Assembly: GCA_949358305.1 (NCBI GenBank)
Contig: CASHSZ010000029.1
Coordinates: 124,001-188,000 of the forward strand
Direction: 5' to 3'
DNA from: Strigamia acuminata
Lineage: Eukaryota > Arthropoda > Chilopoda > Geophilomorpha > Linotaeniidae
Length of the DNA stretch: 64,000 bases
Position 1 is the stretch's first letter. Each line of letters starts with the position of its first letter. A model generated the notes under the pieces. It saw only the letters and a program-made list of their open reading frames with translations. It had not been told where the DNA came from and searched no databases. The translations under genes were made by a program, and so were the position numbers. Below are positions 1 to 64,000 of this stretch, piece by piece.

Positions 1-2409
1 GTTTAAACACTATTTCTGAACATTCAGAAAACATTGGTCTTATGGTGTTTGTGCTAAGTCAACTGTGATGAGATCAAAAGTCTATTCTCCCAAATCATTG
101 GTTGGATGTTTCTAAAACTTACATTGGAGCCTTCTACTAAGGTTTAAACACTATTTCTGAACATTCAGAGACATTGGTCTTGTGGTGTTTGTGCTAAGTC
201 AACTGTGATGAGATCAAAAGTCTATTCTCCCAAATCATCGGTTGGATGTTTCTAAAACTTACATTGGAGCTTTCTACTAAGGTTTAAACACTATTTCTGA
301 ACATTCAGAGACATTGGTCTTATGGTGTTTGTGCTAAGTCAACTGTGATGAGATCAAAAGTCTATTCTCCCAAATCATCGGTTGGATGTTTCTAAAACTT
401 ACATTGGAGCCTTCTACTAAGGTTTAAACACTATTTCTGAACATTCAGAGACATTGGTCTTGTGGTGTTTGTGCTAAGTCAACTGTGATGAGATCAAAAG
501 TCTATTCTCCCAAATCATTGGTTGGATGTTTCTAAAACTTACATTGGAGCCTTCTACTAAGGTTTAAACACTATTTCTGAACATTCAGAGACATTGGTCT
601 TGTGGTGTTTGTGCTAAGTCAACTGTGATGAGATCAAAAGTCTATTCTCCCAAATCATCGGTTGAATGTTTCTAAAACTTACATTGGAGCCTTCTACTAA
701 GGTTTAAACACTATTTCTGAACATTCAGAGACATTGGTCTTGTGGTGTTTGTGCTAAGTCAACTGTGATGAGATCAAAAGTCTATTCTCCCAAATCATCG
801 GTTGGATGTTTCTAAAACTTACATTGGAGCCTTCTACTAAGGTTTAAACACTATTTCTGAACATTCAGAGACATTGGTCTTGTGGTGTTTGTGCTAAGTC
901 AACTGTGATGAGATCAAAAGTCTATTCTCCCAAATCATTGGTTGGATGTTTCTAAAACTTACATTGGAGCCTTCTACTAAGGTTTAAACACTATTTCTGA
1001 ACATTCAGAGACATTGGTCTTGTGGTGTTTGTGCTAAGTCAACTGTGATGAGATCAAAAGTCTATTCTCCCAAATCATCGGTTGAATGTTTCTAAAACTT
1101 ACATTGGAGCCTTCTACTAAGGTTTAAACACTATTTCTGAACATTCAGAGACATTGGTCTTGTGGTGTTTGTGCTAAGTCAACTGCGATGTGAAATAAGC
1201 TCAAAATTTTTTTTTCAAAATTTATTGCTTGGGTGTTGCTAAAACTTATATTGAAGGCTTCTACTAAGGTTTAAACACTATTTCTGAACATTCAGAGACA
1301 TTGGTCTTGTGGTGTTTGTGCTAAGTCAACTGCGATGTGAAATAAGCTCAAAATTTTTTTTTCAAAATTTAATGCTTGGGTGTTGCTAAAACTTACATTG
1401 AAGGCTTCTACTAAGGTTTAAACACTATTTCTGAACATTCAGAGACATTGGTCTTGTGGTGTTTGTGCTAAGTCAACTGTGATGAGATCAAAAGTCTATT
1501 CTCCCAAATCATCAGTTGGATGTTTCTAAAACTTACATTGGAGCTTTCTACTAAGGTTTAAACACTATTTCTGAACATTCAGAAAACATTGGTCTTATGG
1601 TGTTTGTGCTAAGTCAACTGTGATGAGATCAAAAGTCTATTCTCCCAAATCATCGGTTGGATGTTTCTAAAACTTACATTGGAGCCTTCTACTAAGGTTT
1701 AAACACTATTTCTGAACATTCAGAGACATTGGTCTTGTGGTGTTTGTGCTAAGTCAACTGTGATGAGATCAAAAGTCTATTCTCCCAAATCATTGGTTGG
1801 ATGTTTCTAAAACTTACATTGGAGTCTTCTACTAAGGTTTAAACACTATTTCTGAACATTCAGAGACATTGGTCTTGTGGTGTTTGTGCTAAGTCAACTG
1901 TGATGAGATCAAAAGTCTATTCTCCCAAATCATCGGTTGAATGTTTCTAAAACTTACATTGGAGCCTTCTACTAAGGTTTAAACACTATTTCTGAACATT
2001 CAGAGACATTGGTCTTGTGGTGTTTGTGCTAAGTCAACTGTGATGAGATCAAAAGTCTATTCTCCCAAATCATCGGTTGGATGTTTCTAAAACTTACATT
2101 GGAGCCTTCTACTAAGGTTTAAACACTATTTCTGAACATTTAGAGACATTGGTCTTGTGGTGTTTGTGCTAAGTCAACTGCGATGTGAAATAAGCTCAAA
2201 ATTTTTTTTTCAAAATTTATTGCTTGGGTGTTGCTAAAACTTACATTGAAGGCTTCTACTAAGGTTTAAACACTATTTCTGAACATTCAGAGACATTGGT
2301 CTTGTGGTGTTTGTGCTAAGTCAACTGCGATGTGAAATGAGCTCAAAATTTTTTTTTCAAAATTTAATGCTTGGGTGTTGCTAAAACTTATATTGAAGGC
2401 TTCTACTAA

Positions 2410-5400
2410 GGTTTAAACACTATTTCTGAACATTCAGAGACATTGGACTTGTGGTGTTTGTGCTAAGTCAACTGTGATGAGATCAAAAGTCTATTCTCCC
2501 AAATCATCGGTTGGATGTTTCTAAAACTTACATTGGAGCCTTCTACTAAGGTTTAAACACTATTTCTGAACATTCAGAGACATTGGTCTTATGGTGTTTG
2601 TGCTAAGTCAACTGTGATGAGATCAAAAGTCTATTCTCCCAAATCAACGGTTGGATGTTTCTAAAACTTACATTGGAGCCTTCTACTAAGGTTTAAACAC
2701 TATTTCTGAACATTCAGAGACATTGGTCTTGTGGTGTTTGTGCTAAGTCAACTGTGATGAGATCAAAAGTCTATTCTCCCAAATCATTGGTTGGATGTTT
2801 CTAAAACTTACATTGGAGCCTTCTACTAAGGTTTAAACACTATTTCTGAACATTCAGAGACATTGGTCTTGTGGTGTTTGTGCTAAGTCAACTGTGATGA
2901 GATCAAAAGTCTATTCTCCCAAATCATCGGTTGGATGTTTCTAAAACTTACATTGGAGCCTTCTACTAAGGTTTAAACACTATTTCTGAACATTTAGAGA
3001 CATTGGTCTTGTGGTGTTTGTGCTAAGTCAACTGCGATAAGAAATAAGCTCAAAATTTTTTTTTCAAAATTTATTGCTTGGGTGTTGCTAAAACTTACAT
3101 TGAAGGCTTCTACTAAGGTTTAAACACTATTTCTAAACATTCAGAGACATTGGTCTTGTGGTGTTTGTGCTAAGTCAACTGTGATGAGATCAAAAGTCTA
3201 TTCTCCCAAATCATCGGTTGGATGTTTCTAAAACTTACATTGGAGCCTTCTACTAAGGTTTAAACACTATTTCTGAACATTTAGAGACATTGGTCTTGTG
3301 GTGTTTGTGCTAAGTCAACTGTGATGAGATCAAAAGTCTATTCTCCCAAATCATCGGTTGAATATTTCTAAAACTTACATTGGAGCCTTCTACTAAGGTT
3401 TAAACACTATTTCTGAACATTCAGAGACATTGGTCTTGTGGTGTTTGTGCTAAGTCAACTGTGATGAGATCAAAAGTCTATTCTCCCAAATCATCGGTTG
3501 GATGTTTCTAAAACTTACATTGGAGCCTTCTACTAAGGTTTAAACACTATTTCTGAACATTTAGAGACATTGGTCTTGTGGTGTTTGTGCTAAGTCAACT
3601 GCGATGTGAAATAAGCTCAAAATTTTTTTTTCAAAATTTATTGCTTGGGTGTTGCTAAAACTTACATTGAAGGCTTCTACTAAGGTTTAAACACTATTTC
3701 TAAACATTCAGAGACATTGGTCTTGTGGTGTTTGTGCTAAGTCAACTGTGATGAGATCAAAAGTCTATTCTCCCAAATCATCGGTTGGATGTTTCTAAAA
3801 CTTACATTGGAGCCTTCTACTAAGGTTTAAACACTATTTCTGAACATTTAGAGACATTGGTCTTGTGGTGTTTGTGCTAAGTCAACTGTGATGAGATCAA
3901 AAGTCTATTCTCCCAAATCATCGGTTGAATGTTTCTAAAACTTACATTGGAGCCTTCTACTAAGGTTTAAACACTATTTCTGAACATTCAGAGACATTGG
4001 TCTTGTGGTGTTTGTGCTAAGTCAACTGTGATGAGATCAAAAGTCTATTCTCCCAAATCATCGGTTGGATGTTTCTAAAACTTACATTGGAGCCTTCTAC
4101 TAAGGTTTAAACACTATTTCTGAACATTTAGAGACATTGGTCTTGTGGTGTTTGTGCTAAGTCAACTGCGATGTGAAATAAGCTCAAAATTTTTTTTTCA
4201 AAATTTATTGCTTGGGTGTTGCTAAAACTTACATTGAAGGCTTCTACTAAGGTTTAAACACTATTTCTGAACATTCAGAGACATTGGTCTTGTGGTGTTT
4301 GTGCTAAGTCAACTGCGATGTAAAATGAGCTCAAAATTTTTTTTTCAAAATTTAATGCTTGGGTGTTGCTAAAACTTATATTGAAGGCTTCTACTAAGGT
4401 TTAAACACTATTTCTGAACATTCAAAGACATTGGACTTGTGGTGTTTGTGCTAAGTCAACTGTGATGAGATCAAAAGTCTATTCTCCCAAATCATCGGTT
4501 GGATGTTTCTAAAACTTACATTGGAGCCTTCTACTAAGGTTTAAACACTATTTCTGAACATTCAGAGACATTGGTCTTGTGGTGTTTGTGCTAAGTCAAC
4601 TGTGATGAGATCAAAAGTCTATTCTCCCAAATCATTGGTTGGATGTTTCTAAAACTTACATTGGAGCCTTCTACTAAGGTTTAAACACTATTTCTGAACA
4701 TTCAGAGACATTGGTCTTGTGGTGTTTGTGCTAAGTCAACTGTGATGAGATCAAAAGTCTATTCTCCCAAATCATCGGTTGGATGTTTCTAAAACTTACA
4801 TTGGAGCCTTCTACTAAGGTTTAAACACTATTTCTGAACATTTAGAGACATTGGTCTTGTGGTGTTTGTGCTAAGTCAACTGCAATGTGAAATAAGCTCA
4901 AAATTTTTTTTTCAAAATTTATTGCTTGGGTGTTGCTAAAACTTACATTGAAGGCTTCTACTAAGGTTTAAACACTATTTCTGAACATTCAGAGACATTG
5001 GTCTTGTGGTGTTTGTGCTAAGTCAACTGCGATGTGAAATGAGCTCAAAATTTTTTTTTCAAAATTTATTGCTTGGGTGTTGCTAAAACTTACATTGAAG
5101 GCTTCTACTAAGGTTTAAACACTATTTCTAAACATTCAGAGACATTGGTCTTGTGGTGTTTGTGCTAAGTCAACTGTGATGAGATCAAAAGTCTATTCTC
5201 CCAAATCATCGGTTGGATGTTTCTAAAACTTACATTGGAGCCTTCTACTAAGGTTTAAACACTATTTCTGAACATTTAGAGACATTGGTCTTGTGGTGTT
5301 TGTGCTAAGTCAACTGTGATGAGATCAAAAGTCTATTCTCCCAAATCATCGGTTGAATGTTTTTAAAACTTACATTGGAGCCTTCTACTAAGGTTTAAAC

Positions 5401-5678
5401 ACTATTTCTGAACATTCAGAGACATTGGTCTTGTGGTGTTTGTGCTAAGTCAACTGTGATGAGATCAAAAGTCTATTCTCCCAAATCATCGGTTGGATGT
5501 TTCTAAAACTTACATTGGAGCCTTCTACTAAGGTTTAAACACTATTTCTGAACATTTAGAGACATTGGTCTTGTGGTGTTTGTGCTAAGTCAACTGCGAT
5601 GTGAAATGAGCTCAAAATTTTTTTTTCAAAATTTAATGCTTGGGTGTTGCTAAAACTTATATTGAAGGCTTCTACTAA
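2410..5678. repeat. Higher-order satellite unit of 3269 bp, copy 1
   Basis: Rare variants recur exactly 3269 bp apart: CATTGGACTT at 2441 and 5710, and again at 4429 and 7698; AAATCAACGG at 2641 and 5910; ACTGCGATAAG at 3031 and 6300. The length equals 16 type A plus 7 type B monomers (16x140 + 7x147). Inside it a four-monomer unit A-A-A-B of 567 bp is itself tandemly duplicated (3117-3683 and 3684-4250). This shows nested duplication blocks within the array. Confidence 0.9.
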
Positions 5679-8079
5679 GGTTTAAACACTATTTCTGAAC
5701 ATTCAGAGACATTGGACTTGTGGTGTTTGTGCTAAGTCAACTGTGATGAGATCAAAAGTCTATTCTCCCAAATCATCGGTTGGATGTTTCTAAAACTTAC
5801 ATTGGAGCCTTCTACTAAGGTTTAAACACTATTTCTGAACATTCAGAGACATTGGTCTTATGGTGTTTGTGCTAAGTCAACTGTGATGAGATCAAAAGTC
5901 TATTCTCCCAAATCAACGGTTGGATGTTTCTAAAACTTACATTGGAGCCTTCTACTAAGGTTTAAACACTATTTCTGAACATTCAGAGACATTGGTCTTG
6001 TGGTGTTTGTGCTAAGTCAACTGTGATGAGATCAAAAGTCTATTCTCCCAAATCATTGGTTGGATGTTTCTAAAACTTACATTGGAGCCTTCTACTAAGG
6101 TTTAAACACTATTTCTGAACATTCAGAGACATTGGTCTTGTGGTGTTTGTGCTAAGTCAACTGTGATGAGATCAAAAGTCTATTCTCCCAAATCATCGGT
6201 TGGATGTTTCTAAAACTTACATTGGAGCCTTCTACTAAGGTTTAAACACTATTTCTGAACATTTAGAGACATTGGTCTTGTGGTGTTTGTGCTAAGTCAA
6301 CTGCGATAAGAAATAAGCTCAAAATTTTTTTTTCAAAATTTATTGCTTGGGTGTTGCTAAAACTTACATTGAAGGCTTCTACTAAGGTTTAAACACTATT
6401 TCTAAACATTCAGAGACATTGGTCTTGTGGTGTTTGTGCTAAGTCAACTGTGATGAGATCAAAAGTCTATTCTCCCAAATCATCGGTTGGATGTTTCTAA
6501 AACTTACATTGGAGCCTTCTACTAAGGTTTAAACACTATTTCTGAACATTTAGAGACATTGGTCTTGTGGTGTTTGTGCTAAGTCAACTGTGATGAGATC
6601 AAAAGTCTATTCTCCCAAATCATCGGTTGAATATTTCTAAAACTTACATTGGAGCCTTCTACTAAGGTTTAAACACTATTTCTGAACATTCAGAGACATT
6701 GGTCTTGTGGTGTTTGTGCTAAGTCAACTGTGATGAGATCAAAAGTCTATTCTCCCAAATCATCGGTTGGATGTTTCTAAAACTTACATTGGAGCCTTCT
6801 ACTAAGGTTTAAACACTATTTCTGAACATTTAGAGACATTGGTCTTGTGGTGTTTGTGCTAAGTCAACTGCGATGTGAAATAAGCTCAAAATTTTTTTTT
6901 CAAAATTTATTGCTTGGGTGTTGCTAAAACTTACATTGAAGGCTTCTACTAAGGTTTAAACACTATTTCTAAACATTCAGAGACATTGGTCTTGTGGTGT
7001 TTGTGCTAAGTCAACTGTGATGAGATCAAAAGTCTATTCTCCCAAATCATCGGTTGGATGTTTCTAAAACTTACATTGGAGCCTTCTACTAAGGTTTAAA
7101 CACTATTTCTGAACATTTAGAGACATTGGTCTTGTGGTGTTTGTGCTAAGTCAACTGTGATGAGATCAAAAGTCTATTCTCCCAAATCATCGGTTGAATG
7201 TTTCTAAAACTTACATTGGAGCCTTCTACTAAGGTTTAAACACTATTTCTGAACATTCAGAGACATTGGTCTTGTGGTGTTTGTGCTAAGTCAACTGTGA
7301 TGAGATCAAAAGTCTATTCTCCCAAATCATCGGTTGGATGTTTCTAAAACTTACATTGGAGCCTTCTACTAAGGTTTAAACACTATTTCTGAACATTTAG
7401 AGACATTGGTCTTGTGGTGTTTGTGCTAAGTCAACTGCGATGTGAAATAAGCTCAAAATTTTTTTTTCAAAATTTATTGCTTGGGTGTTGCTAAAACTTA
7501 CATTGAAGGCTTCTACTAAGGTTTAAACACTATTTCTGAACATTCAGAGACATTGGTCTTGTGGTGTTTGTGCTAAGTCAACTGCGATGTAAAATGAGCT
7601 CAAAATTTTTTTTTCAAAATTTAATGCTTGGGTGTTGCTAAAACTTATATTGAAGGCTTCTACTAAGGTTTAAACACTATTTCTGAACATTCAAAGACAT
7701 TGGACTTGTGGTGTTTGTGCTAAGTCAACTGTGATGAGATCAAAAGTCTATTCTCCCAAATCATCGGTTGGATGTTTCTAAAACTTACATTGGAGCCTTC
7801 TACTAAGGTTTAAACACTATTTCTGAACATTCAGAGACATTGGTCTGATGGTGTTTGTGCTAAGTCAACTGTGATGAGATCAAAAGTCTATTCTCCCAAA
7901 TCATCGGTTGGATGTTTCTAAAACTTACATTGGAGCCTTCTACTAAGGTTTAAACACTATTTCTGAACATTCAGAGACATTGGTCTTGTGGTGTTTGTGC
8001 TAAGTCAACTGTGATGAGATCAAAAGTCTATTCTCCCAAATCATTGGTTGGATGTTTCTAAAACTTACATTGGAGCCTT
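5679..8079. repeat. Higher-order satellite unit of 3269 bp, copy 2 (truncated)
   Basis: Second copy of the unit at 2410-5678, in the same monomer order up to about 7816. After that the order of the GGTCTT/CATTGG variants differs by about one monomer, and the copy is cut by the BEL/Pao insertion at 8080. Confidence 0.85.
8076..8079. other. Target-site duplication CCTT (left)
   Basis: The satellite reads GGAG-CCTT-CTACTAAGG when uninterrupted. Here GGAGCCTT precedes the LTR, and CCTTCTACTAAGG follows the other end at 25231-25234. A 4-bp duplication fits LTR-element integration. Confidence 0.9.
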
Positions 8080-8997
8080 TGTTGCTAGCAACCGCGATGG
8101 AATCGTTAGCGGTTCAACTTTTGGTTTTTAGACAGAAAGTGCCTTTAGATTTTCAATAATCTTTTTGTCTTCATTTAGTATTTTCTAGCCTGATCGCCAG
8201 GAATTTGGAGCACTTACCTGCACTGATTTCTTGGTCTTGACCGTCTGGACGAGCTGCATTGCCATGCCAACTCGTCGCTGCTTTAGATTTAAGTTTTAGT
8301 AGAGCTTAGAGCATTTTCTCCTATGTTTGTATAAGTTTTTAGGCCTCCCGTGTTTGAGCGCCATCTCTTGTTCTGCTTGGTAATTAGTGATTGTTGTTGA
8401 TATGCCTTATTGACAAGTGTTAAAGTGTTATTTGATTTAAGTGACACTGCTCATGCCTGTCAAAGCTCTGAGCTGTGTCTGATGTTAGTGTTAAGCCTTT
8501 TAAGACAAAGGATTGCTTGTTTCAATGCATCTGTTAGTTATAAGCTTTTATTCTCTTGGTTTTGTACATTTTGTAATGTAACTGATGCATTTCCTCATTT
8601 TGCCTGTTTCTATAGTCACGCATTCCAACAATGAGTGCGTGCTTCTTGTGTTGTTGAAACTTAACCCTAACGGTTGAGTTTTATTTTCCTCTCTCTCACT
8701 TTGGAATAAAACTACTGTTTTCTTCCCCAAACCAGTCTATTGCTTCTGCCTACATGATGTGTAGTGAGTAGAGAACCGGGCGCGCTTTCTCCTCCTACTG
8801 GCCGCCACTTTGTGAGTTGATTCGATTGTTTGTGCCTGAGATCGTTAACCCTAAATTGCCGTGGTTGGGCCCGACCTTGTCTGGTTGCGCATGCGCACGT
8901 CCACACACCCACTATACTTTCACTTTTCTCCTGGGATTTCTTCCGCCATCGTCGCTGACCGTTTCCCCGTCCTGGTCTGTTGCCAGTGCTAGCAACA
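8080..8997 (+). repeat. 5' LTR of the BEL/Pao element
   Basis: 918 bp, TG...CA. It begins with the 12-bp palindrome GTTGCTAGCAAC after a leading T and ends GTGCTAGCAACA, so the tips form an inverted repeat. A TATAAG sequence lies near 8330 and an AATAAA polyadenylation signal at 8705-8710, 287 bp before the LTR end. No difference from the 3' copy was seen by eye. Short ORFs within it occur in both copies and have no recognisable features. Confidence 0.96.
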
Positions 8998-9673
8998 GAA
9001 TTCACTTCGTGGTGCCGTTTTGTTTGACCAGGATAGATGACCGTTTTCGCCAGTTGTGTGCGCCTGATCATCGCGTGCGACTGCGAGCTTCGACCGTCTG
9101 TTTCCTGCCTGAGTTTGCGCCAGTGTTTAGTCCAGTCGTCGCTGTCGTGTGTGTCCAGCGTGTGGTTCCTTGTAGACAATCGAGCTGCAGAGAAGCCGCA
9201 TCCAGTTTACGCCGTCGTGTCGAGTGGATCGTCCAGTTGGCGTCCGAATTTCGTCGTGTGATCACAACGCAGCGTGCATTTGTGCTTTCCATTCTGGAAG
9301 ATGACATTTCTTGTGTCTTTTCTTGGTTTTTTGGGGGTTTTTTCGAGTCAATTAGCTTAGCGTGTGTATCAGATTCGGGGAAAGAGTGTGTCTTTTCGTG
9401 TAAAGAGTATCTTATCGTGTTAGCTCCATATAACTGCTGGAAAAAGCAGGGGAGTTTAAGTCGCTTTAGATAAGATAGTTTCTAGACGTCTGACCGTCTT
9501 GTTAGTTGTGTGTTTCTCAGTGAAGCTCACGCGCCATTGGTTGCTATCAAACCGTGGTGTTGTTTTCTTGCTTACGCCAGTGGCAGTTGTGTCGCCTTGG
9601 TGTCTTGCCGTGTGTTATAAGTTACCGTGCTATCTAATTGTCTTTGCTTTCCTACTTGCAGAGGACATTTGGC
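8998..9673 (+). other. Untranslated leader of the BEL/Pao element
   Basis: About 680 bp, rich in GT, between the 5' LTR and the gag start. A candidate primer site begins TGGTGCCG at 9010; its first eight bases match the 3' end expected of tRNA-Phe, but the match stops there. GACCAGGATA at 9028-9037 recurs in related form in the other two BEL elements. TTTCCTACTTGCAG ending at 9661 looks like a 3' splice site just upstream of the gag ATG. A 218-codon ORF overlaps LTR and leader but has no domain signature, so it is not called a gene. Confidence 0.6.
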
Positions 9674-12600
9674 ATGGCAACTCAGACGGGAACGGGTTCC
9701 AGACCCACCACTCCGGGTGGAACTCCAATCTCTCCGCGAGCTCCTACGCCAGAGCAAATGGACTTGGTGGAGGCTCGCTACAATTCGCTGGTCCAAGCAT
9801 TGGATCAATTCCTGACGAGGTCGCGTATCTTGACCGATCCCGGGGAAGTGGAAGCAGCTCTCTTGTCTGCGGAGCAGCAAGAGCGTCGTCTTTTGAACGA
9901 TGCGAATACGTTGCAGGCTTATTGGACTCGTGCAACATATTTGCAAGGAATAGCTCAGATAGAAGAATTGTCTTCTCAGGTGGATCATCTGCGTAACAGA
10001 CATCAGGTGTCTCAGAGGATGGTCGCTCATTGGTCAGCGTCGCAGTTGAACCAAACGATTAATACGAGTGCGTTGTCTGGCTTTCCAGGGGCTGGAACGA
10101 CGGTTAATACCCGCCGGCCTCCTAATACGAAATTGCCTACGCTGCAGACAGTGAAGTTCACTGGAGATGTGGTCAAATTCCGCTCCTTCTTGAGTAGCTT
10201 TGACACATCAGTGCACACAAACTCGGAGTTGTCCGAGACAGAGAAGTTGCAATACTTACAGTCTATGTGTGAAGGTGATGCTGCAACGCTCATCTCTTCC
10301 TATCAGTTGGTTGATGGGTCGTATATTCTTGCTAGAGAAGAGCTCATCCGCAGTTACGGAGGTGATGAGGCTCAAAGAACGGCTCTCATGAAGAGCATAA
10401 AAGATATGAAGCCGATTCTTGACGTGCATCCTACCAAGGTGCTCAAGTCGCAGCTTGCCCGTGTCTCCACGACAGTTCGCATGCTGGAACAACTGCAAGT
10501 TCCGGTTCAGACTGCTGGGTACGTGCTAGCTGACGACGTTCTCAGGAAGTTCCCGTACCGAATGGTTCTTCGATATTACGAGGTTAAGGGAACCAAGTCA
10601 CAGAATTTGGTGAACATGTTAGACTTCTTTGCGGAAGAACTTAAGATTCTTGAGCGCATTGAAGAGGTTATCGGGTTCACACACCTGCCGTCCTTGAAGC
10701 AGGTTTCCGAAAAGGCTGACCGGTCTGAGAAAGAGCGTAAAGGTGCCATGGCGTCTTTGGTCGCTGCTCAGAGTCCGAAAGGGCCGTTAAGTCCAAGACA
10801 GGGGCCAACCAAGCCCGCTTGTCCGTTCTGTAAGGCTGATCATTTGGCTCAAGATTGTACAAAGGTTGTAGAGGTAGAGGCAAGAACTGAAATAGTTCGC
10901 CGTGACAGGCTCTGTTTCAATTGTCTTCGCAGCGGTCACTCATTCAAGCAGTGTCCGAGTCGTTTTGCCTGCCGTTCGTGCGGTGGTCGTCACCATACCG
11001 CAATTTGTCGGGGTGCTAAGGACAAATCTCCTGTTCTTCAAGACAGACCAAGGGAATTGCAGGTCGTTACGAACGTTACATTGTCCGTTGCTTCATCTTT
11101 GCAGCTGATGATCTTTTCAGCAGAACTGACCACTAAGTCAGGTGGGTCGCATCGCATTCGAGGCATGCTGGACCCAGGAAGCCATCGCTCATACATTCTG
11201 AAGAGCTTGGCCGACCGCATTAAGTTGCGACGATGTGGTGTCGTGCACGCTTCTACTCAGCGCTTTAATGAGCGTGATCCAGTGCCGACAGATTACGACG
11301 TTTTCTCCATACGTCTTAAGTCTCGCCATAGCGCGAAAAACATCACAGTGTCCGCTCTGAGTGTGGAACATCTTCCGCAGGTGTCGGGAATCGTTCACGC
11401 CGAGACCATTGAGAAGGTCAAAGCCCTAGGTCTTGAGTTGGCCAAGGACTTACCGTCGACCGCCCAGCACATTGACGTCCTGTTAGGGGTTGATGTTTGG
11501 TGGCAGGTCTGTCTAAACGGTCGCAAGCGACTCGACCAGTCGTCCGGGTTGATTAACACCATATTCGGATGGATTTTGTCGGGTGCAGCTGGATCTGCGG
11601 ATTTGCTTCTCGATGACACGTCTTCAGTAGCTTGCTGTGCGACGTGCGACGTTTCTCCTGACAAAGAGCTGGAATGCCTATGGTCACTTGAAGCTGTGGG
11701 TATTCGTGCAGGAGAGCGCGATTCTGATTTCGTTCGAGATCGATTCGAACAGTCCACTGTTCGCCTCGAAGACGGTCGTTACCAGGTACGCTTACCTTTT
11801 AATGAGCATGTTACCGGACTCGAGTCCAACTGGGAGCTGGCAGTCACGCAGCTTTCCAATACGCTGAAGCGCATAGATGCGAGTACTGACCACAAGAAAC
11901 GCTATCATGACGCTATGTGGGCATATGTTCGCGAGGATCATGCCGAGGTGGTTCCTCCGGCCGAACGTTTCTGGACAGAAGGGGTTTACAATATCCCACA
12001 TCACCCTGTTATTAAGGAGGACCGTGAGACCACGAAGTTCAGGGTCGTTTTTAACGCCTCTTCTTCAAAGAAGGGCGCGCGGTCGCTCAATGACTGTTTA
12101 TACCCTGGGCCGTCTCTCAATCCCGATATCATCCGGGTTTTGATTAGGTTTCGTTTGATGTGCATTGCTATCATTGCCGACATCAAACAGGCATTTCTGC
12201 AAGTATCGATCGATCCGAAGCATCGCAATTTCTTGCGCTTTCTTTGGGTGGCGGATGGATATTTCGCCGACGTGTATTCGTGGCGAAACCTGTGGGACAA
12301 CTTGGTTGTCCTACGGATGACGGTGGTTCCGTTTGGTGTAAACTCCTCACCATTTTTACTTTGCGCAACGATTCGTGCGCAAGGGCAACTTCATGCTGCC
12401 TCACACCCGAAAGAGGCGGATGCTCTCGATAAGGGTATCTTCATGGACGACCTTACGTCTGGCGCTGATCGTCCGCCAGCAGCTGTTGCTCATTGTGTGA
12501 ATTTACGCAATATTCTCGACGACGCAAAGTTACCACTTGTTAAGTGGGCAGCGTCGAATGGTGAAGTCTTTGGTTCCCTGAAAGAGGAAGGGTTCCATAT

Positions 12601-14059
12601 GAGAGCTGATTCGTTCGAGAATCTCGGTGTTATTAAAATGCTGGGAATTCTCTGGGACGTCCAGCAAGACGCGGTTCTTTTTCGAGTTCCCGAGTTCGAT
12701 GAGGTCCCTAGCACTAGGCGGGGAGTCCTCTCGCTCGTCGCGTCCCTGTTTGACCCGTTAGGTTTCCTGGCCGCGATCGTTTTGCCGATGAAGCTGCTGA
12801 TGCAGAGCTTCTGGGGCCGAGCTTTCGCCTGGGACCAGGTGTTACCGGACGACGACCGTGTTCAGGTTGCTCGTTGGTATGCCGACCTTCAACATCTGAA
12901 AGAAGTAAAGGTGCAGAGATGGGTGGGCACGTATTCTGGTGAAGGTCTAAGTTTAGAAGTGTATTGCGATGCGAGTCCTCGAGCTTATGGATGCGCAGTT
13001 TACATTCGGAATTCTTCCGGTGTAAGCAAGCTTCTCGTCGGAAAGAGCAGGATCGCTCCGTTGGACAAGCTTACGCTCCCGAGACTTGAGCTGACCGCCA
13101 CGGTGATTGGTGTTCGCATGCTCGAATACATTCAGACCGATTTTTTACCTGATTTCCCTATCTCGAGTGTAAGATTTTTTACCGACTCTATAGTCGCATT
13201 GGGTTGGATCCGATCAGAAAAGAACCGTTGGAAACCCTATGTTTCGAATCGAGTAGCCGAGGTCCTCGACAAGTCAAGGGTTGATCAATGGTCTTACGTC
13301 CCAACCGCAAAAAATCCTGCCGACATTTTGACACGTCCTTGCGACGTACCGACCTTGATTTCAAGTCACCTTTGGTGGAATGGTCCAGACCCGAAGGAGT
13401 TCGACCAGGTCGACGCCCCTCCGGTGGTCCTTCCCAAAGAAGAAGAGAAGCTGGTCTCTTCTGCAGTGACGTTGTACGATGACTTTCTCGATCAGTTTTT
13501 TAAGCGATTCCGCTCATTCAATCGCTTGACTCGCGTACTCGCGTTCATTCGCCGATGGCGCTTTCCCGCGCCCGGGAAGGAATTGAATGTGTATGAGTTG
13601 GAGGAGGCGGAACGGAAGCTGATCTACTGGTCACAGCGCATGCATTTTTTAGAAGAATGTGTAGCCGTTGAACGCAAAGAGGATGTTGAGAAGTCATCCC
13701 CCCTCAGAAATTTCGACATATTCCTGGACGAAACCGGTTTGCTACGACTCCGAAGTCGTCTTGCCAAATCGTTTCTTCCGTTTGATGAGGTTTATCCGAT
13801 TTTGCTACACCCGAGTAGTTGGGTGACCCGGTTACTTATCCGTCGTGAGCACGTTTTGCTCTTACACGGCGACTTAAGTGAAACTCTCTACCATATGAGA
13901 AACCGTTTTTGGATCATACGCGGTCGCCGAACAGTGCAGTCGGTCTTGCGAAGCTGTCTCGTCTGCAGGAGAGGGAGGCTGATGCGCGAGGACCCGCCTA
14001 CCGGTGATCCGCCGTCCGAGCGTGTTACACCTGCGGCTCCGTTCCAACACACCGTGTGA
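9674..14059 (+). CDS. BEL/Pao Gag-Pol, interrupted in the integrase region
   Basis: Encodes the capsid protein and the enzymes of retrotransposition. The first ATG is at 9674; the frame is open further upstream but only from non-ATG codons. The product is 1461 aa before a stop formed by the nested LTR. In order: Gag N-terminal region; zinc-knuckle region with CPFC at residue 383 and CFNC at 414, then CRSCGGRHHTAIC; retropepsin-like motif LDPGSHRSY with Asp500; reverse transcriptase with Asp836 (ADIKQAF) and FMDDL (Asp925, Asp926); BEL-type RNase H with YCDAS (Asp1099), LPRLEL and FTDS; and the integrase zinc domain (HVLLLHG ... CLVCRRG). The last native residues are FQHT at 14042-14053. The integrase core and C-terminus continue at 23365. 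The protease has Pro where D-S/T-G is usual. The gene is broken by insertion, with no other frameshift seen. Confidence 0.95.
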   Translation: MATQTGTGSRPTTPGGTPISPRAPTPEQMDLVEARYNSLVQALDQFLTRSRILTDPGEVEAALLSAEQQERRLLNDANTLQAYWTRATYLQGIAQIEELSSQVDHLRNRHQVSQRMVAHWSASQLNQTINTSALSGFPGAGTTVNTRRPPNTKLPTLQTVKFTGDVVKFRSFLSSFDTSVHTNSELSETEKLQYLQSMCEGDAATLISSYQLVDGSYILAREELIRSYGGDEAQRTALMKSIKDMKPILDVHPTKVLKSQLARVSTTVRMLEQLQVPVQTAGYVLADDVLRKFPYRMVLRYYEVKGTKSQNLVNMLDFFAEELKILERIEEVIGFTHLPSLKQVSEKADRSEKERKGAMASLVAAQSPKGPLSPRQGPTKPACPFCKADHLAQDCTKVVEVEARTEIVRRDRLCFNCLRSGHSFKQCPSRFACRSCGGRHHTAICRGAKDKSPVLQDRPRELQVVTNVTLSVASSLQLMIFSAELTTKSGGSHRIRGMLDPGSHRSYILKSLADRIKLRRCGVVHASTQRFNERDPVPTDYDVFSIRLKSRHSAKNITVSALSVEHLPQVSGIVHAETIEKVKALGLELAKDLPSTAQHIDVLLGVDVWWQVCLNGRKRLDQSSGLINTIFGWILSGAAGSADLLLDDTSSVACCATCDVSPDKELECLWSLEAVGIRAGERDSDFVRDRFEQSTVRLEDGRYQVRLPFNEHVTGLESNWELAVTQLSNTLKRIDASTDHKKRYHDAMWAYVREDHAEVVPPAERFWTEGVYNIPHHPVIKEDRETTKFRVVFNASSSKKGARSLNDCLYPGPSLNPDIIRVLIRFRLMCIAIIADIKQAFLQVSIDPKHRNFLRFLWVADGYFADVYSWRNLWDNLVVLRMTVVPFGVNSSPFLLCATIRAQGQLHAASHPKEADALDKGIFMDDLTSGADRPPAAVAHCVNLRNILDDAKLPLVKWAASNGEVFGSLKEEGFHMRADSFENLGVIKMLGILWDVQQDAVLFRVPEFDEVPSTRRGVLSLVASLFDPLGFLAAIVLPMKLLMQSFWGRAFAWDQVLPDDDRVQVARWYADLQHLKEVKVQRWVGTYSGEGLSLEVYCDASPRAYGCAVYIRNSSGVSKLLVGKSRIAPLDKLTLPRLELTATVIGVRMLEYIQTDFLPDFPISSVRFFTDSIVALGWIRSEKNRWKPYVSNRVAEVLDKSRVDQWSYVPTAKNPADILTRPCDVPTLISSHLWWNGPDPKEFDQVDAPPVVLPKEEEKLVSSAVTLYDDFLDQFFKRFRSFNRLTRVLAFIRRWRFPAPGKELNVYELEEAERKLIYWSQRMHFLEECVAVERKEDVEKSSPLRNFDIFLDETGLLRLRSRLAKSFLPFDEVYPILLHPSSWVTRLLIRREHVLLLHGDLSETLYHMRNRFWIIRGRRTVQSVLRSCLVCRRGRLMREDPPTGDPPSERVTPAAPFQHTV

Positions 14060-14584
14060 CGGTTTTTAATGGCTATAAATGCCTATTTTCTATAGAAAAG
14101 CGCTGTTGTGTCATTATGACGGTATTTTTACAGTATTCTGTGTAAAACGGATATAATTCCTAAATAAAGCTATTTATGAGGTTTCCATGATAAAAGATGA
14201 TGTATTAATTAGTATTAATAACATTCCTACATGATATCAAGATATCACGACCAAATCACGATGATTCGTCTACTAAAACCGCATTTGTCAATGCGCAATG
14301 TTGTCGCCAGATGGCGCGATCACGATTTAGCGGTAAATTCAAGATATGAATATAAAACATGTAAATAAATATAAAACTATATTTACTAGAACGAAACGAA
14401 GCTTTGTGAACATTAATATAAAGATATATTAATGTCTTTTGATGTTAAATACATTATAACTTCCATTTTCTGCGGGATAGAACATTTGGTGATCAATCGA
14501 TCAACCGATCGATCTGATTGGTGGATCCATTTCCGGCCCTGGGTATCCAGTTCCGGTTGTGGTGAGAATTAGCATAATGCTCCT

Positions 14585-14835
14585 CCGTATCCACTTCCGG
14601 TGATACGGGATTGGAGGGATTCGTGGAACCCATGTTCCAATTGGATGACTGGATTAATCCTTAATCCAGTCAGGTTATATAAACCCAAACAATCGGCCAT
14701 TCCGCAGCTCTGTTTGATTATTTTCTGTTTGGTATTGTTACTTAAGAAATATGATTCGTTGTTCACGTAAAAAACCTTTTGGTTCTTTGTTGATTTATTC
14801 GCAAAGAACCGTTGCATGATTCTACAGAATCATGC
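14585..14835 (+). promoter_or_regulatory. Core promoter and hairpin cluster of the nested LTR
   Basis: Four perfect inverted repeats surround the TATA box: CCGTATC/GATACGG (14585-14591, 14602-14608); GACTGGATTAA/TTAATCCAGTC with a 3-base loop (14647-14671), ending 4 bp before TATATAAA at 14676; GGTTCTTTG/CAAAGAACC with a 12-base loop (14781-14810); and GCATGATTCT/AGAATCATGC with a 2-base loop (14814-14835). The last two would lie near the 5' end of the transcript if initiation is about 30 bp after the TATA box. The same block is in the 3' LTR 7409 bp downstream. Confidence 0.7.
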
Positions 14836-15852
14836 CACCGCCGGCAATTGAAGTCGAAGTGCTGGGATTATTATGTTGCATAAATGTTACAGTCTACGGT
14901 TGCGACGCCGAAGGAGAACCCGCCGTTGTGCAATTCAGTATCCTCCGGACAGGACCAAGTTGTCTTTTTCGGTATGAACGTATTCCGTTACCACGAGTAG
15001 CATCGGTATTGTTGAGAATCGGTTCCTTCACCTGATGGTGCCAAAGCAGTCTGTTTTACAGTAACCACGAGTAGCACCAAGTGTTTGGCAAGCTGATTCT
15101 CATGGTATTCGATGCCAAAGCAGTCGGTCTATTATTAGTACCGCGAGAGATAAAACTGCTGTGCGGAGCCGCGAGCTATCGACCCCTGTGTACGTGGTAC
15201 CGTCAACCACTCGATGGACGACCGTGCTGCGACGCCGGGGACGCTTGATACCGTTCTGCATGGCAAGGCGTATATTCTAATCGATGGCAATTGTGTGTTG
15301 CGACGGGAAGCTTAATCTTCATTTTATTTATAACAGAAAAACTTAAACTCGACAACCAGTTGGACCAAAATCAAGTCAGAAGACTTAATCTCATATTGAA
15401 CTCAATATAACCGATAAGTTGACGACAACTTATTCCCGAAATATCTAAATAAGAATTCACAACGATATGAATTAAATATAATTCATAAGTGGAATATTGA
15501 TAAGTAAATGAATACATTTACTTACACCAATATCCTCCCAAAGTTGTGGCGGTGCAGACAAAGTCAACCGCAATGCTCAGATCATTCGATTTATCGACGT
15601 GCGATAGTTTACACAGCGAACCAAGGAAACCAGCGAAGCCGTATCGGACTCCAGGACACAGCCATCCGGCTTAAGATGACATCTATAATCAGGTCGAGCG
15701 ATGGGGAAACCGCTCCCATATTCCAGACCCGTAGTGATATTATTCTAGGGCCAGTTGGCCAATTCTTTGTATAGTTTAATAGCTGATTTAACTTGCCAAA
15801 TGTCGGCATTAGTCCTATGTATAATTTAGCCTTGATATTATTGTTTACCAAC

Positions 15853-15858
15853 AATAAA
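15853..15858 (+). promoter_or_regulatory. Polyadenylation signal AATAAA in the nested LTR
   Basis: AATAAA about 100 bp before the LTR end. The copy that would act for transcript ends is at 23262-23267 in the 3' LTR. Confidence 0.6.
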
Positions 15859-15950
15859 CTGTCTTGTATTTATCTCGTATTGTATTCACTGTTTATTTAT
15901 TGCGATCTCTTCCCGGTACCATTGTTAAATGGGAGTTGTGGTCGTCACCG

Positions 15951-16560
15951 TCACACGTGGAGGTCCCACCGAGATTAGGTTGCAATTAAATTCGATTGAA
16001 TTGCAACAGTGAATATTGGAGATAAATATTTAACTAAAAGATTTAAGTTAAAAATAGACAGATTAAATTTTCAGTTTATATTTCCATGTGAAGAAGTTAA
16101 ACTGATGAAATAGAAATACGTAGTAGATTTTCCTTCATTATTTTCGTTTGAAGATTTTAGGGATTTCAAAGACTACCACCTAATCTCACACGTGGAGGTC
16201 CCACCGAGATTAGGTTGCAATTAAATTCGATAGAATTGTAAAAGTGAATTTTGAGATAAATATTTAACTAAAAGATTTAGTTAAAAAACAGACAAGTTTC
16301 AAACCATGTTTATTTTCTTGAGAAACACCAAAACAGTCCTTTAACTAGGAATTTCGGAAGTTATAGACCTATCACACGATCACTGAAATAGGTTGCAAAT
16401 TAATTCGATCGAATTGCAAAAGCGAATCTTGAATCCGATATTAACTAAAAAATTTTAGTTAAAACAGACAAATAGATTTTCAGTTTATATTTTCATGTGA
16501 AAAGTTAAACTGACGAAATGGAAACGTTTAGTGAACTCTCTTTACTATTTTCGTTCGACA
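15951..16560 (+). repeat. Imperfect threefold tandem repeat at the primer site
   Basis: TCACACGTGGAGGTCCCACC occurs at 15951 and again at 16186, followed both times by AGGTTGCAATTAAATTCGAT and then A-rich sequence with AACTAAAAGATTTAAGTTAA-type segments. A third, diverged copy starts TCACACGATC at 16372; it keeps AGGTTGCAAATTAATTCGAT but has lost the tRNA match. The repeat starts inside the last five bases of the LTR, so the LTR-primer junction itself was duplicated. Copy lengths are about 235, 186 and 190 bp. Confidence 0.85.
15958..15976 (+). other. Primer binding site for tRNA-Gln (nested element)
   Basis: TGGAGGTCCCACCGAGATT starts 2 bp after the LTR and is complementary to the 3' end of animal tRNA-Gln as I know it, over about 19 bases including CCA. 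This is a strong, conventional minus-strand primer site. A second copy lies at 16193-16211. Confidence 0.85.
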
Positions 16561-19110
16561 ATTTAAGGAATACGAAGTATTTTAAATAAGAAATCAAAAA
16601 AGTTTCGAGTGAAATAAGAATACAGATATTTTTTTTCGAAGTTTGTTTTATTTCGAAAAGCTAAAAACATACAAGTTTAGAAGGCGGACTTCTTACGAAT
16701 TTATCTTTCCACCTGAAAAGTTAAAACGAAGAAAACACCGCAACTATTTGGAAATATTTACAAGAAATTAAGTTTCTTGTAACTGTACGTCGACACCGAT
16801 AGCCAGCGACCACGCGCCATAGCAATACGCGTCGATCTCCGTATCAAACGCAGCAGGGAAGCTACTCAAACCTTCAACGCAAGGTGCGAACGAATGCTTG
16901 GAAATTATGGCGGACAACAGATAAAAGACAGCGGAGAAATGTTACAGAAGGTTCGTAGAGATTTATTTAAGTGTCGCGAACTAATTTTTCCACTGCCATC
17001 GGTACCAAAGATAATTTAGTTGTTGGAGAAAAACAACACACTCCATTTCGCAGAAAAGATTTGCAAATCGAAATGAATATTACCTTTATTTGAAGGAATT
17101 AACTATTTTCACAAAAAGTACATTTTTTCCTTCGGGACAATGGAAATTAAGAAAATATAAAATGGCGGCGAATGAAGTTGCCGACCACATAGAATAGTAT
17201 TTTTTACATTGAAAGTTACGAATCACGATAAACGCTTTCCCTCGGAAAAGTAAAAGGATTTCATTCAATCTTTCCTTGCGGAAATTTAACAGTGTTTTAA
17301 GTTTCCAACGATATTTGGGTCTCCCAAATTTTGAGAATTTCTAAATGAAATTTAGCTGTTTGAAAAACAACGAATATTTTTAGTAATCTAATCGGACATT
17401 TTCCCACATGATTTCTTAAAACCGGAATAACAAATCCATTTGTGGCTATGAACTTTGCCACATGAAATATTTACGGAGCGAATATTTTTTAATTGGATTG
17501 AAGCTTTAAAATCAGATAGCTGATTTAAACGAAGAAAATAAGTTTCAAAGTAATTATTTTTCTTTCGGAAAAATCAAATAAATCACCGCTGATGAAAAGT
17601 TGTATTTTTCCATTCGAAAAAACTAAGAATTGCACAAGATTTATCTTCTATTTTGAACATAGATTTTATTCGGAAAAGGAAAGATTCTAGATACATTATT
17701 TTTCTCTAAAAATTAAGAATTTAGTCAATTTTCCTAAAGGTTAATGGAATGTCATCATATATTTCGTTCGTAATTTACGTGTTAAAGTTTAATCAGAAAA
17801 ACGATTGAATATGTTTTATTTGCGATAAGTAAAAGAAAGGTTCTTTAAAAATGGAATTTCGATGCAAATCCCACAGTAAAGGGAATGTTATGTGTGAGCA
17901 ATTAACGAAAAGTTGGAATAACTTCATTTTATTTCATTCAAAAGTAGTTGTGAAAAATCAATTTCAAATATTTTTCAAAGAAAAATTATTTTTATCGGAA
18001 AAAGTAATTTACATGTCCTCGCGCGGACCGAGTAGTAAACTGCTTAATTGTGACATCGATACTGTTATTGTGTCACGTGTTATACGGAATTCCAAACCAG
18101 TGAATTACGAATTTTGGCGCGATAGGAATAGAAGTTTGACAGTGAAAGTTCTCCAGATTTGTCTTTTCATTTGAAAAGTTCAAATTGAGGAAATGCTGCA
18201 GCAGATGAAGGTATTTACGACAATTGAGATTTAAATATTCTTTCATTCAAAAGATAAAAGATCTCTGCAAAAACATCTCGTTATTAGAGATAAGGGGGAC
18301 GAAAATTATTAAAACGAATAATCAAAGACACGTCCTTCGTAAATATCGCAAAGGAATAACTAATTGTGAAAACAATTGTCCGCTCAGGAAAAGTGGAATT
18401 TAGCTAGATATTTTCTTTCGAAAAATCAAAGCAATTGTCATCAAAAAAGAAAGATTTGATGAATAATTTTTACCCAAAAGTCTAAAGGATTGTCGAATAG
18501 TTTTCTCCCGAAAAACAAGTACACATTTGTACCAATAACTTTATCGTTTAAAGTAAAATTTCGAATATTTTCTTTTGGAAGATTAGAGAATTAGATAATT
18601 TTTCTCGCAAAACAAATTTAAAGAATTTTAACGAATTTTTATTTGTTAAAAAAATTTGTTAAAAAAGGGGGAGATGGATGGTGAAAATTTATTTTTTCAC
18701 ACTCGAAAAATGGAATTTAAACCCGAAAAAGTAAAGACTTGGTCAAATTATTCTTCCTATTGGAAATGAATACACAATGTTGGGAATCGAAAATAGATTT
18801 CAATTACAAAGGAATGATTATTTGAACGATAATTGAATAAGAATAAGAAAAATTGAGAGTTTGAGAAAACTTTATTAAAGTTGTGGTTGTAACGATATCA
18901 CACACTAACGGAATAATTAAAAGAAAAATATTTTTTGAAGAAAAGTTATTTAATTATTTGGATTGGTAAAAATCCCAAAGTTCAAGAAGATTGAAGTAAG
19001 TTTATTTTATTTTCATTTGAAAAATACAATATTTTACGAATGTCTTCCCGAAGGAATTTTATTTTATCGGTAAAACTGAAATTTCCAAAGGAACGGACTT
19101 AGTAGAGAAC
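16060..19110 (+). repeat. Non-coding leader with a dispersed TTTTC-N-GAAAA motif
   Basis: About 3 kb without a convincing gene. Over twenty short inverted motifs of the form TTTTC, 3-6 bases, GAAAA recur every 40-100 bp, often followed by GTTAAA, TCAAA or TTAAG. Examples: TTTTCATGTGAAAAGTTAAA near 16490, TTTCCACCTGAAAAGTTAAA near 16706, TTTCCCTCGGAAAAGTAAAA near 17235, TTTTTCTTTCGGAAAAATCA near 17558, TTTTTCCATTCGAAAAAACT near 17608, CTTTTCATTTGAAAAGTTCA near 18161, TTTTCTTTCGAAAAATCAAA near 18412, TTTTCATTTGAAAAATACAA near 19010. It looks like an old, degenerate iterated repeat. Its function is unknown. The one ORF here (17851-18174) is AT-rich and featureless. Confidence 0.65.
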
Positions 19111-19494
19111 TGCTAATTAAGTATAACGTCCATTATACTATTGGTTGTCGGTGAAATCCGCCAATCAGAAGTCAAGAGATCTAGGGATCCCCAGCCACCT
19201 GCTATTAAAGGAGGACCAGATCAGACACTGATCATTCGTTTCCAGACCAGACCCGCAGACGTGTTCCAGTGCCATCTTGACCACGCCGTCCGATTTCAGT
19301 CACGTTTCGAATTTTGTGTGCCGTGTAACCTGCAAAGCTAACACGTGTTAAACAAACGCGAAGTTTAATTTTACTTGTTAAAAGTGAAGTTTAGAAGTGT
19401 TTCTTGCGAAAAGTGTATTATATCGTCTTTTAAAGGGCGTATATTCGTGTTCTTTATAATTAAAGAATTAAAATCGTCAGATTCTGAATTTAGT

Positions 19495-20880
19495 ATGGCT
19501 CAAAAACCATTGAAAATGGTCGATCTCGAGGGAATTAATAAACGGACAAACTTAAATTTAAGTTATGTACCACTTGGCGATCAAACAGAAAAGATTCCCG
19601 ATCATTTTACTCTGTATTGTAATCGTCATGGACTGGATAAAACCAAGTTTAAAAATATAATCGAAGCTTCAGACTATGTAAAAGCTAGGAACTGGCGAGA
19701 TCGTACCCAATCTCAATCTTCACATCAAGATCCAGTACGGAATCCACAAACATCCAGTCGAAACTTAGTGAATCAAGATTTTCATACTATGTTTCAAACA
19801 TCCAGTAGGGGATCTAACTTAGAAAAGTTTAAACCACCTAATTCGGTAGATAAGGGGGAAGAGAATTATAAACCTAATAATTCTCGTCCAGAGAGTTCGT
19901 TAACTAACCAGTCGGTTGTTCAGAACAAATTAAAACTCGTTTACAATCGGGATCAGCTAATTTCAGTTCGATATGCTAATCCAGCTGAAGCACAACGATA
20001 TGTGGCTAGCCTTAATCTGTCGATTAACCTACCGTTATCAAAAGAATTGGGAACCGTAAACAAAAGTTTTGGGCCACCAATATCAACACAAAAGAAAGAT
20101 GTTCGAGCTGTAAACAAACGTTTGCTGTCGCCGAATCCCTGCGATGGATTTACAACTTCGTTTTCCAATCCCACGAAAAAGAAGAGTAGTTTGCATACTC
20201 CAAACAAACGTTTGCAGTCAAATAACTTACAACAACGTGCCCGATCGCCAATCACAAACTCATGTTTGCGGACGAATGATTTGTCTACCAAGAAGAGTCC
20301 CCAGCCAAGACAATTCTACCTAACACCCATTTCAAATCGGAAAAGGTTCAAACAAACTCTTTTTCCCTTGGAAAAGTATTACCAACACGATACGAGTACA
20401 AAAACAATAGTTTCAACTACTCAAATAAGAGAACCGTTCGATGGAACGTCTCAGGAAAAGAATACTTTCATCACAAAACCGAAAGTTGAAAAAGTCTTGC
20501 TCAGTCGGTTTAATACTAGTTCAACCAGCAATGAGACCAACAAATATAAATATGGTGAGACTGGCTTACACCATTCTGTTCCTGAAGCTACAAATTCACA
20601 AGAGGCCACCTTCACTTATGTCAGGAAATGTTTTCATTGTAAACAACCGGGACATACCAAACAAGATTGTCCCACATGGTCTAAACGAAAATTTAATGAC
20701 CAACGTAAAAATTTTGATTATTCAAATGTGTCAAAAGACTCATTTAAACGACCCCGACAAAATTGGGTCACCACCGAAGTATTAGAACAACGGTTTACGG
20801 AAATGGAAAACAGAATAACTGCAGTTATTAATAAGTCTATGTCCGACTTATTTGAGAAGCTTTCTCAACACAAAATGTAA
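19495..20880 (+). CDS. Gag-like zinc-knuckle protein of the nested element
   Basis: 461 aa from the first ATG at 19495; the frame is open upstream to 19375 but lacks an ATG there. The only recognisable domain is a retroviral-type CCHC zinc knuckle, CFHCKQPGHTKQDC, at residues 379-392 (CX2CX4HX4C), which in Gag proteins binds the element's RNA. The preceding 300 residues are basic and rich in Ser, Asn, Gln and Thr, probably disordered, with recurring V-N-K-R/S and P-N-K-R-L-type segments. The last 35 residues (from about TEVLEQRFTEMENR) have heptad spacing suggesting a short coiled coil. It is the sole ORF of the element, so packaging would be its likely role and the enzymes must come from elsewhere. 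Capsid homology is not evident by eye; the name Gag rests on the knuckle and position. Confidence 0.75.
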   Translation: MAQKPLKMVDLEGINKRTNLNLSYVPLGDQTEKIPDHFTLYCNRHGLDKTKFKNIIEASDYVKARNWRDRTQSQSSHQDPVRNPQTSSRNLVNQDFHTMFQTSSRGSNLEKFKPPNSVDKGEENYKPNNSRPESSLTNQSVVQNKLKLVYNRDQLISVRYANPAEAQRYVASLNLSINLPLSKELGTVNKSFGPPISTQKKDVRAVNKRLLSPNPCDGFTTSFSNPTKKKSSLHTPNKRLQSNNLQQRARSPITNSCLRTNDLSTKKSPQPRQFYLTPISNRKRFKQTLFPLEKYYQHDTSTKTIVSTTQIREPFDGTSQEKNTFITKPKVEKVLLSRFNTSSTSNETNKYKYGETGLHHSVPEATNSQEATFTYVRKCFHCKQPGHTKQDCPTWSKRKFNDQRKNFDYSNVSKDSFKRPRQNWVTTEVLEQRFTEMENRITAVINKSMSDLFEKLSQHKM

Positions 20881-21463
20881 GATCAAAAGATTTCCCGATT
20901 TCAGAGTAACAGAAAAATCCTTTCTCTATAAATCATGACCTCGTTTTCTAAAGAAAAGGGGAACAAAATATAAAAGTTAGAATTAACAAAATTTTGAAAG
21001 GTAATGCTACATTATTAAGACAACTAGTTTAATTAAATTAGTCAATTGTACAAAGAATACCAAGTGACTCCGGTCATGACAATTAAGGGGGACATTTTGA
21101 TTCTTAATTGTCAACTCTTATCATCCGAAAGCTATTATTGTATATTTATAGCAATACATCTGACTAGGCATATGAAATAAATATTTTGTGATAACACAAA
21201 TGATGATTTTATGTATGACGAAAGTTTCTTCAAAAAGAAGACTTGGAAATAAATTCTGGACTTGAATTTAGGCTATTAGAAAAGATTATTTCGGCAGAAA
21301 TCCAGAACTTAGATAATTCAAGTTAGTTTATGTAAACTCAAATTCGAAATTGGAAGTCACAGTATCTCCAAGATACATCAAGTCCGAAAATAGCATTTAT
21401 GCTAATTAGGAGAATAACGAAAACTCTATAAAATATTATATAGTTGTGTTATTAAGGGGGATG
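20881..21463 (+). other. 3' untranslated region and polypurine tract, nested element
   Basis: AT-rich, with no ORF. AAGGGGGATG at 21454-21463 directly abuts the 3' LTR and is the likely polypurine tract priming plus-strand synthesis. A similar TTAAGGGGGACA lies near 21085, with further AAGGGGGA-like tracts near 18292, 18665 and 19853. Confidence 0.7.
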
Positions 21464-23364
21464 TGTGACGGTTTTTAATGGCTATAAATGCCTATTTTCT
21501 ATAGAAAAGCGCTGTTGTGTCATTATGACGGTATTTTTACAGTATTCTGTGTAAAACGGATATAATTCCTAAATAAAGCTATTTATGAGGTTTCCATGAT
21601 AAAAGATGATGTATTAATTAGTATTAATAACATTCCTACATGATATCAAGATATCACGACCAAATCACGATGATTCGTCTACTAAAACCGCATTTGTCAA
21701 TGCGCAATGTTGTCGCCAGATGGCGCGATCACGATTTAGCGGTAAATTCAAGATATGAATATAAAACATGTAAATAAATATAAAACTATATTTACTAGAA
21801 CGAAACGAAGCTTTGTGAACATTAATATAAAGATATATTAATGTCTTTTGATGTTAAATACATTATAACTTCCATTTTCTGCGGGATAGAACATTTGGTG
21901 ATCAATCGATCAACCGATCGATCTGATTGGTGGATCCATTTCCGGCCCTGGGTATCCAGTTCCGGTTGTGGTGAGAATTAGCATAATGCTCCTCCGTATC
22001 CACTTCCGGTGATACGGGATTGGAGGGATTCGTGGAACCCATGTTCCAATTGGATGACTGGATTAATCCTTAATCCAGTCAGGTTATATAAACCCAAACA
22101 ATCGGCCATTCCGCAGCTCTGTTTGATTATTTTCTGTTTGGTATTGTTACTTAAGAAATATGATTCGTTGTTCACGTAAAAAACCTTTTGGTTCTTTGTT
22201 GATTTATTCGCAAAGAACCGTTGCATGATTCTACAGAATCATGCCACCGCCGGCAATTGAAGTCGAAGTGCTGGGATTATTATGTTGCATAAATGTTACA
22301 GTCTACGGTTGCGACGCCGAAGGAGAACCCGCCGTTGTGCAATTCAGTATCCTCCGGACAGGACCAAGTTGTCTTTTTCGGTATGAACGTATTCCGTTAC
22401 CACGAGTAGCATCGGTATTGTTGAGAATCGGTTCCTTCACCTGATGGTGCCAAAGCAGTCTGTTTTACAGTAACCACGAGTAGCACCAAGTGTTTGGCAA
22501 GCTGATTCTCATGGTATTCGATGCCAAAGCAGTCGGTCTATTATTAGTACCGCGAGAGATAAAACTGCTGTGCGGAGCCGCGAGCTATCGACCCCTGTGT
22601 ACGTGGTACCGTCAACCACTCGATGGACGACCGTGCTGCGACGCCGGGGACGCTTGATACCGTTCTGCATGGCAAGGCGTATATTCTAATCGATGGCAAT
22701 TGTGTGTTGCGACGGGAAGCTTAATCTTCATTTTATTTATAACAGAAAAACTTAAACTCGACAACCAGTTGGACCAAAATCAAGTCAGAAGACTTAATCT
22801 CATATTGAACTCAATATAACCGATAAGTTGACGACAACTTATTCCCGAAATATCTAAATAAGAATTCACAACGATATGAATTAAATATAATTCATAAGTG
22901 GAATATTGATAAGTAAATGAATACATTTACTTACACCAATATCCTCCCAAAGTTGTGGCGGTGCAGACAAAGTCAACCGCAATGCTCAGATCATTCGATT
23001 TATCGACGTGCGATAGTTTACACAGCGAACCAAGGAAACCAGCGAAGCCGTATCGGACTCCAGGACACAGCCATCCGGCTTAAGATGACATCTATAATCA
23101 GGTCGAGCGATGGGGAAACCGCTCCCATATTCCAGACCCGTAGTGATATTATTCTAGGGCCAGTTGGCCAATTCTTTGTATAGTTTAATAGCTGATTTAA
23201 CTTGCCAAATGTCGGCATTAGTCCTATGTATAATTTAGCCTTGATATTATTGTTTACCAACAATAAACTGTCTTGTATTTATCTCGTATTGTATTCACTG
23301 TTTATTTATTGCGATCTCTTCCCGGTACCATTGTTAAATGGGAGTTGTGGTCGTCACCGTCACA
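21464..23364 (+). repeat. 3' LTR of the nested element
   Basis: 1901 bp, matching 14055-15955 at a constant offset of 7409 bp. It ends ACCGTCACA and is followed by the ACCG duplication, where the BEL integrase frame resumes. AATAAA is at 23262-23267. Confidence 0.95.
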
Positions 23365-24258
23365 ACCGGGATCGACCATTTGGGTCCGGTGGTGCTGGGG
23401 AGTGGGCGCAAGGCTTCTAAAGCCTACATACTGTTGTTTACCTGTTTAGTTACGCGTAGTGTTCACCTTGAGGTGTCCGATGATCTCTCGGTGGAGAAAT
23501 TCTTGCTTGCGTTTAGACGTTTCGCAGCCCGCTTTGGCTATCCAGCTAAAGTCTTCTCCGATAACTCGAAGACTTTTTCTCGCGGTGCCCAAGAGATTCA
23601 ATCTTGGGGGAAGTTGGTCGCCAAGGAAGGGATGCGTACGCTCTTGTCTGAGAAGCGAGTCTTATGGACATTTATTCCCCCCTTGTCCCCCTGGGCAGGA
23701 GGAGCTTGGGAGCGCTTAGTACGGTCCGTCAAAGACAAGCTACGCAAGACTTTATTGCGTCAAACCATCGACTTGGAGTCCTTGCAGACTCTAGTGGCCG
23801 AGATAAGTTCAGTACTTAACTCGCGTCCGCTATCTTATGTACACGAGGAGGTGGACGGTGGTCGTATCCTGAGCCCGGAGAACTTCCTTACCGGCGGTAC
23901 GACTAAATACGTCATCAATCGTCCCGTTCACGCGATTCGTCAGAAAGATTTGAGACGACTTGACCACAAGCGCAGACTCGCCTTATGGGAGTTCTGGCGT
24001 TTGTGGAAAGAAAGTTATCTTAAGCAATTACGTAATTTTCATGAAGTCAAAGGAGATCGACATCCCCGCAACCCCGAAGTGGGACAAATTGTTTTACTGG
24101 AAAAGGTGGGGTCAAACCCATACTTCTGGCCCTTAGCGCGAGTTGACGTTGTGTATCCCGGCGACGACGGGATAATCCGTGTCGTGCGAGTCACGTCTGC
24201 TGAAGGGAAACAATTTCTCCGTTCGGTCAAGCACATCCGCGTGCTTGAGTTAGATTGA
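23365..24258 (+). pseudogene. BEL/Pao Pol, integrase core and C-terminus (displaced 3' part)
   Basis: Continuation of the frame begun at 9674, separated by the nested element. The reading frame is open into the nested LTR as far as 23338, but the native sequence begins at the ACCG duplication. Motifs: GIDHLGP with the first catalytic Asp; TRSVHLEV; FSDNSKTF with the second Asp; PWAGGAWERLVRSVK with the catalytic Glu, giving the D,D,E triad of retroelement integrases. Then comes the C-terminal BEL region (LWEFWRLWKESYL ... PEVGQIVLL ... KHIRVLEL), like the DUF5641 domain of Pao integrases. It ends with a proper stop 54 bp before the 3' LTR. About 297 codons, with no internal lesion. Cut off from its start, it is unlikely to be expressed as a normal polyprotein. 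Confidence 0.93.
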
Positions 24259-24312
24259 CGTCTGAATAGTCGCAGTTCTTCCGGCGTTGTCTTCTTCCCG
24301 CCGGCAAGACGC
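24259..24312 (+). other. 3' untranslated end of the BEL/Pao element, no purine tract
   Basis: 54 bp between the stop and the 3' LTR. Instead of a purine-rich tract it has TCTTCTTCCCGCCGGCAAGA. The BEL element at 44245-50833 has CTTTTCGCCGGCAA in the same place on its coding strand. Confidence 0.6.
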
Positions 24313-25230
24313 TGTTGCTAGCAACCGCGATGGAATCGTTAGCGGTTCAACTTTTGGTTTTTAGACAGAAAGTGCCTTTAGATTTTCAATAATCTTTTTG
24401 TCTTCATTTAGTATTTTCTAGCCTGATCGCCAGGAATTTGGAGCACTTACCTGCACTGATTTCTTGGTCTTGACCGTCTGGACGAGCTGCATTGCCATGC
24501 CAACTCGTCGCTGCTTTAGATTTAAGTTTTAGTAGAGCTTAGAGCATTTTCTCCTATGTTTGTATAAGTTTTTAGGCCTCCCGTGTTTGAGCGCCATCTC
24601 TTGTTCTGCTTGGTAATTAGTGATTGTTGTTGATATGCCTTATTGACAAGTGTTAAAGTGTTATTTGATTTAAGTGACACTGCTCATGCCTGTCAAAGCT
24701 CTGAGCTGTGTCTGATGTTAGTGTTAAGCCTTTTAAGACAAAGGATTGCTTGTTTCAATGCATCTGTTAGTTATAAGCTTTTATTCTCTTGGTTTTGTAC
24801 ATTTTGTAATGTAACTGATGCATTTCCTCATTTTGCCTGTTTCTATAGTCACGCATTCCAACAATGAGTGCGTGCTTCTTGTGTTGTTGAAACTTAACCC
24901 TAACGGTTGAGTTTTATTTTCCTCTCTCTCACTTTGGAATAAAACTACTGTTTTCTTCCCCAAACCAGTCTATTGCTTCTGCCTACATGATGTGTAGTGA
25001 GTAGAGAACCGGGCGCGCTTTCTCCTCCTACTGGCCGCCACTTTGTGAGTTGATTCGATTGTTTGTGCCTGAGATCGTTAACCCTAAATTGCCGTGGTTG
25101 GGCCCGACCTTGTCTGGTTGCGCATGCGCACGTCCACACACCCACTATACTTTCACTTTTCTCCTGGGATTTCTTCCGCCATCGTCGCTGACCGTTTCCC
25201 CGTCCTGGTCTGTTGCCAGTGCTAGCAACA
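24313..25230 (+). repeat. 3' LTR of the BEL/Pao element
   Basis: 918 bp, same as 8080-8997 at an offset of 16233 bp; no difference found by eye. It ends GTGCTAGCAACA and is followed by the CCTT target duplication at 25231-25234. Confidence 0.96.
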
Positions 25231-28200
25231 CCTTCTACTAAGGTTTAAACACTATTTCTGAACATTCAGAGACATTGGTCTTGTGGTGTTTGTGCTAAGT
25301 CAACTGTGATGAGATCAAAAGTCTATTCTCCCAAATCATCGGTTGGATGTTTCTAAAACTTACATTGGAGCCTTCTACTAAGGTTTAAACACTATTTCTG
25401 AACATTTAGAGACATTGGTCTTGTGGTGTTTGTGCTAAGTCAACTGCAATGTGAAATAAGCTCAAAATTTTTTTTTCAAAATTTATTGCTTGGGTGTTGC
25501 TAAAACTTACATTGAAGGCTTCTACTAAGGTTTAAACACTATTTCTGAACATTCAGAGACATTGGTCTTGTGGTGTTTGTGCTAAGTCAACTGCGATGTG
25601 AAATGAGCTCAAAATTTTTTTTTCAAAATTTATTGCTTGGGTGTTGCTAAAACTTACATTGAAGGCTTCTACTAAGGTTTAAACACTATTTCTAAACATT
25701 CAGAGACATTGGTCTTGTGGTGTTTGTGCTAAGTCAACTGTGATGAGATCAAAAGTCTATTCTCCCAAATCATCGGTTGGATGTTTCTAAAACTTACATT
25801 GGAGCCTTCTACTAAGGTTTAAACACTATTTCTGAACATTTAGAGACATTGGTCTTGTGGTGTTTGTGCTAAGTCAACTGTGATGAGATCAAAAGTCTAT
25901 TCTCCCAAATCATCGGTTGAATGTTTTTAAAACTTACATTGGAGCCTTCTACTAAGGTTTAAACACTATTTCTGAACATTCAGAGACATTGGTCTTGTGG
26001 TGTTTGTGCTAAGTCAACTGTGATGAGATCAAAAGTCTATTCTCCCAAATCATCGGTTGGATGTTTCTAAAACTTACATTGGAGCCTTCTACTAAGGTTT
26101 AAACACTATTTCTGAACATTTAGAGACATTGGTCTTGTGGTGTTTGTGCTAAGTCAACTGCGATGTGAAATAAGCTCAAAATTTTTTTTTCAAAATTTAT
26201 TGCTTGGGTGTTGCTAAAACTTACATTGAAGGCTTCTACTAAGGTTTAAACACTATTTCTAAACATTCAGAGACATTGGTCTTGTGGTGTTTGTGCTAAG
26301 TCAACTGTGATGAGATCAAAAGTCTATTCTCCCAAATCATCGGTTGGATGTTTCTAAAACTTACATTGGAGCCTTCTACTAAGGTTTAAACACTATTTCT
26401 GAACATTTAGAGACATTGGTCTTGTGGTGTTTGTGCTAAGTCAACTGTGATGAGATCAAAAGTCTATTCTCCCAAATCATCGGTTGAATGTTTCTAAAAC
26501 TTACATTGGAGCCTTCTACTAAGGTTTAAACACTATTTCTGAACATTCAGAGACATTGGTCTTGTGGTGTTTGTGCTAAGTCAACTGTGATGAGATCAAA
26601 AGTTTATTCTCCCAAATCATCGGTTGGATGTTTCTAAAACTTACATTGGAGCCTTCTACTAAGGTTTAAACACTATTTCTGAACATTTAGAGACATTGGT
26701 CTTGTGGTGTTTGTGCTAAGTCAACTGCGATGTGAAATAAGCTCAAAATTTTTTTTTCAAAATTTATTGCTTGGGTGTTGCTAAAACTTACATTGAAGGC
26801 TTCTACTAAGGTTTAAACACTATTTCTGAACATTCAGAGACATTGGTCTTGTGGTGTTTGTGCTAAGTCAACTGCGATGTGAAATGAGCTCAAAATTTTT
26901 TTTTCAAAATTTAATGCTTGGGTGTTGCTAAAACTTATATTGAAGGCTTCTACTAAGGTTTAAACACTATTTCTGAACATTCAGAGACATTGGACTTGTG
27001 GTGTTTGTGCTAAGTCAACTGTGATGAGATCAAAAGTCTATTCTCCCAAATCATCGGTTGGATGTTTCTAAAACTTACATTGGAGCCTTCTACTAAGGTT
27101 TAAACACTATTTCTGAACATTCAGAGACATTGGTCTTATGGTGTTTGTGCTAAGTCAACTGTGATGAGATCAAAAGTCTATTCTCCCAAATCATCGGTTG
27201 GATGTTTCTAAAACTTACATTGGAGCCTTCTACTAAGGTTTAAACACTATTTCTGAACATTCAGAGACATTGGTCTTGTGGTGTTTGTGCTAAGTCAACT
27301 GTGATGAGATCAAAAGTCTATTCTCCCAAATCATTGGTTGGATGTTTCTAAAACTTACATTGGAGCCTTCTACTAAGGTTTAAACACTATTTCTGAACAT
27401 TCAGAGACATTGGTCTTGTGGTGTTTGTGCTAAGTCAACTGTGATGAGATCAAAAGTCTATTCTCCCAAATCATCGGTTGGATGTTTCTAAAACTTACAT
27501 TGGAGCCTTCTACTAAGGTTTAAACACTATTTCTGAACATTTAGAGACATTGGTCTTGTGGTGTTTGTGCTAAGTCAACTGCAATGTGAAATAAACTCAA
27601 AATTTTTTTTTCAAAATTTATTGCTTGGGTGTTGCTAAAACTTACATTGAAGGCTTCTACTAAGGTTTAAACACTATTTCTGAACATTCAGAGACATTGG
27701 TCTTGTGGTGTTTGTGCTAAGTCAACTGCGATGTGAAATGAGCTCAAAATTTTTTTTTCAAAATTTATTGCTTGGGTGTTGCTAAAACTTACATTGAAGG
27801 CTTCTACTAAGGTTTAAACACTATTTCTAAACATTCAGAGACATTGGTCTTGTGGTGTTTGTGCTAAGTCAACTGTGATGAGATCAAAAGTCTATTCTCC
27901 CAAATCATCGGTTGGATGTTTCTAAAACTTACATTGGAGCCTTCTACTAAGGTTTAAACACTATTTCTGAACATTTAGAGACATTGGTCTTGTGGTGTTT
28001 GTGCTAAGTCAACTGTGATGAGATCAAAAGTCTATTCTCCCAAATCATCGGTTGAATGTTTTTAAAACTTACATTGGAGCCTTCTACTAAGGTTTAAACA
28101 CTATTTCTGAACATTCAGAGACATTGGTCTTGTGGTGTTTGTGCTAAGTCAACTGTGATGAGATCAAAAGTCTATTCTCCCAAATCATCGGTTGGATGTT

Positions 28201-31200
28201 TCTAAAACTTACATTGGAGCCTTCTACTAAGGTTTAAACACTATTTCTGAACATTTAGAGACATTGGTCTTGTGGTGTTTGTGCTAAGTCAACTGCGATG
28301 TGAAATAAGCTCAAAATTTTTTTTTTAAAATTTATTGCTTGGGTGTTGCTAAAACTTACATTGAAGGCTTCTACTAAGGTTTAAACACTATTTCTAAACA
28401 TTCAAAGACATTGGTCTTGTGGTGTTTGTGCTAAGTCAACTGTGATGAGATCAAAAGTCTATTCTCCCAAATCATCGGTTGGATGTTTCTAAAACTTACA
28501 TTGGAGCCTTCTACTAAGGTTTAAACACTATTTCTGAACATTTAGAGACATTGGTCTTGTGGTGTTTGTGCTAAGTCAACTGTGATGAGATCAAAAGTCT
28601 ATTCTCCCAAATCATCGGTTGAATGTTTCTAAAACTTACATTGGAGCCTTCTACTAAGGTTTAAACACTATTTCTGAACATTTAGAGACATTGGTCTTGT
28701 GGTGTTTGTGCTAAGTCAACTGCGATGTGAAATAAGCTCAAAATTTTTTTTTCAAAATTTATTGCTTGGGTGTTGCTAAAACTTACATTGAAGGCTTCTA
28801 CTAAGGTTTAAACACTATTTCTGAACATTCAGAGACATTAGTCTTGTGGTGTTTGTGCTAAGTCAACTGCGATGTGAAATGAGCTCAAAATTTTTTTTTC
28901 AAAATTTAATGCTTGGGTGTTGCTAAAACTTATATTGAAGGCTTTTACTAAGGTTTAAACACTATTTCTGAACATTCAGAGACATTGGACTTGTGGTGTT
29001 TGTGCTAAGTCAACTGTGATGAGATCAAAAGTCTATTCTCCCAAATCATCGGTTGGATGTTTCTAAAACTTACATTGGAGCCTTCTACTAAGGTTTAAAC
29101 ACTATTTCTGAACATTCAGAGACATTGGTCTTATGGTGTTTGTGCTAAGTCAACTGTGATGAGATCAAAAGTCTATTCTCCCAAATCATCGGTTGGATGT
29201 TTCTAAAACTTACATTGGAGCCTTCTACTAAGGTTTAAACACTATTTCTGAACATTCAGAGACATTGGTCTTGTGGTGTTTGTGCTAAGTCAACTGTGAT
29301 GAGATCAAAAGTCTATTCTCCCAAATCATTGGTTGGATGTTTCTAAAACTTACATTGGAGCCTTCTACTAAGGTTTAAACACTATTTCTGAACATTCAGA
29401 GACATTGGTCTTGTGGTGTTTGTGCTAAGTCAACTGTGATGAGATCAAAAGTCTATTCTCCCAAATCATCGGTTGGATGTTTCTAAAACTTACATTGGAG
29501 CCTTCTACTAAGGTTTAAACACTATTTCTGAACATTTAGAGACATTGGTCTTGTGGTGTTTGTGCTAAGTCAACTGCAATGTGAAATAAGCTCAAAATTT
29601 TTTTTTCAAAATTTATTGCTTGGGTGTTGCTAAAACTTACATTGAAGGCTTCTACTAAGGTTTAAACACTATTTCTGAACATTCAGAGACATTGGTCTTG
29701 TGGTGTTTGTGCTAAGTCAACTGCGATGTGAAATGAGCTCAAAATTTTTTTTTCAAAATTTATTGCTTGGGTGTTGCTAAAACTTACATTGAAGGCTTCT
29801 ACTAAGGTTTAAACACTATTTCTAAACATTCAGAGACATTGGTCTTGTGGTGTTTGTGCTAAGTCAACTGTGATGAGATCAAAAGTCTATTCTCCCAAAT
29901 CATCGGTTGGATGTTTCTAAAACTTACATTGGAGCCTTCTACTAAGGTTTAAACACTATTTCTGAACATTTAGAGACATTGGTCTTGTGGTGTTTGTGCT
30001 AAGTCAACTGTGATGAGATCAAAAGTCTATTCTCCCAAATCATCGGTTGAATGTTTTTAAAACTTACATTGGAGCCTTCTACTAAGGTTTAAACACTATT
30101 TCTGAACATTCAGAGACATTGGTCTTGTGGTGTTTGTGCTAAGTCAACTGTGATGAGATCAAAAGTCTATTCTCCCAAATCATCGGTTGGATGTTTCTAA
30201 AACTTACATTGGAGCCTTCTACTAAGGTTTAAACACTATTTCTGAACATTTAGAGACATTGGTCTTGTGGTGTTTGTGCTAAGTCAACTGCGATGTGAAA
30301 TAAGCTCAAAATTTTTTTTTCAAAATTTATTGCTTGGGTGTTGCTAAAACTTACATTGAAGGCTTCTACTAAGGTTTAAACACTATTTCTAAACATTCAG
30401 AGACATTGGTCTTGTGGTGTTTGTGCTAAGTCAACTGTGATGAGATCAAAAGTCTATTCTCCCAAATCATCGGTTGGATGTTTCTAAAACTTACATTGGA
30501 GCCTTCTACTAAGGTTTAAACACTATTTCTGAACATTTAGAGACATTGGTCTTGTGGTGTTTGTGCTAAGTCAACTGCGATGTGAAATAAGCTCAAAATT
30601 TTTTTTTCAAAATTTATTGCTTGGGTGTTGCTAAAACTTACATTGAAGGCTTCTACTAAGGTTTAAACACTATTTCTAAACATTCAGAGACATTGGTCTT
30701 GTGGTGTTTGTGCTAAGTCAACTGTGATGAGATCAAAAGTCTATTCTCCCAAATCATCGGTTGGATGTTTCTAAAACTTACATTGGAGCCTTCTACTAAG
30801 GTTTAAACACTATTTCTGAACATTTAGAGACATTGGTCTTGTGGTGTTTGTGCTAAGTCAACTGTGATGAGATCAAAAGTCTATTCTCCCAAATCATCGG
30901 TTGAATGTTTTTAAAACTTACATTGGAGCCTTCTACTAAGGTTTAAACACTATTTCTGAACATTCAGAGACATTGGTCTTGTGGTGTTTGTGCTAAGTCA
31001 ACTGCGATGTGAAATAAGCTCAAAATTTTTTTTTCAAAATTTATTGCTTGGGTGTTGCTAAAACTTACATTGAAGGCTTCTACTAAGGTTTAAACACTAT
31101 TTCTGAACATTCAGAGACATTGGTCTTGTGGTGTTTGTGCTAAGTCAACTGCGATGTGAAATGAGCTCAAAATTTTTTTTTCAAAATTTATTGCTTGGGT

Positions 31201-34200
31201 GTTGCTAAAACTTACATTGAAGGCTTCTACTAAGGTTTAAACACTATTTCTAAACATTCAGAGACATTGGTCTTGTGGTGTTTGTGCTAAGTCAACTGTG
31301 ATGAGATCAAAAGTCTATTCTCCCAAATCATCGGTTGGATGTTTCTAAAACTTACATTGGAGCCTTCTACTAAGGTTTAAACACTATTTCTGAACATTTA
31401 GAGACATTGGTCTTGTGGTGTTTGTGCTAAGTCAACTGTGATGAGATCAAAAGTCTATTCTCCCAAATCATCGGTTGAATGTTTTTAAAACTTACATTGG
31501 AGCCTTCTACTAAGGTTTAAACACTATTTCTGAACATTCAGAGACATTGGTCTTGTGGTGTTTGTGCTAAGTCAACTGTGATGAGATCAAAAGTCTATTC
31601 TCCCAAATCATCGGTTGGATGTTTCTAAAACTTACATTGGAGCCTTCTACTAAGGTTTAAACACTATTTCTGAACATTTAGAGACATTGGTCTTGTGGTG
31701 TTTGTGCTAAGTCAACTGCGATGTGAAATAAGCTCAAAATTTTTTTTTCAAAATTTATTGCTTGGGTGTTGCTAAAACTTACATTGAAGGCTTCTACTAA
31801 GGTTTAAACACTATTTCTAAACATTCAGAGACATTGGTCTTGTGGTGTTTGTGCTAAGTCAACTGTGATGAGATCAAAAGTCTATTCTCCCAAATCATCG
31901 GTTGGATGTTTCTAAAACTTACATTGGAGCCTTCTACTAAGGTTTAAACACTATTTCTGAACATTTAGAGACATTGGTCTTGTGGTGTTTGTGCTAAGTC
32001 AACTGCGATGTGAAATAAGCTCAAAATTTTTTTTTCAAAATTTATTGCTTGGGTGTTGCTAAAACTTACATTGAAGGCTTCTACTAAGGTTTAAACACTA
32101 TTTCTAAACATTCAGAGACATTGGTCTTGTGGTGTTTGTGCTAAGTCAACTGTGATGAGATCAAAAGTCTATTCTCCCAAATCATCGGTTGGATGTTTCT
32201 AAAACTTACATTGGAGCCTTCTACTAAGGTTTAAACACTATTTCTGAACATTTAGAGACATTGGTCTTGTGGTGTTTGTGCTAAGTCAACTGTGATGAGA
32301 TCAAAAGTCTATTCTCCCAAATCATCGATTGAATGTTTTTAAAACTTACATTGGAGCCTTCTACTAAGGTTTAAACACTATTTCTGAACATTCAGAGACA
32401 TTGGTCTTGTGGTGTTTGTGCTAAGTCAACTGCGATGTGAAATAAGCTCAAAATTTTTTTTTCAAAATTTATTGCTTGGGTGTTGCTAAAACTTACATTG
32501 AAGGCTTCTACTAAGGTTTAAACACTATTTCTAAACATTCAGAGACATTGGTCTTGTGGTGTTTGTGCTAAGTCAACTGTGATGAGATCAAAAGTCTATT
32601 CTCCCAAATCATCGGTTGGATGTTTCTAAAACTTACATTGGAGCCTTCTACTAAGGTTTAAACACTATTTCTGAACATTTAGAGACATTGGTCTTGTGGT
32701 GTTTGTGCTAAGTCAACTGCGATGTGAAATAAGCTCAAAATTTTTTTTTCAAAATTTATTGCTTGGGTGTTGCTAAAACTTACATTGAAGGCTTCTACTA
32801 AGGTTTAAACACTATTTCTAAACATTCAGAGACATTGGTCTTGTGGTGTTTGTGCTAAGTCAACTGTGATGAGATCAAAAGTCTATTCTCCCAAATCATC
32901 GGTTGGATGTTTCTAAAACTTACATTGGAGCCTTCTACTAAGGTTTAAACACTATTTCTGAACATTTAGAGACATTGGTCTTGTGGTGTTTGTGCTAAGT
33001 CAACTGTGATGAGATCAAAAGTCTATTCTCCCAAATCATCGGTTGAATGTTTCTAAAACTTACATTGGAGCCTTCTACTAAGGTTTAAACACTATTTCTG
33101 AACATTCAGAGACATTGGTCTTGTGGTGTTTGTGCTAAGTCAACTGTGATGAGATCAAAAGTCTATTCTCCCAAATCATCGGTTGGATGTTTCTAAAACT
33201 TACATTGGAGCCTTCTACTAAGGTTTAAACACTATTTCTGAACATTTAGAGACATTGGTCTTGTGGTGTTTGTGCTAAGTCAACTGCGATGTGAAATAAG
33301 CTCAAAATTTTTTTTTCAAAATTTATTGCTTGGGTGTTGCTAAAACTTACATTGAAGGCTTCTACTAAGGTTTAAACACTATTTCTGAACATTCAGAGAC
33401 ATTGGTCTTGTGGTGTTTGTGCTAAGTCAACTGCGATGTGAAATGAGCTCAAAATTTTTTTTTCAAAATTTAATGCTTGGGTGTTGCTAAAACTTATATT
33501 GAAGGCTTCTACTAAGGTTTAAACACTATTTCTGAACATTCAGAGACATTGGACTTGTGGTGTTTGTGCTAAGTCAACTGTGATGAGATCAAAAGTCTAT
33601 TCTCCCAAATCATCGTTTGGATGTTTCTAAAACTTACATTGGAGCCTTCTACTAAGGTTTAAACACTATTTCTGAACATTCAGAGACATTGGTCTTATGG
33701 TGTTTGTGCTAAGTCAACTGTGATGAGATCAAAAGTCTATTCTCCCAAATCATCGGTTGGATGTTTCTAAAACTTACGTTGGAGCCTTCTACTAAGGTTT
33801 AAACACTATTTCTGAACATTCAGAGACATTGGTCTTGTGGTGTTTGTGCTAAGTCAACTGTGATGAGATCAAAAGTCTATTCTCCCAAATCATCGGTTGG
33901 ATGTTTCTAAAACTTACATTGGAGCCTTCTACTAAGGTTTAAACACTATTTCTGAACATTCAGAGACATTGGTCTTGTGGTGTTTGTGCTAAGTCAACTG
34001 TGATGAGATCAAAAGTCTATTCTCCCAAATCATCGGTTGGATGTTTCTAAAACTTACATTGGAGCCTTCTACTAAGGTTTAAACACTATTTCTGAACATT
34101 TAGAGACATTGGTCTTGTGGTGTTTGTGCTAAGTCAACTGCAATGAGAAATAAGCTCAAAATTTTTTTTTCAAAATTTATTGCTTGGGTGTTGCTAAAAC

Positions 34201-37200
34201 TTACATTGAAGGCTTCTACTAAGGTTTAAACACTATTTCTAAACATTCAGAGACATTGGTCTTGTGGTGTTTGTGCTAAGTCAACTGTGATGAGATCAAA
34301 AGTCTATTCTCCCAAATCATCGGTTGGATGTTTCTAAAACTTACATTGGAGCCTTCTACTAAGGTTTAAACACTATTTCTGAACATTTAGAGACATTGGT
34401 CTTGTGGTGTTTGTGCTAAGTCAACTGTGATGAGATCAAAAGTCTATTCTCCCAAATCATCGGTTGAATGTTTCTAAAACTTACATTGGAGCCTTCTACT
34501 AAGGTTTAAACACTATTTCTGAACATTCAGAGACATTGGTCTTGTGGTGTTTGTGCTAAGTCAACTGTGATGAGATCAAAAGTCTATTCTCCCAAATCAT
34601 CGGTTGGATGTTTCTAAAACTTACATTGGAGCCTTCTACTAAGGTTTAAACACTATTTCTGAACATTTAGAGACATTGGTCTTGTGGTGTTTGTGCTAAG
34701 TCAACTGCGATGTGAAATAAGCTCAAAATTTTTTTTTCAAAATTTATTGCTTGGGTGTTGCTAAAACTTACATTGAAGGCTTCTACTAAGGTTTAAACAC
34801 TATTTCTGAACATTCAGAGACATTGGTCTTGTGGTGTTTGTGCTAAGTCAACTGCGATGTGAAATGAGCTCAAAATTTTTTTTTCAAAATTTAATGCTTG
34901 GGTGTTGCTAAAACTTATATTGAAGGCTTCTACTAAGGTTTAAACACTATTTCTGAACATTCAGAGACATTGGACTTGTGGTGTTTGTGCTAAGTCAACT
35001 GTGATGAGATCAAAAGTCTATTCTCCCAAATCATCGTTTGGATGTTTCTAAAACTTACATTGGAGCCTTCTACTAAGGTTTAAACACTATTTCTGAACAT
35101 TCAGAGACATTGGTCTTATGGTGTTTGTGCTAAGTCAACTGTGATGAGATCAAAAGTCTATTCTCCCAAATCATCGGTTGGATGTTTCTAAAACTTACGT
35201 TGGAGCCTTCTACTAAGGTTTAAACACTATTTCTGAACATTCAGAGACATTGGTCTTGTGGTGTTTGTGCTAAGTCAACTGTGATGAGATCAAAAGTCTA
35301 TTCTCCCAAATCATCGGTTGGATGTTTCTAAAACTTACATTGGAGCCTTCTACTAAGGTTTAAACACTATTTCTGAACATTCAGAGACATTGGTCTTGTG
35401 GTGTTTGTGCTAAGTCAACTGTGATGAGATCAAAAGTCTATTCTCCCAAATCATCGGTTGGATGTTTCTAAAACTTACATTGGAGCCTTCTACTAAGGTT
35501 TAAACACTATTTCTGAACATTTAGAGACATTGGTCTTGTGGTGTTTGTGCTAAGTCAACTGCAATGAGAAATAAGCTCAAAATTTTTTTTTTCAAAATTT
35601 ATTGCTTGGGTGTTGCTAAAACTTACATTGAAGGCTTCTACTAAGGTTTAAACACTATTTCTGAACATTCAGAGACATTGGTCTTGTGGTGTTTGTGCTA
35701 AGTCAACTGCGATGTGAAATGAGCTCAAAATTTTTTTTTCAAAATTTATTGCTTGGGTGTTGCTAAAACTTACATTGAAGGCTTCTACTAAGGTTTAAAC
35801 ACTATTTCTAAACATTCAGAGACATTGGTCTTGTGGTGTTTGTGCTAAGTCAACTGTGATGAGATCAAAAGTCTATTCTCCCAAATCATCGGTTGGATGT
35901 TTCTAAAACTTACATTGGAGCCTTCTACTAAGGTTTAAACACTATTTCTGAACATTTAGAGACATTGGTCTTGTGGTGTTTGTGCTAAGTCAACTGTGAT
36001 GAGATCAAAAGTCTATTCTCCCAAATCATCGGTTGAATGTTTTTAAAACTTACATTGGAGCCTTCTACTAAGGTTTAAACACTATTTCTGAACATTCAGA
36101 GACATTGGTCTTGTGGTGTTTGTGCTAAGTCAACTGTGATGAGATCAAAAGTCTATTCTCCCAAATCATCGGTTGGATGTTTCTAAAACTTACATTGGAG
36201 CCTTCTACTAAGGTTTAAACACTATTTCTGAACATTTAGAGACATTGGTCTTGTGGTGTTTGTGCTAAGTCAACTGCGATGTGAAATAAGCTCAAAATTT
36301 TTTTTTCAAAATTTATTGCTTGGGTGTTGCTAAAACTTACATTGAAGGCTTCTACTAAGGTTTAAACACTATTTCTAAACATTCAGAGACATTGGTCTTG
36401 TGGTGTTTGTGCTAAGTCAACTGTGATGAGATCAAAAGTCTATTCTCCCAAATCATCGGTTGGATGTTTCTAAAACTTACATTGGAGCCTTCTACTAAGG
36501 TTTAAACACTATTTCTGAACATTTAGAGACATTGGTCTTGTGGTGTTTGTGCTAAGTCAACTGCGATGTGAAATAAGCTCAAAATTTTTTTTTCAAAATT
36601 TATTGCTTGGGTGTTGCTAAAACTTACATTGAAGGCTTCTACTAAGGTTTAAACACTATTTCTAAACATTCAGAGACATTGGTCTTGTGGTGTTTGTGCT
36701 AAGTCAACTGTGATGAGATCAAAAGTCTATTCTCCCAAATCATCGGTTGGATGTTTCTAAAACTTACATTGGAGCCTTCTACTAAGGTTTAAACACTATT
36801 TCTGAACATTTAGAGACATTGGTCTTGTGGTGTTTGTGCTAAGTCAACTGTGATGAGATCAAAAGTCTATTCTCCCAAATCATCGGTTGAATGTTTTTAA
36901 AACTTACATTGGAGCCTTCTACTAAGGTTTAAACACTATTTCTGAACATTCAGAGACATTGGTCTTGTGGTGTTTGTGCTAAGTCAACTGCGATGTGAAA
37001 TAAGCTCAAAATTTTTTTTTCAAAATTTATTGCTTGGGTGTTGCTAAAACTTACATTGAAGGCTTCTACTAAGGTTTAAACACTATTTCTGAACATTCAG
37101 AGACATTGGTCTTGTGGTGTTTGTGCTAAGTCAACTGCGATGTGAAATGAGCTCAAAATTTTTTTTTCAAAATTTATTGCTTGGGTGTTGCTAAAACTTA

Positions 37201-40200
37201 CATTGAAGGCTTCTACTAAGGTTTAAACACTATTTCTAAACATTCAGAGACATTGGTCTTGTGGTGTTTGTGCTAAGTCAACTGTGATGAGATCAAAAGT
37301 CTATTCTCCCAAATCATCGGTTGGATGTTTCTAAAACTTACATTGGAGCCTTCTACTAAGGTTTAAACACTATTTCTGAACATTTAGAGACATTGGTCTT
37401 GTGGTGTTTGTGCTAAGTCAACTGTGATGAGATCAAAAGTCTATTCTCCCAAATCATCGGTTGAATGTTTTTAAAACTTACATTGGAGCCTTCTACTAAG
37501 GTTTAAACACTATTTCTGAACATTCAGAGACATTGGTCTTGTGGTGTTTGTGCTAAGTCAACTGTGATGAGATCAAAAGTCTATTCTCCCAAATCATCGG
37601 TTGGATGTTTCTAAAACTTACATTGGAGCCTTCTACTAAGGTTTAAACACTATTTCTGAACATTTAGAGACATTGGTCTTGTGGTGTTTGTGCTAAGTCA
37701 ACTGCGATGTGAAATAAGCTCAAAATTTTTTTTTCAAAATTTATTGCTTGGGTGTTGCTAAAACTTACATTGAAGGCTTCTACTAAGGTTTAAACACTAT
37801 TTCTAAACATTCAGAGACATTGGTCTTGTGGTGTTTGTGCTAAGTCAACTGTGATGAGATCAAAAGTCTATTCTCCCAAATCATCGGTTGGATGTTTCTA
37901 AAACTTACATTGGAGCCTTCTACTAAGGTTTAAACACTATTTCTGAACATTTAGAGACATTGGTCTTGTGGTGTTTGTGCTAAGTCAACTGCGATGTGAA
38001 ATAAGCTCAAAATTTTTTTTTCAAAATTTATTGCTTGGGTGTTGCTAAAACTTACATTGAAGGCTTCTACTAAGGTTTAAACACTATTTCTAAACATTCA
38101 GAGACATTGGTCTTGTGGTGTTTGTGCTAAGTCAACTGTGATGAGATCAAAAGTCTATTCTCCCAAATCATCGGTTGGATGTTTCTAAAACTTACATTGG
38201 AGCCTTCTACTAAGGTTTAAACACTATTTCTGAACATTTAGAGACATTGGTCTTGTGGTGTTTGTGCTAAGTCAACTGTGATGAGATCAAAAGTCTATTC
38301 TCCCAAATCATCGATTGAATGTTTTTAAAACTTACATTGGAGCCTTCTACTAAGGTTTAAACACTATTTCTGAACATTCAGAGACATTGGTCTTGTGGTG
38401 TTTGTGCTAAGTCAACTGCGATGTGAAATAAGCTCAAAATTTTTTTTTCAAAATTTATTGCTTGGGTGTTGCTAAAACTTACATTGAAGGCTTCTACTAA
38501 GGTTTAAACACTATTTCTAAACATTCAGAGACATTGGTCTTGTGGTGTTTGTGCTAAGTCAACTGTGATGAGATCAAAAGTCTATTCTCCCAAATCATCG
38601 GTTGGATGTTTCTAAAACTTACATTGGAGCCTTCTACTAAGGTTTAAACACTATTTCTGAACATTTAGAGACATTGGTCTTGTGGTGTTTGTGCTAAGTC
38701 AACTGCGATGTGAAATAAGCTCAAAATTTTTTTTTCAAAATTTATTGCTTGGGTGTTGCTAAAACTTACATTGAAGGCTTCTACTAAGGTTTAAACACTA
38801 TTTCTAAACATTCAGAGACATTGGTCTTGTGGTGTTTGTGCTAAGTCAACTGTGATGAGATCAAAAGTCTATTCTCCCAAATCATCGGTTGGATGTTTCT
38901 AAAACTTACATTGGAGCCTTCTACTAAGGTTTAAACACTATTTCTGAACATTTAGAGACATTGGTCTTGTGGTGTTTGTGCTAAGTCAACTGTGATGAGA
39001 TCAAAAGTCTATTCTCCCAAATCATCGGTTGAATGTTTCTAAAACTTACATTGGAGCCTTCTACTAAGGTTTAAACACTATTTCTGAACATTCAGAGACA
39101 TTGGTCTTGTGGTGTTTGTGCTAAGTCAACTGTGATGAGATCAAAAGTCTATTCTCCCAAATCATCGGTTGGATGTTTCTAAAACTTACATTGGAGCCTT
39201 CTACTAAGGTTTAAACACTATTTCTGAACATTTAGAGACATTGGTCTTGTGGTGTTTGTGCTAAGTCAACTGCGATGTGAAATAAGCTCAAAATTTTTTT
39301 TTCAAAATTTATTGCTTGGGTGTTGCTAAAACTTACATTGAAGGCTTCTACTAAGGTTTAAACACTATTTCTGAACATTCAGAGACATTGGTCTTGTGGT
39401 GTTTGTGCTAAGTCAACTGCGATGTGAAATGAGCTCAAAATTTTTTTTTCAAAATTTAATGCTTGGGTGTTGCTAAAACTTATATTGAAGGCTTCTACTA
39501 AGGTTTAAACACTATTTCTGAACATTCAGAGACATTGGACTTGTGGTGTTTGTGCTAAGTCAACTGTGATGAGATCAAAAGTCTATTCTCCCAAATCATC
39601 GTTTGGATGTTTCTAAAACTTACATTGGAGCCTTCTACTAAGGTTTAAACACTATTTCTGAACATTCAGAGACATTGGTCTTATGGTGTTTGTGCTAAGT
39701 CAACTGTGATGAGATCAAAAGTCTATTCTCCCAAATCATCGGTTGGATGTTTCTAAAACTTACATTGGAGCCTTCTACTAAGGTTTAAACACTATTTCTG
39801 AACATTCAGAGACATTGGTCTTGTGGTGTTTGTGCTAAGTCAACTGTGATGAGATCAAAAGTCTATTCTCCCAAATCATCGGTTGGATGTTTCTAAAACT
39901 TACATTGGAGCCTTCTACTAAGGTTTAAACACTATTTCTGAACATTCAGAGACATTGGTCTTGTGGTGTTTGTGCTAAGTCAACTGTGATGAGATCAAAA
40001 GTCTATTCTCCCAAATCATCGGTTGGATGTTTCTAAAACTTACATTGGAGCCTTCTACTAAGGTTTAAACACTATTTCTGAACATTTAGAGACATTGGTC
40101 TTGTGGTGTTTGTGCTAAGTCAACTGCAATGAGAAATAAGCTCAAAATTTTTTTTTTCAAAATTTATTGCTTGGGTGTTGCTAAAACTTACATTGAAGGC

Positions 40201-43200
40201 TTCTACTAAGGTTTAAACACTATTTCTGAACATTCAGAGACATTGGTCTTGTGGTGTTTGTGCTAAGTCAACTGCGATGTGAAATGAGCTCAAAATTTTT
40301 TTTTCAAAATTTATTGCTTGGGTGTTGCTAAAACTTACATTGAAGGCTTCTACTAAGGTTTAAACACTATTTCTAAACATTCAGAGACATTGGTCTTGTG
40401 GTGTTTGTGCTAAGTCAACTGTGATGAGATCAAAAGTCTATTCTCCCAAATCATCGGTTGGATGTTTCTAAAACTTACATTGGAGCCTTCTACTAAGGTT
40501 TAAACACTATTTCTGAACATTTAGAGACATTGGTCTTGTGGTGTTTGTGCTAAGTCAACTGTGATGAGATCAAAAGTCTATTCTCCCAAATCATCGGTTG
40601 AATGTTTTTAAAACTTACATTGGAGCCTTCTACTAAGGTTTAAACACTATTTCTGAACATTCAGAGACATTGGTCTTGTGGTGTTTGTGCTAAGTCAACT
40701 GTGATGAGATCAAAAGTCTATTCTCCCAAATCATCGGTTGGATGTTTCTAAAACTTACATTGGAGCCTTCTACTAAGGTTTAAACACTATTTCTGAACAT
40801 TTAGAGACATTGGTCTTGTGGTGTTTGTGCTAAGTCAACTGCGATGTGAAATAAGCTCAAAATTTTTTTTTCAAAATTTATTGCTTGGGTGTTGCTAAAA
40901 CTTACATTGAAGGCTTCTACTAAGGTTTAAACACTATTTCTAAACATTCAGAGACATTGGTCTTGTGGTGTTTGTGCTAAGTCAACTGTGATGAGATCAA
41001 AAGTCTATTCTCCCAAATCATCGGTTGGATGTTTCTAAAACTTACATTGGAGCCTTCTACTAAGGTTTAAACACTATTTCTGAACATTTAGAGACATTGG
41101 TCTTGTGGTGTTTGTGCTAAGTCAACTGCGATGTGAAATAAGCTCAAAATTTTTTTTTCAAAATTTATTGCTTGGGTGTTGCTAAAACTTACATTGAAGG
41201 CTTCTACTAAGGTTTAAACACTATTTCTAAACATTCAGAGACATTGGTCTTGTGGTGTTTGTGCTAAGTCAACTGTGATGAGATCAAAAGTCTATTCTCC
41301 CAAATCATCGGTTGGATGTTTCTAAGACTTACATTGGAGCCTTCTACTAAGGTTTAAACACTATTTCTGAACATTTAGAGACATTGGTCTTGTGGTGTTT
41401 GTGCTAAGTCAACTGTGATGAGATCAAAAGTCTATTCTCCCAAATCATCGGTTGAATGTTTTTAAAACTTACATTGGAGCCTTCTACTAAGGTTTAAACA
41501 CTATTTCTGAACATTCAGAGACATTGGTCTTGTGGTGTTTGTGCTAAGTCAACTGCGATGTGAAATAAGCTCAAAATTTTTTTTTCAAAATTTATTGCTT
41601 GGGTGTTGCTAAAACTTACATTGAAGGCTTCTACTAAGGTTTAAACACTATTTCTAAACATTCAGAGACATTGGTCTTGTGGTGTTTGTGCTAAGTCAAC
41701 TGTGATGAGATCAAAAGTCTATTCTCCCAAATCATCGGTTGGATGTTTCTAAAACTTACATTGGAGCCTTCTACTAAGGTTTAAACACTATTTCTGAACA
41801 TTTAGAGACATTGGTCTTGTGGTGTTTGTGCTAAGTCAACTGCGATGTGAAATAAGCTCAAAATTTTTTTTTCAAAATTTATTGCTTGGGTGTTGCTAAA
41901 ACTTACATTGAAGGCTTCTACTAAGGTTTAAACACTATTTCTAAACATTCAGAGACATTGGTCTTGTGGTGTTTGTGCTAAGTCAACTGTGATGAGATCA
42001 AAAGTCTATTCTCCCAAATCATCGGTTGGATGTTTCTAAAACTTACATTGGAGCCTTCTACTAAGGTTTAAACACTATTTCTGAACATTTAGAGACATTG
42101 GTCTTGTGGTGTTTGTGCTAAGTCAACTGTGATGAGATCAAAAGTCTATTCTCCCAAATCATCGGTTGAATGTTTCTAAAACTTACATTGGAGCCTTCTA
42201 CTAAGGTTTAAACACTATTTCTGAACATTCAGAGACATTGGTCTTGTGGTGTTTGTGCTAAGTCAACTGTGATGAGATCAAAAGTCTATTCTCCCAAATC
42301 ATCGGTTGGATGTTTCTAAAACTTACATTGGAGCCTTCTACTAAGGTTTAAACACTATTTCTGAACATTTAGAGACATTGGTCTTGTGGTGTTTGTGCTA
42401 AGTCAACTGCGATGTGAAATAAGCTCAAAATTTTTTTTTCAAAATTTATTGCTTGGGTGTTGCTAAAACTTACATTGAAGGCTTCTACTAAGGTTTAAAC
42501 ACTATTTCTAAACATTCAGAGACATTGGTCTTGTGGTGTTTGTGCTAAGTCAACTGTGATGAGATCAAAAGTCTATTCTCCCAAATCATCGGTTGGATGT
42601 TTCTAAAACTTACATTGGAGCCTTCTACTAAGGTTTAAACACTATTTCTGAACATTCAGAGACATTGGACTTGTGGTGTTTGTGCTAAGTCAACTGCGAT
42701 GTGAAATGAGCTCAAAATTTTTTTTTCAAAATTTATTGCTTGGGTGTTGCTAAAACTTATATTGAAGGCTTCTACTAAGGTTTAAACACTATTTCTGAAC
42801 ATTCAGAGACATTGGTCTTGTGGTGTTTGTGCTAAGTCAACTGCGATGTGAAATAAGCTCAAAATTTTTTTTTCAAAATTTATTGCTTGGGTGTTGCTAA
42901 AACTTACATTGAAGGCTTCTACTAAGGTTTAAACACTATTTCTAAACATTCAGAGACATTGGTCTTGTGGTGTTTGTGCTAAGTCAACTGTGATGAGATC
43001 AAAAGTCTATTCTCCCAAATCATCGGTTGGATGTTTCTAAAACTTACATTGGAGCCTTCTACTAAGGTTTAAACACTATTTCTGAACATTTAGAGACATT
43101 GGTCTTGTGGTGTTTGTGCTAAGTCAACTGTGATGAGATCAAAAGTCTATTCTCCCAAGTCATCGGTTGAATGTTTCTAAAACTTACATTGGAGCCTTCT

Positions 43201-44244
43201 ACTAAGGTTTAAACACTATTTCTGAACATTCAGAGACATTGGTCTTGTGGTGTTTGTGCTAAGTCAACTGTGATGAGATCAAAAGTCTATTCTCCCAAAT
43301 CATCGGTTGGATGTTTCTAAAACTTACATTGGAGCCTTCTACTAAGGTTTAAACACTATTTCTGAACATTTAGAGACATTGGTCTTGTGGTGTTTGTGCT
43401 AAGTCAACTGCGATGTGAAATAAGCTCAAAATTTTTTTTTCAAAATTTATTGCTTGGGTGTTGCTAAAACTTACATTGAAGGCTTCTACTAAGGTTTAAA
43501 CACTATTTCTAAACATTCAGAGACATTGGTCTTGTGGTGTTTGTGCTAAGTCAACTGTGATGAGATCAAAAGTCTATTCTCCCAAATCATCGGTTGGATG
43601 TTTCTAAAACTTACATTGGAGCCTTCTACTAAGGTTTAAACACTATTTCTGAACATTCAGAGACATTGGACTTGTGGTGTTTGTGCTAAGTCAACTGCGA
43701 TGTGAAATGAGCTCAAAATTTTTTTTTCAAAATTTATTGCTTGGGTGTTGCTAAAACTTATATTGAAGGCTTCTACTAAGGTTTAAACACTATTTCTGAA
43801 CATTCAGAGACATTGGTCTTGTGGTGTTTGTGCTAAGTCAACTGCGATGTGAAATGAGCTCAAAATTTTTTTTTCAAAATTTAATGCTTGGGTGTTGCTA
43901 AAACTTACATTGAAGGCTTCTACTAAGGTTTAAACACTATTTCTGAACATTCAGAGACATTGGTCTTGTGGTGTTTGTGCTAAGTCAACTGCGATGTGAA
44001 ATAAGCTCAAAATTTTTTTTTCAAAATTTAATGCTTGGGTGTTGCTAAAACTTATATTGAAGGCTTCTACTAAGGTTTAAACACTATTTCTGAACATTCA
44101 GAGACATTGGACTTGTGGTGTTTGTGCTAAGTCAACTGTGATGAGATCAAAAGTCTATTCTCCCAAATCATCGGTTGGATGTTTCTAAAACTTACATTGG
44201 AGCCTTCTACTAAGGTTTAAACACTATTTCTGAACATTCAGAGA
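25231..44244. repeat. Satellite array, block 2 (19.0 kb)
   Basis: The same A (140 bp) and B (147 bp) monomers as block 1, continuing the array after the CCTT duplication. Type B monomers are more frequent than in block 1, often in the order A-A-A-B or A-B. There is no ORF of note and no non-satellite sequence in the block. It ends inside a monomer, at TTCAGAGA, where the next BEL element is inserted. Confidence 0.98.
28952..44244. repeat. Higher-order satellite units of about 4564 bp
   Basis: The rare CATTGGACTT monomer starts units at 28952, 33516, 34937 and 39502. 28952-33515 is 4564 bp (20 A plus 12 B monomers). 33516-34936 is a 1421-bp partial unit (7 A plus 3 B). 34937-39501 is 4565 bp, with one extra T in a T run. 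From 39502 a third copy begins with the same order but lacks about 1.4 kb. Confirming markers: ATCATCGATT at 32321 and 38307, CATCGTTTGG at 33611, 35032 and 39598, and ACTTACGTT at 33772 and 35193. Confidence 0.85.
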
Positions 44245-45602
44245 TGTTTCTGGCAAGGTCGCAGGCGACAACCAGGCCAGAAGGAGGGGCGGCAATACTT
44301 GACTGCTGCTTGGCACAAATTGATACACAGAAGTTGGCCAAAGACTTGAAGAAATGCAAACACTGGACTTGAACTTGCTGCTTCACATGATGATCTGCCA
44401 CTGGTGAGTTCAAGGAGGAGGAAGGAGGATTTTTCTACTCACTGCACATTGCTTTCTGGTTGTATAGAGAAATGAGACTTGGAGAGAAATAAAAAGCAAC
44501 CATTTTATTCTCTAAATTCTTAACAAGACTACTACAATTGAATCACGAGGATATTACAAAGAAGTCACACTTTAACAATAATAAGAAACAACAAGTGTAA
44601 CTATCTCCACATTGTATAAGGACACTTGCACTTAAAGTTACAGAGGTCTCTAAGTGCTTGTAAAGAGAAATAAGTACTGCTGGCACAACAAAACTACCGT
44701 AGAAGTTAATAGTTGAAAACACATAAGCCTAACAGCAAGTATTTGACATTAAATGCAAAAGTATACATTAACAACAGTCTCTAACCACAATGCTCGTTGA
44801 GAACTAAATTATTCACTCTAAAACACACTGAACAACTCATAAAATAGAGAAAAGAATAAGTAAAGACATTTTAGACCAATGAGCTGGCAACTTTACAGTA
44901 AGTGCAGAAGTTAAGTTATAAATCAACACAGATAAATCTTAAACTTAACACTTTTACATTGCATAATAATTAAGTGATTAATTATTAATCAGAACCCACA
45001 AAAACTCTTTGGGATTAAACATTTTCTCCTCTCTTTACAGATACAAGTAGACCACTCCCACAGTAATGGCCGACAATGTAAACAGAGATCACTTGCAGGA
45101 AGATAGAAAGGCTTGAAATTAGCTCACTAGACAGGCTACACACAATCTAAGTTAACAAAACGCTTAATTGGTTAGTAATATACAGAAAACAAACAGAAAT
45201 TGATTGAAACAGCTTAAAACTGATAATAACATACATTTCTCATTCTAGTACCCTTTTGCTGTCTGAGAGCATCATTACACCTTGTCACTACATTGACAAT
45301 AGTGGACTGGAAACAGGAAAACACTTGGAAACATCAAAACATGCATAACACAGGTAAACAAGATAGAAAATAAATTCTAAGTGGATAAATAACTAATGTA
45401 AAAACTCTTTTCTTCCCAGATTTATCCGGTCAGATCAACCAGTACTGAGAAATTCACTCAAACTAACTCAAAGAAGACTTATATTCAAATAAGTGTCTAA
45501 TTAAATTCCCAATCTAAGATAAATATTAAAAACCCTTTTTAATAATTCCAGATGACTAATTTTTAAGACGTTTAGCAGCTTTCCTTTATGTTGCTAGCAA
45601 CA
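44245..45602 (-). repeat. 3' LTR of the thymidine-kinase BEL element
   Basis: 1358 bp. On the coding strand it begins TGTTGCTAGCAACATAAAGG and ends CCAGAAACA. The AATAAA signal on the - strand lies at 44504-44509, about 260 bp before the LTR end. It matches 49476-50833 at a constant offset of 5231 bp. Confidence 0.95.
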
Positions 45603-45637
45603 TAGATTGCCGGCGAAAAGAAAGTGCGAACAACCCA
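45603..45637 (-). other. Short 3' untranslated end, no purine tract
   Basis: 35 bp between the stop codon and the 3' LTR. On the coding strand it contains CTTTCTTTTCGCCGGCAATC, pyrimidine-rich rather than purine-rich. It shares CGCCGGCAA with the corresponding place in the first BEL element (24290s). Confidence 0.6.
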
Positions 45638-48600
45638 TCATTTAGTTCGATTACTTCTGGTCTTTGATGATAATATTTGGGAGACCTCTTTCACCTTTTC
45701 GTATTCCACTCTGGGTGGCATGATTCTTTGACGGATCAAATTTGGTATCCACGGAGGTATTCTTCGGTTGACAATCATACAACTAAGTCGAATAATTCCG
45801 TTGATGATTTTCCTTTTCGTCTCTAGGGACTTCATGGGCTTTGAGAAACATACTCGACAGGTTGGTTTGTATTTGTCGATCCCTCCTATCATCTTGACTC
45901 GGGTTTCGTGCGAAATTCGTCTTGAAAATTCAGCTTTATCTCCGCAAAAATAACATTTTGCTTGTAGTTTCACAACAGACTCGGCTAGTGGAACTAACTC
46001 GGATATCTGATCAAATGGCTTCCTCTTGAAGTCGACGTCTAATGCGGCGACTATTACCTTTTTCTTTTGCTCAGCCATTTCATTTGAAAAAGTAAAAATG
46101 TCGGGAAAAAACTGTCCTTCGTCAATTCCGATTGTCTTCACTAATTTCGTTTTTTCCACAGCATTGGTTAGGCTACTGGTCGCGATTGCTTCTCGTCGAT
46201 GACCGTCGTGGGTCACGACTTCGGTTTTACTGTAACGATCGTCATTGGAGTGTTTAATTAGCAGGGACGACGTCTTCTCTTCCTTTTCTAAAAGCTTCAA
46301 TAACTTGGTCGTTTTCCCCGCATACATTGGACCAATGATGAGATGAATTCCCTTTTGATTGGTTGACAAATCAATTTTCTTTTTCCAGAAATTCAGAATC
46401 ACGTTTCCACTCCATCTCACGATTGCACACAATTTGGGTAAACTGGGCACTTGGTTTGTAAGTAATTCGACGTTCTTTCTCCCTGACTCTAACTGATTTC
46501 GCCCTCGTAATTCCGGCTTCATGTCCGAGCTTGGAGTTCTGTTGACCAATCCTCCATCCTTGAACGACTTTTTCGTTTTTTGGAGGGTGGTGTCCAGTTC
46601 CTCTTTCTCCAGACCACTGGAGAGGCTCGCGGCAAAACAAGAAGGTGTGACGTCTGTCTGTTTATTCACACCGGGTTCGCCATTCATGTTGGGCAGTGAT
46701 TTCGGAATTAATTGGACTATTTTGTTTTCGTCATTTTCAGGTTGATTTGAGATCACTTCTTCTTTGGACTCGACCGCCATGCAAGAAATGTTGCACGCTG
46801 CCATGTTTTCTTCAAGCGGGTTGTTTGGTTTCAGTCGACCGTTTAGAATCCACCCAAAAATTGTCTCCATTAATCCCAACTCGTCGTTGATTTTTCGGCT
46901 TCCACCTTGACAAATCTTCCACCATGCGTTGCTTCCTAATAAGACGTCAATGTCTTCCGATTCTGACGGATGTATCTCAGCCATCTCAAGTCCGAGTGAT
47001 TGGACTTGCTTTATGGCTTCTGCTCCAATTATCCCTTTGACTTTCGGGAGTGTGTCGGTTTCTAATGCAAGGATTGATGTCTTTTTTGTTCCGTGTCTTG
47101 ATTGTAGTTCGAATCTAAAGACATCATGTGTCGTCGGAACTGGCTTTTTGTTGAGCAGACACTGTGTCATCGTGTGTAGTGTCTCGATCTTTTGCATCCG
47201 GAATTTATTTACTAGTCTCTTCGTGACGTAGGAGCGATGGCTTCCTGGATCTAGTAATCCGCGGACGGGGTACATGTCTCCATTTTTCTTCACAAAAAGA
47301 GCAGTGAAGACCATCAGTTGAATCTCCACCGACTCGGTAAGCGATACATTAGTAGACACGTTTTCTTCTTTTGGTGTAATCGCTTTTTCTTTGTTGTTTT
47401 TGTTGCAGATCGATGTGTGATGTCTTCCACCACACAAGCGACAACAAAACTTCACGGTACATTCTTTGGCTGTGTGGTTATATCTCAAGCAGTTGAAACA
47501 AAGTCGTTTCTTCTTCACTATTTCGATCCTCGCTGGTACATCGAGATCCGCATCACAATTTGCGTGTGCGTGATCACCATCACAATAAGCGCAGGCGGGT
47601 TTGCGGTTTGGATTTGACTTGGAATTCATACTCAATTTTCCATTCTCGGAAGTCACGAATGAGGACATGGTTCCAGTTGGTCTTTCTCTTGTTTCCTTTG
47701 AAGTTTTCTCAAATTTTTCTGACTTCTTCAGATGAGCGCGCTTAAGGAGAACGCTTTCTTCCGACAATTCAGCCAGTTGTATCTCGGTTGCTACGAAGTC
47801 CAGAAAAACGTTAACATCATCAACTTTTCCTTGATGCTTTCGGTAAAAACGTTGGGAGATCTCCGGTGGAAATTTTCTAAGTAGTTCTGGAATAAGGTAC
47901 GTTCCAGTAGTGTCAACTGACACAGACAGTTGCGCCATGGTCCGGACAGCAGATGCCAATGACGTGAATAGAGCTTTGAGTGGCTCGATTGGGTAGAGAT
48001 CGAAAACGGGTTTCGACTCCCTAATCATCTTTGAAATAGCATTTCTCTGCGTGTTTTCAGAACCGAATAGACTCTCCAATGTGTTTTTCGCTAATGGGTA
48101 GGCGTCATCAGTTATTGGGTACGACTTGATTGCGGATTCTGCAGCCCCAGTGCAGCATGACCTCAGATATATAAGCTTTTCCACGTTCGAAAGCTCCGTG
48201 TTCTGATCAACTGCTGATTCGAATAAATTCGCAAAACCTCTATATTCAGTTGCATCGCCACTAAATTTGGCAATGTCGGTTTTCGGCAATCTCGTGTTTC
48301 TCCTAGATGAAGCGGACGTCTGGTTTAAACTGGAATTCTGTCCCGGATGGGAACCAAATTGCCCTGCCATTTTTCCAGACACTTTTGCTCTTTGCTTCAA
48401 TAAATTTACTCTGGTTCTAATGTCTTCAATTCGTTGAAGCCCCGCTAAATAGTCCTCTCTTTTTGACTCGTCTTTAAGAGCTTTCAATTCGTCGGCGAGA
48501 TCACTCAATTGCTGGTCAACCGTTATTTGCATGGCTTCCAGCTCTCCTCCGTCTAGAATGTTGACTGAAGATCCCAGCAGATCCTCGGCTCCTTGAGCCT

Positions 48601-48655
48601 TTGCTTTCCAAATGACCTCCTTTTCCTCGAGATCAGCAGCGGATAATGTAGCCAT
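45638..48655 (-). CDS. Gag-protease-thymidine kinase fusion protein
   Basis: 1005 aa from the ATG at 48655; three further in-frame codons upstream begin with GTG. Residues 1-340 are BEL-type Gag. Zinc knuckles follow: CAYC at 355, CFNC at 386, then CRLCGGRHHTSIC. A BEL retropepsin-like domain has LDPGSHRSY with Asp469, then FGWI near 600. Residues 608-767 are a low-complexity linker. Residues 768-942 are a TK1 (type II) thymidine kinase, which phosphorylates thymidine to dTMP with ATP: P-loop GPMYAGKTT at 775-783, DDRY near 805, DEGQFFPD with catalytic Glu846, RKPF, LVPLAESVVKL, and zinc cysteines at 901, 904, 933 and 936. The spacings fit the animal enzyme. A 63-residue tail follows with no recognised domain. 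Fusion to protease suggests release or packaging of the kinase with Gag (inference). Function is untested, but no key residue is missing. Confidence 0.93.
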   Translation of the reverse strand: MATLSAADLEEKEVIWKAKAQGAEDLLGSSVNILDGGELEAMQITVDQQLSDLADELKALKDESKREDYLAGLQRIEDIRTRVNLLKQRAKVSGKMAGQFGSHPGQNSSLNQTSASSRRNTRLPKTDIAKFSGDATEYRGFANLFESAVDQNTELSNVEKLIYLRSCCTGAAESAIKSYPITDDAYPLAKNTLESLFGSENTQRNAISKMIRESKPVFDLYPIEPLKALFTSLASAVRTMAQLSVSVDTTGTYLIPELLRKFPPEISQRFYRKHQGKVDDVNVFLDFVATEIQLAELSEESVLLKRAHLKKSEKFEKTSKETRERPTGTMSSFVTSENGKLSMNSKSNPNRKPACAYCDGDHAHANCDADLDVPARIEIVKKKRLCFNCLRYNHTAKECTVKFCCRLCGGRHHTSICNKNNKEKAITPKEENVSTNVSLTESVEIQLMVFTALFVKKNGDMYPVRGLLDPGSHRSYVTKRLVNKFRMQKIETLHTMTQCLLNKKPVPTTHDVFRFELQSRHGTKKTSILALETDTLPKVKGIIGAEAIKQVQSLGLEMAEIHPSESEDIDVLLGSNAWWKICQGGSRKINDELGLMETIFGWILNGRLKPNNPLEENMAACNISCMAVESKEEVISNQPENDENKIVQLIPKSLPNMNGEPGVNKQTDVTPSCFAASLSSGLEKEELDTTLQKTKKSFKDGGLVNRTPSSDMKPELRGRNQLESGRKNVELLTNQVPSLPKLCAIVRWSGNVILNFWKKKIDLSTNQKGIHLIIGPMYAGKTTKLLKLLEKEEKTSSLLIKHSNDDRYSKTEVVTHDGHRREAIATSSLTNAVEKTKLVKTIGIDEGQFFPDIFTFSNEMAEQKKKVIVAALDVDFKRKPFDQISELVPLAESVVKLQAKCYFCGDKAEFSRRISHETRVKMIGGIDKYKPTCRVCFSKPMKSLETKRKIINGIIRLSCMIVNRRIPPWIPNLIRQRIMPPRVEYEKVKEVSQILSSKTRSNRTK

Positions 48656-49475
48656 AATCCTCACCGAGAAATGAAGAATTCAAAGATCAGTTCAGGATTC
48701 AAACTCAACTTAACTGACTAAATTGGTTAACAAGAAATTGTCTAATTCTTTTACACTCTAGGATTTACTGAACACACAAAAGCAGGATGGATATCCACAA
48801 GCTGTTAACAGGATTGAAACACACGGGATGTTAACAGGATTGGCAAATTAACCCCCAAAATTCAATAATTAAAGGTAATTGACAATTCTCTTATTTTCAC
48901 AATTGAGTTTCTGACTAGATACTCGTTTTAAATTGGGATACCAACACTAAAGCTTGGTATTATTCACTAATTCACTGGATATTCTCTAAATTCCACAAAC
49001 TGGAATCGAGAATTTATTCAAACTGTTAAGACTTAAACTTCTTCTCCCCCCAACTACACCAGTTTCTAATCAAAAACTCCTTTGAAATGATTACAGCAGC
49101 AAATTCGGATATTATTCTATTTAAATAATAATTCTTAATAATTATTTCTTCAAATCTTCTTGTAGGATGTATATTGCGTTGTGTTTGGAATTGATTGTCG
49201 TGCAGGATCGCTCGTACTCTCGAAGCCTTGCTTGATCCAAGTTGAAAAACATCTTGACCATCTTGACAATTTGAGAATCCAACTTGAAAAACCCACTTTT
49301 TTGCCTGTGAAAGGCGGACGAGAGCATACACTTCACTGTAGTGGCACAACTTCAATGGCACTTTACACATAAAAGCTTTGCACAGCTTGAGAACAAAACC
49401 CACTGATGAATTTTGCAGCACACATGAAGGTCCACTGAGATAACTGGAAGAAATCCTGGGTTCACGGTACCAAAT
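48656..49475 (-). other. Untranslated leader of the thymidine-kinase BEL element
   Basis: About 820 bp between the 5' LTR and the Gag start on the - strand. Three bases after the LTR comes TGGTACCGTGAACCCAGGAT (49472 down to 49453), the candidate primer site. It resembles the leader motifs of the other BEL elements, but I cannot assign the tRNA. A 177-codon ORF (49026-49559) crosses the LTR boundary and shows no domain. Confidence 0.6.
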
Positions 49476-50833
49476 TGTTTCTGGCAAGGTCGCAGGCGAC
49501 AACCAGGCCAGAAGGAGGGGCGGCAATACTTGACTGCTGCTTGGCACAAATTGATACACAGAAGTTGGCCAAAGACTTGAAGAAATGCAAACACTGGACT
49601 TGAACTTGCTGCTTCACATGATGATCTGCCACTGGTGAGTTCAAGGAGGAGGAAGGAGGATTTTTCTACTCACTGCACATTGCTTTCTGGTTGTATAGAG
49701 AAATGAGACTTGGAGAGAAATAAAAAGCAACCATTTTATTCTCTAAATTCTTAACAAGACTACTACAATTGAATCACGAGGATATTACAAAGAAGTCACA
49801 CTTTAACAATAATAAGAAACAACAAGTGTAACTATCTCCACATTGTATAAGGACACTTGCACTTAAAGTTACAGAGGTCTCTAAGTGCTTGTAAAGAGAA
49901 ATAAGTACTGCTGGCACAACAAAACTACCGTAGAAGTTAATAGTTGAAAACACATAAGCCTAACAGCAAGTATTTGACATTAAATGCAAAAGTATACATT
50001 AACAACAGTCTCTAACCACAATGCTCGTTGAGAACTAAATTATTCACTCTAAAACACACTGAACAACTCATAAAATAGAGAAAAGAATAAGTAAAGACAT
50101 TTTAGACCAATGAGCTGGCAACTTTACAGTAAGTGCAGAAGTTAAGTTATAAATCAACACAGATAAATCTTAAACTTAACACTTTTACATTGCATAATAA
50201 TTAAGTGATTAATTATTAATCAGAACCCACAAAAACTCTTTGGGATTAAACATTTTCTCCTCTCTTTACAGATACAAGTAGACCACTCCCACAGTAATGG
50301 CCGACAATGTAAACAGAGATCACTTGCAGGAAGATAGAAAGGCTTGAAATTAGCTCACTAGACAGGCTACACACAATCTAAGTTAACAAAACGCTTAATT
50401 GGTTAGTAATATACAGAAAACAAACAGAAATTGATTGAAACAGCTTAAAACTGATAATAACATACATTTCTCATTCTAGTACCCTTTTGCTGTCTGAGAG
50501 CATCATTACACCTTGTCACTACATTGACAATAGTGGACTGGAAACAGGAAAACACTTGGAAACATCAAAACATGCATAACACAGGTAAACAAGATAGAAA
50601 ATAAATTCTAAGTGGATAAATAACTAATGTAAAAACTCTTTTCTTCCCAGATTTATCCGGTCAGATCAACCAGTACTGAGAAATTCACTCAAACTAACTC
50701 AAAGAAGACTTATATTCAAATAAGTGTCTAATTAAATTCCCAATCTAAGATAAATATTAAAAACCCTTTTTAATAATTCCAGATGACTAATTTTTAAGAC
50801 GTTTAGCAGCTTTCCTTTATGTTGCTAGCAACA
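49476..50833 (-). repeat. 5' LTR of the thymidine-kinase BEL element
   Basis: 1358 bp, TG...CA on the coding strand, beginning with the palindrome-bearing TGTTGCTAGCAACA at 50833. It is expected to hold the promoter, though no convincing TATA box was pinned down. The AATAAA signal is at 49735-49740 on the - strand. Confidence 0.95.
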
Positions 50834-52792
50834 GAGACATTGGTCTTATGGTGTTTGTGCTAAGTCAACTGTGATGAGATCAAAAGTCTATTCTCCCAAA
50901 TCATCGGTTGGATGTTTCTAAAACTTACATTGGAGCCTTCTACTAAGGTTTAAACACTATTTCTGAACATTCAGAGACATTAGACTTGTGGTGTTTGTGC
51001 TAAGTCAACTGCGATGTGAAATGAGCTCAAAATTTTTTTTTCAAAATTTATTGCTTGGGTGTTGCTAAAACTTATATTGAAGGCTTCTACTAAGGTTTAA
51101 ACACTATTTCTGAACATTCAGAGACATTGGTCTTGTGGTGTTTGTGCTAAGTCAACTGTGATGAGATCAAAAGTCTATTCTCCCAAATCATCGGTTGGAT
51201 GTTTCTAAAACTTACATTGGAGCCTTCTACTAAGGTTTAAACACTATTTCTGAACATTTAGAGACATTGGTCTTGTGGTGTTTGTGCTAAGTCAACTGCA
51301 ATGTGAAATAAGCTCAAAATTTTTTTTTCAAAATTTATTGCTTGGGTGTTGCTAAAACTTACATTGAAGGCTTCTACTAAGGTTTAAACACTATTTCTGA
51401 ACATTCAGAGACATTGGTCTTGTGGTGTTTGTGCTAAGTCAACTGCGATGTGAAATGAGCTCAAAATTTTTTTTTCAAAATTTATTGCTTGGGTGTTGCT
51501 AAAACTTACATTGAAGGCTTCTACTAAGGTTTAAACACTATTTCTAAACATTCAGAGACATTGGTCTTGTGGTGTTTGTGCTAAGTCAACTGTGATGAGA
51601 TCAAAAGTCTATTCTCCCAAATCATCGGTTGGATGTTTCTAAAACTTACATTGGAGCCTTCTACTAAGGTTTAAACACTATTTCTGAACATTTAGAGACA
51701 TTGGTCTTGTGGTGTTTGTGCTAAGTCAACTGTGATGAGATCAAAAGTCTATTCTCCCAAATCATCGGTTGAATGTTTCTAAAACTTACATTGGAGCCTT
51801 CTACTAAGGTTTAAACACTATTTCTGAACATTCAGAGACATTGGTCTTGTGGTGTTTGTGCTAAGTCAACTGTGATGAGATCAAAAGTCTATTCTCCCAA
51901 ATCATCGGTTGGATGTTTCTAAAACTTACATTGGAGCCTTCTACTAAGGTTTAAACACTATTTCTGAACATTTAGAGACATTGGTCTTGTGGTGTTTGTG
52001 CTAAGTCAACTGTGATGAGATCAAAAGTCTATTCTCCCAAATCATCGGTTGAATGTTTCTAAAACTTACATTGGAGCCTTCTACTAAGGTTTAAACACTA
52101 TTTCTGAACATTCAGAGACATTGGTCTTGTGGTGTTTGTGCTAAGTCAACTGTGATGAGATCAAAAGTCTATTCTCCCAAATCATCGGTTGGATGTTTCT
52201 AAAACTTACATTGGAGCCTTCTACTAAGGTTTAAACACTATTTCTGAACATTTAGAGACATTGGTCTTGTGGTGTTTGTGCTAAGTCAACTGCGATGTGA
52301 AATAAGCTCAAAATTTTTTTTTTCAAAATTTATTGCTTGGGTGTTGCTAAAACTTACATTGAAGGCTTCTACTAAGGTTTAAACACTATTTCTAAACATT
52401 CAGAGACATTGGTCTTGTGGTGTTTGTGCTAAGTCAACTGTGATGAGATCAAAAGTCTATTCTCCCAAATCATCGGTTGGATGTTTCTAAAACTTACATT
52501 GGAGCCTTCTACTAAGGTTTAAACACTATTTCTGAACATTCAGAGACATTGGACTTGTGGTGTTTGTGCTAAGTCAACTGCGATGTGAAATGAGCTCAAA
52601 ATTTTTTTTTCAAAATTTATTGCTTGGGTGTTGCTAAAACTTATATTGAAGGCTTCTACTAAGGTTTAAACACTATTTCTGAACATTCAGAGACATTGGT
52701 CTTGTGGTGTTTGTGCTAAGTCAACTGTGATGAGATCAAAAGTCTATTCTCCCAAATCATCGGTTGGATGTTTCTAAAACTTACATTGGAGC
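50834..52792. repeat. Satellite array, block 3
   Basis: About 14 A and B monomers continuing the array after the GAGA duplication. The monomer order just before 52792 closely follows that before 57655, except for four extra A monomers (560 bp) here. It includes a private variant ATTAGACTTG near 50979. Confidence 0.97.
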
Positions 52793-54359
52793 TGTTGCGG
52801 TCTGTCAACACCAAACAGCTATGAATGGGGTCGGGGCTATTTGAATTTCCCGCTTCTAAAAACTCAAGTGATCGTATTGTTAAATTCGTACGAAAACCGC
52901 GCTGAGAACACAAATCCGCACTGAAAACTATTGTTGAATGCATGGAACATTGATGGGAACACCGTTGATTAATATCCAATGGAGTGCTGAATCAATGGCT
53001 AATCCAGGGAAAGGCTTAACTACTCACAACACATTGAAAACTAAGGTTGAAAATAGAAAACACGGGAGTAAACAAAAAACAACTTGTTTATTAAAAAGTT
53101 AGTTGAGAACTGAATAAAATACACTGATTACATTGGTTCCTGAGGAACCGCACATGCGCAGTACCCAATACGGCACGCGCCAAGCCGATAGCGGCGAAAT
53201 ACAGATACAAAAGAAACTCCGTTGTCATAGCAACGGAGGAAACGAAATCACAGCAAAGTTGTAGTTACATAAAAACTGCACGAATTAAAGATTGTGATAC
53301 ACTAAAATGATCACAAGAATACCAGGAATATTTAATCTAATCACAACAATAAGATCAGAAAAGTAAAACAGTGCAAACGGAGCGAAAACAATGATCGTCA
53401 AGCAGACGATCGAGACAGCCAATCAGCGTCAAGCAAAATGATGCAATCAAAACATTTGAATTCCGAACGGAATAAAAATGCAAAAATAGCAAAGAATACA
53501 GGTGAAAACACTTCGAAATGAAATAGTAAATGCAGATTATAAGAATATAAAATACAAAAATAACGGTTACATTGTGTAATCGTCGCTTGGGACAAACATG
53601 GCGACCGGCGAACATAACAAAGGTATTGGATCAAACATGGCGTCCGGCGAACATTGCAAAAGCGTCAAAACAATTCGGAATTGGAATATAAAGCACTTAA
53701 TGTAAATAACAAATAAAGTATCGAATAAAATACAAGAATAATTATTAATTCTTATCACAAAATACTGAAAGAATACACACAAGTTTAATAAATACGAAAA
53801 TGTTGAACGAACCGAACATTCTCGGCTACGCTTTTACGGCAGCCGACAACGAACGTTAGAAACAACCGATCGAAGCATTTTGGGCAGTTCTAATGCATCC
53901 AGAAAGAAAGAACAGACTTGAATTAGTCAGAAACAAATGTAAAAAGAAATCCAAATGAATTCTAAAGCACAAAACGAAAGGTTAGAAGACGGAAGCAAAA
54001 GTCCGCTAGGAACCGAAAAATGACGTATCGAGCATCGCAAATGTATGCCAGAAAACGAAGAAAACATTAGAACTGCACGCAATAAACACAAAATCAGGGA
54101 AAATTAATAGAAAGGTTCATAAATGCACTCAAAAAGACACGAATAAAATAATAGCAAGGTATTAACAGTACATTAAATCGAAAAGTGACAATAAAAATCA
54201 GTGAAAAACATTTTAATAAGTCAAAATTCCTGTAAAGTGAAAAATATCAATTAATTATGAAAAATAAAACACTAAAGGAAAATTAAACAAATAAAAGCAA
54301 TTAGTAATATTTATTGAAACAATCTCAGCACAACAATTCTTCCACGCTGTCTTGCAACA
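52793..54359 (-). mobile_element. Solo LTR of a BEL-like element, copy 1
   Basis: 1567 bp beginning TGTTGCGGTC and ending CTTGCAACA, flanked by a 4-bp GAGC duplication (52789-52792, 54360-54363). It has no coding capacity; the small - strand ORFs have no domain. The TGTTGC...GCAACA tips resemble the BEL LTRs nearby. The - strand orientation is inferred: the + strand is A-rich, as for the - strand BEL element, and AATAAA at 53087-53092 (-) is about 294 bp from that end, as in the other BEL LTRs. Internal structure: perfect hairpins CTCCGTTG/CAACGGAG at 53217-53238 and GATCGTC/GACGATC at 53393-53411, and two ACATGGCG-CCGGCGAACAT direct repeats near 53597 and 53636. Confidence 0.85.
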
Positions 54360-57300
54360 GAGCCTTCTACTAAGGTTTAAACACTATTTCTGAACATTCA
54401 GAGACATTGGTCTTATGGTGTTTGTGCTAAGTCAACTGTGATGAGATCAAAAGTCTATTCTCCCAAATCATCGGTTGGATGTTTCTAAAACTTACATTGG
54501 AGCCTTCTACTAAGGTTTAAACACTATTTCTGAACATTCAGAGACATTGGTCTTGTGGTGTTTGTGCTAAGTCAACTGTGATGAGATCAAAAGTCTATTC
54601 TCCCAAATCATTGGTTGGATGTTTCTAAAACTTACATTGGAGCCTTCTACTAAGGTTTAAACACTATTTCTGAACATTCAGAGACATTGGTCTTGTGGTG
54701 TTTGTGCTAAGTCAACTGTGATGAGATCAAAAGTCTATTCTCCCAAATCATCGGTTGGATGTTTCTAAAACTTACATTGGAGCCTTCTACTAAGGTTTAA
54801 ACACTATTTCTGAACATTTAGAGACATTGGTCTTGTGGTGTTTGTGCTAAGTCAACTGCGATGTGAAATAAGCTCAAAATTTTTTTTTCAAAATTTATTG
54901 CTTGAGTGTTGCTAAAACTTATATTGAAGGCTTCTACTAAGGTTTAAACACTATTTCTGAACATTCAGAGACATTGGTCTTGTGGTGTTTGTGCTAAGTC
55001 AACTGCGATGTGAAATAAGCTCAAAATTTTTTTTTCAAAATTTATTGCTTGGGTGTTGCTAAAACTTACATTGAAGGCTTCTACTAAGGTTTAAACACTA
55101 TTTCTAAACATTCAGAGACATTGGTCTTGTGGTGTTTGTGCTAAGTCAACTGTGATGAGATCAAAAGTCTATTCTCCCAAATCATCGGTTGGATGTTTCT
55201 AAAACTTACATTGGAGCCTTCTACTAAGGTTTAAACACTATTTCTGAACATTCAGAGACATTGGTCTTGTGGTGTTTGTGCTAAGTCAACTGTGATGAGA
55301 TCAAAAGTCTATTCTCCCAAATCATCGGTTGGATGTTTCTAAAACTTACATTGGAGCCTTCTACTAAGGTTTAAACACTATTTCTGAACATTTAGAGACA
55401 TTGGTCTTGTGGTGTTTGTGCTAAGTCAACTGCAATGTGAAATAAGCTCAAAATTTTTTTTTCAAAATTTATTGCTTGGGTGTTGCTAAAACTTACATTG
55501 AAGGCTTCTACTAAGGTTTAAACACTATTTCTGAACATTCAGAGACATTGGTCTTGTGGTGTTTGTGCTAAGTCAACTGCGATGTGAAATGAGCTCAAAA
55601 TTTTTTTTTCAAAATTTATTGCTTGGGTGTTGCTAAAACTTACATTGAAGGCTTCTACTAAGGTTTAAACACTATTTCTAAACATTCAGAGACATTGGTC
55701 TTGTGGTGTTTGTGCTAAGTCAACTGTGATGAGATCAAAAGTCTATTCTCCCAAATCATCGGTTGGATGTTTCTAAAACTTACATTGGAGCCTTCTACTA
55801 AGGTTTAAACACTATTTCTGAACATTTAGAGACATTGGTCTTGTGGTGTTTGTGCTAAGTCAACTGTGATGAGATCAAAAGTCTATTCTCCCAAATCATC
55901 GGTTGAATGTTTCTAAAACTTACATTGGAGCCTTCTACTAAGGTTTAAACACTATTTCTGAACATTCAGAGACATTGGTCTTGTGGTGTTTGTGCTAAGT
56001 CAACTGTGATGAGATCAAAAGTCTATTCTCCCAAATCATCGGTTGGATGTTTCTAAAACTTACATTGGAGCCTTCTACTAAGGTTTAAACACTATTTCTG
56101 AACATTTAGAGACATTGGTCTTGTGGTGTTTGTGCTAAGTCAACTGCGATGTGAAATAAGCTCAAAATTTTTTTTTTCAAAATTTATTGCTTGGGTGTTG
56201 CTAAAACTTACATTGAAGGCTTCTACTAAGGTTTAAACACTATTTCTAAACATTCAGAGACATTGGTCTTGTGGTGTTTGTGCTAAGTCAACTGTGATGA
56301 GATCAAAAGTCTATTCTCCCAAATCATCGGTTGGATGTTTCTAAAACTTACATTGGAGCCTTCTACTAAGGTTTAAACACTATTTCTGAACATTCAGAGA
56401 CATTGGACTTGTGGTGTTTGTGCTAAGTCAACTGCGATGTGAAATGAGCTCAAAATTTTTTTTTCAAAATTTATTGCTTGGGTGTTGCTAAAACTTATAT
56501 TGAAGGCTTCTACTAAGGTTTAAACACTATTTCTGAACATTCAGAGACATTGGTCTTGTGGTGTTTGTGCTAAGTCAACTGTGATGAGATCAAAAGTCTA
56601 TTCTCCCAAATCATCGGTTGGATGTTTCTAAAACTTACATTGGAGCCTTCTACTAAGGTTTAAACACTATTTCTGAACATTTAGAGACATTGGTCTTGTG
56701 GTGTTTGTGCTAAGTCAACTGCAATGTGAAATAAGCTCAAAATTTTTTTTTCAAAATTTATTGCTTGGGTGTTGCTAAAACTTACATTGAAGGCTTCTAC
56801 TAAGGTTTAAACACTATTTCTGAACATTCAGAGACATTGGTCTTGTGGTGTTTGTGCTAAGTCAACTGCGATGTGAAATGAGCTCAAAATTTTTTTTTCA
56901 AAATTTATTGCTTGGGTGTTGCTAAAACTTACATTGAAGGCTTCTACTAAGGTTTAAACACTATTTCTAAACATTCAGAGACATTGGTCTTGTGGTGTTT
57001 GTGCTAAGTCAACTGTGATGAGATCAAAAGTCTATTCTCCCAAATCATCGGTTGGATGTTTCTAAAACTTACATTGGAGCCTTCTACTAAGGTTTAAACA
57101 CTATTTCTGAACATTTAGAGACATTGGTCTTGTGGTGTTTGTGCTAAGTCAACTGCGATGTGAAATAAGCTCAAAATTTTTTTTTTCAAAATTTATTGCT
57201 TGGGTGTTGCTAAAACTTACATTGAAGGCTTCTACTAAGGTTTAAACACTATTTCTAAACATTCAGAGACATTGGTCTTGTGGTGTTTGTGCTAAGTCAA

Positions 57301-57655
57301 CTGTGATGAGATCAAAAGTCTATTCTCCCAAATCATCGGTTGGATGTTTCTAAAACTTACATTGGAGCCTTCTACTAAGGTTTAAACACTATTTCTGAAC
57401 ATTCAGAGACATTGGACTTGTGGTGTTTGTGCTAAGTCAACTGCGATGTGAAATGAGCTCAAAATTTTTTTTTCAAAATTTATTGCTTGGGTGTTGCTAA
57501 AACTTATATTGAAGGCTTCTACTAAGGTTTAAACACTATTTCTGAACATTCAGAGACATTGGTCTTGTGGTGTTTGTGCTAAGTCAACTGTGATGAGATC
57601 AAAAGTCTATTCTCCCAAATCATCGGTTGGATGTTTCTAAAACTTACATTGGAGC
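54360..57655. repeat. Satellite array, block 4
   Basis: About 23 A and B monomers between the two solo LTR copies. Together with one solo LTR it forms a duplicated unit of 4863 bp; for example the CATTGGACTT monomers at 52547 and 57410 are 4863 bp apart, as are the solo LTR starts. Confidence 0.97.
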
Positions 57656-59222
57656 TGTTGCGGTCTGTCAACACCAAACAGCTATGAATGGGGTCGGGGC
57701 TATTTGAATTTCCCGCTTCTAAAAACTCAAGTGATCGTATTGTTAAATTCGTACGAAAACCGCGCTGAGAACACAAATCCGCACTGAAAACTATTGTTGA
57801 ATGCATGGAACATTGATGGGAACACCGTTGATTAATATCCAATGGAGTGCTGAATCAATGGCTAATCCAGGGAAAGGCTTAACTACTCACAACACATCGA
57901 AAACTAAGGTTGAAAATAGAAAACACGGGAGTAAACAAAAAACAACTTGTTTATTAAAAAGTTAGTTGAGAACTGAATAAAATACACTGATTACATTGGT
58001 TCCTGAGGAACCGCACATGCGCAGTACCCAATACGGCACGCGCCAAGCCGATAGCGGCGAAATACAGATACAAAAGAAACTCCGTTGTCATAGCAACGGA
58101 GGAAACGAAATCACAGCAAAGTTGTAGTTACATAAAAACTGCACGAATTAAAGATTGTGATACACTAAAATGATCACAAGAATACCAGGAATATTTAATC
58201 TAATCACAACAATAAGATCAGAAAAGTAAAACAGTGCAAACGGAGCGAAAACAATGATCGTCAAGCAGACGATCGAGACAGCCAATCAGCGTCAAGCAAA
58301 ATGATGCAATCAAAACATTTGAATTCCGAACGGAATAAAAATGCAAAAATAGCAAAGAATACAGGTGAAAACACTTCGAAATGAAATAGTAAATGCAGAT
58401 TATAAGAATATAAAATACAAAAATAACGGTTACATTGTGTAATCGTCGCTTGGGACAAACATGGCGACCGGCGAACATAACAAAGGTATTGGATCAAACA
58501 TGGCGTCCGGCGAACATTGCAAAAGCGTCAAAACAATTCGGAATTGGAATATAAAGCACTTAATGTAAATAACAAATAAAGTATCGAATAAAATACAAGA
58601 ATAATTATTAATTCTTATCACAAAATACTGAAAGAATACACACAAGTTTAATAAATACGAAAATGTTGAACGAACCGAACATTCTCGGCTACGCTTTTAC
58701 GGCAGCCGACAACGAACGTTAGAAACAACCGATCGAAGCATTTTGGGCAGTTCTAATGCATCCAGAAAGAAAGAACAGACTTGAATTAGTCAGAAACAAA
58801 TGTAAAAAGAAATCCAAATGAATTCTAAAGCACAAAACGAAAGGTTAGAAGACGGAAGCAAAAGTCCGCTAGGAACCGAAAAATGACGTATCGAGCATCG
58901 CAAATGTATGCCAGAAAACGAAGAAAACATTAGAACTGCACGCAATAAACACAAAATCAGGGAAAATTAATAGAAAGGTTCATAAATGCACTCAAAAAGA
59001 CACGAATAAAATAATAGCAAGGTATTAACAGTACATTAAATCGAAAAGTGACAATAAAAATCAGTGAAAAACATTTTAATAAGTCAAAATTCCTGTAAAG
59101 TGAAAAATATCAATTAATTATGAAAAATAAAACACTAAAGGAAAATTAAACAAATAAAAGCAATTAGTAATATTTATTGAAACAATCTCAGCACAACAAT
59201 TCTTCCACGCTGTCTTGCAACA
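57656..59222 (-). mobile_element. Solo LTR of a BEL-like element, copy 2
   Basis: 1567 bp, the same as 52793-54359 at an offset of 4863 bp, with the same GAGC flanks and satellite phase on both sides. One base change seen: T at 53035 versus C at 57898. It was copied by satellite duplication, not by a second integration. Confidence 0.88.
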
Positions 59223-59373
59223 GAGCCTTCTACTAAGGTTTAAACACTATTTCTGAACATTCAGAGACATTGGTCTTATGGTGTTTGTGCTAAGTCAACT
59301 GTGATGAGATCAAAAGTCTATTCTCCCAAATCATCGGTTGGATGTTTCTAAAACTTACATTGGAGCCTTCTAC
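59223..59373. repeat. Satellite array, block 5 (about one monomer)
   Basis: A single A monomer plus flanks (GGTCTTATGG variant), the same as the sequence following the first solo LTR. It is cut at GGAGCCTTCTAC by the next BEL insertion. Confidence 0.95.
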
Positions 59374-60836
59374 TGTTGCTAGCAACAAATGGAGTTGTCA
59401 AAACGTTTACCGGCTAGGAAGAAAATCTATACATGTGGCAATTTCCTGGAAATACAGACAAAACGTTTTTAATAATATTCTTGTGTGTTTGAGTTCGAAT
59501 TTGTCAATTATCTGAATATTTCCCCGTATAAAAGCGTTTGCCATGTGAATTAATTATCTGAAATGTCAAAATATTGCTTTGTAAGTTTTTGTTGTCACTT
59601 ATTAACGTTTTGTGCAAATTTTACCTGTTTCTTGAGTGTTATCTATTTCCAGTTCATTAGTGTAAGCAGTCCGACAAGCTGGATGCATCTCGCTCAATTC
59701 AAATGTGGACTGGAAGAGATCTAACTGTTATTATTAATGTTTAAATGCATTCAGTGCATTTTATCAGTTTATTAGCAATTTTCCTACCTTGTTTAATGTC
59801 CTGTGTGTCTATTGTGCGCATGTGAGTTCAACACCGCTCGTTTCAGGTGTGAAAACGTCCAAAATGCGTGCAAATGATCGCCTCCCATGCGTGTCCGCCT
59901 CTGGACAGCTGGTAGAAATGTTCCAGGTCCTGTCACGGATTAAAAACCACCTATATTAGTTGTTTGTATGCCTATTAATTAATTTGTTACCTTAAAATGC
60001 CTCTCACTTGTCCTGGAAGGTTAATTGGATTGCTTTTGTGCTCATATGAGCAATCTCTCTCTCCTTGTCCGCCATTGCTGTGGGCGTGGCTTAAGTGTCT
60101 CTGTAAAGATGTATTTAAAATTACCTTTTTGTGGGTTTTATGAGGTATTTGTGAGTAATTGGGCATTTGTGTATTTAGCAATGTAATAGTCTTAAGTTTT
60201 ATTGCATGATGATAATGCTTTCTGATGTAAATACTGCACTCACTGTAGAGCTGCAATTTGATTGGTAGAAAACCTCTATATTTATTCTTTTTCTTGTGTT
60301 TCATGAATATTTACTAGGATTTAATGCATTTCTAATGGGTTCTTGAATATAGCATCTAAAGATTGATTGTAAAACTGATTTATTACATTTAATGTAGGTT
60401 TTCAGTTGTTAGGCTTAAGCAAATGTACTTGATGCCCTGTACGGTAGTCTATTTGTATCAGATGGTTTATTTCCTCCCTTTTTTAGGGACCTAAGGCTTC
60501 CTTACTTTCAAGTGCATATGTCCTTATACAATGCTTATGTGATTGCACTTGTTATAGTTTATTGTTTTAAGTGTAACTGCTTTGTTTCTGCTCTCGCGCT
60601 GCATTGTATCTGTGTTATTCATGTTTTCAATGATATTAAACGATGTTTATTTTTACTCCCGTGGATTTTATTAGCAGAATGAGTGAGGAGTAAAAACACC
60701 TTGTTTCCTCCAAAGTACCTGCTGTTCTGGATGCCTGACAGATGGACATTGAATCTTCAAAGCCACTATACAAAATCAGCGGTCAAAAAGAAGGTCCTTT
60801 GTTTCTTAATTGGCCCAGCCCAGGCCAGTTGCAACA
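59374..60836 (+). repeat. 5' LTR of the third BEL/Pao element (end inferred)
   Basis: The start is fixed by the satellite junction. The end is placed at GTTGCAACA (60828-60836), because that is a TG...CA style terminus matching the other BEL LTR ends and the candidate primer site TGGTCCCAGTGACCAGGAT follows 4 bp later. Length 1463 bp. No second copy is available to confirm it. ATTAAA near 60633 may be the polyadenylation signal. Confidence 0.7.
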
Positions 60837-61901
60837 TTTTTGGTCCCAGTGACCAGGATACTTCGTGTCATCGCGAATTCGAGTCTGTGCCAGGTTTATT
60901 GTGTGATTTATGATTTGCTCTCATTTCAAGTGTCAAGCACCAGTGCTTTTTGTATGCGTGTCGTCCGTGCGCCGTTGTACGCCTGTATTTCCGGTCAGTT
61001 GCGGTCACGTATCTTGTGAAAGTGCCAAAAGGTGTGTTTCAAGTGCATCAGGTGTGTCCAGCTGCTTAGCGCCGTCTGTCTTCAAGTGCGCACTTGAGTT
61101 TGTGCCAAGTGACAGTGAGCCGTGCAGTGAATTCGCCTGTTTGGAGCAAATCGTCCTTTTCCCGTTTTGTGTCGTCGTGACAGTGGATCTCCTTCGAGTG
61201 GACAACGTCCTCAGTGTGGAGTTCAAGCCGCAGCGCACCACTGGTCGCGGACGTTCCTGGCTGTCAACTAGTCGTCAATCATCACACAACGCAATGCGAT
61301 GTCCATCTGAAACAAAGATTTATATTTATAATTTTGTCTCAAATAAATTAAATATAATCTTCTTAAGTATATGTCCAGCATTCAGTCAGGTCTTTGGGGG
61401 AAAACAAATCGTTTATTTAGCAAAGTCTTATTCAAGTGATCAGTTTTGGTCTAATAAGAAAAGATTTTCGAGAATAATTCAGTTAGGAGTGTTTTGTTTG
61501 CAATTTGGTTGTTAAATCTACAATTGAATCTGGGCAAATACTCAAGTTCGCTCGCCATTACTGCATTAGGCAGAGAGCAATTGTCGCTTAAATACGCCAG
61601 AGTGCAATTCCGTACAGATAAGCGTATCGAAATTTATTGTGACTCGAGGGTTTTGGGGGTCTTTGTCATCTCCAAAATCAATAGTTAGCTCACATAAATT
61701 AAGCGCTGTCGCATCGATCCTTGAACGTGGGATTTCGAGGTCGAAATTCGAGTGTGTAAGTCAAATCCGTCCTTTTTGTTTGTTGGTGTCTCTGCTTTGC
61801 CCTTAGTGTGTCGTCCGTTGGGTTGGGATCCAACTGGAAAAGAAGATTTTATTTTTACACAAAGAATCAATTCCTGTTGTCAAAGTTTACTTATCTGAAA
61901 A
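60837..61901 (+). other. Untranslated leader of the third BEL/Pao element
   Basis: About 1.07 kb. The candidate primer site TGGTCCCAGTGACCAGGAT is at 60841-60859. GT-rich up to about 61260, then AT-rich. A 201-codon ORF (60910-61515) has no domain and AT-rich, low-quality composition at its end, so it is not called a gene. Confidence 0.55.
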
Positions 61902-64000
61902 ATGTCACTTCCAGTAACCACTCCAGTCGCGCCGCCGTCCGCAGATCAGATAGAAGAATGGGAAATCTTATGGAAATCGAAGATAGGGAACATAGAAGAC
62001 TTGTTGGGAACGTCAACAAACATGCAGGATTTTGGGGAGTTGGATGCCATTTCCCAATCAATTCAGGAGCAACATGCTACATTGATAGATGATCTCACCG
62101 TTCTCCAACCGCACCTGGCAAGAGAGAAATATCTGGATTTCATCGTTCGTTTGGACAAGATTGGATCGAAGGTCAACCACTTGAAGAAGCGAGTGGAAGT
62201 CGCCCGGACCAGTTCAACCTCCTTGGGAGCTAGTGCCATTGCTTCACAGACGTTCAACACCGGATTCACATCGGTGTCGTCAAAGAAGCATAACTTACGC
62301 CTACCCAAGATTGAGATCACCAAATATGATGGAAGCCCACTGAAGTTCCAGTCATATATAGACATGTTCGATGCTGCTGTCGACAAGAACGATGAATTGT
62401 CGGACATCGAGAAACTACAATACTTGAAGTCAACCTGTACCGGAGATGCGGAAAAGGTCGTTGGATCTTTTCCACTAACCAAAGACTCTTACTCTCTTGC
62501 ATTGGCAGAGCTAAGAAGTCGTTATGGATCTGAAATTAATCAGAAGAATGCGTTGGTAAAGTCGATACGCGAACTCAAGGCGGTACACGAGATGTATCCA
62601 GTCCTGCCGGTCAAGCAATTGTTGACATCGATTTCATCCTCATTAAAAACGCTCGATAAACTACATGTACCTATCCGAACAGCTGGTCTTTTCCTTGTGC
62701 CTGACCTTCTGGAAAAGTTTCCACCTGACATAGCGAAACGTTACCACCGCACCAACCAGGGTCGCATGGACAACGTACTAAAGTTTGTGGACTTTGTTGC
62801 GGAAGAACTGCGGATTGCTGAGCTCGCTGAAGAAACGGTTCTGAAAGCAAAAGCATCTAAGAAAAAACAAGAAAAATCAGAAAAGTCACCGAAAGAGTCG
62901 GATTTTGCGCGAAAAGGCACCATGTCAACCTGTTTCACCTCACAGTCAGGGAAGGACAAACCTAAACCATCCGGTCCAATGGGGTCGGGAAAAATCGTCT
63001 GCGTTTTTTGTGACGGATCACATTATAATGCGAAATGCGACGCTTCTCTTACTGTTGCGGAACGAACAGAAATCGCTAAACAAAAGCGCTTATGCTTTAA
63101 TTGCCTCCGCAGAAATCATTCGGCGAAAGACTGCTTGGTAAGCTTCAGTTGCAGGAAATGTGGGGGTCGACATCACACGATAATCTGCTCCAAAGGTGAA
63201 GAGAAACCTGCTGAAAAGAAAGAAGAAATTCCCACCCAATCCAGTGTCTCTGCAAATGTATCTTTAGCAGTTGCATCGAGTATTCAGTTGATGGTATTTT
63301 CAGCTCAATTAATCCGAAAAAACAAGGAGCCAGTTATCGTCCGAGGTCTTCTTGACCCCGGGAGTCACCGGTCGTACGTATCTACCAAATTGGTCGAATG
63401 CCTTCGGATGACAAAGAAGGGATCCGTAGCATACATGATGAAGCGATTGGATGATGAACATGCGGTTCCCGCTAATTACGACGTAATTCCAGTAGAGCTA
63501 CAGTCACGTCACGGAAATCAAAAGCTTACATTTGATGCGTTAAAAGCTAAAGCGTTGCCCACAGTCAGTGGACTGACAAACGCCGAAACTATCAAGAAAA
63601 TATTGGCGTTTGGATTGGAATTAGCTGAACCGCATCCGTCAGTCACGGATGAAATTGACTTCCTAATAGGAGGTGACAACTTTTGGAAAGTTGCTCTCTG
63701 TGGAAGAAAACGAATTAGCAAAACATTTGGTTTGTCTCGCACGATATTTGGTTGGATTGCCAATGGTTCGATTGGAAACACAAACCACGATTTGGATGAA
63801 TATTCGGATACTAGCGCAGCTGTATCGTGTCTCTCGGTAGAACAAGGCCAAATTATCCGGAACAAATCAAAAAATCCGGTCCTAATCGCAACTCAAGCAT
63901 CGGAAGTCGTCCATCGCAAGAAGTTGAGTCAAATTTCAGATGAAAAGTCAAGTTGTTTCTGCACAGTCAACTCAAACCTTCCCAAATCATCAAAGACCAT
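61902..64000 (+). CDS. BEL/Pao Gag-protease (5' part of gag-pol)
   Basis: Open for 699 codons from the ATG at 61902 to the window end. The start fits the related Gag in the thymidine-kinase element: both have an acidic N-terminus with a shared E-x-L/V-I/L-W-K segment and EDLLG. Gag follows, then zinc knuckles CVFC at residue 367, CFNC at 398 and CRKCGGRHHTIIC, then the retropepsin-like motif LDPGSHRSY with Asp485, and FGWI near 620. The order is that of BEL/Pao polyproteins. The region after FGWI is a Ser/Lys-rich linker, comparable with the linker preceding the kinase in the other element; whether reverse transcriptase or something else follows cannot be seen. Confidence 0.93.
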   Translation, partial: MSLPVTTPVAPPSADQIEEWEILWKSKIGNIEDLLGTSTNMQDFGELDAISQSIQEQHATLIDDLTVLQPHLAREKYLDFIVRLDKIGSKVNHLKKRVEVARTSSTSLGASAIASQTFNTGFTSVSSKKHNLRLPKIEITKYDGSPLKFQSYIDMFDAAVDKNDELSDIEKLQYLKSTCTGDAEKVVGSFPLTKDSYSLALAELRSRYGSEINQKNALVKSIRELKAVHEMYPVLPVKQLLTSISSSLKTLDKLHVPIRTAGLFLVPDLLEKFPPDIAKRYHRTNQGRMDNVLKFVDFVAEELRIAELAEETVLKAKASKKKQEKSEKSPKESDFARKGTMSTCFTSQSGKDKPKPSGPMGSGKIVCVFCDGSHYNAKCDASLTVAERTEIAKQKRLCFNCLRRNHSAKDCLVSFSCRKCGGRHHTIICSKGEEKPAEKKEEIPTQSSVSANVSLAVASSIQLMVFSAQLIRKNKEPVIVRGLLDPGSHRSYVSTKLVECLRMTKKGSVAYMMKRLDDEHAVPANYDVIPVELQSRHGNQKLTFDALKAKALPTVSGLTNAETIKKILAFGLELAEPHPSVTDEIDFLIGGDNFWKVALCGRKRISKTFGLSRTIFGWIANGSIGNTNHDLDEYSDTSAAVSCLSVEQGQIIRNKSKNPVLIATQASEVVHRKKLSQISDEKSSCFCTVNSNLPKSSKT

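What the first reader, a model, noticed from the sequence alone, without database searches (positions are those of the whole stretch)
45830..46354. A BEL/Pao retrotransposon has captured a complete TK1-type thymidine kinase, fused in frame to Gag-protease
Seen: one uninterrupted frame runs from BEL zinc knuckles and the LDPGS protease motif into GPMYAGKTT, DDRY, DEGQFFPD, RKPF, LVPLAESVVKL and two Cys-X2-Cys pairs, inside intact LTRs with a target duplication. Known: these are the P-loop, catalytic Glu and zinc site of type II thymidine kinases. The distances (P-loop Gly to Glu 71 residues; second to third zinc Cys 29) are those of the animal enzyme as I know it. Inference: the element supplies its own dTMP-making enzyme, which could help reverse transcription in non-dividing cells, where host TK1 is low. 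Retroelements with dUTPase are a known parallel. I know of no described retrotransposon with a thymidine kinase.
Basis: partly seen in the sequence, partly recalled or inferred. Interest (0 to 1): 0.96.

Follow-up and report, generated by a model that had tools for sequence, protein, structure and literature searches.

The report
Retrotransposon carrying a thymidine kinase
In a centipede genome, a family of jumping genes has swapped its own DNA-copying enzymes for a nucleotide-making enzyme, thymidine kinase, and has still spread recently, which suggests a parasite that feeds the DNA-copying step of a helper element.

Summary
Window 45638-48655 (minus strand) is one open frame: Gag, zinc knuckles, aspartic protease, then a complete TK1-type thymidine kinase (Pfam TK 184 bits; predicted fold matches human TK1 chains with TM 0.95-0.96). 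It lies between two identical 1358-bp LTRs with a GAGA duplication in satellite DNA. The genome is the centipede Strigamia acuminata. It is no freak: 47 of 52 Gag-protease matches of this type lie in full frames, a second type with 55% identical kinase has 37, and a third keeps a kinase remnant. The element is non-autonomous. An autonomous BEL family, present in this window and in the same satellite zones, shares its LTR start and 4-bp duplication length and is the likely helper. The kinase is conserved like Gag, so it is probably selected. Making dTMP for reverse transcription is the most likely role; it is untested. Another 76 kinase matches lie in other dispersed repeats, unexplained. My searches found no printed thymidine kinase in a retrotransposon.

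The parts
44241..44244 (.). target-site duplication GAGA, left copy
   Evidence: flank comparison and 149 uninterrupted copies of the rejoined site in the window
44245..45602 (-). 3' LTR, 1358 bp, TG...CA
   Evidence: identical to 49476-50833, 0 differences
45607..45615 (-). box CGCCGGCAA beside the 3' LTR (polypurine-tract side), shared with the 1768-codon autonomous BEL family
45638..48655 (-). single open frame ATG to TGA, 1005 aa: Gag-protease-linker-thymidine kinase-basic tail
47840..48265 (-). Gag, Pfam DUF1759
   Evidence: residues 134-275
47405..47593 (-). three Cys/His zinc-knuckle-like motifs of Gag
   Evidence: motif positions
46838..47257 (-). BEL aspartic protease, from LLDPGS to GWILNG
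   Evidence: alignment to the protease start of another BEL; weak Pfam Asp_protease_2/DUF1758 in the sister type only
45845..46348 (-). thymidine kinase domain, TK1 type, residues 773-940
   Evidence: Pfam 184 bits, PDB sequence and fold matches
45641..45844 (-). C-terminal basic tail, core KRKIINGIIRLSCMIVNRRIPPWIPNLIRQRI, recognisable in all three families read
49458..49472 (-). probable primer-binding site TGGTACCGTGAACCC beside the 5' LTR
   Evidence: position and similarity to the second family; no tRNA match tested
49476..50833 (-). 5' LTR, 1358 bp
50834..50837 (.). target-site duplication GAGA, right copy
8080..25230 (+). related autonomous BEL in the same window (LTRs 918 of 918 identical, CCTT duplication), interrupted by a nested LTR element; its family is the likely helper

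Best explanation
The element is a non-autonomous LTR retrotransposon derived from a BEL/Pao element of Strigamia acuminata. SHOWN: pol (RT, RNase H, integrase) is absent, and a complete TK1-type kinase with a basic tail is joined in frame to Gag-protease; the copy inserted recently; kinase and Gag have been conserved to the same degree between two old families. INFERRED, likely: reverse transcriptase and integrase come in trans from an autonomous BEL family that shares its LTR start, PPT-side box, duplication length and satellite habitat. INFERRED, less sure: since no frameshift separates the parts, each Gag carries a kinase, so particles are loaded with an enzyme that turns thymidine into dTMP and raises dTTP for reverse transcription in cells where thymidylate is short, to the benefit of the element and its helper.
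For: Anatomy. Fold: TM (target length) 0.95-0.96 and 1.1-1.4 angstrom to human TK1 chains; active-site and zinc residues kept. Copies: 54 motif places, 47 of 52 full frames, 37 full frames of the second type among 150 scored matches. Recency: 0 of 1358 LTR differences, 965 of 965 identical in L009. Constraint: kinase 55.4% and Gag 56.0% amino-acid identity with saturated silent sites (kinase pS 0.78, pN 0.295), linker 31%. Helper: CGCCGGCAA then TGTTGCTAGCAAC stands beside the 3' LTR both in the window element and in the 1768-codon autonomous family; four more distant BEL families lack it. 4-bp duplications GAGA, ACAG, CCTT. On chromosome 1, 11 of 11 fused copies lie beyond 64 Mb against 0 of 70 Peptidase_A17 hits, and 6 of 8 kinase-free protease relatives lie there too.
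Against: A third family (892-codon frame; 7 matches of that length, one of them, L040, read) has lost most of the kinase, with no Pfam TK match, yet keeps Gag, protease and tail, so kinase activity is not needed for every such element. In the copy L039 the P-loop half is deleted. Helper and kinase element share only short DNA motifs and 43% of the protease; other autonomous families are as close in protease (41-46%), and one of them (1755 codons, L050) has a variant LTR start, so the helper is not unique. Two damaged kinase-type Gag-protease fragments lie outside the satellite zone of chromosome 1, at 37.5 and 38.1 Mb. Between L009 and L039 the tail shows dN/dS 1.15 on very few changes. Kinase activity, packaging and trans-mobilisation are untested, and dTMP needs two more phosphorylations by other enzymes.
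Confidence: 0.6

Rival explanations
1. The kinase fold is kept for a job other than making dTMP, such as binding nucleotide, stabilising Gag or carrying the basic tail, which may guide the protein to chromatin or membrane.
For: The tail is 50% identical to the window's in both other families, including the one that lost most of the kinase; 892-codon frames occur 7 times among the scored matches.
Against: In the two kinase-bearing families P-loop, catalytic Glu, Arg-Tyr and the four zinc Cys are kept, and the kinase evolves like Gag; a mere carrier would not need the active site. The tail itself is not clearly constrained between L009 and L039 (dN/dS 1.15, few changes).
Confidence: 0.22
2. The kinase is a passenger gene picked up by chance and spread by hitch-hiking with a successful Gag donor, with no benefit to the element.
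For: Retroelements can capture other sequence (recalled; examples in PMC5408684, abstract); young copies are nearly identical and show no selection by themselves.
Against: Saturated silent divergence with 55% protein identity and the catalytic residues intact between two families, while the linker beside it is far less conserved. A C-terminal passenger could decay without harming Gag.
Confidence: 0.1
3. The kinase serves the host: TK1-type genes in this centipede live only in repeats, and the element is a vehicle or a by-product of a salvage gene amplified in many places.
For: No ordinary TK1 exon was seen with two motif patterns and one 74-residue query, while 58, 13 and 5 of 150 scored matches are of three other repeat-borne kinase types.
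Against: A fused Gag-protease polyprotein is an odd form for a host gene, and the frames read are LTR-bounded. The exon searches are not exhaustive.
Confidence: 0.08

Closest known systems
RLG_Quinta / RLG_Cereba centromeric LTR pair of wheat (PMC11302176; abstract and passages seen)
   Same: Non-autonomous partner that keeps Gag in an intact frame, lacks RT and integrase, carries an extra domain, shares LTR ends, PBS and PPT with an autonomous partner, and lies in the same special chromosomal zones.
   Different: A plant pair whose extra domain (DUF1) has no known function and whose integrase carries a centromere-guiding CR domain. Here BEL/Pao in an animal; the extra domain is a recognisable enzyme; the satellite zones are not shown to be centromeres.
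Bdelloid rotifer LTR retrotransposons with captured ORF3 enzymes and dUTPase (PMC5408684; abstract seen)
   Same: LTR elements that gained enzyme genes, including one of thymidylate metabolism (dUTPase).
   Different: Those have gag and pol; the gained genes named are dUTPase, GDSL esterase/lipase, DEDDy exonuclease and env-like, not thymidine kinase.
Animal cytosolic thymidine kinase TK1 (human 1xbt, 2wvj, 1w4r)
   Same: Fold, P-loop, catalytic Glu and zinc Cys.
   Different: Part of a retroelement polyprotein; the tail after the zinc site is unlike the aligned tails; the tree rejects a clade of BEL-borne kinases with the sampled animal-type rows alone (p-AU 0.0005).
Autonomous BEL of the same genome (1768-codon frame, L042)
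   Same: Gag DUF1759, knuckles, DPGS protease, LTR start, 4-bp duplications, satellite habitat.
   Different: Has RT, RNase H and integrase, no kinase; 43% identity in the protease stretch.

Membership tests
BEL/Pao retrotransposon, autonomous | BEL-type Gag (DUF1759) with Cys/His knuckles | tested here: met
   DUF1759 64 bits; three knuckle-like motifs
BEL/Pao retrotransposon, autonomous | aspartic protease downstream of Gag in the same frame | tested here: met
   protease start aligned to another BEL; DPGS also in the autonomous family; Pfam protease models give only weak matches, in the sister type
BEL/Pao retrotransposon, autonomous | reverse transcriptase, RNase H and integrase | tested here: not met
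   no such domain in the 1008-aa frame and no other long frame in the internal part; filed only as a non-autonomous derivative
BEL/Pao retrotransposon, autonomous | LTRs with TG...CA ends and short target duplication | tested here: met
Type II (TK1-like) thymidine kinase | Pfam TK over its whole length | tested here: met
   184 bits, profile 3-176 of 176
Type II (TK1-like) thymidine kinase | P-loop, catalytic Glu, four zinc Cys | tested here: met
Type II (TK1-like) thymidine kinase | TK1 fold | tested here: met
   model pLDDT 80.7 overall, high over the domain and low in the tail; TM to human TK1 0.95-0.96 by target length, 0.60-0.63 by query length because of the tail
Type II (TK1-like) thymidine kinase | phosphorylates thymidine, inhibited by dTTP | not testable with these tools
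   needs an enzyme assay
Gag-donating non-autonomous partner (Quinta-like) | intact Gag frame without RT and integrase, in many recent copies | tested here: met
   frames; recency shown for the window copy and L009
Gag-donating non-autonomous partner (Quinta-like) | LTR ends and PBS/PPT region shared with one autonomous family and not with others | tested here: inconclusive
   LTR start and PPT-side box shared with the 1768-codon family, absent in four distant families; a variant in a second related family (L050); PBS only similar; LTR 3' ends alike over a few bases
Gag-donating non-autonomous partner (Quinta-like) | mobilisation by the partner's enzymes | not testable with these tools
   needs an experiment

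The most novel reading that the evidence does not exclude
Thymidine kinase is a selected cargo of several mobile-repeat lineages in one centipede genome (BEL-derived families plus three non-BEL repeat types), and mobile elements are the animal's only source of TK1-type enzyme, so that its thymidine salvage has passed to its transposons.
Probability: 0.2. Interest if true: 0.93.

Novelty: new variant of a known kind. Interest (0 to 1): 0.82.

Why it matters
Retroelements depend on the host's dNTP supply, and hosts restrict them by draining it (general knowledge). An element that carries its own thymidine kinase, fused to the particle protein, would be a direct counter to that limit, next to the known dUTPase cases. 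It also makes testable the idea that a Gag-donating non-autonomous element can pay its helper with an enzyme and not only with capsid.

Tried and rejected
Misassembly or a single freak copy: rejected. Tail derived from BEL pol: alignment to the autonomous polyprotein no better than shuffles (124, 264 and 46 of 300 shuffles reached the score). DPGS as a broken protease: rejected, the autonomous family has it too. Non-BEL kinase repeats as Helitrons or Mavericks: 11 Helitron matches and 79 DNA-polymerase-B matches, compared by eye with the places; no constant neighbourhood seen. Between the 190- and 216-aa types the kinase is the only long shared coding stretch; 32 of 120 tblastn lines lie outside it, and of the 25 of those that were printed all are under 45 aa but one of 88 columns (one search showed only its best 40 lines). 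Host TK1 gene: not found with three queries, which does not prove absence. Relatives elsewhere: 3 hits among proteins of about 554-1764 aa, none with a Gag name or domain; in viral contigs 8 stretches matched a pattern and none was confirmed. Control for the LTR start: five 1-kb stretches behind other BEL frames and four longer ones behind nearer relatives; three (L047, L048, L051) missed the frame end and say nothing. L049 turned out to be the 1768-codon family itself, L050 a related one. Literature: ten searches answered; no listed title or abstract start reports a thymidine kinase in a retrotransposon; PMC7593179 (passages) has a nematode thymidine kinase called horizontal transfer, not in an element. 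Many subscription papers and preprints are not held.

Full report
WHAT IS THERE. The minus strand of the window carries one open frame from an ATG at 48655 to a TGA at 45638 (1005 codons; 1008 in the mechanical list). It reads Gag (DUF1759), three knuckle-like Cys/His motifs, an aspartic protease from LLDPGS to GWILNG, a poorly conserved linker, a thymidine kinase and a basic tail. The Pfam TK match is 184.2 bits over profile positions 3-176 of 176. The best sequence matches among solved structures are human TK1 entries, up to 150.9 bits; vaccinia, monkeypox and trypanosomatid enzymes follow (names of some). An AlphaFold2 model made with 21 database relatives (mean pLDDT 80.7, tail poorly predicted) has Leishmania TK as its first hit by E-value and matches several human TK1 chains with TM 0.95-0.96 by target length and 1.1-1.4 angstrom. 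P-loop, DRY region, catalytic Glu and the four zinc cysteines are there.

The frame lies between LTRs of 1358 bp that do not differ at a single base, with TG...CA ends and a GAGA duplication. The rejoined empty site occurs 149 times in the window, whose satellite has 140/147-bp units. The insertion is therefore recent.

WHERE. The assembly is HiFi, 98-fold, QV 59.6, so a false junction repeated in dozens of places is not credible. By length, contig C13 is the Y chromosome.

HOW MANY. A pattern for DEGQFFPD hits 54 places, 0 for the reversed control. Of 67 scored Gag-protease matches 52 are of the window type, 47 of these in the full 1009/1013-codon frame; the other 15 are of the second type (1315 first-look candidates, so lower bounds). 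The second type (995 or 1002 codons) has 37 full frames among the 150 kinase matches scored out of 205 candidates. In L009 its 965-bp LTRs are identical, with an ACAG duplication. A third type (892 codons; 7 matches of that length and a shorter one among the 150 scored, one read, L040) keeps Gag, protease and tail but only a remnant of the kinase: no Pfam TK match, yet alignment score 105 to the window kinase plus tail against a maximum of 54 in 500 shuffles, and 70 against 51 for the kinase alone; against the second type's kinase alone it is 55 against 50. L039 is a relative of the second type with the P-loop half deleted.

NO POL. Neither Pfam nor the frame list shows RT, RNase H or integrase in the window element, and the frame ends 35 bases from the LTR. 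Homology to the autonomous polyprotein stops about where RT would begin (read by eye). The element cannot move by itself.

THE LIKELY HELPER. Kinase-free protease relatives are 38-46% identical and belong to several families. One is a 1768-codon Gag-protease-RT-RNase H-integrase frame (43%). A copy lies in this very window (8080-25230, LTRs 918 of 918 identical, CCTT duplication), split by a nested LTR element. The window element and this family both have CGCCGGCAA and then TGTTGCTAGCAAC at the start of the 3' LTR; the 892 type has the same LTR start. The second kinase type has a variant, TGTTTCGAGCAAC, and a related autonomous family (1755 codons, L050, 67% identical in the integrase part) has TGTTTCTAGCAGC. 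So at least two autonomous families have this kind of end. Four more distant BEL families lack the exact motif in the 1-kb stretches read; three other stretches missed the frame end. On chromosome 1 all 11 fused kinase copies lie beyond 64 Mb, against 0 of 70 Peptidase_A17 hits (Fisher p 8e-14; the 70 are those on that contig among the best 150 of 1068 candidates, by frame length mostly other families), and 6 of 8 kinase-free protease relatives lie there too. That last count left out two damaged kinase-type fragments at 37.5 and 38.1 Mb. The same kinds of argument are used for the wheat pair Cereba and Quinta (PMC11302176, abstract and passages). I hold trans-mobilisation likely (about 0.8) but not shown, and the exact helper open.

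IS THE KINASE USED? Between window and second type, kinase identity is 55.4%, Gag 56.0%, protease 59.7%, tail 50%, linker 31.2%; silent sites are saturated or nearly so. So the kinase has been kept like Gag for as long as the two families have been apart. Between L009 and the damaged L039, dN/dS is 0.09 in Gag, 0.18 in the kinase remnant, 0.57 in the linker and 1.15 in the tail, the last on very few changes. Against a need for the kinase stands the 892 type. The plainest reading is that kinase activity helps but is dispensable, perhaps because particles can be shared. I put the dTMP role at about 0.6; nothing here measures activity.

ORIGIN. In a tree of 38 rows (26 of the 62 proteins returned, human TK1 and 11 rows from this genome) the BEL-borne kinases form one clade (96/98). 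They group with the kinases of three other repeat types of the same genome at 71/82, which is suggestive only; a clade of BEL-borne kinases with the animal-type rows alone is rejected (p-AU 0.0005), as is one of the other repeat-borne kinases with those rows (p-AU 0.011). A gene pool shared among repeats, or a centipede host gene now lost or unseen, would both fit.

NOVELTY. Among proteins of about 554-1764 aa in a set of 5.8 billion, 3 matched the kinase region and none bears a Gag name or domain (limited sensitivity). Ten paper searches listed no thymidine kinase in a retrotransposon (listings). Non-autonomous Gag donors and captured enzymes are each known; their union with a thymidine kinase, in BEL/Pao, appears new.

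Searches were added; they showed that the LTR start is exact in the 1768-codon family, variant in another, and that short stretches besides the kinase are shared between the 190- and 216-aa repeats.

Noticed in passing
L020-L022, L025, L028 (190-aa type), L014-L019, L023, L024 (216-269 aa type), L012-L013 (221/239 aa type): Intronless TK1-type frames in long dispersed repeats that are not BEL: 58, 13 and 5 of the 150 matches scored. Between the first two types the kinase is the only long shared coding stretch (78% DNA identity over 510 bases, dN/dS 0.13). Nature of the repeats unknown.
   Followed up: partly
window 14054-23364: LTR element with identical 1902-bp repeats inserted in the integrase part of the autonomous BEL; its listed frame of 200 aa or more is 501 aa with one CCHC knuckle and no other Pfam match. 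It may be another non-autonomous element.
   Followed up: partly
window around 40000-44240 and 50838 onward; also near 6000-8079 and 25231 onward: 140/147-bp satellite arrays that host both the kinase element and the autonomous BEL; possibly centromere or heterochromatin.
   Followed up: partly
L040:785-3457: 892-codon BEL-derived frame with a shrunken kinase lacking the catalytic Glu motif but with a recognisable tail; 7 matches with that frame length.
   Followed up: yes
L027:288-8331: A damaged window-type kinase element lies between Gag and RT/RNase H-like parts of another BEL element.
   Followed up: partly
window 45641-45844: Tail with core INGxxxLSxxxxNRRxPPW and 16 Lys or Arg in 64 residues; no match to the autonomous polyprotein above shuffles. 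Role unknown.
   Followed up: partly
L025 about 8584-8844 and L015 about 9411-9494: A short stretch shared by the 190- and 216-aa kinase repeats, in opposite orientation relative to the kinase, that resembles a tRNA-like piece to the eye; not tested.
   Followed up: no
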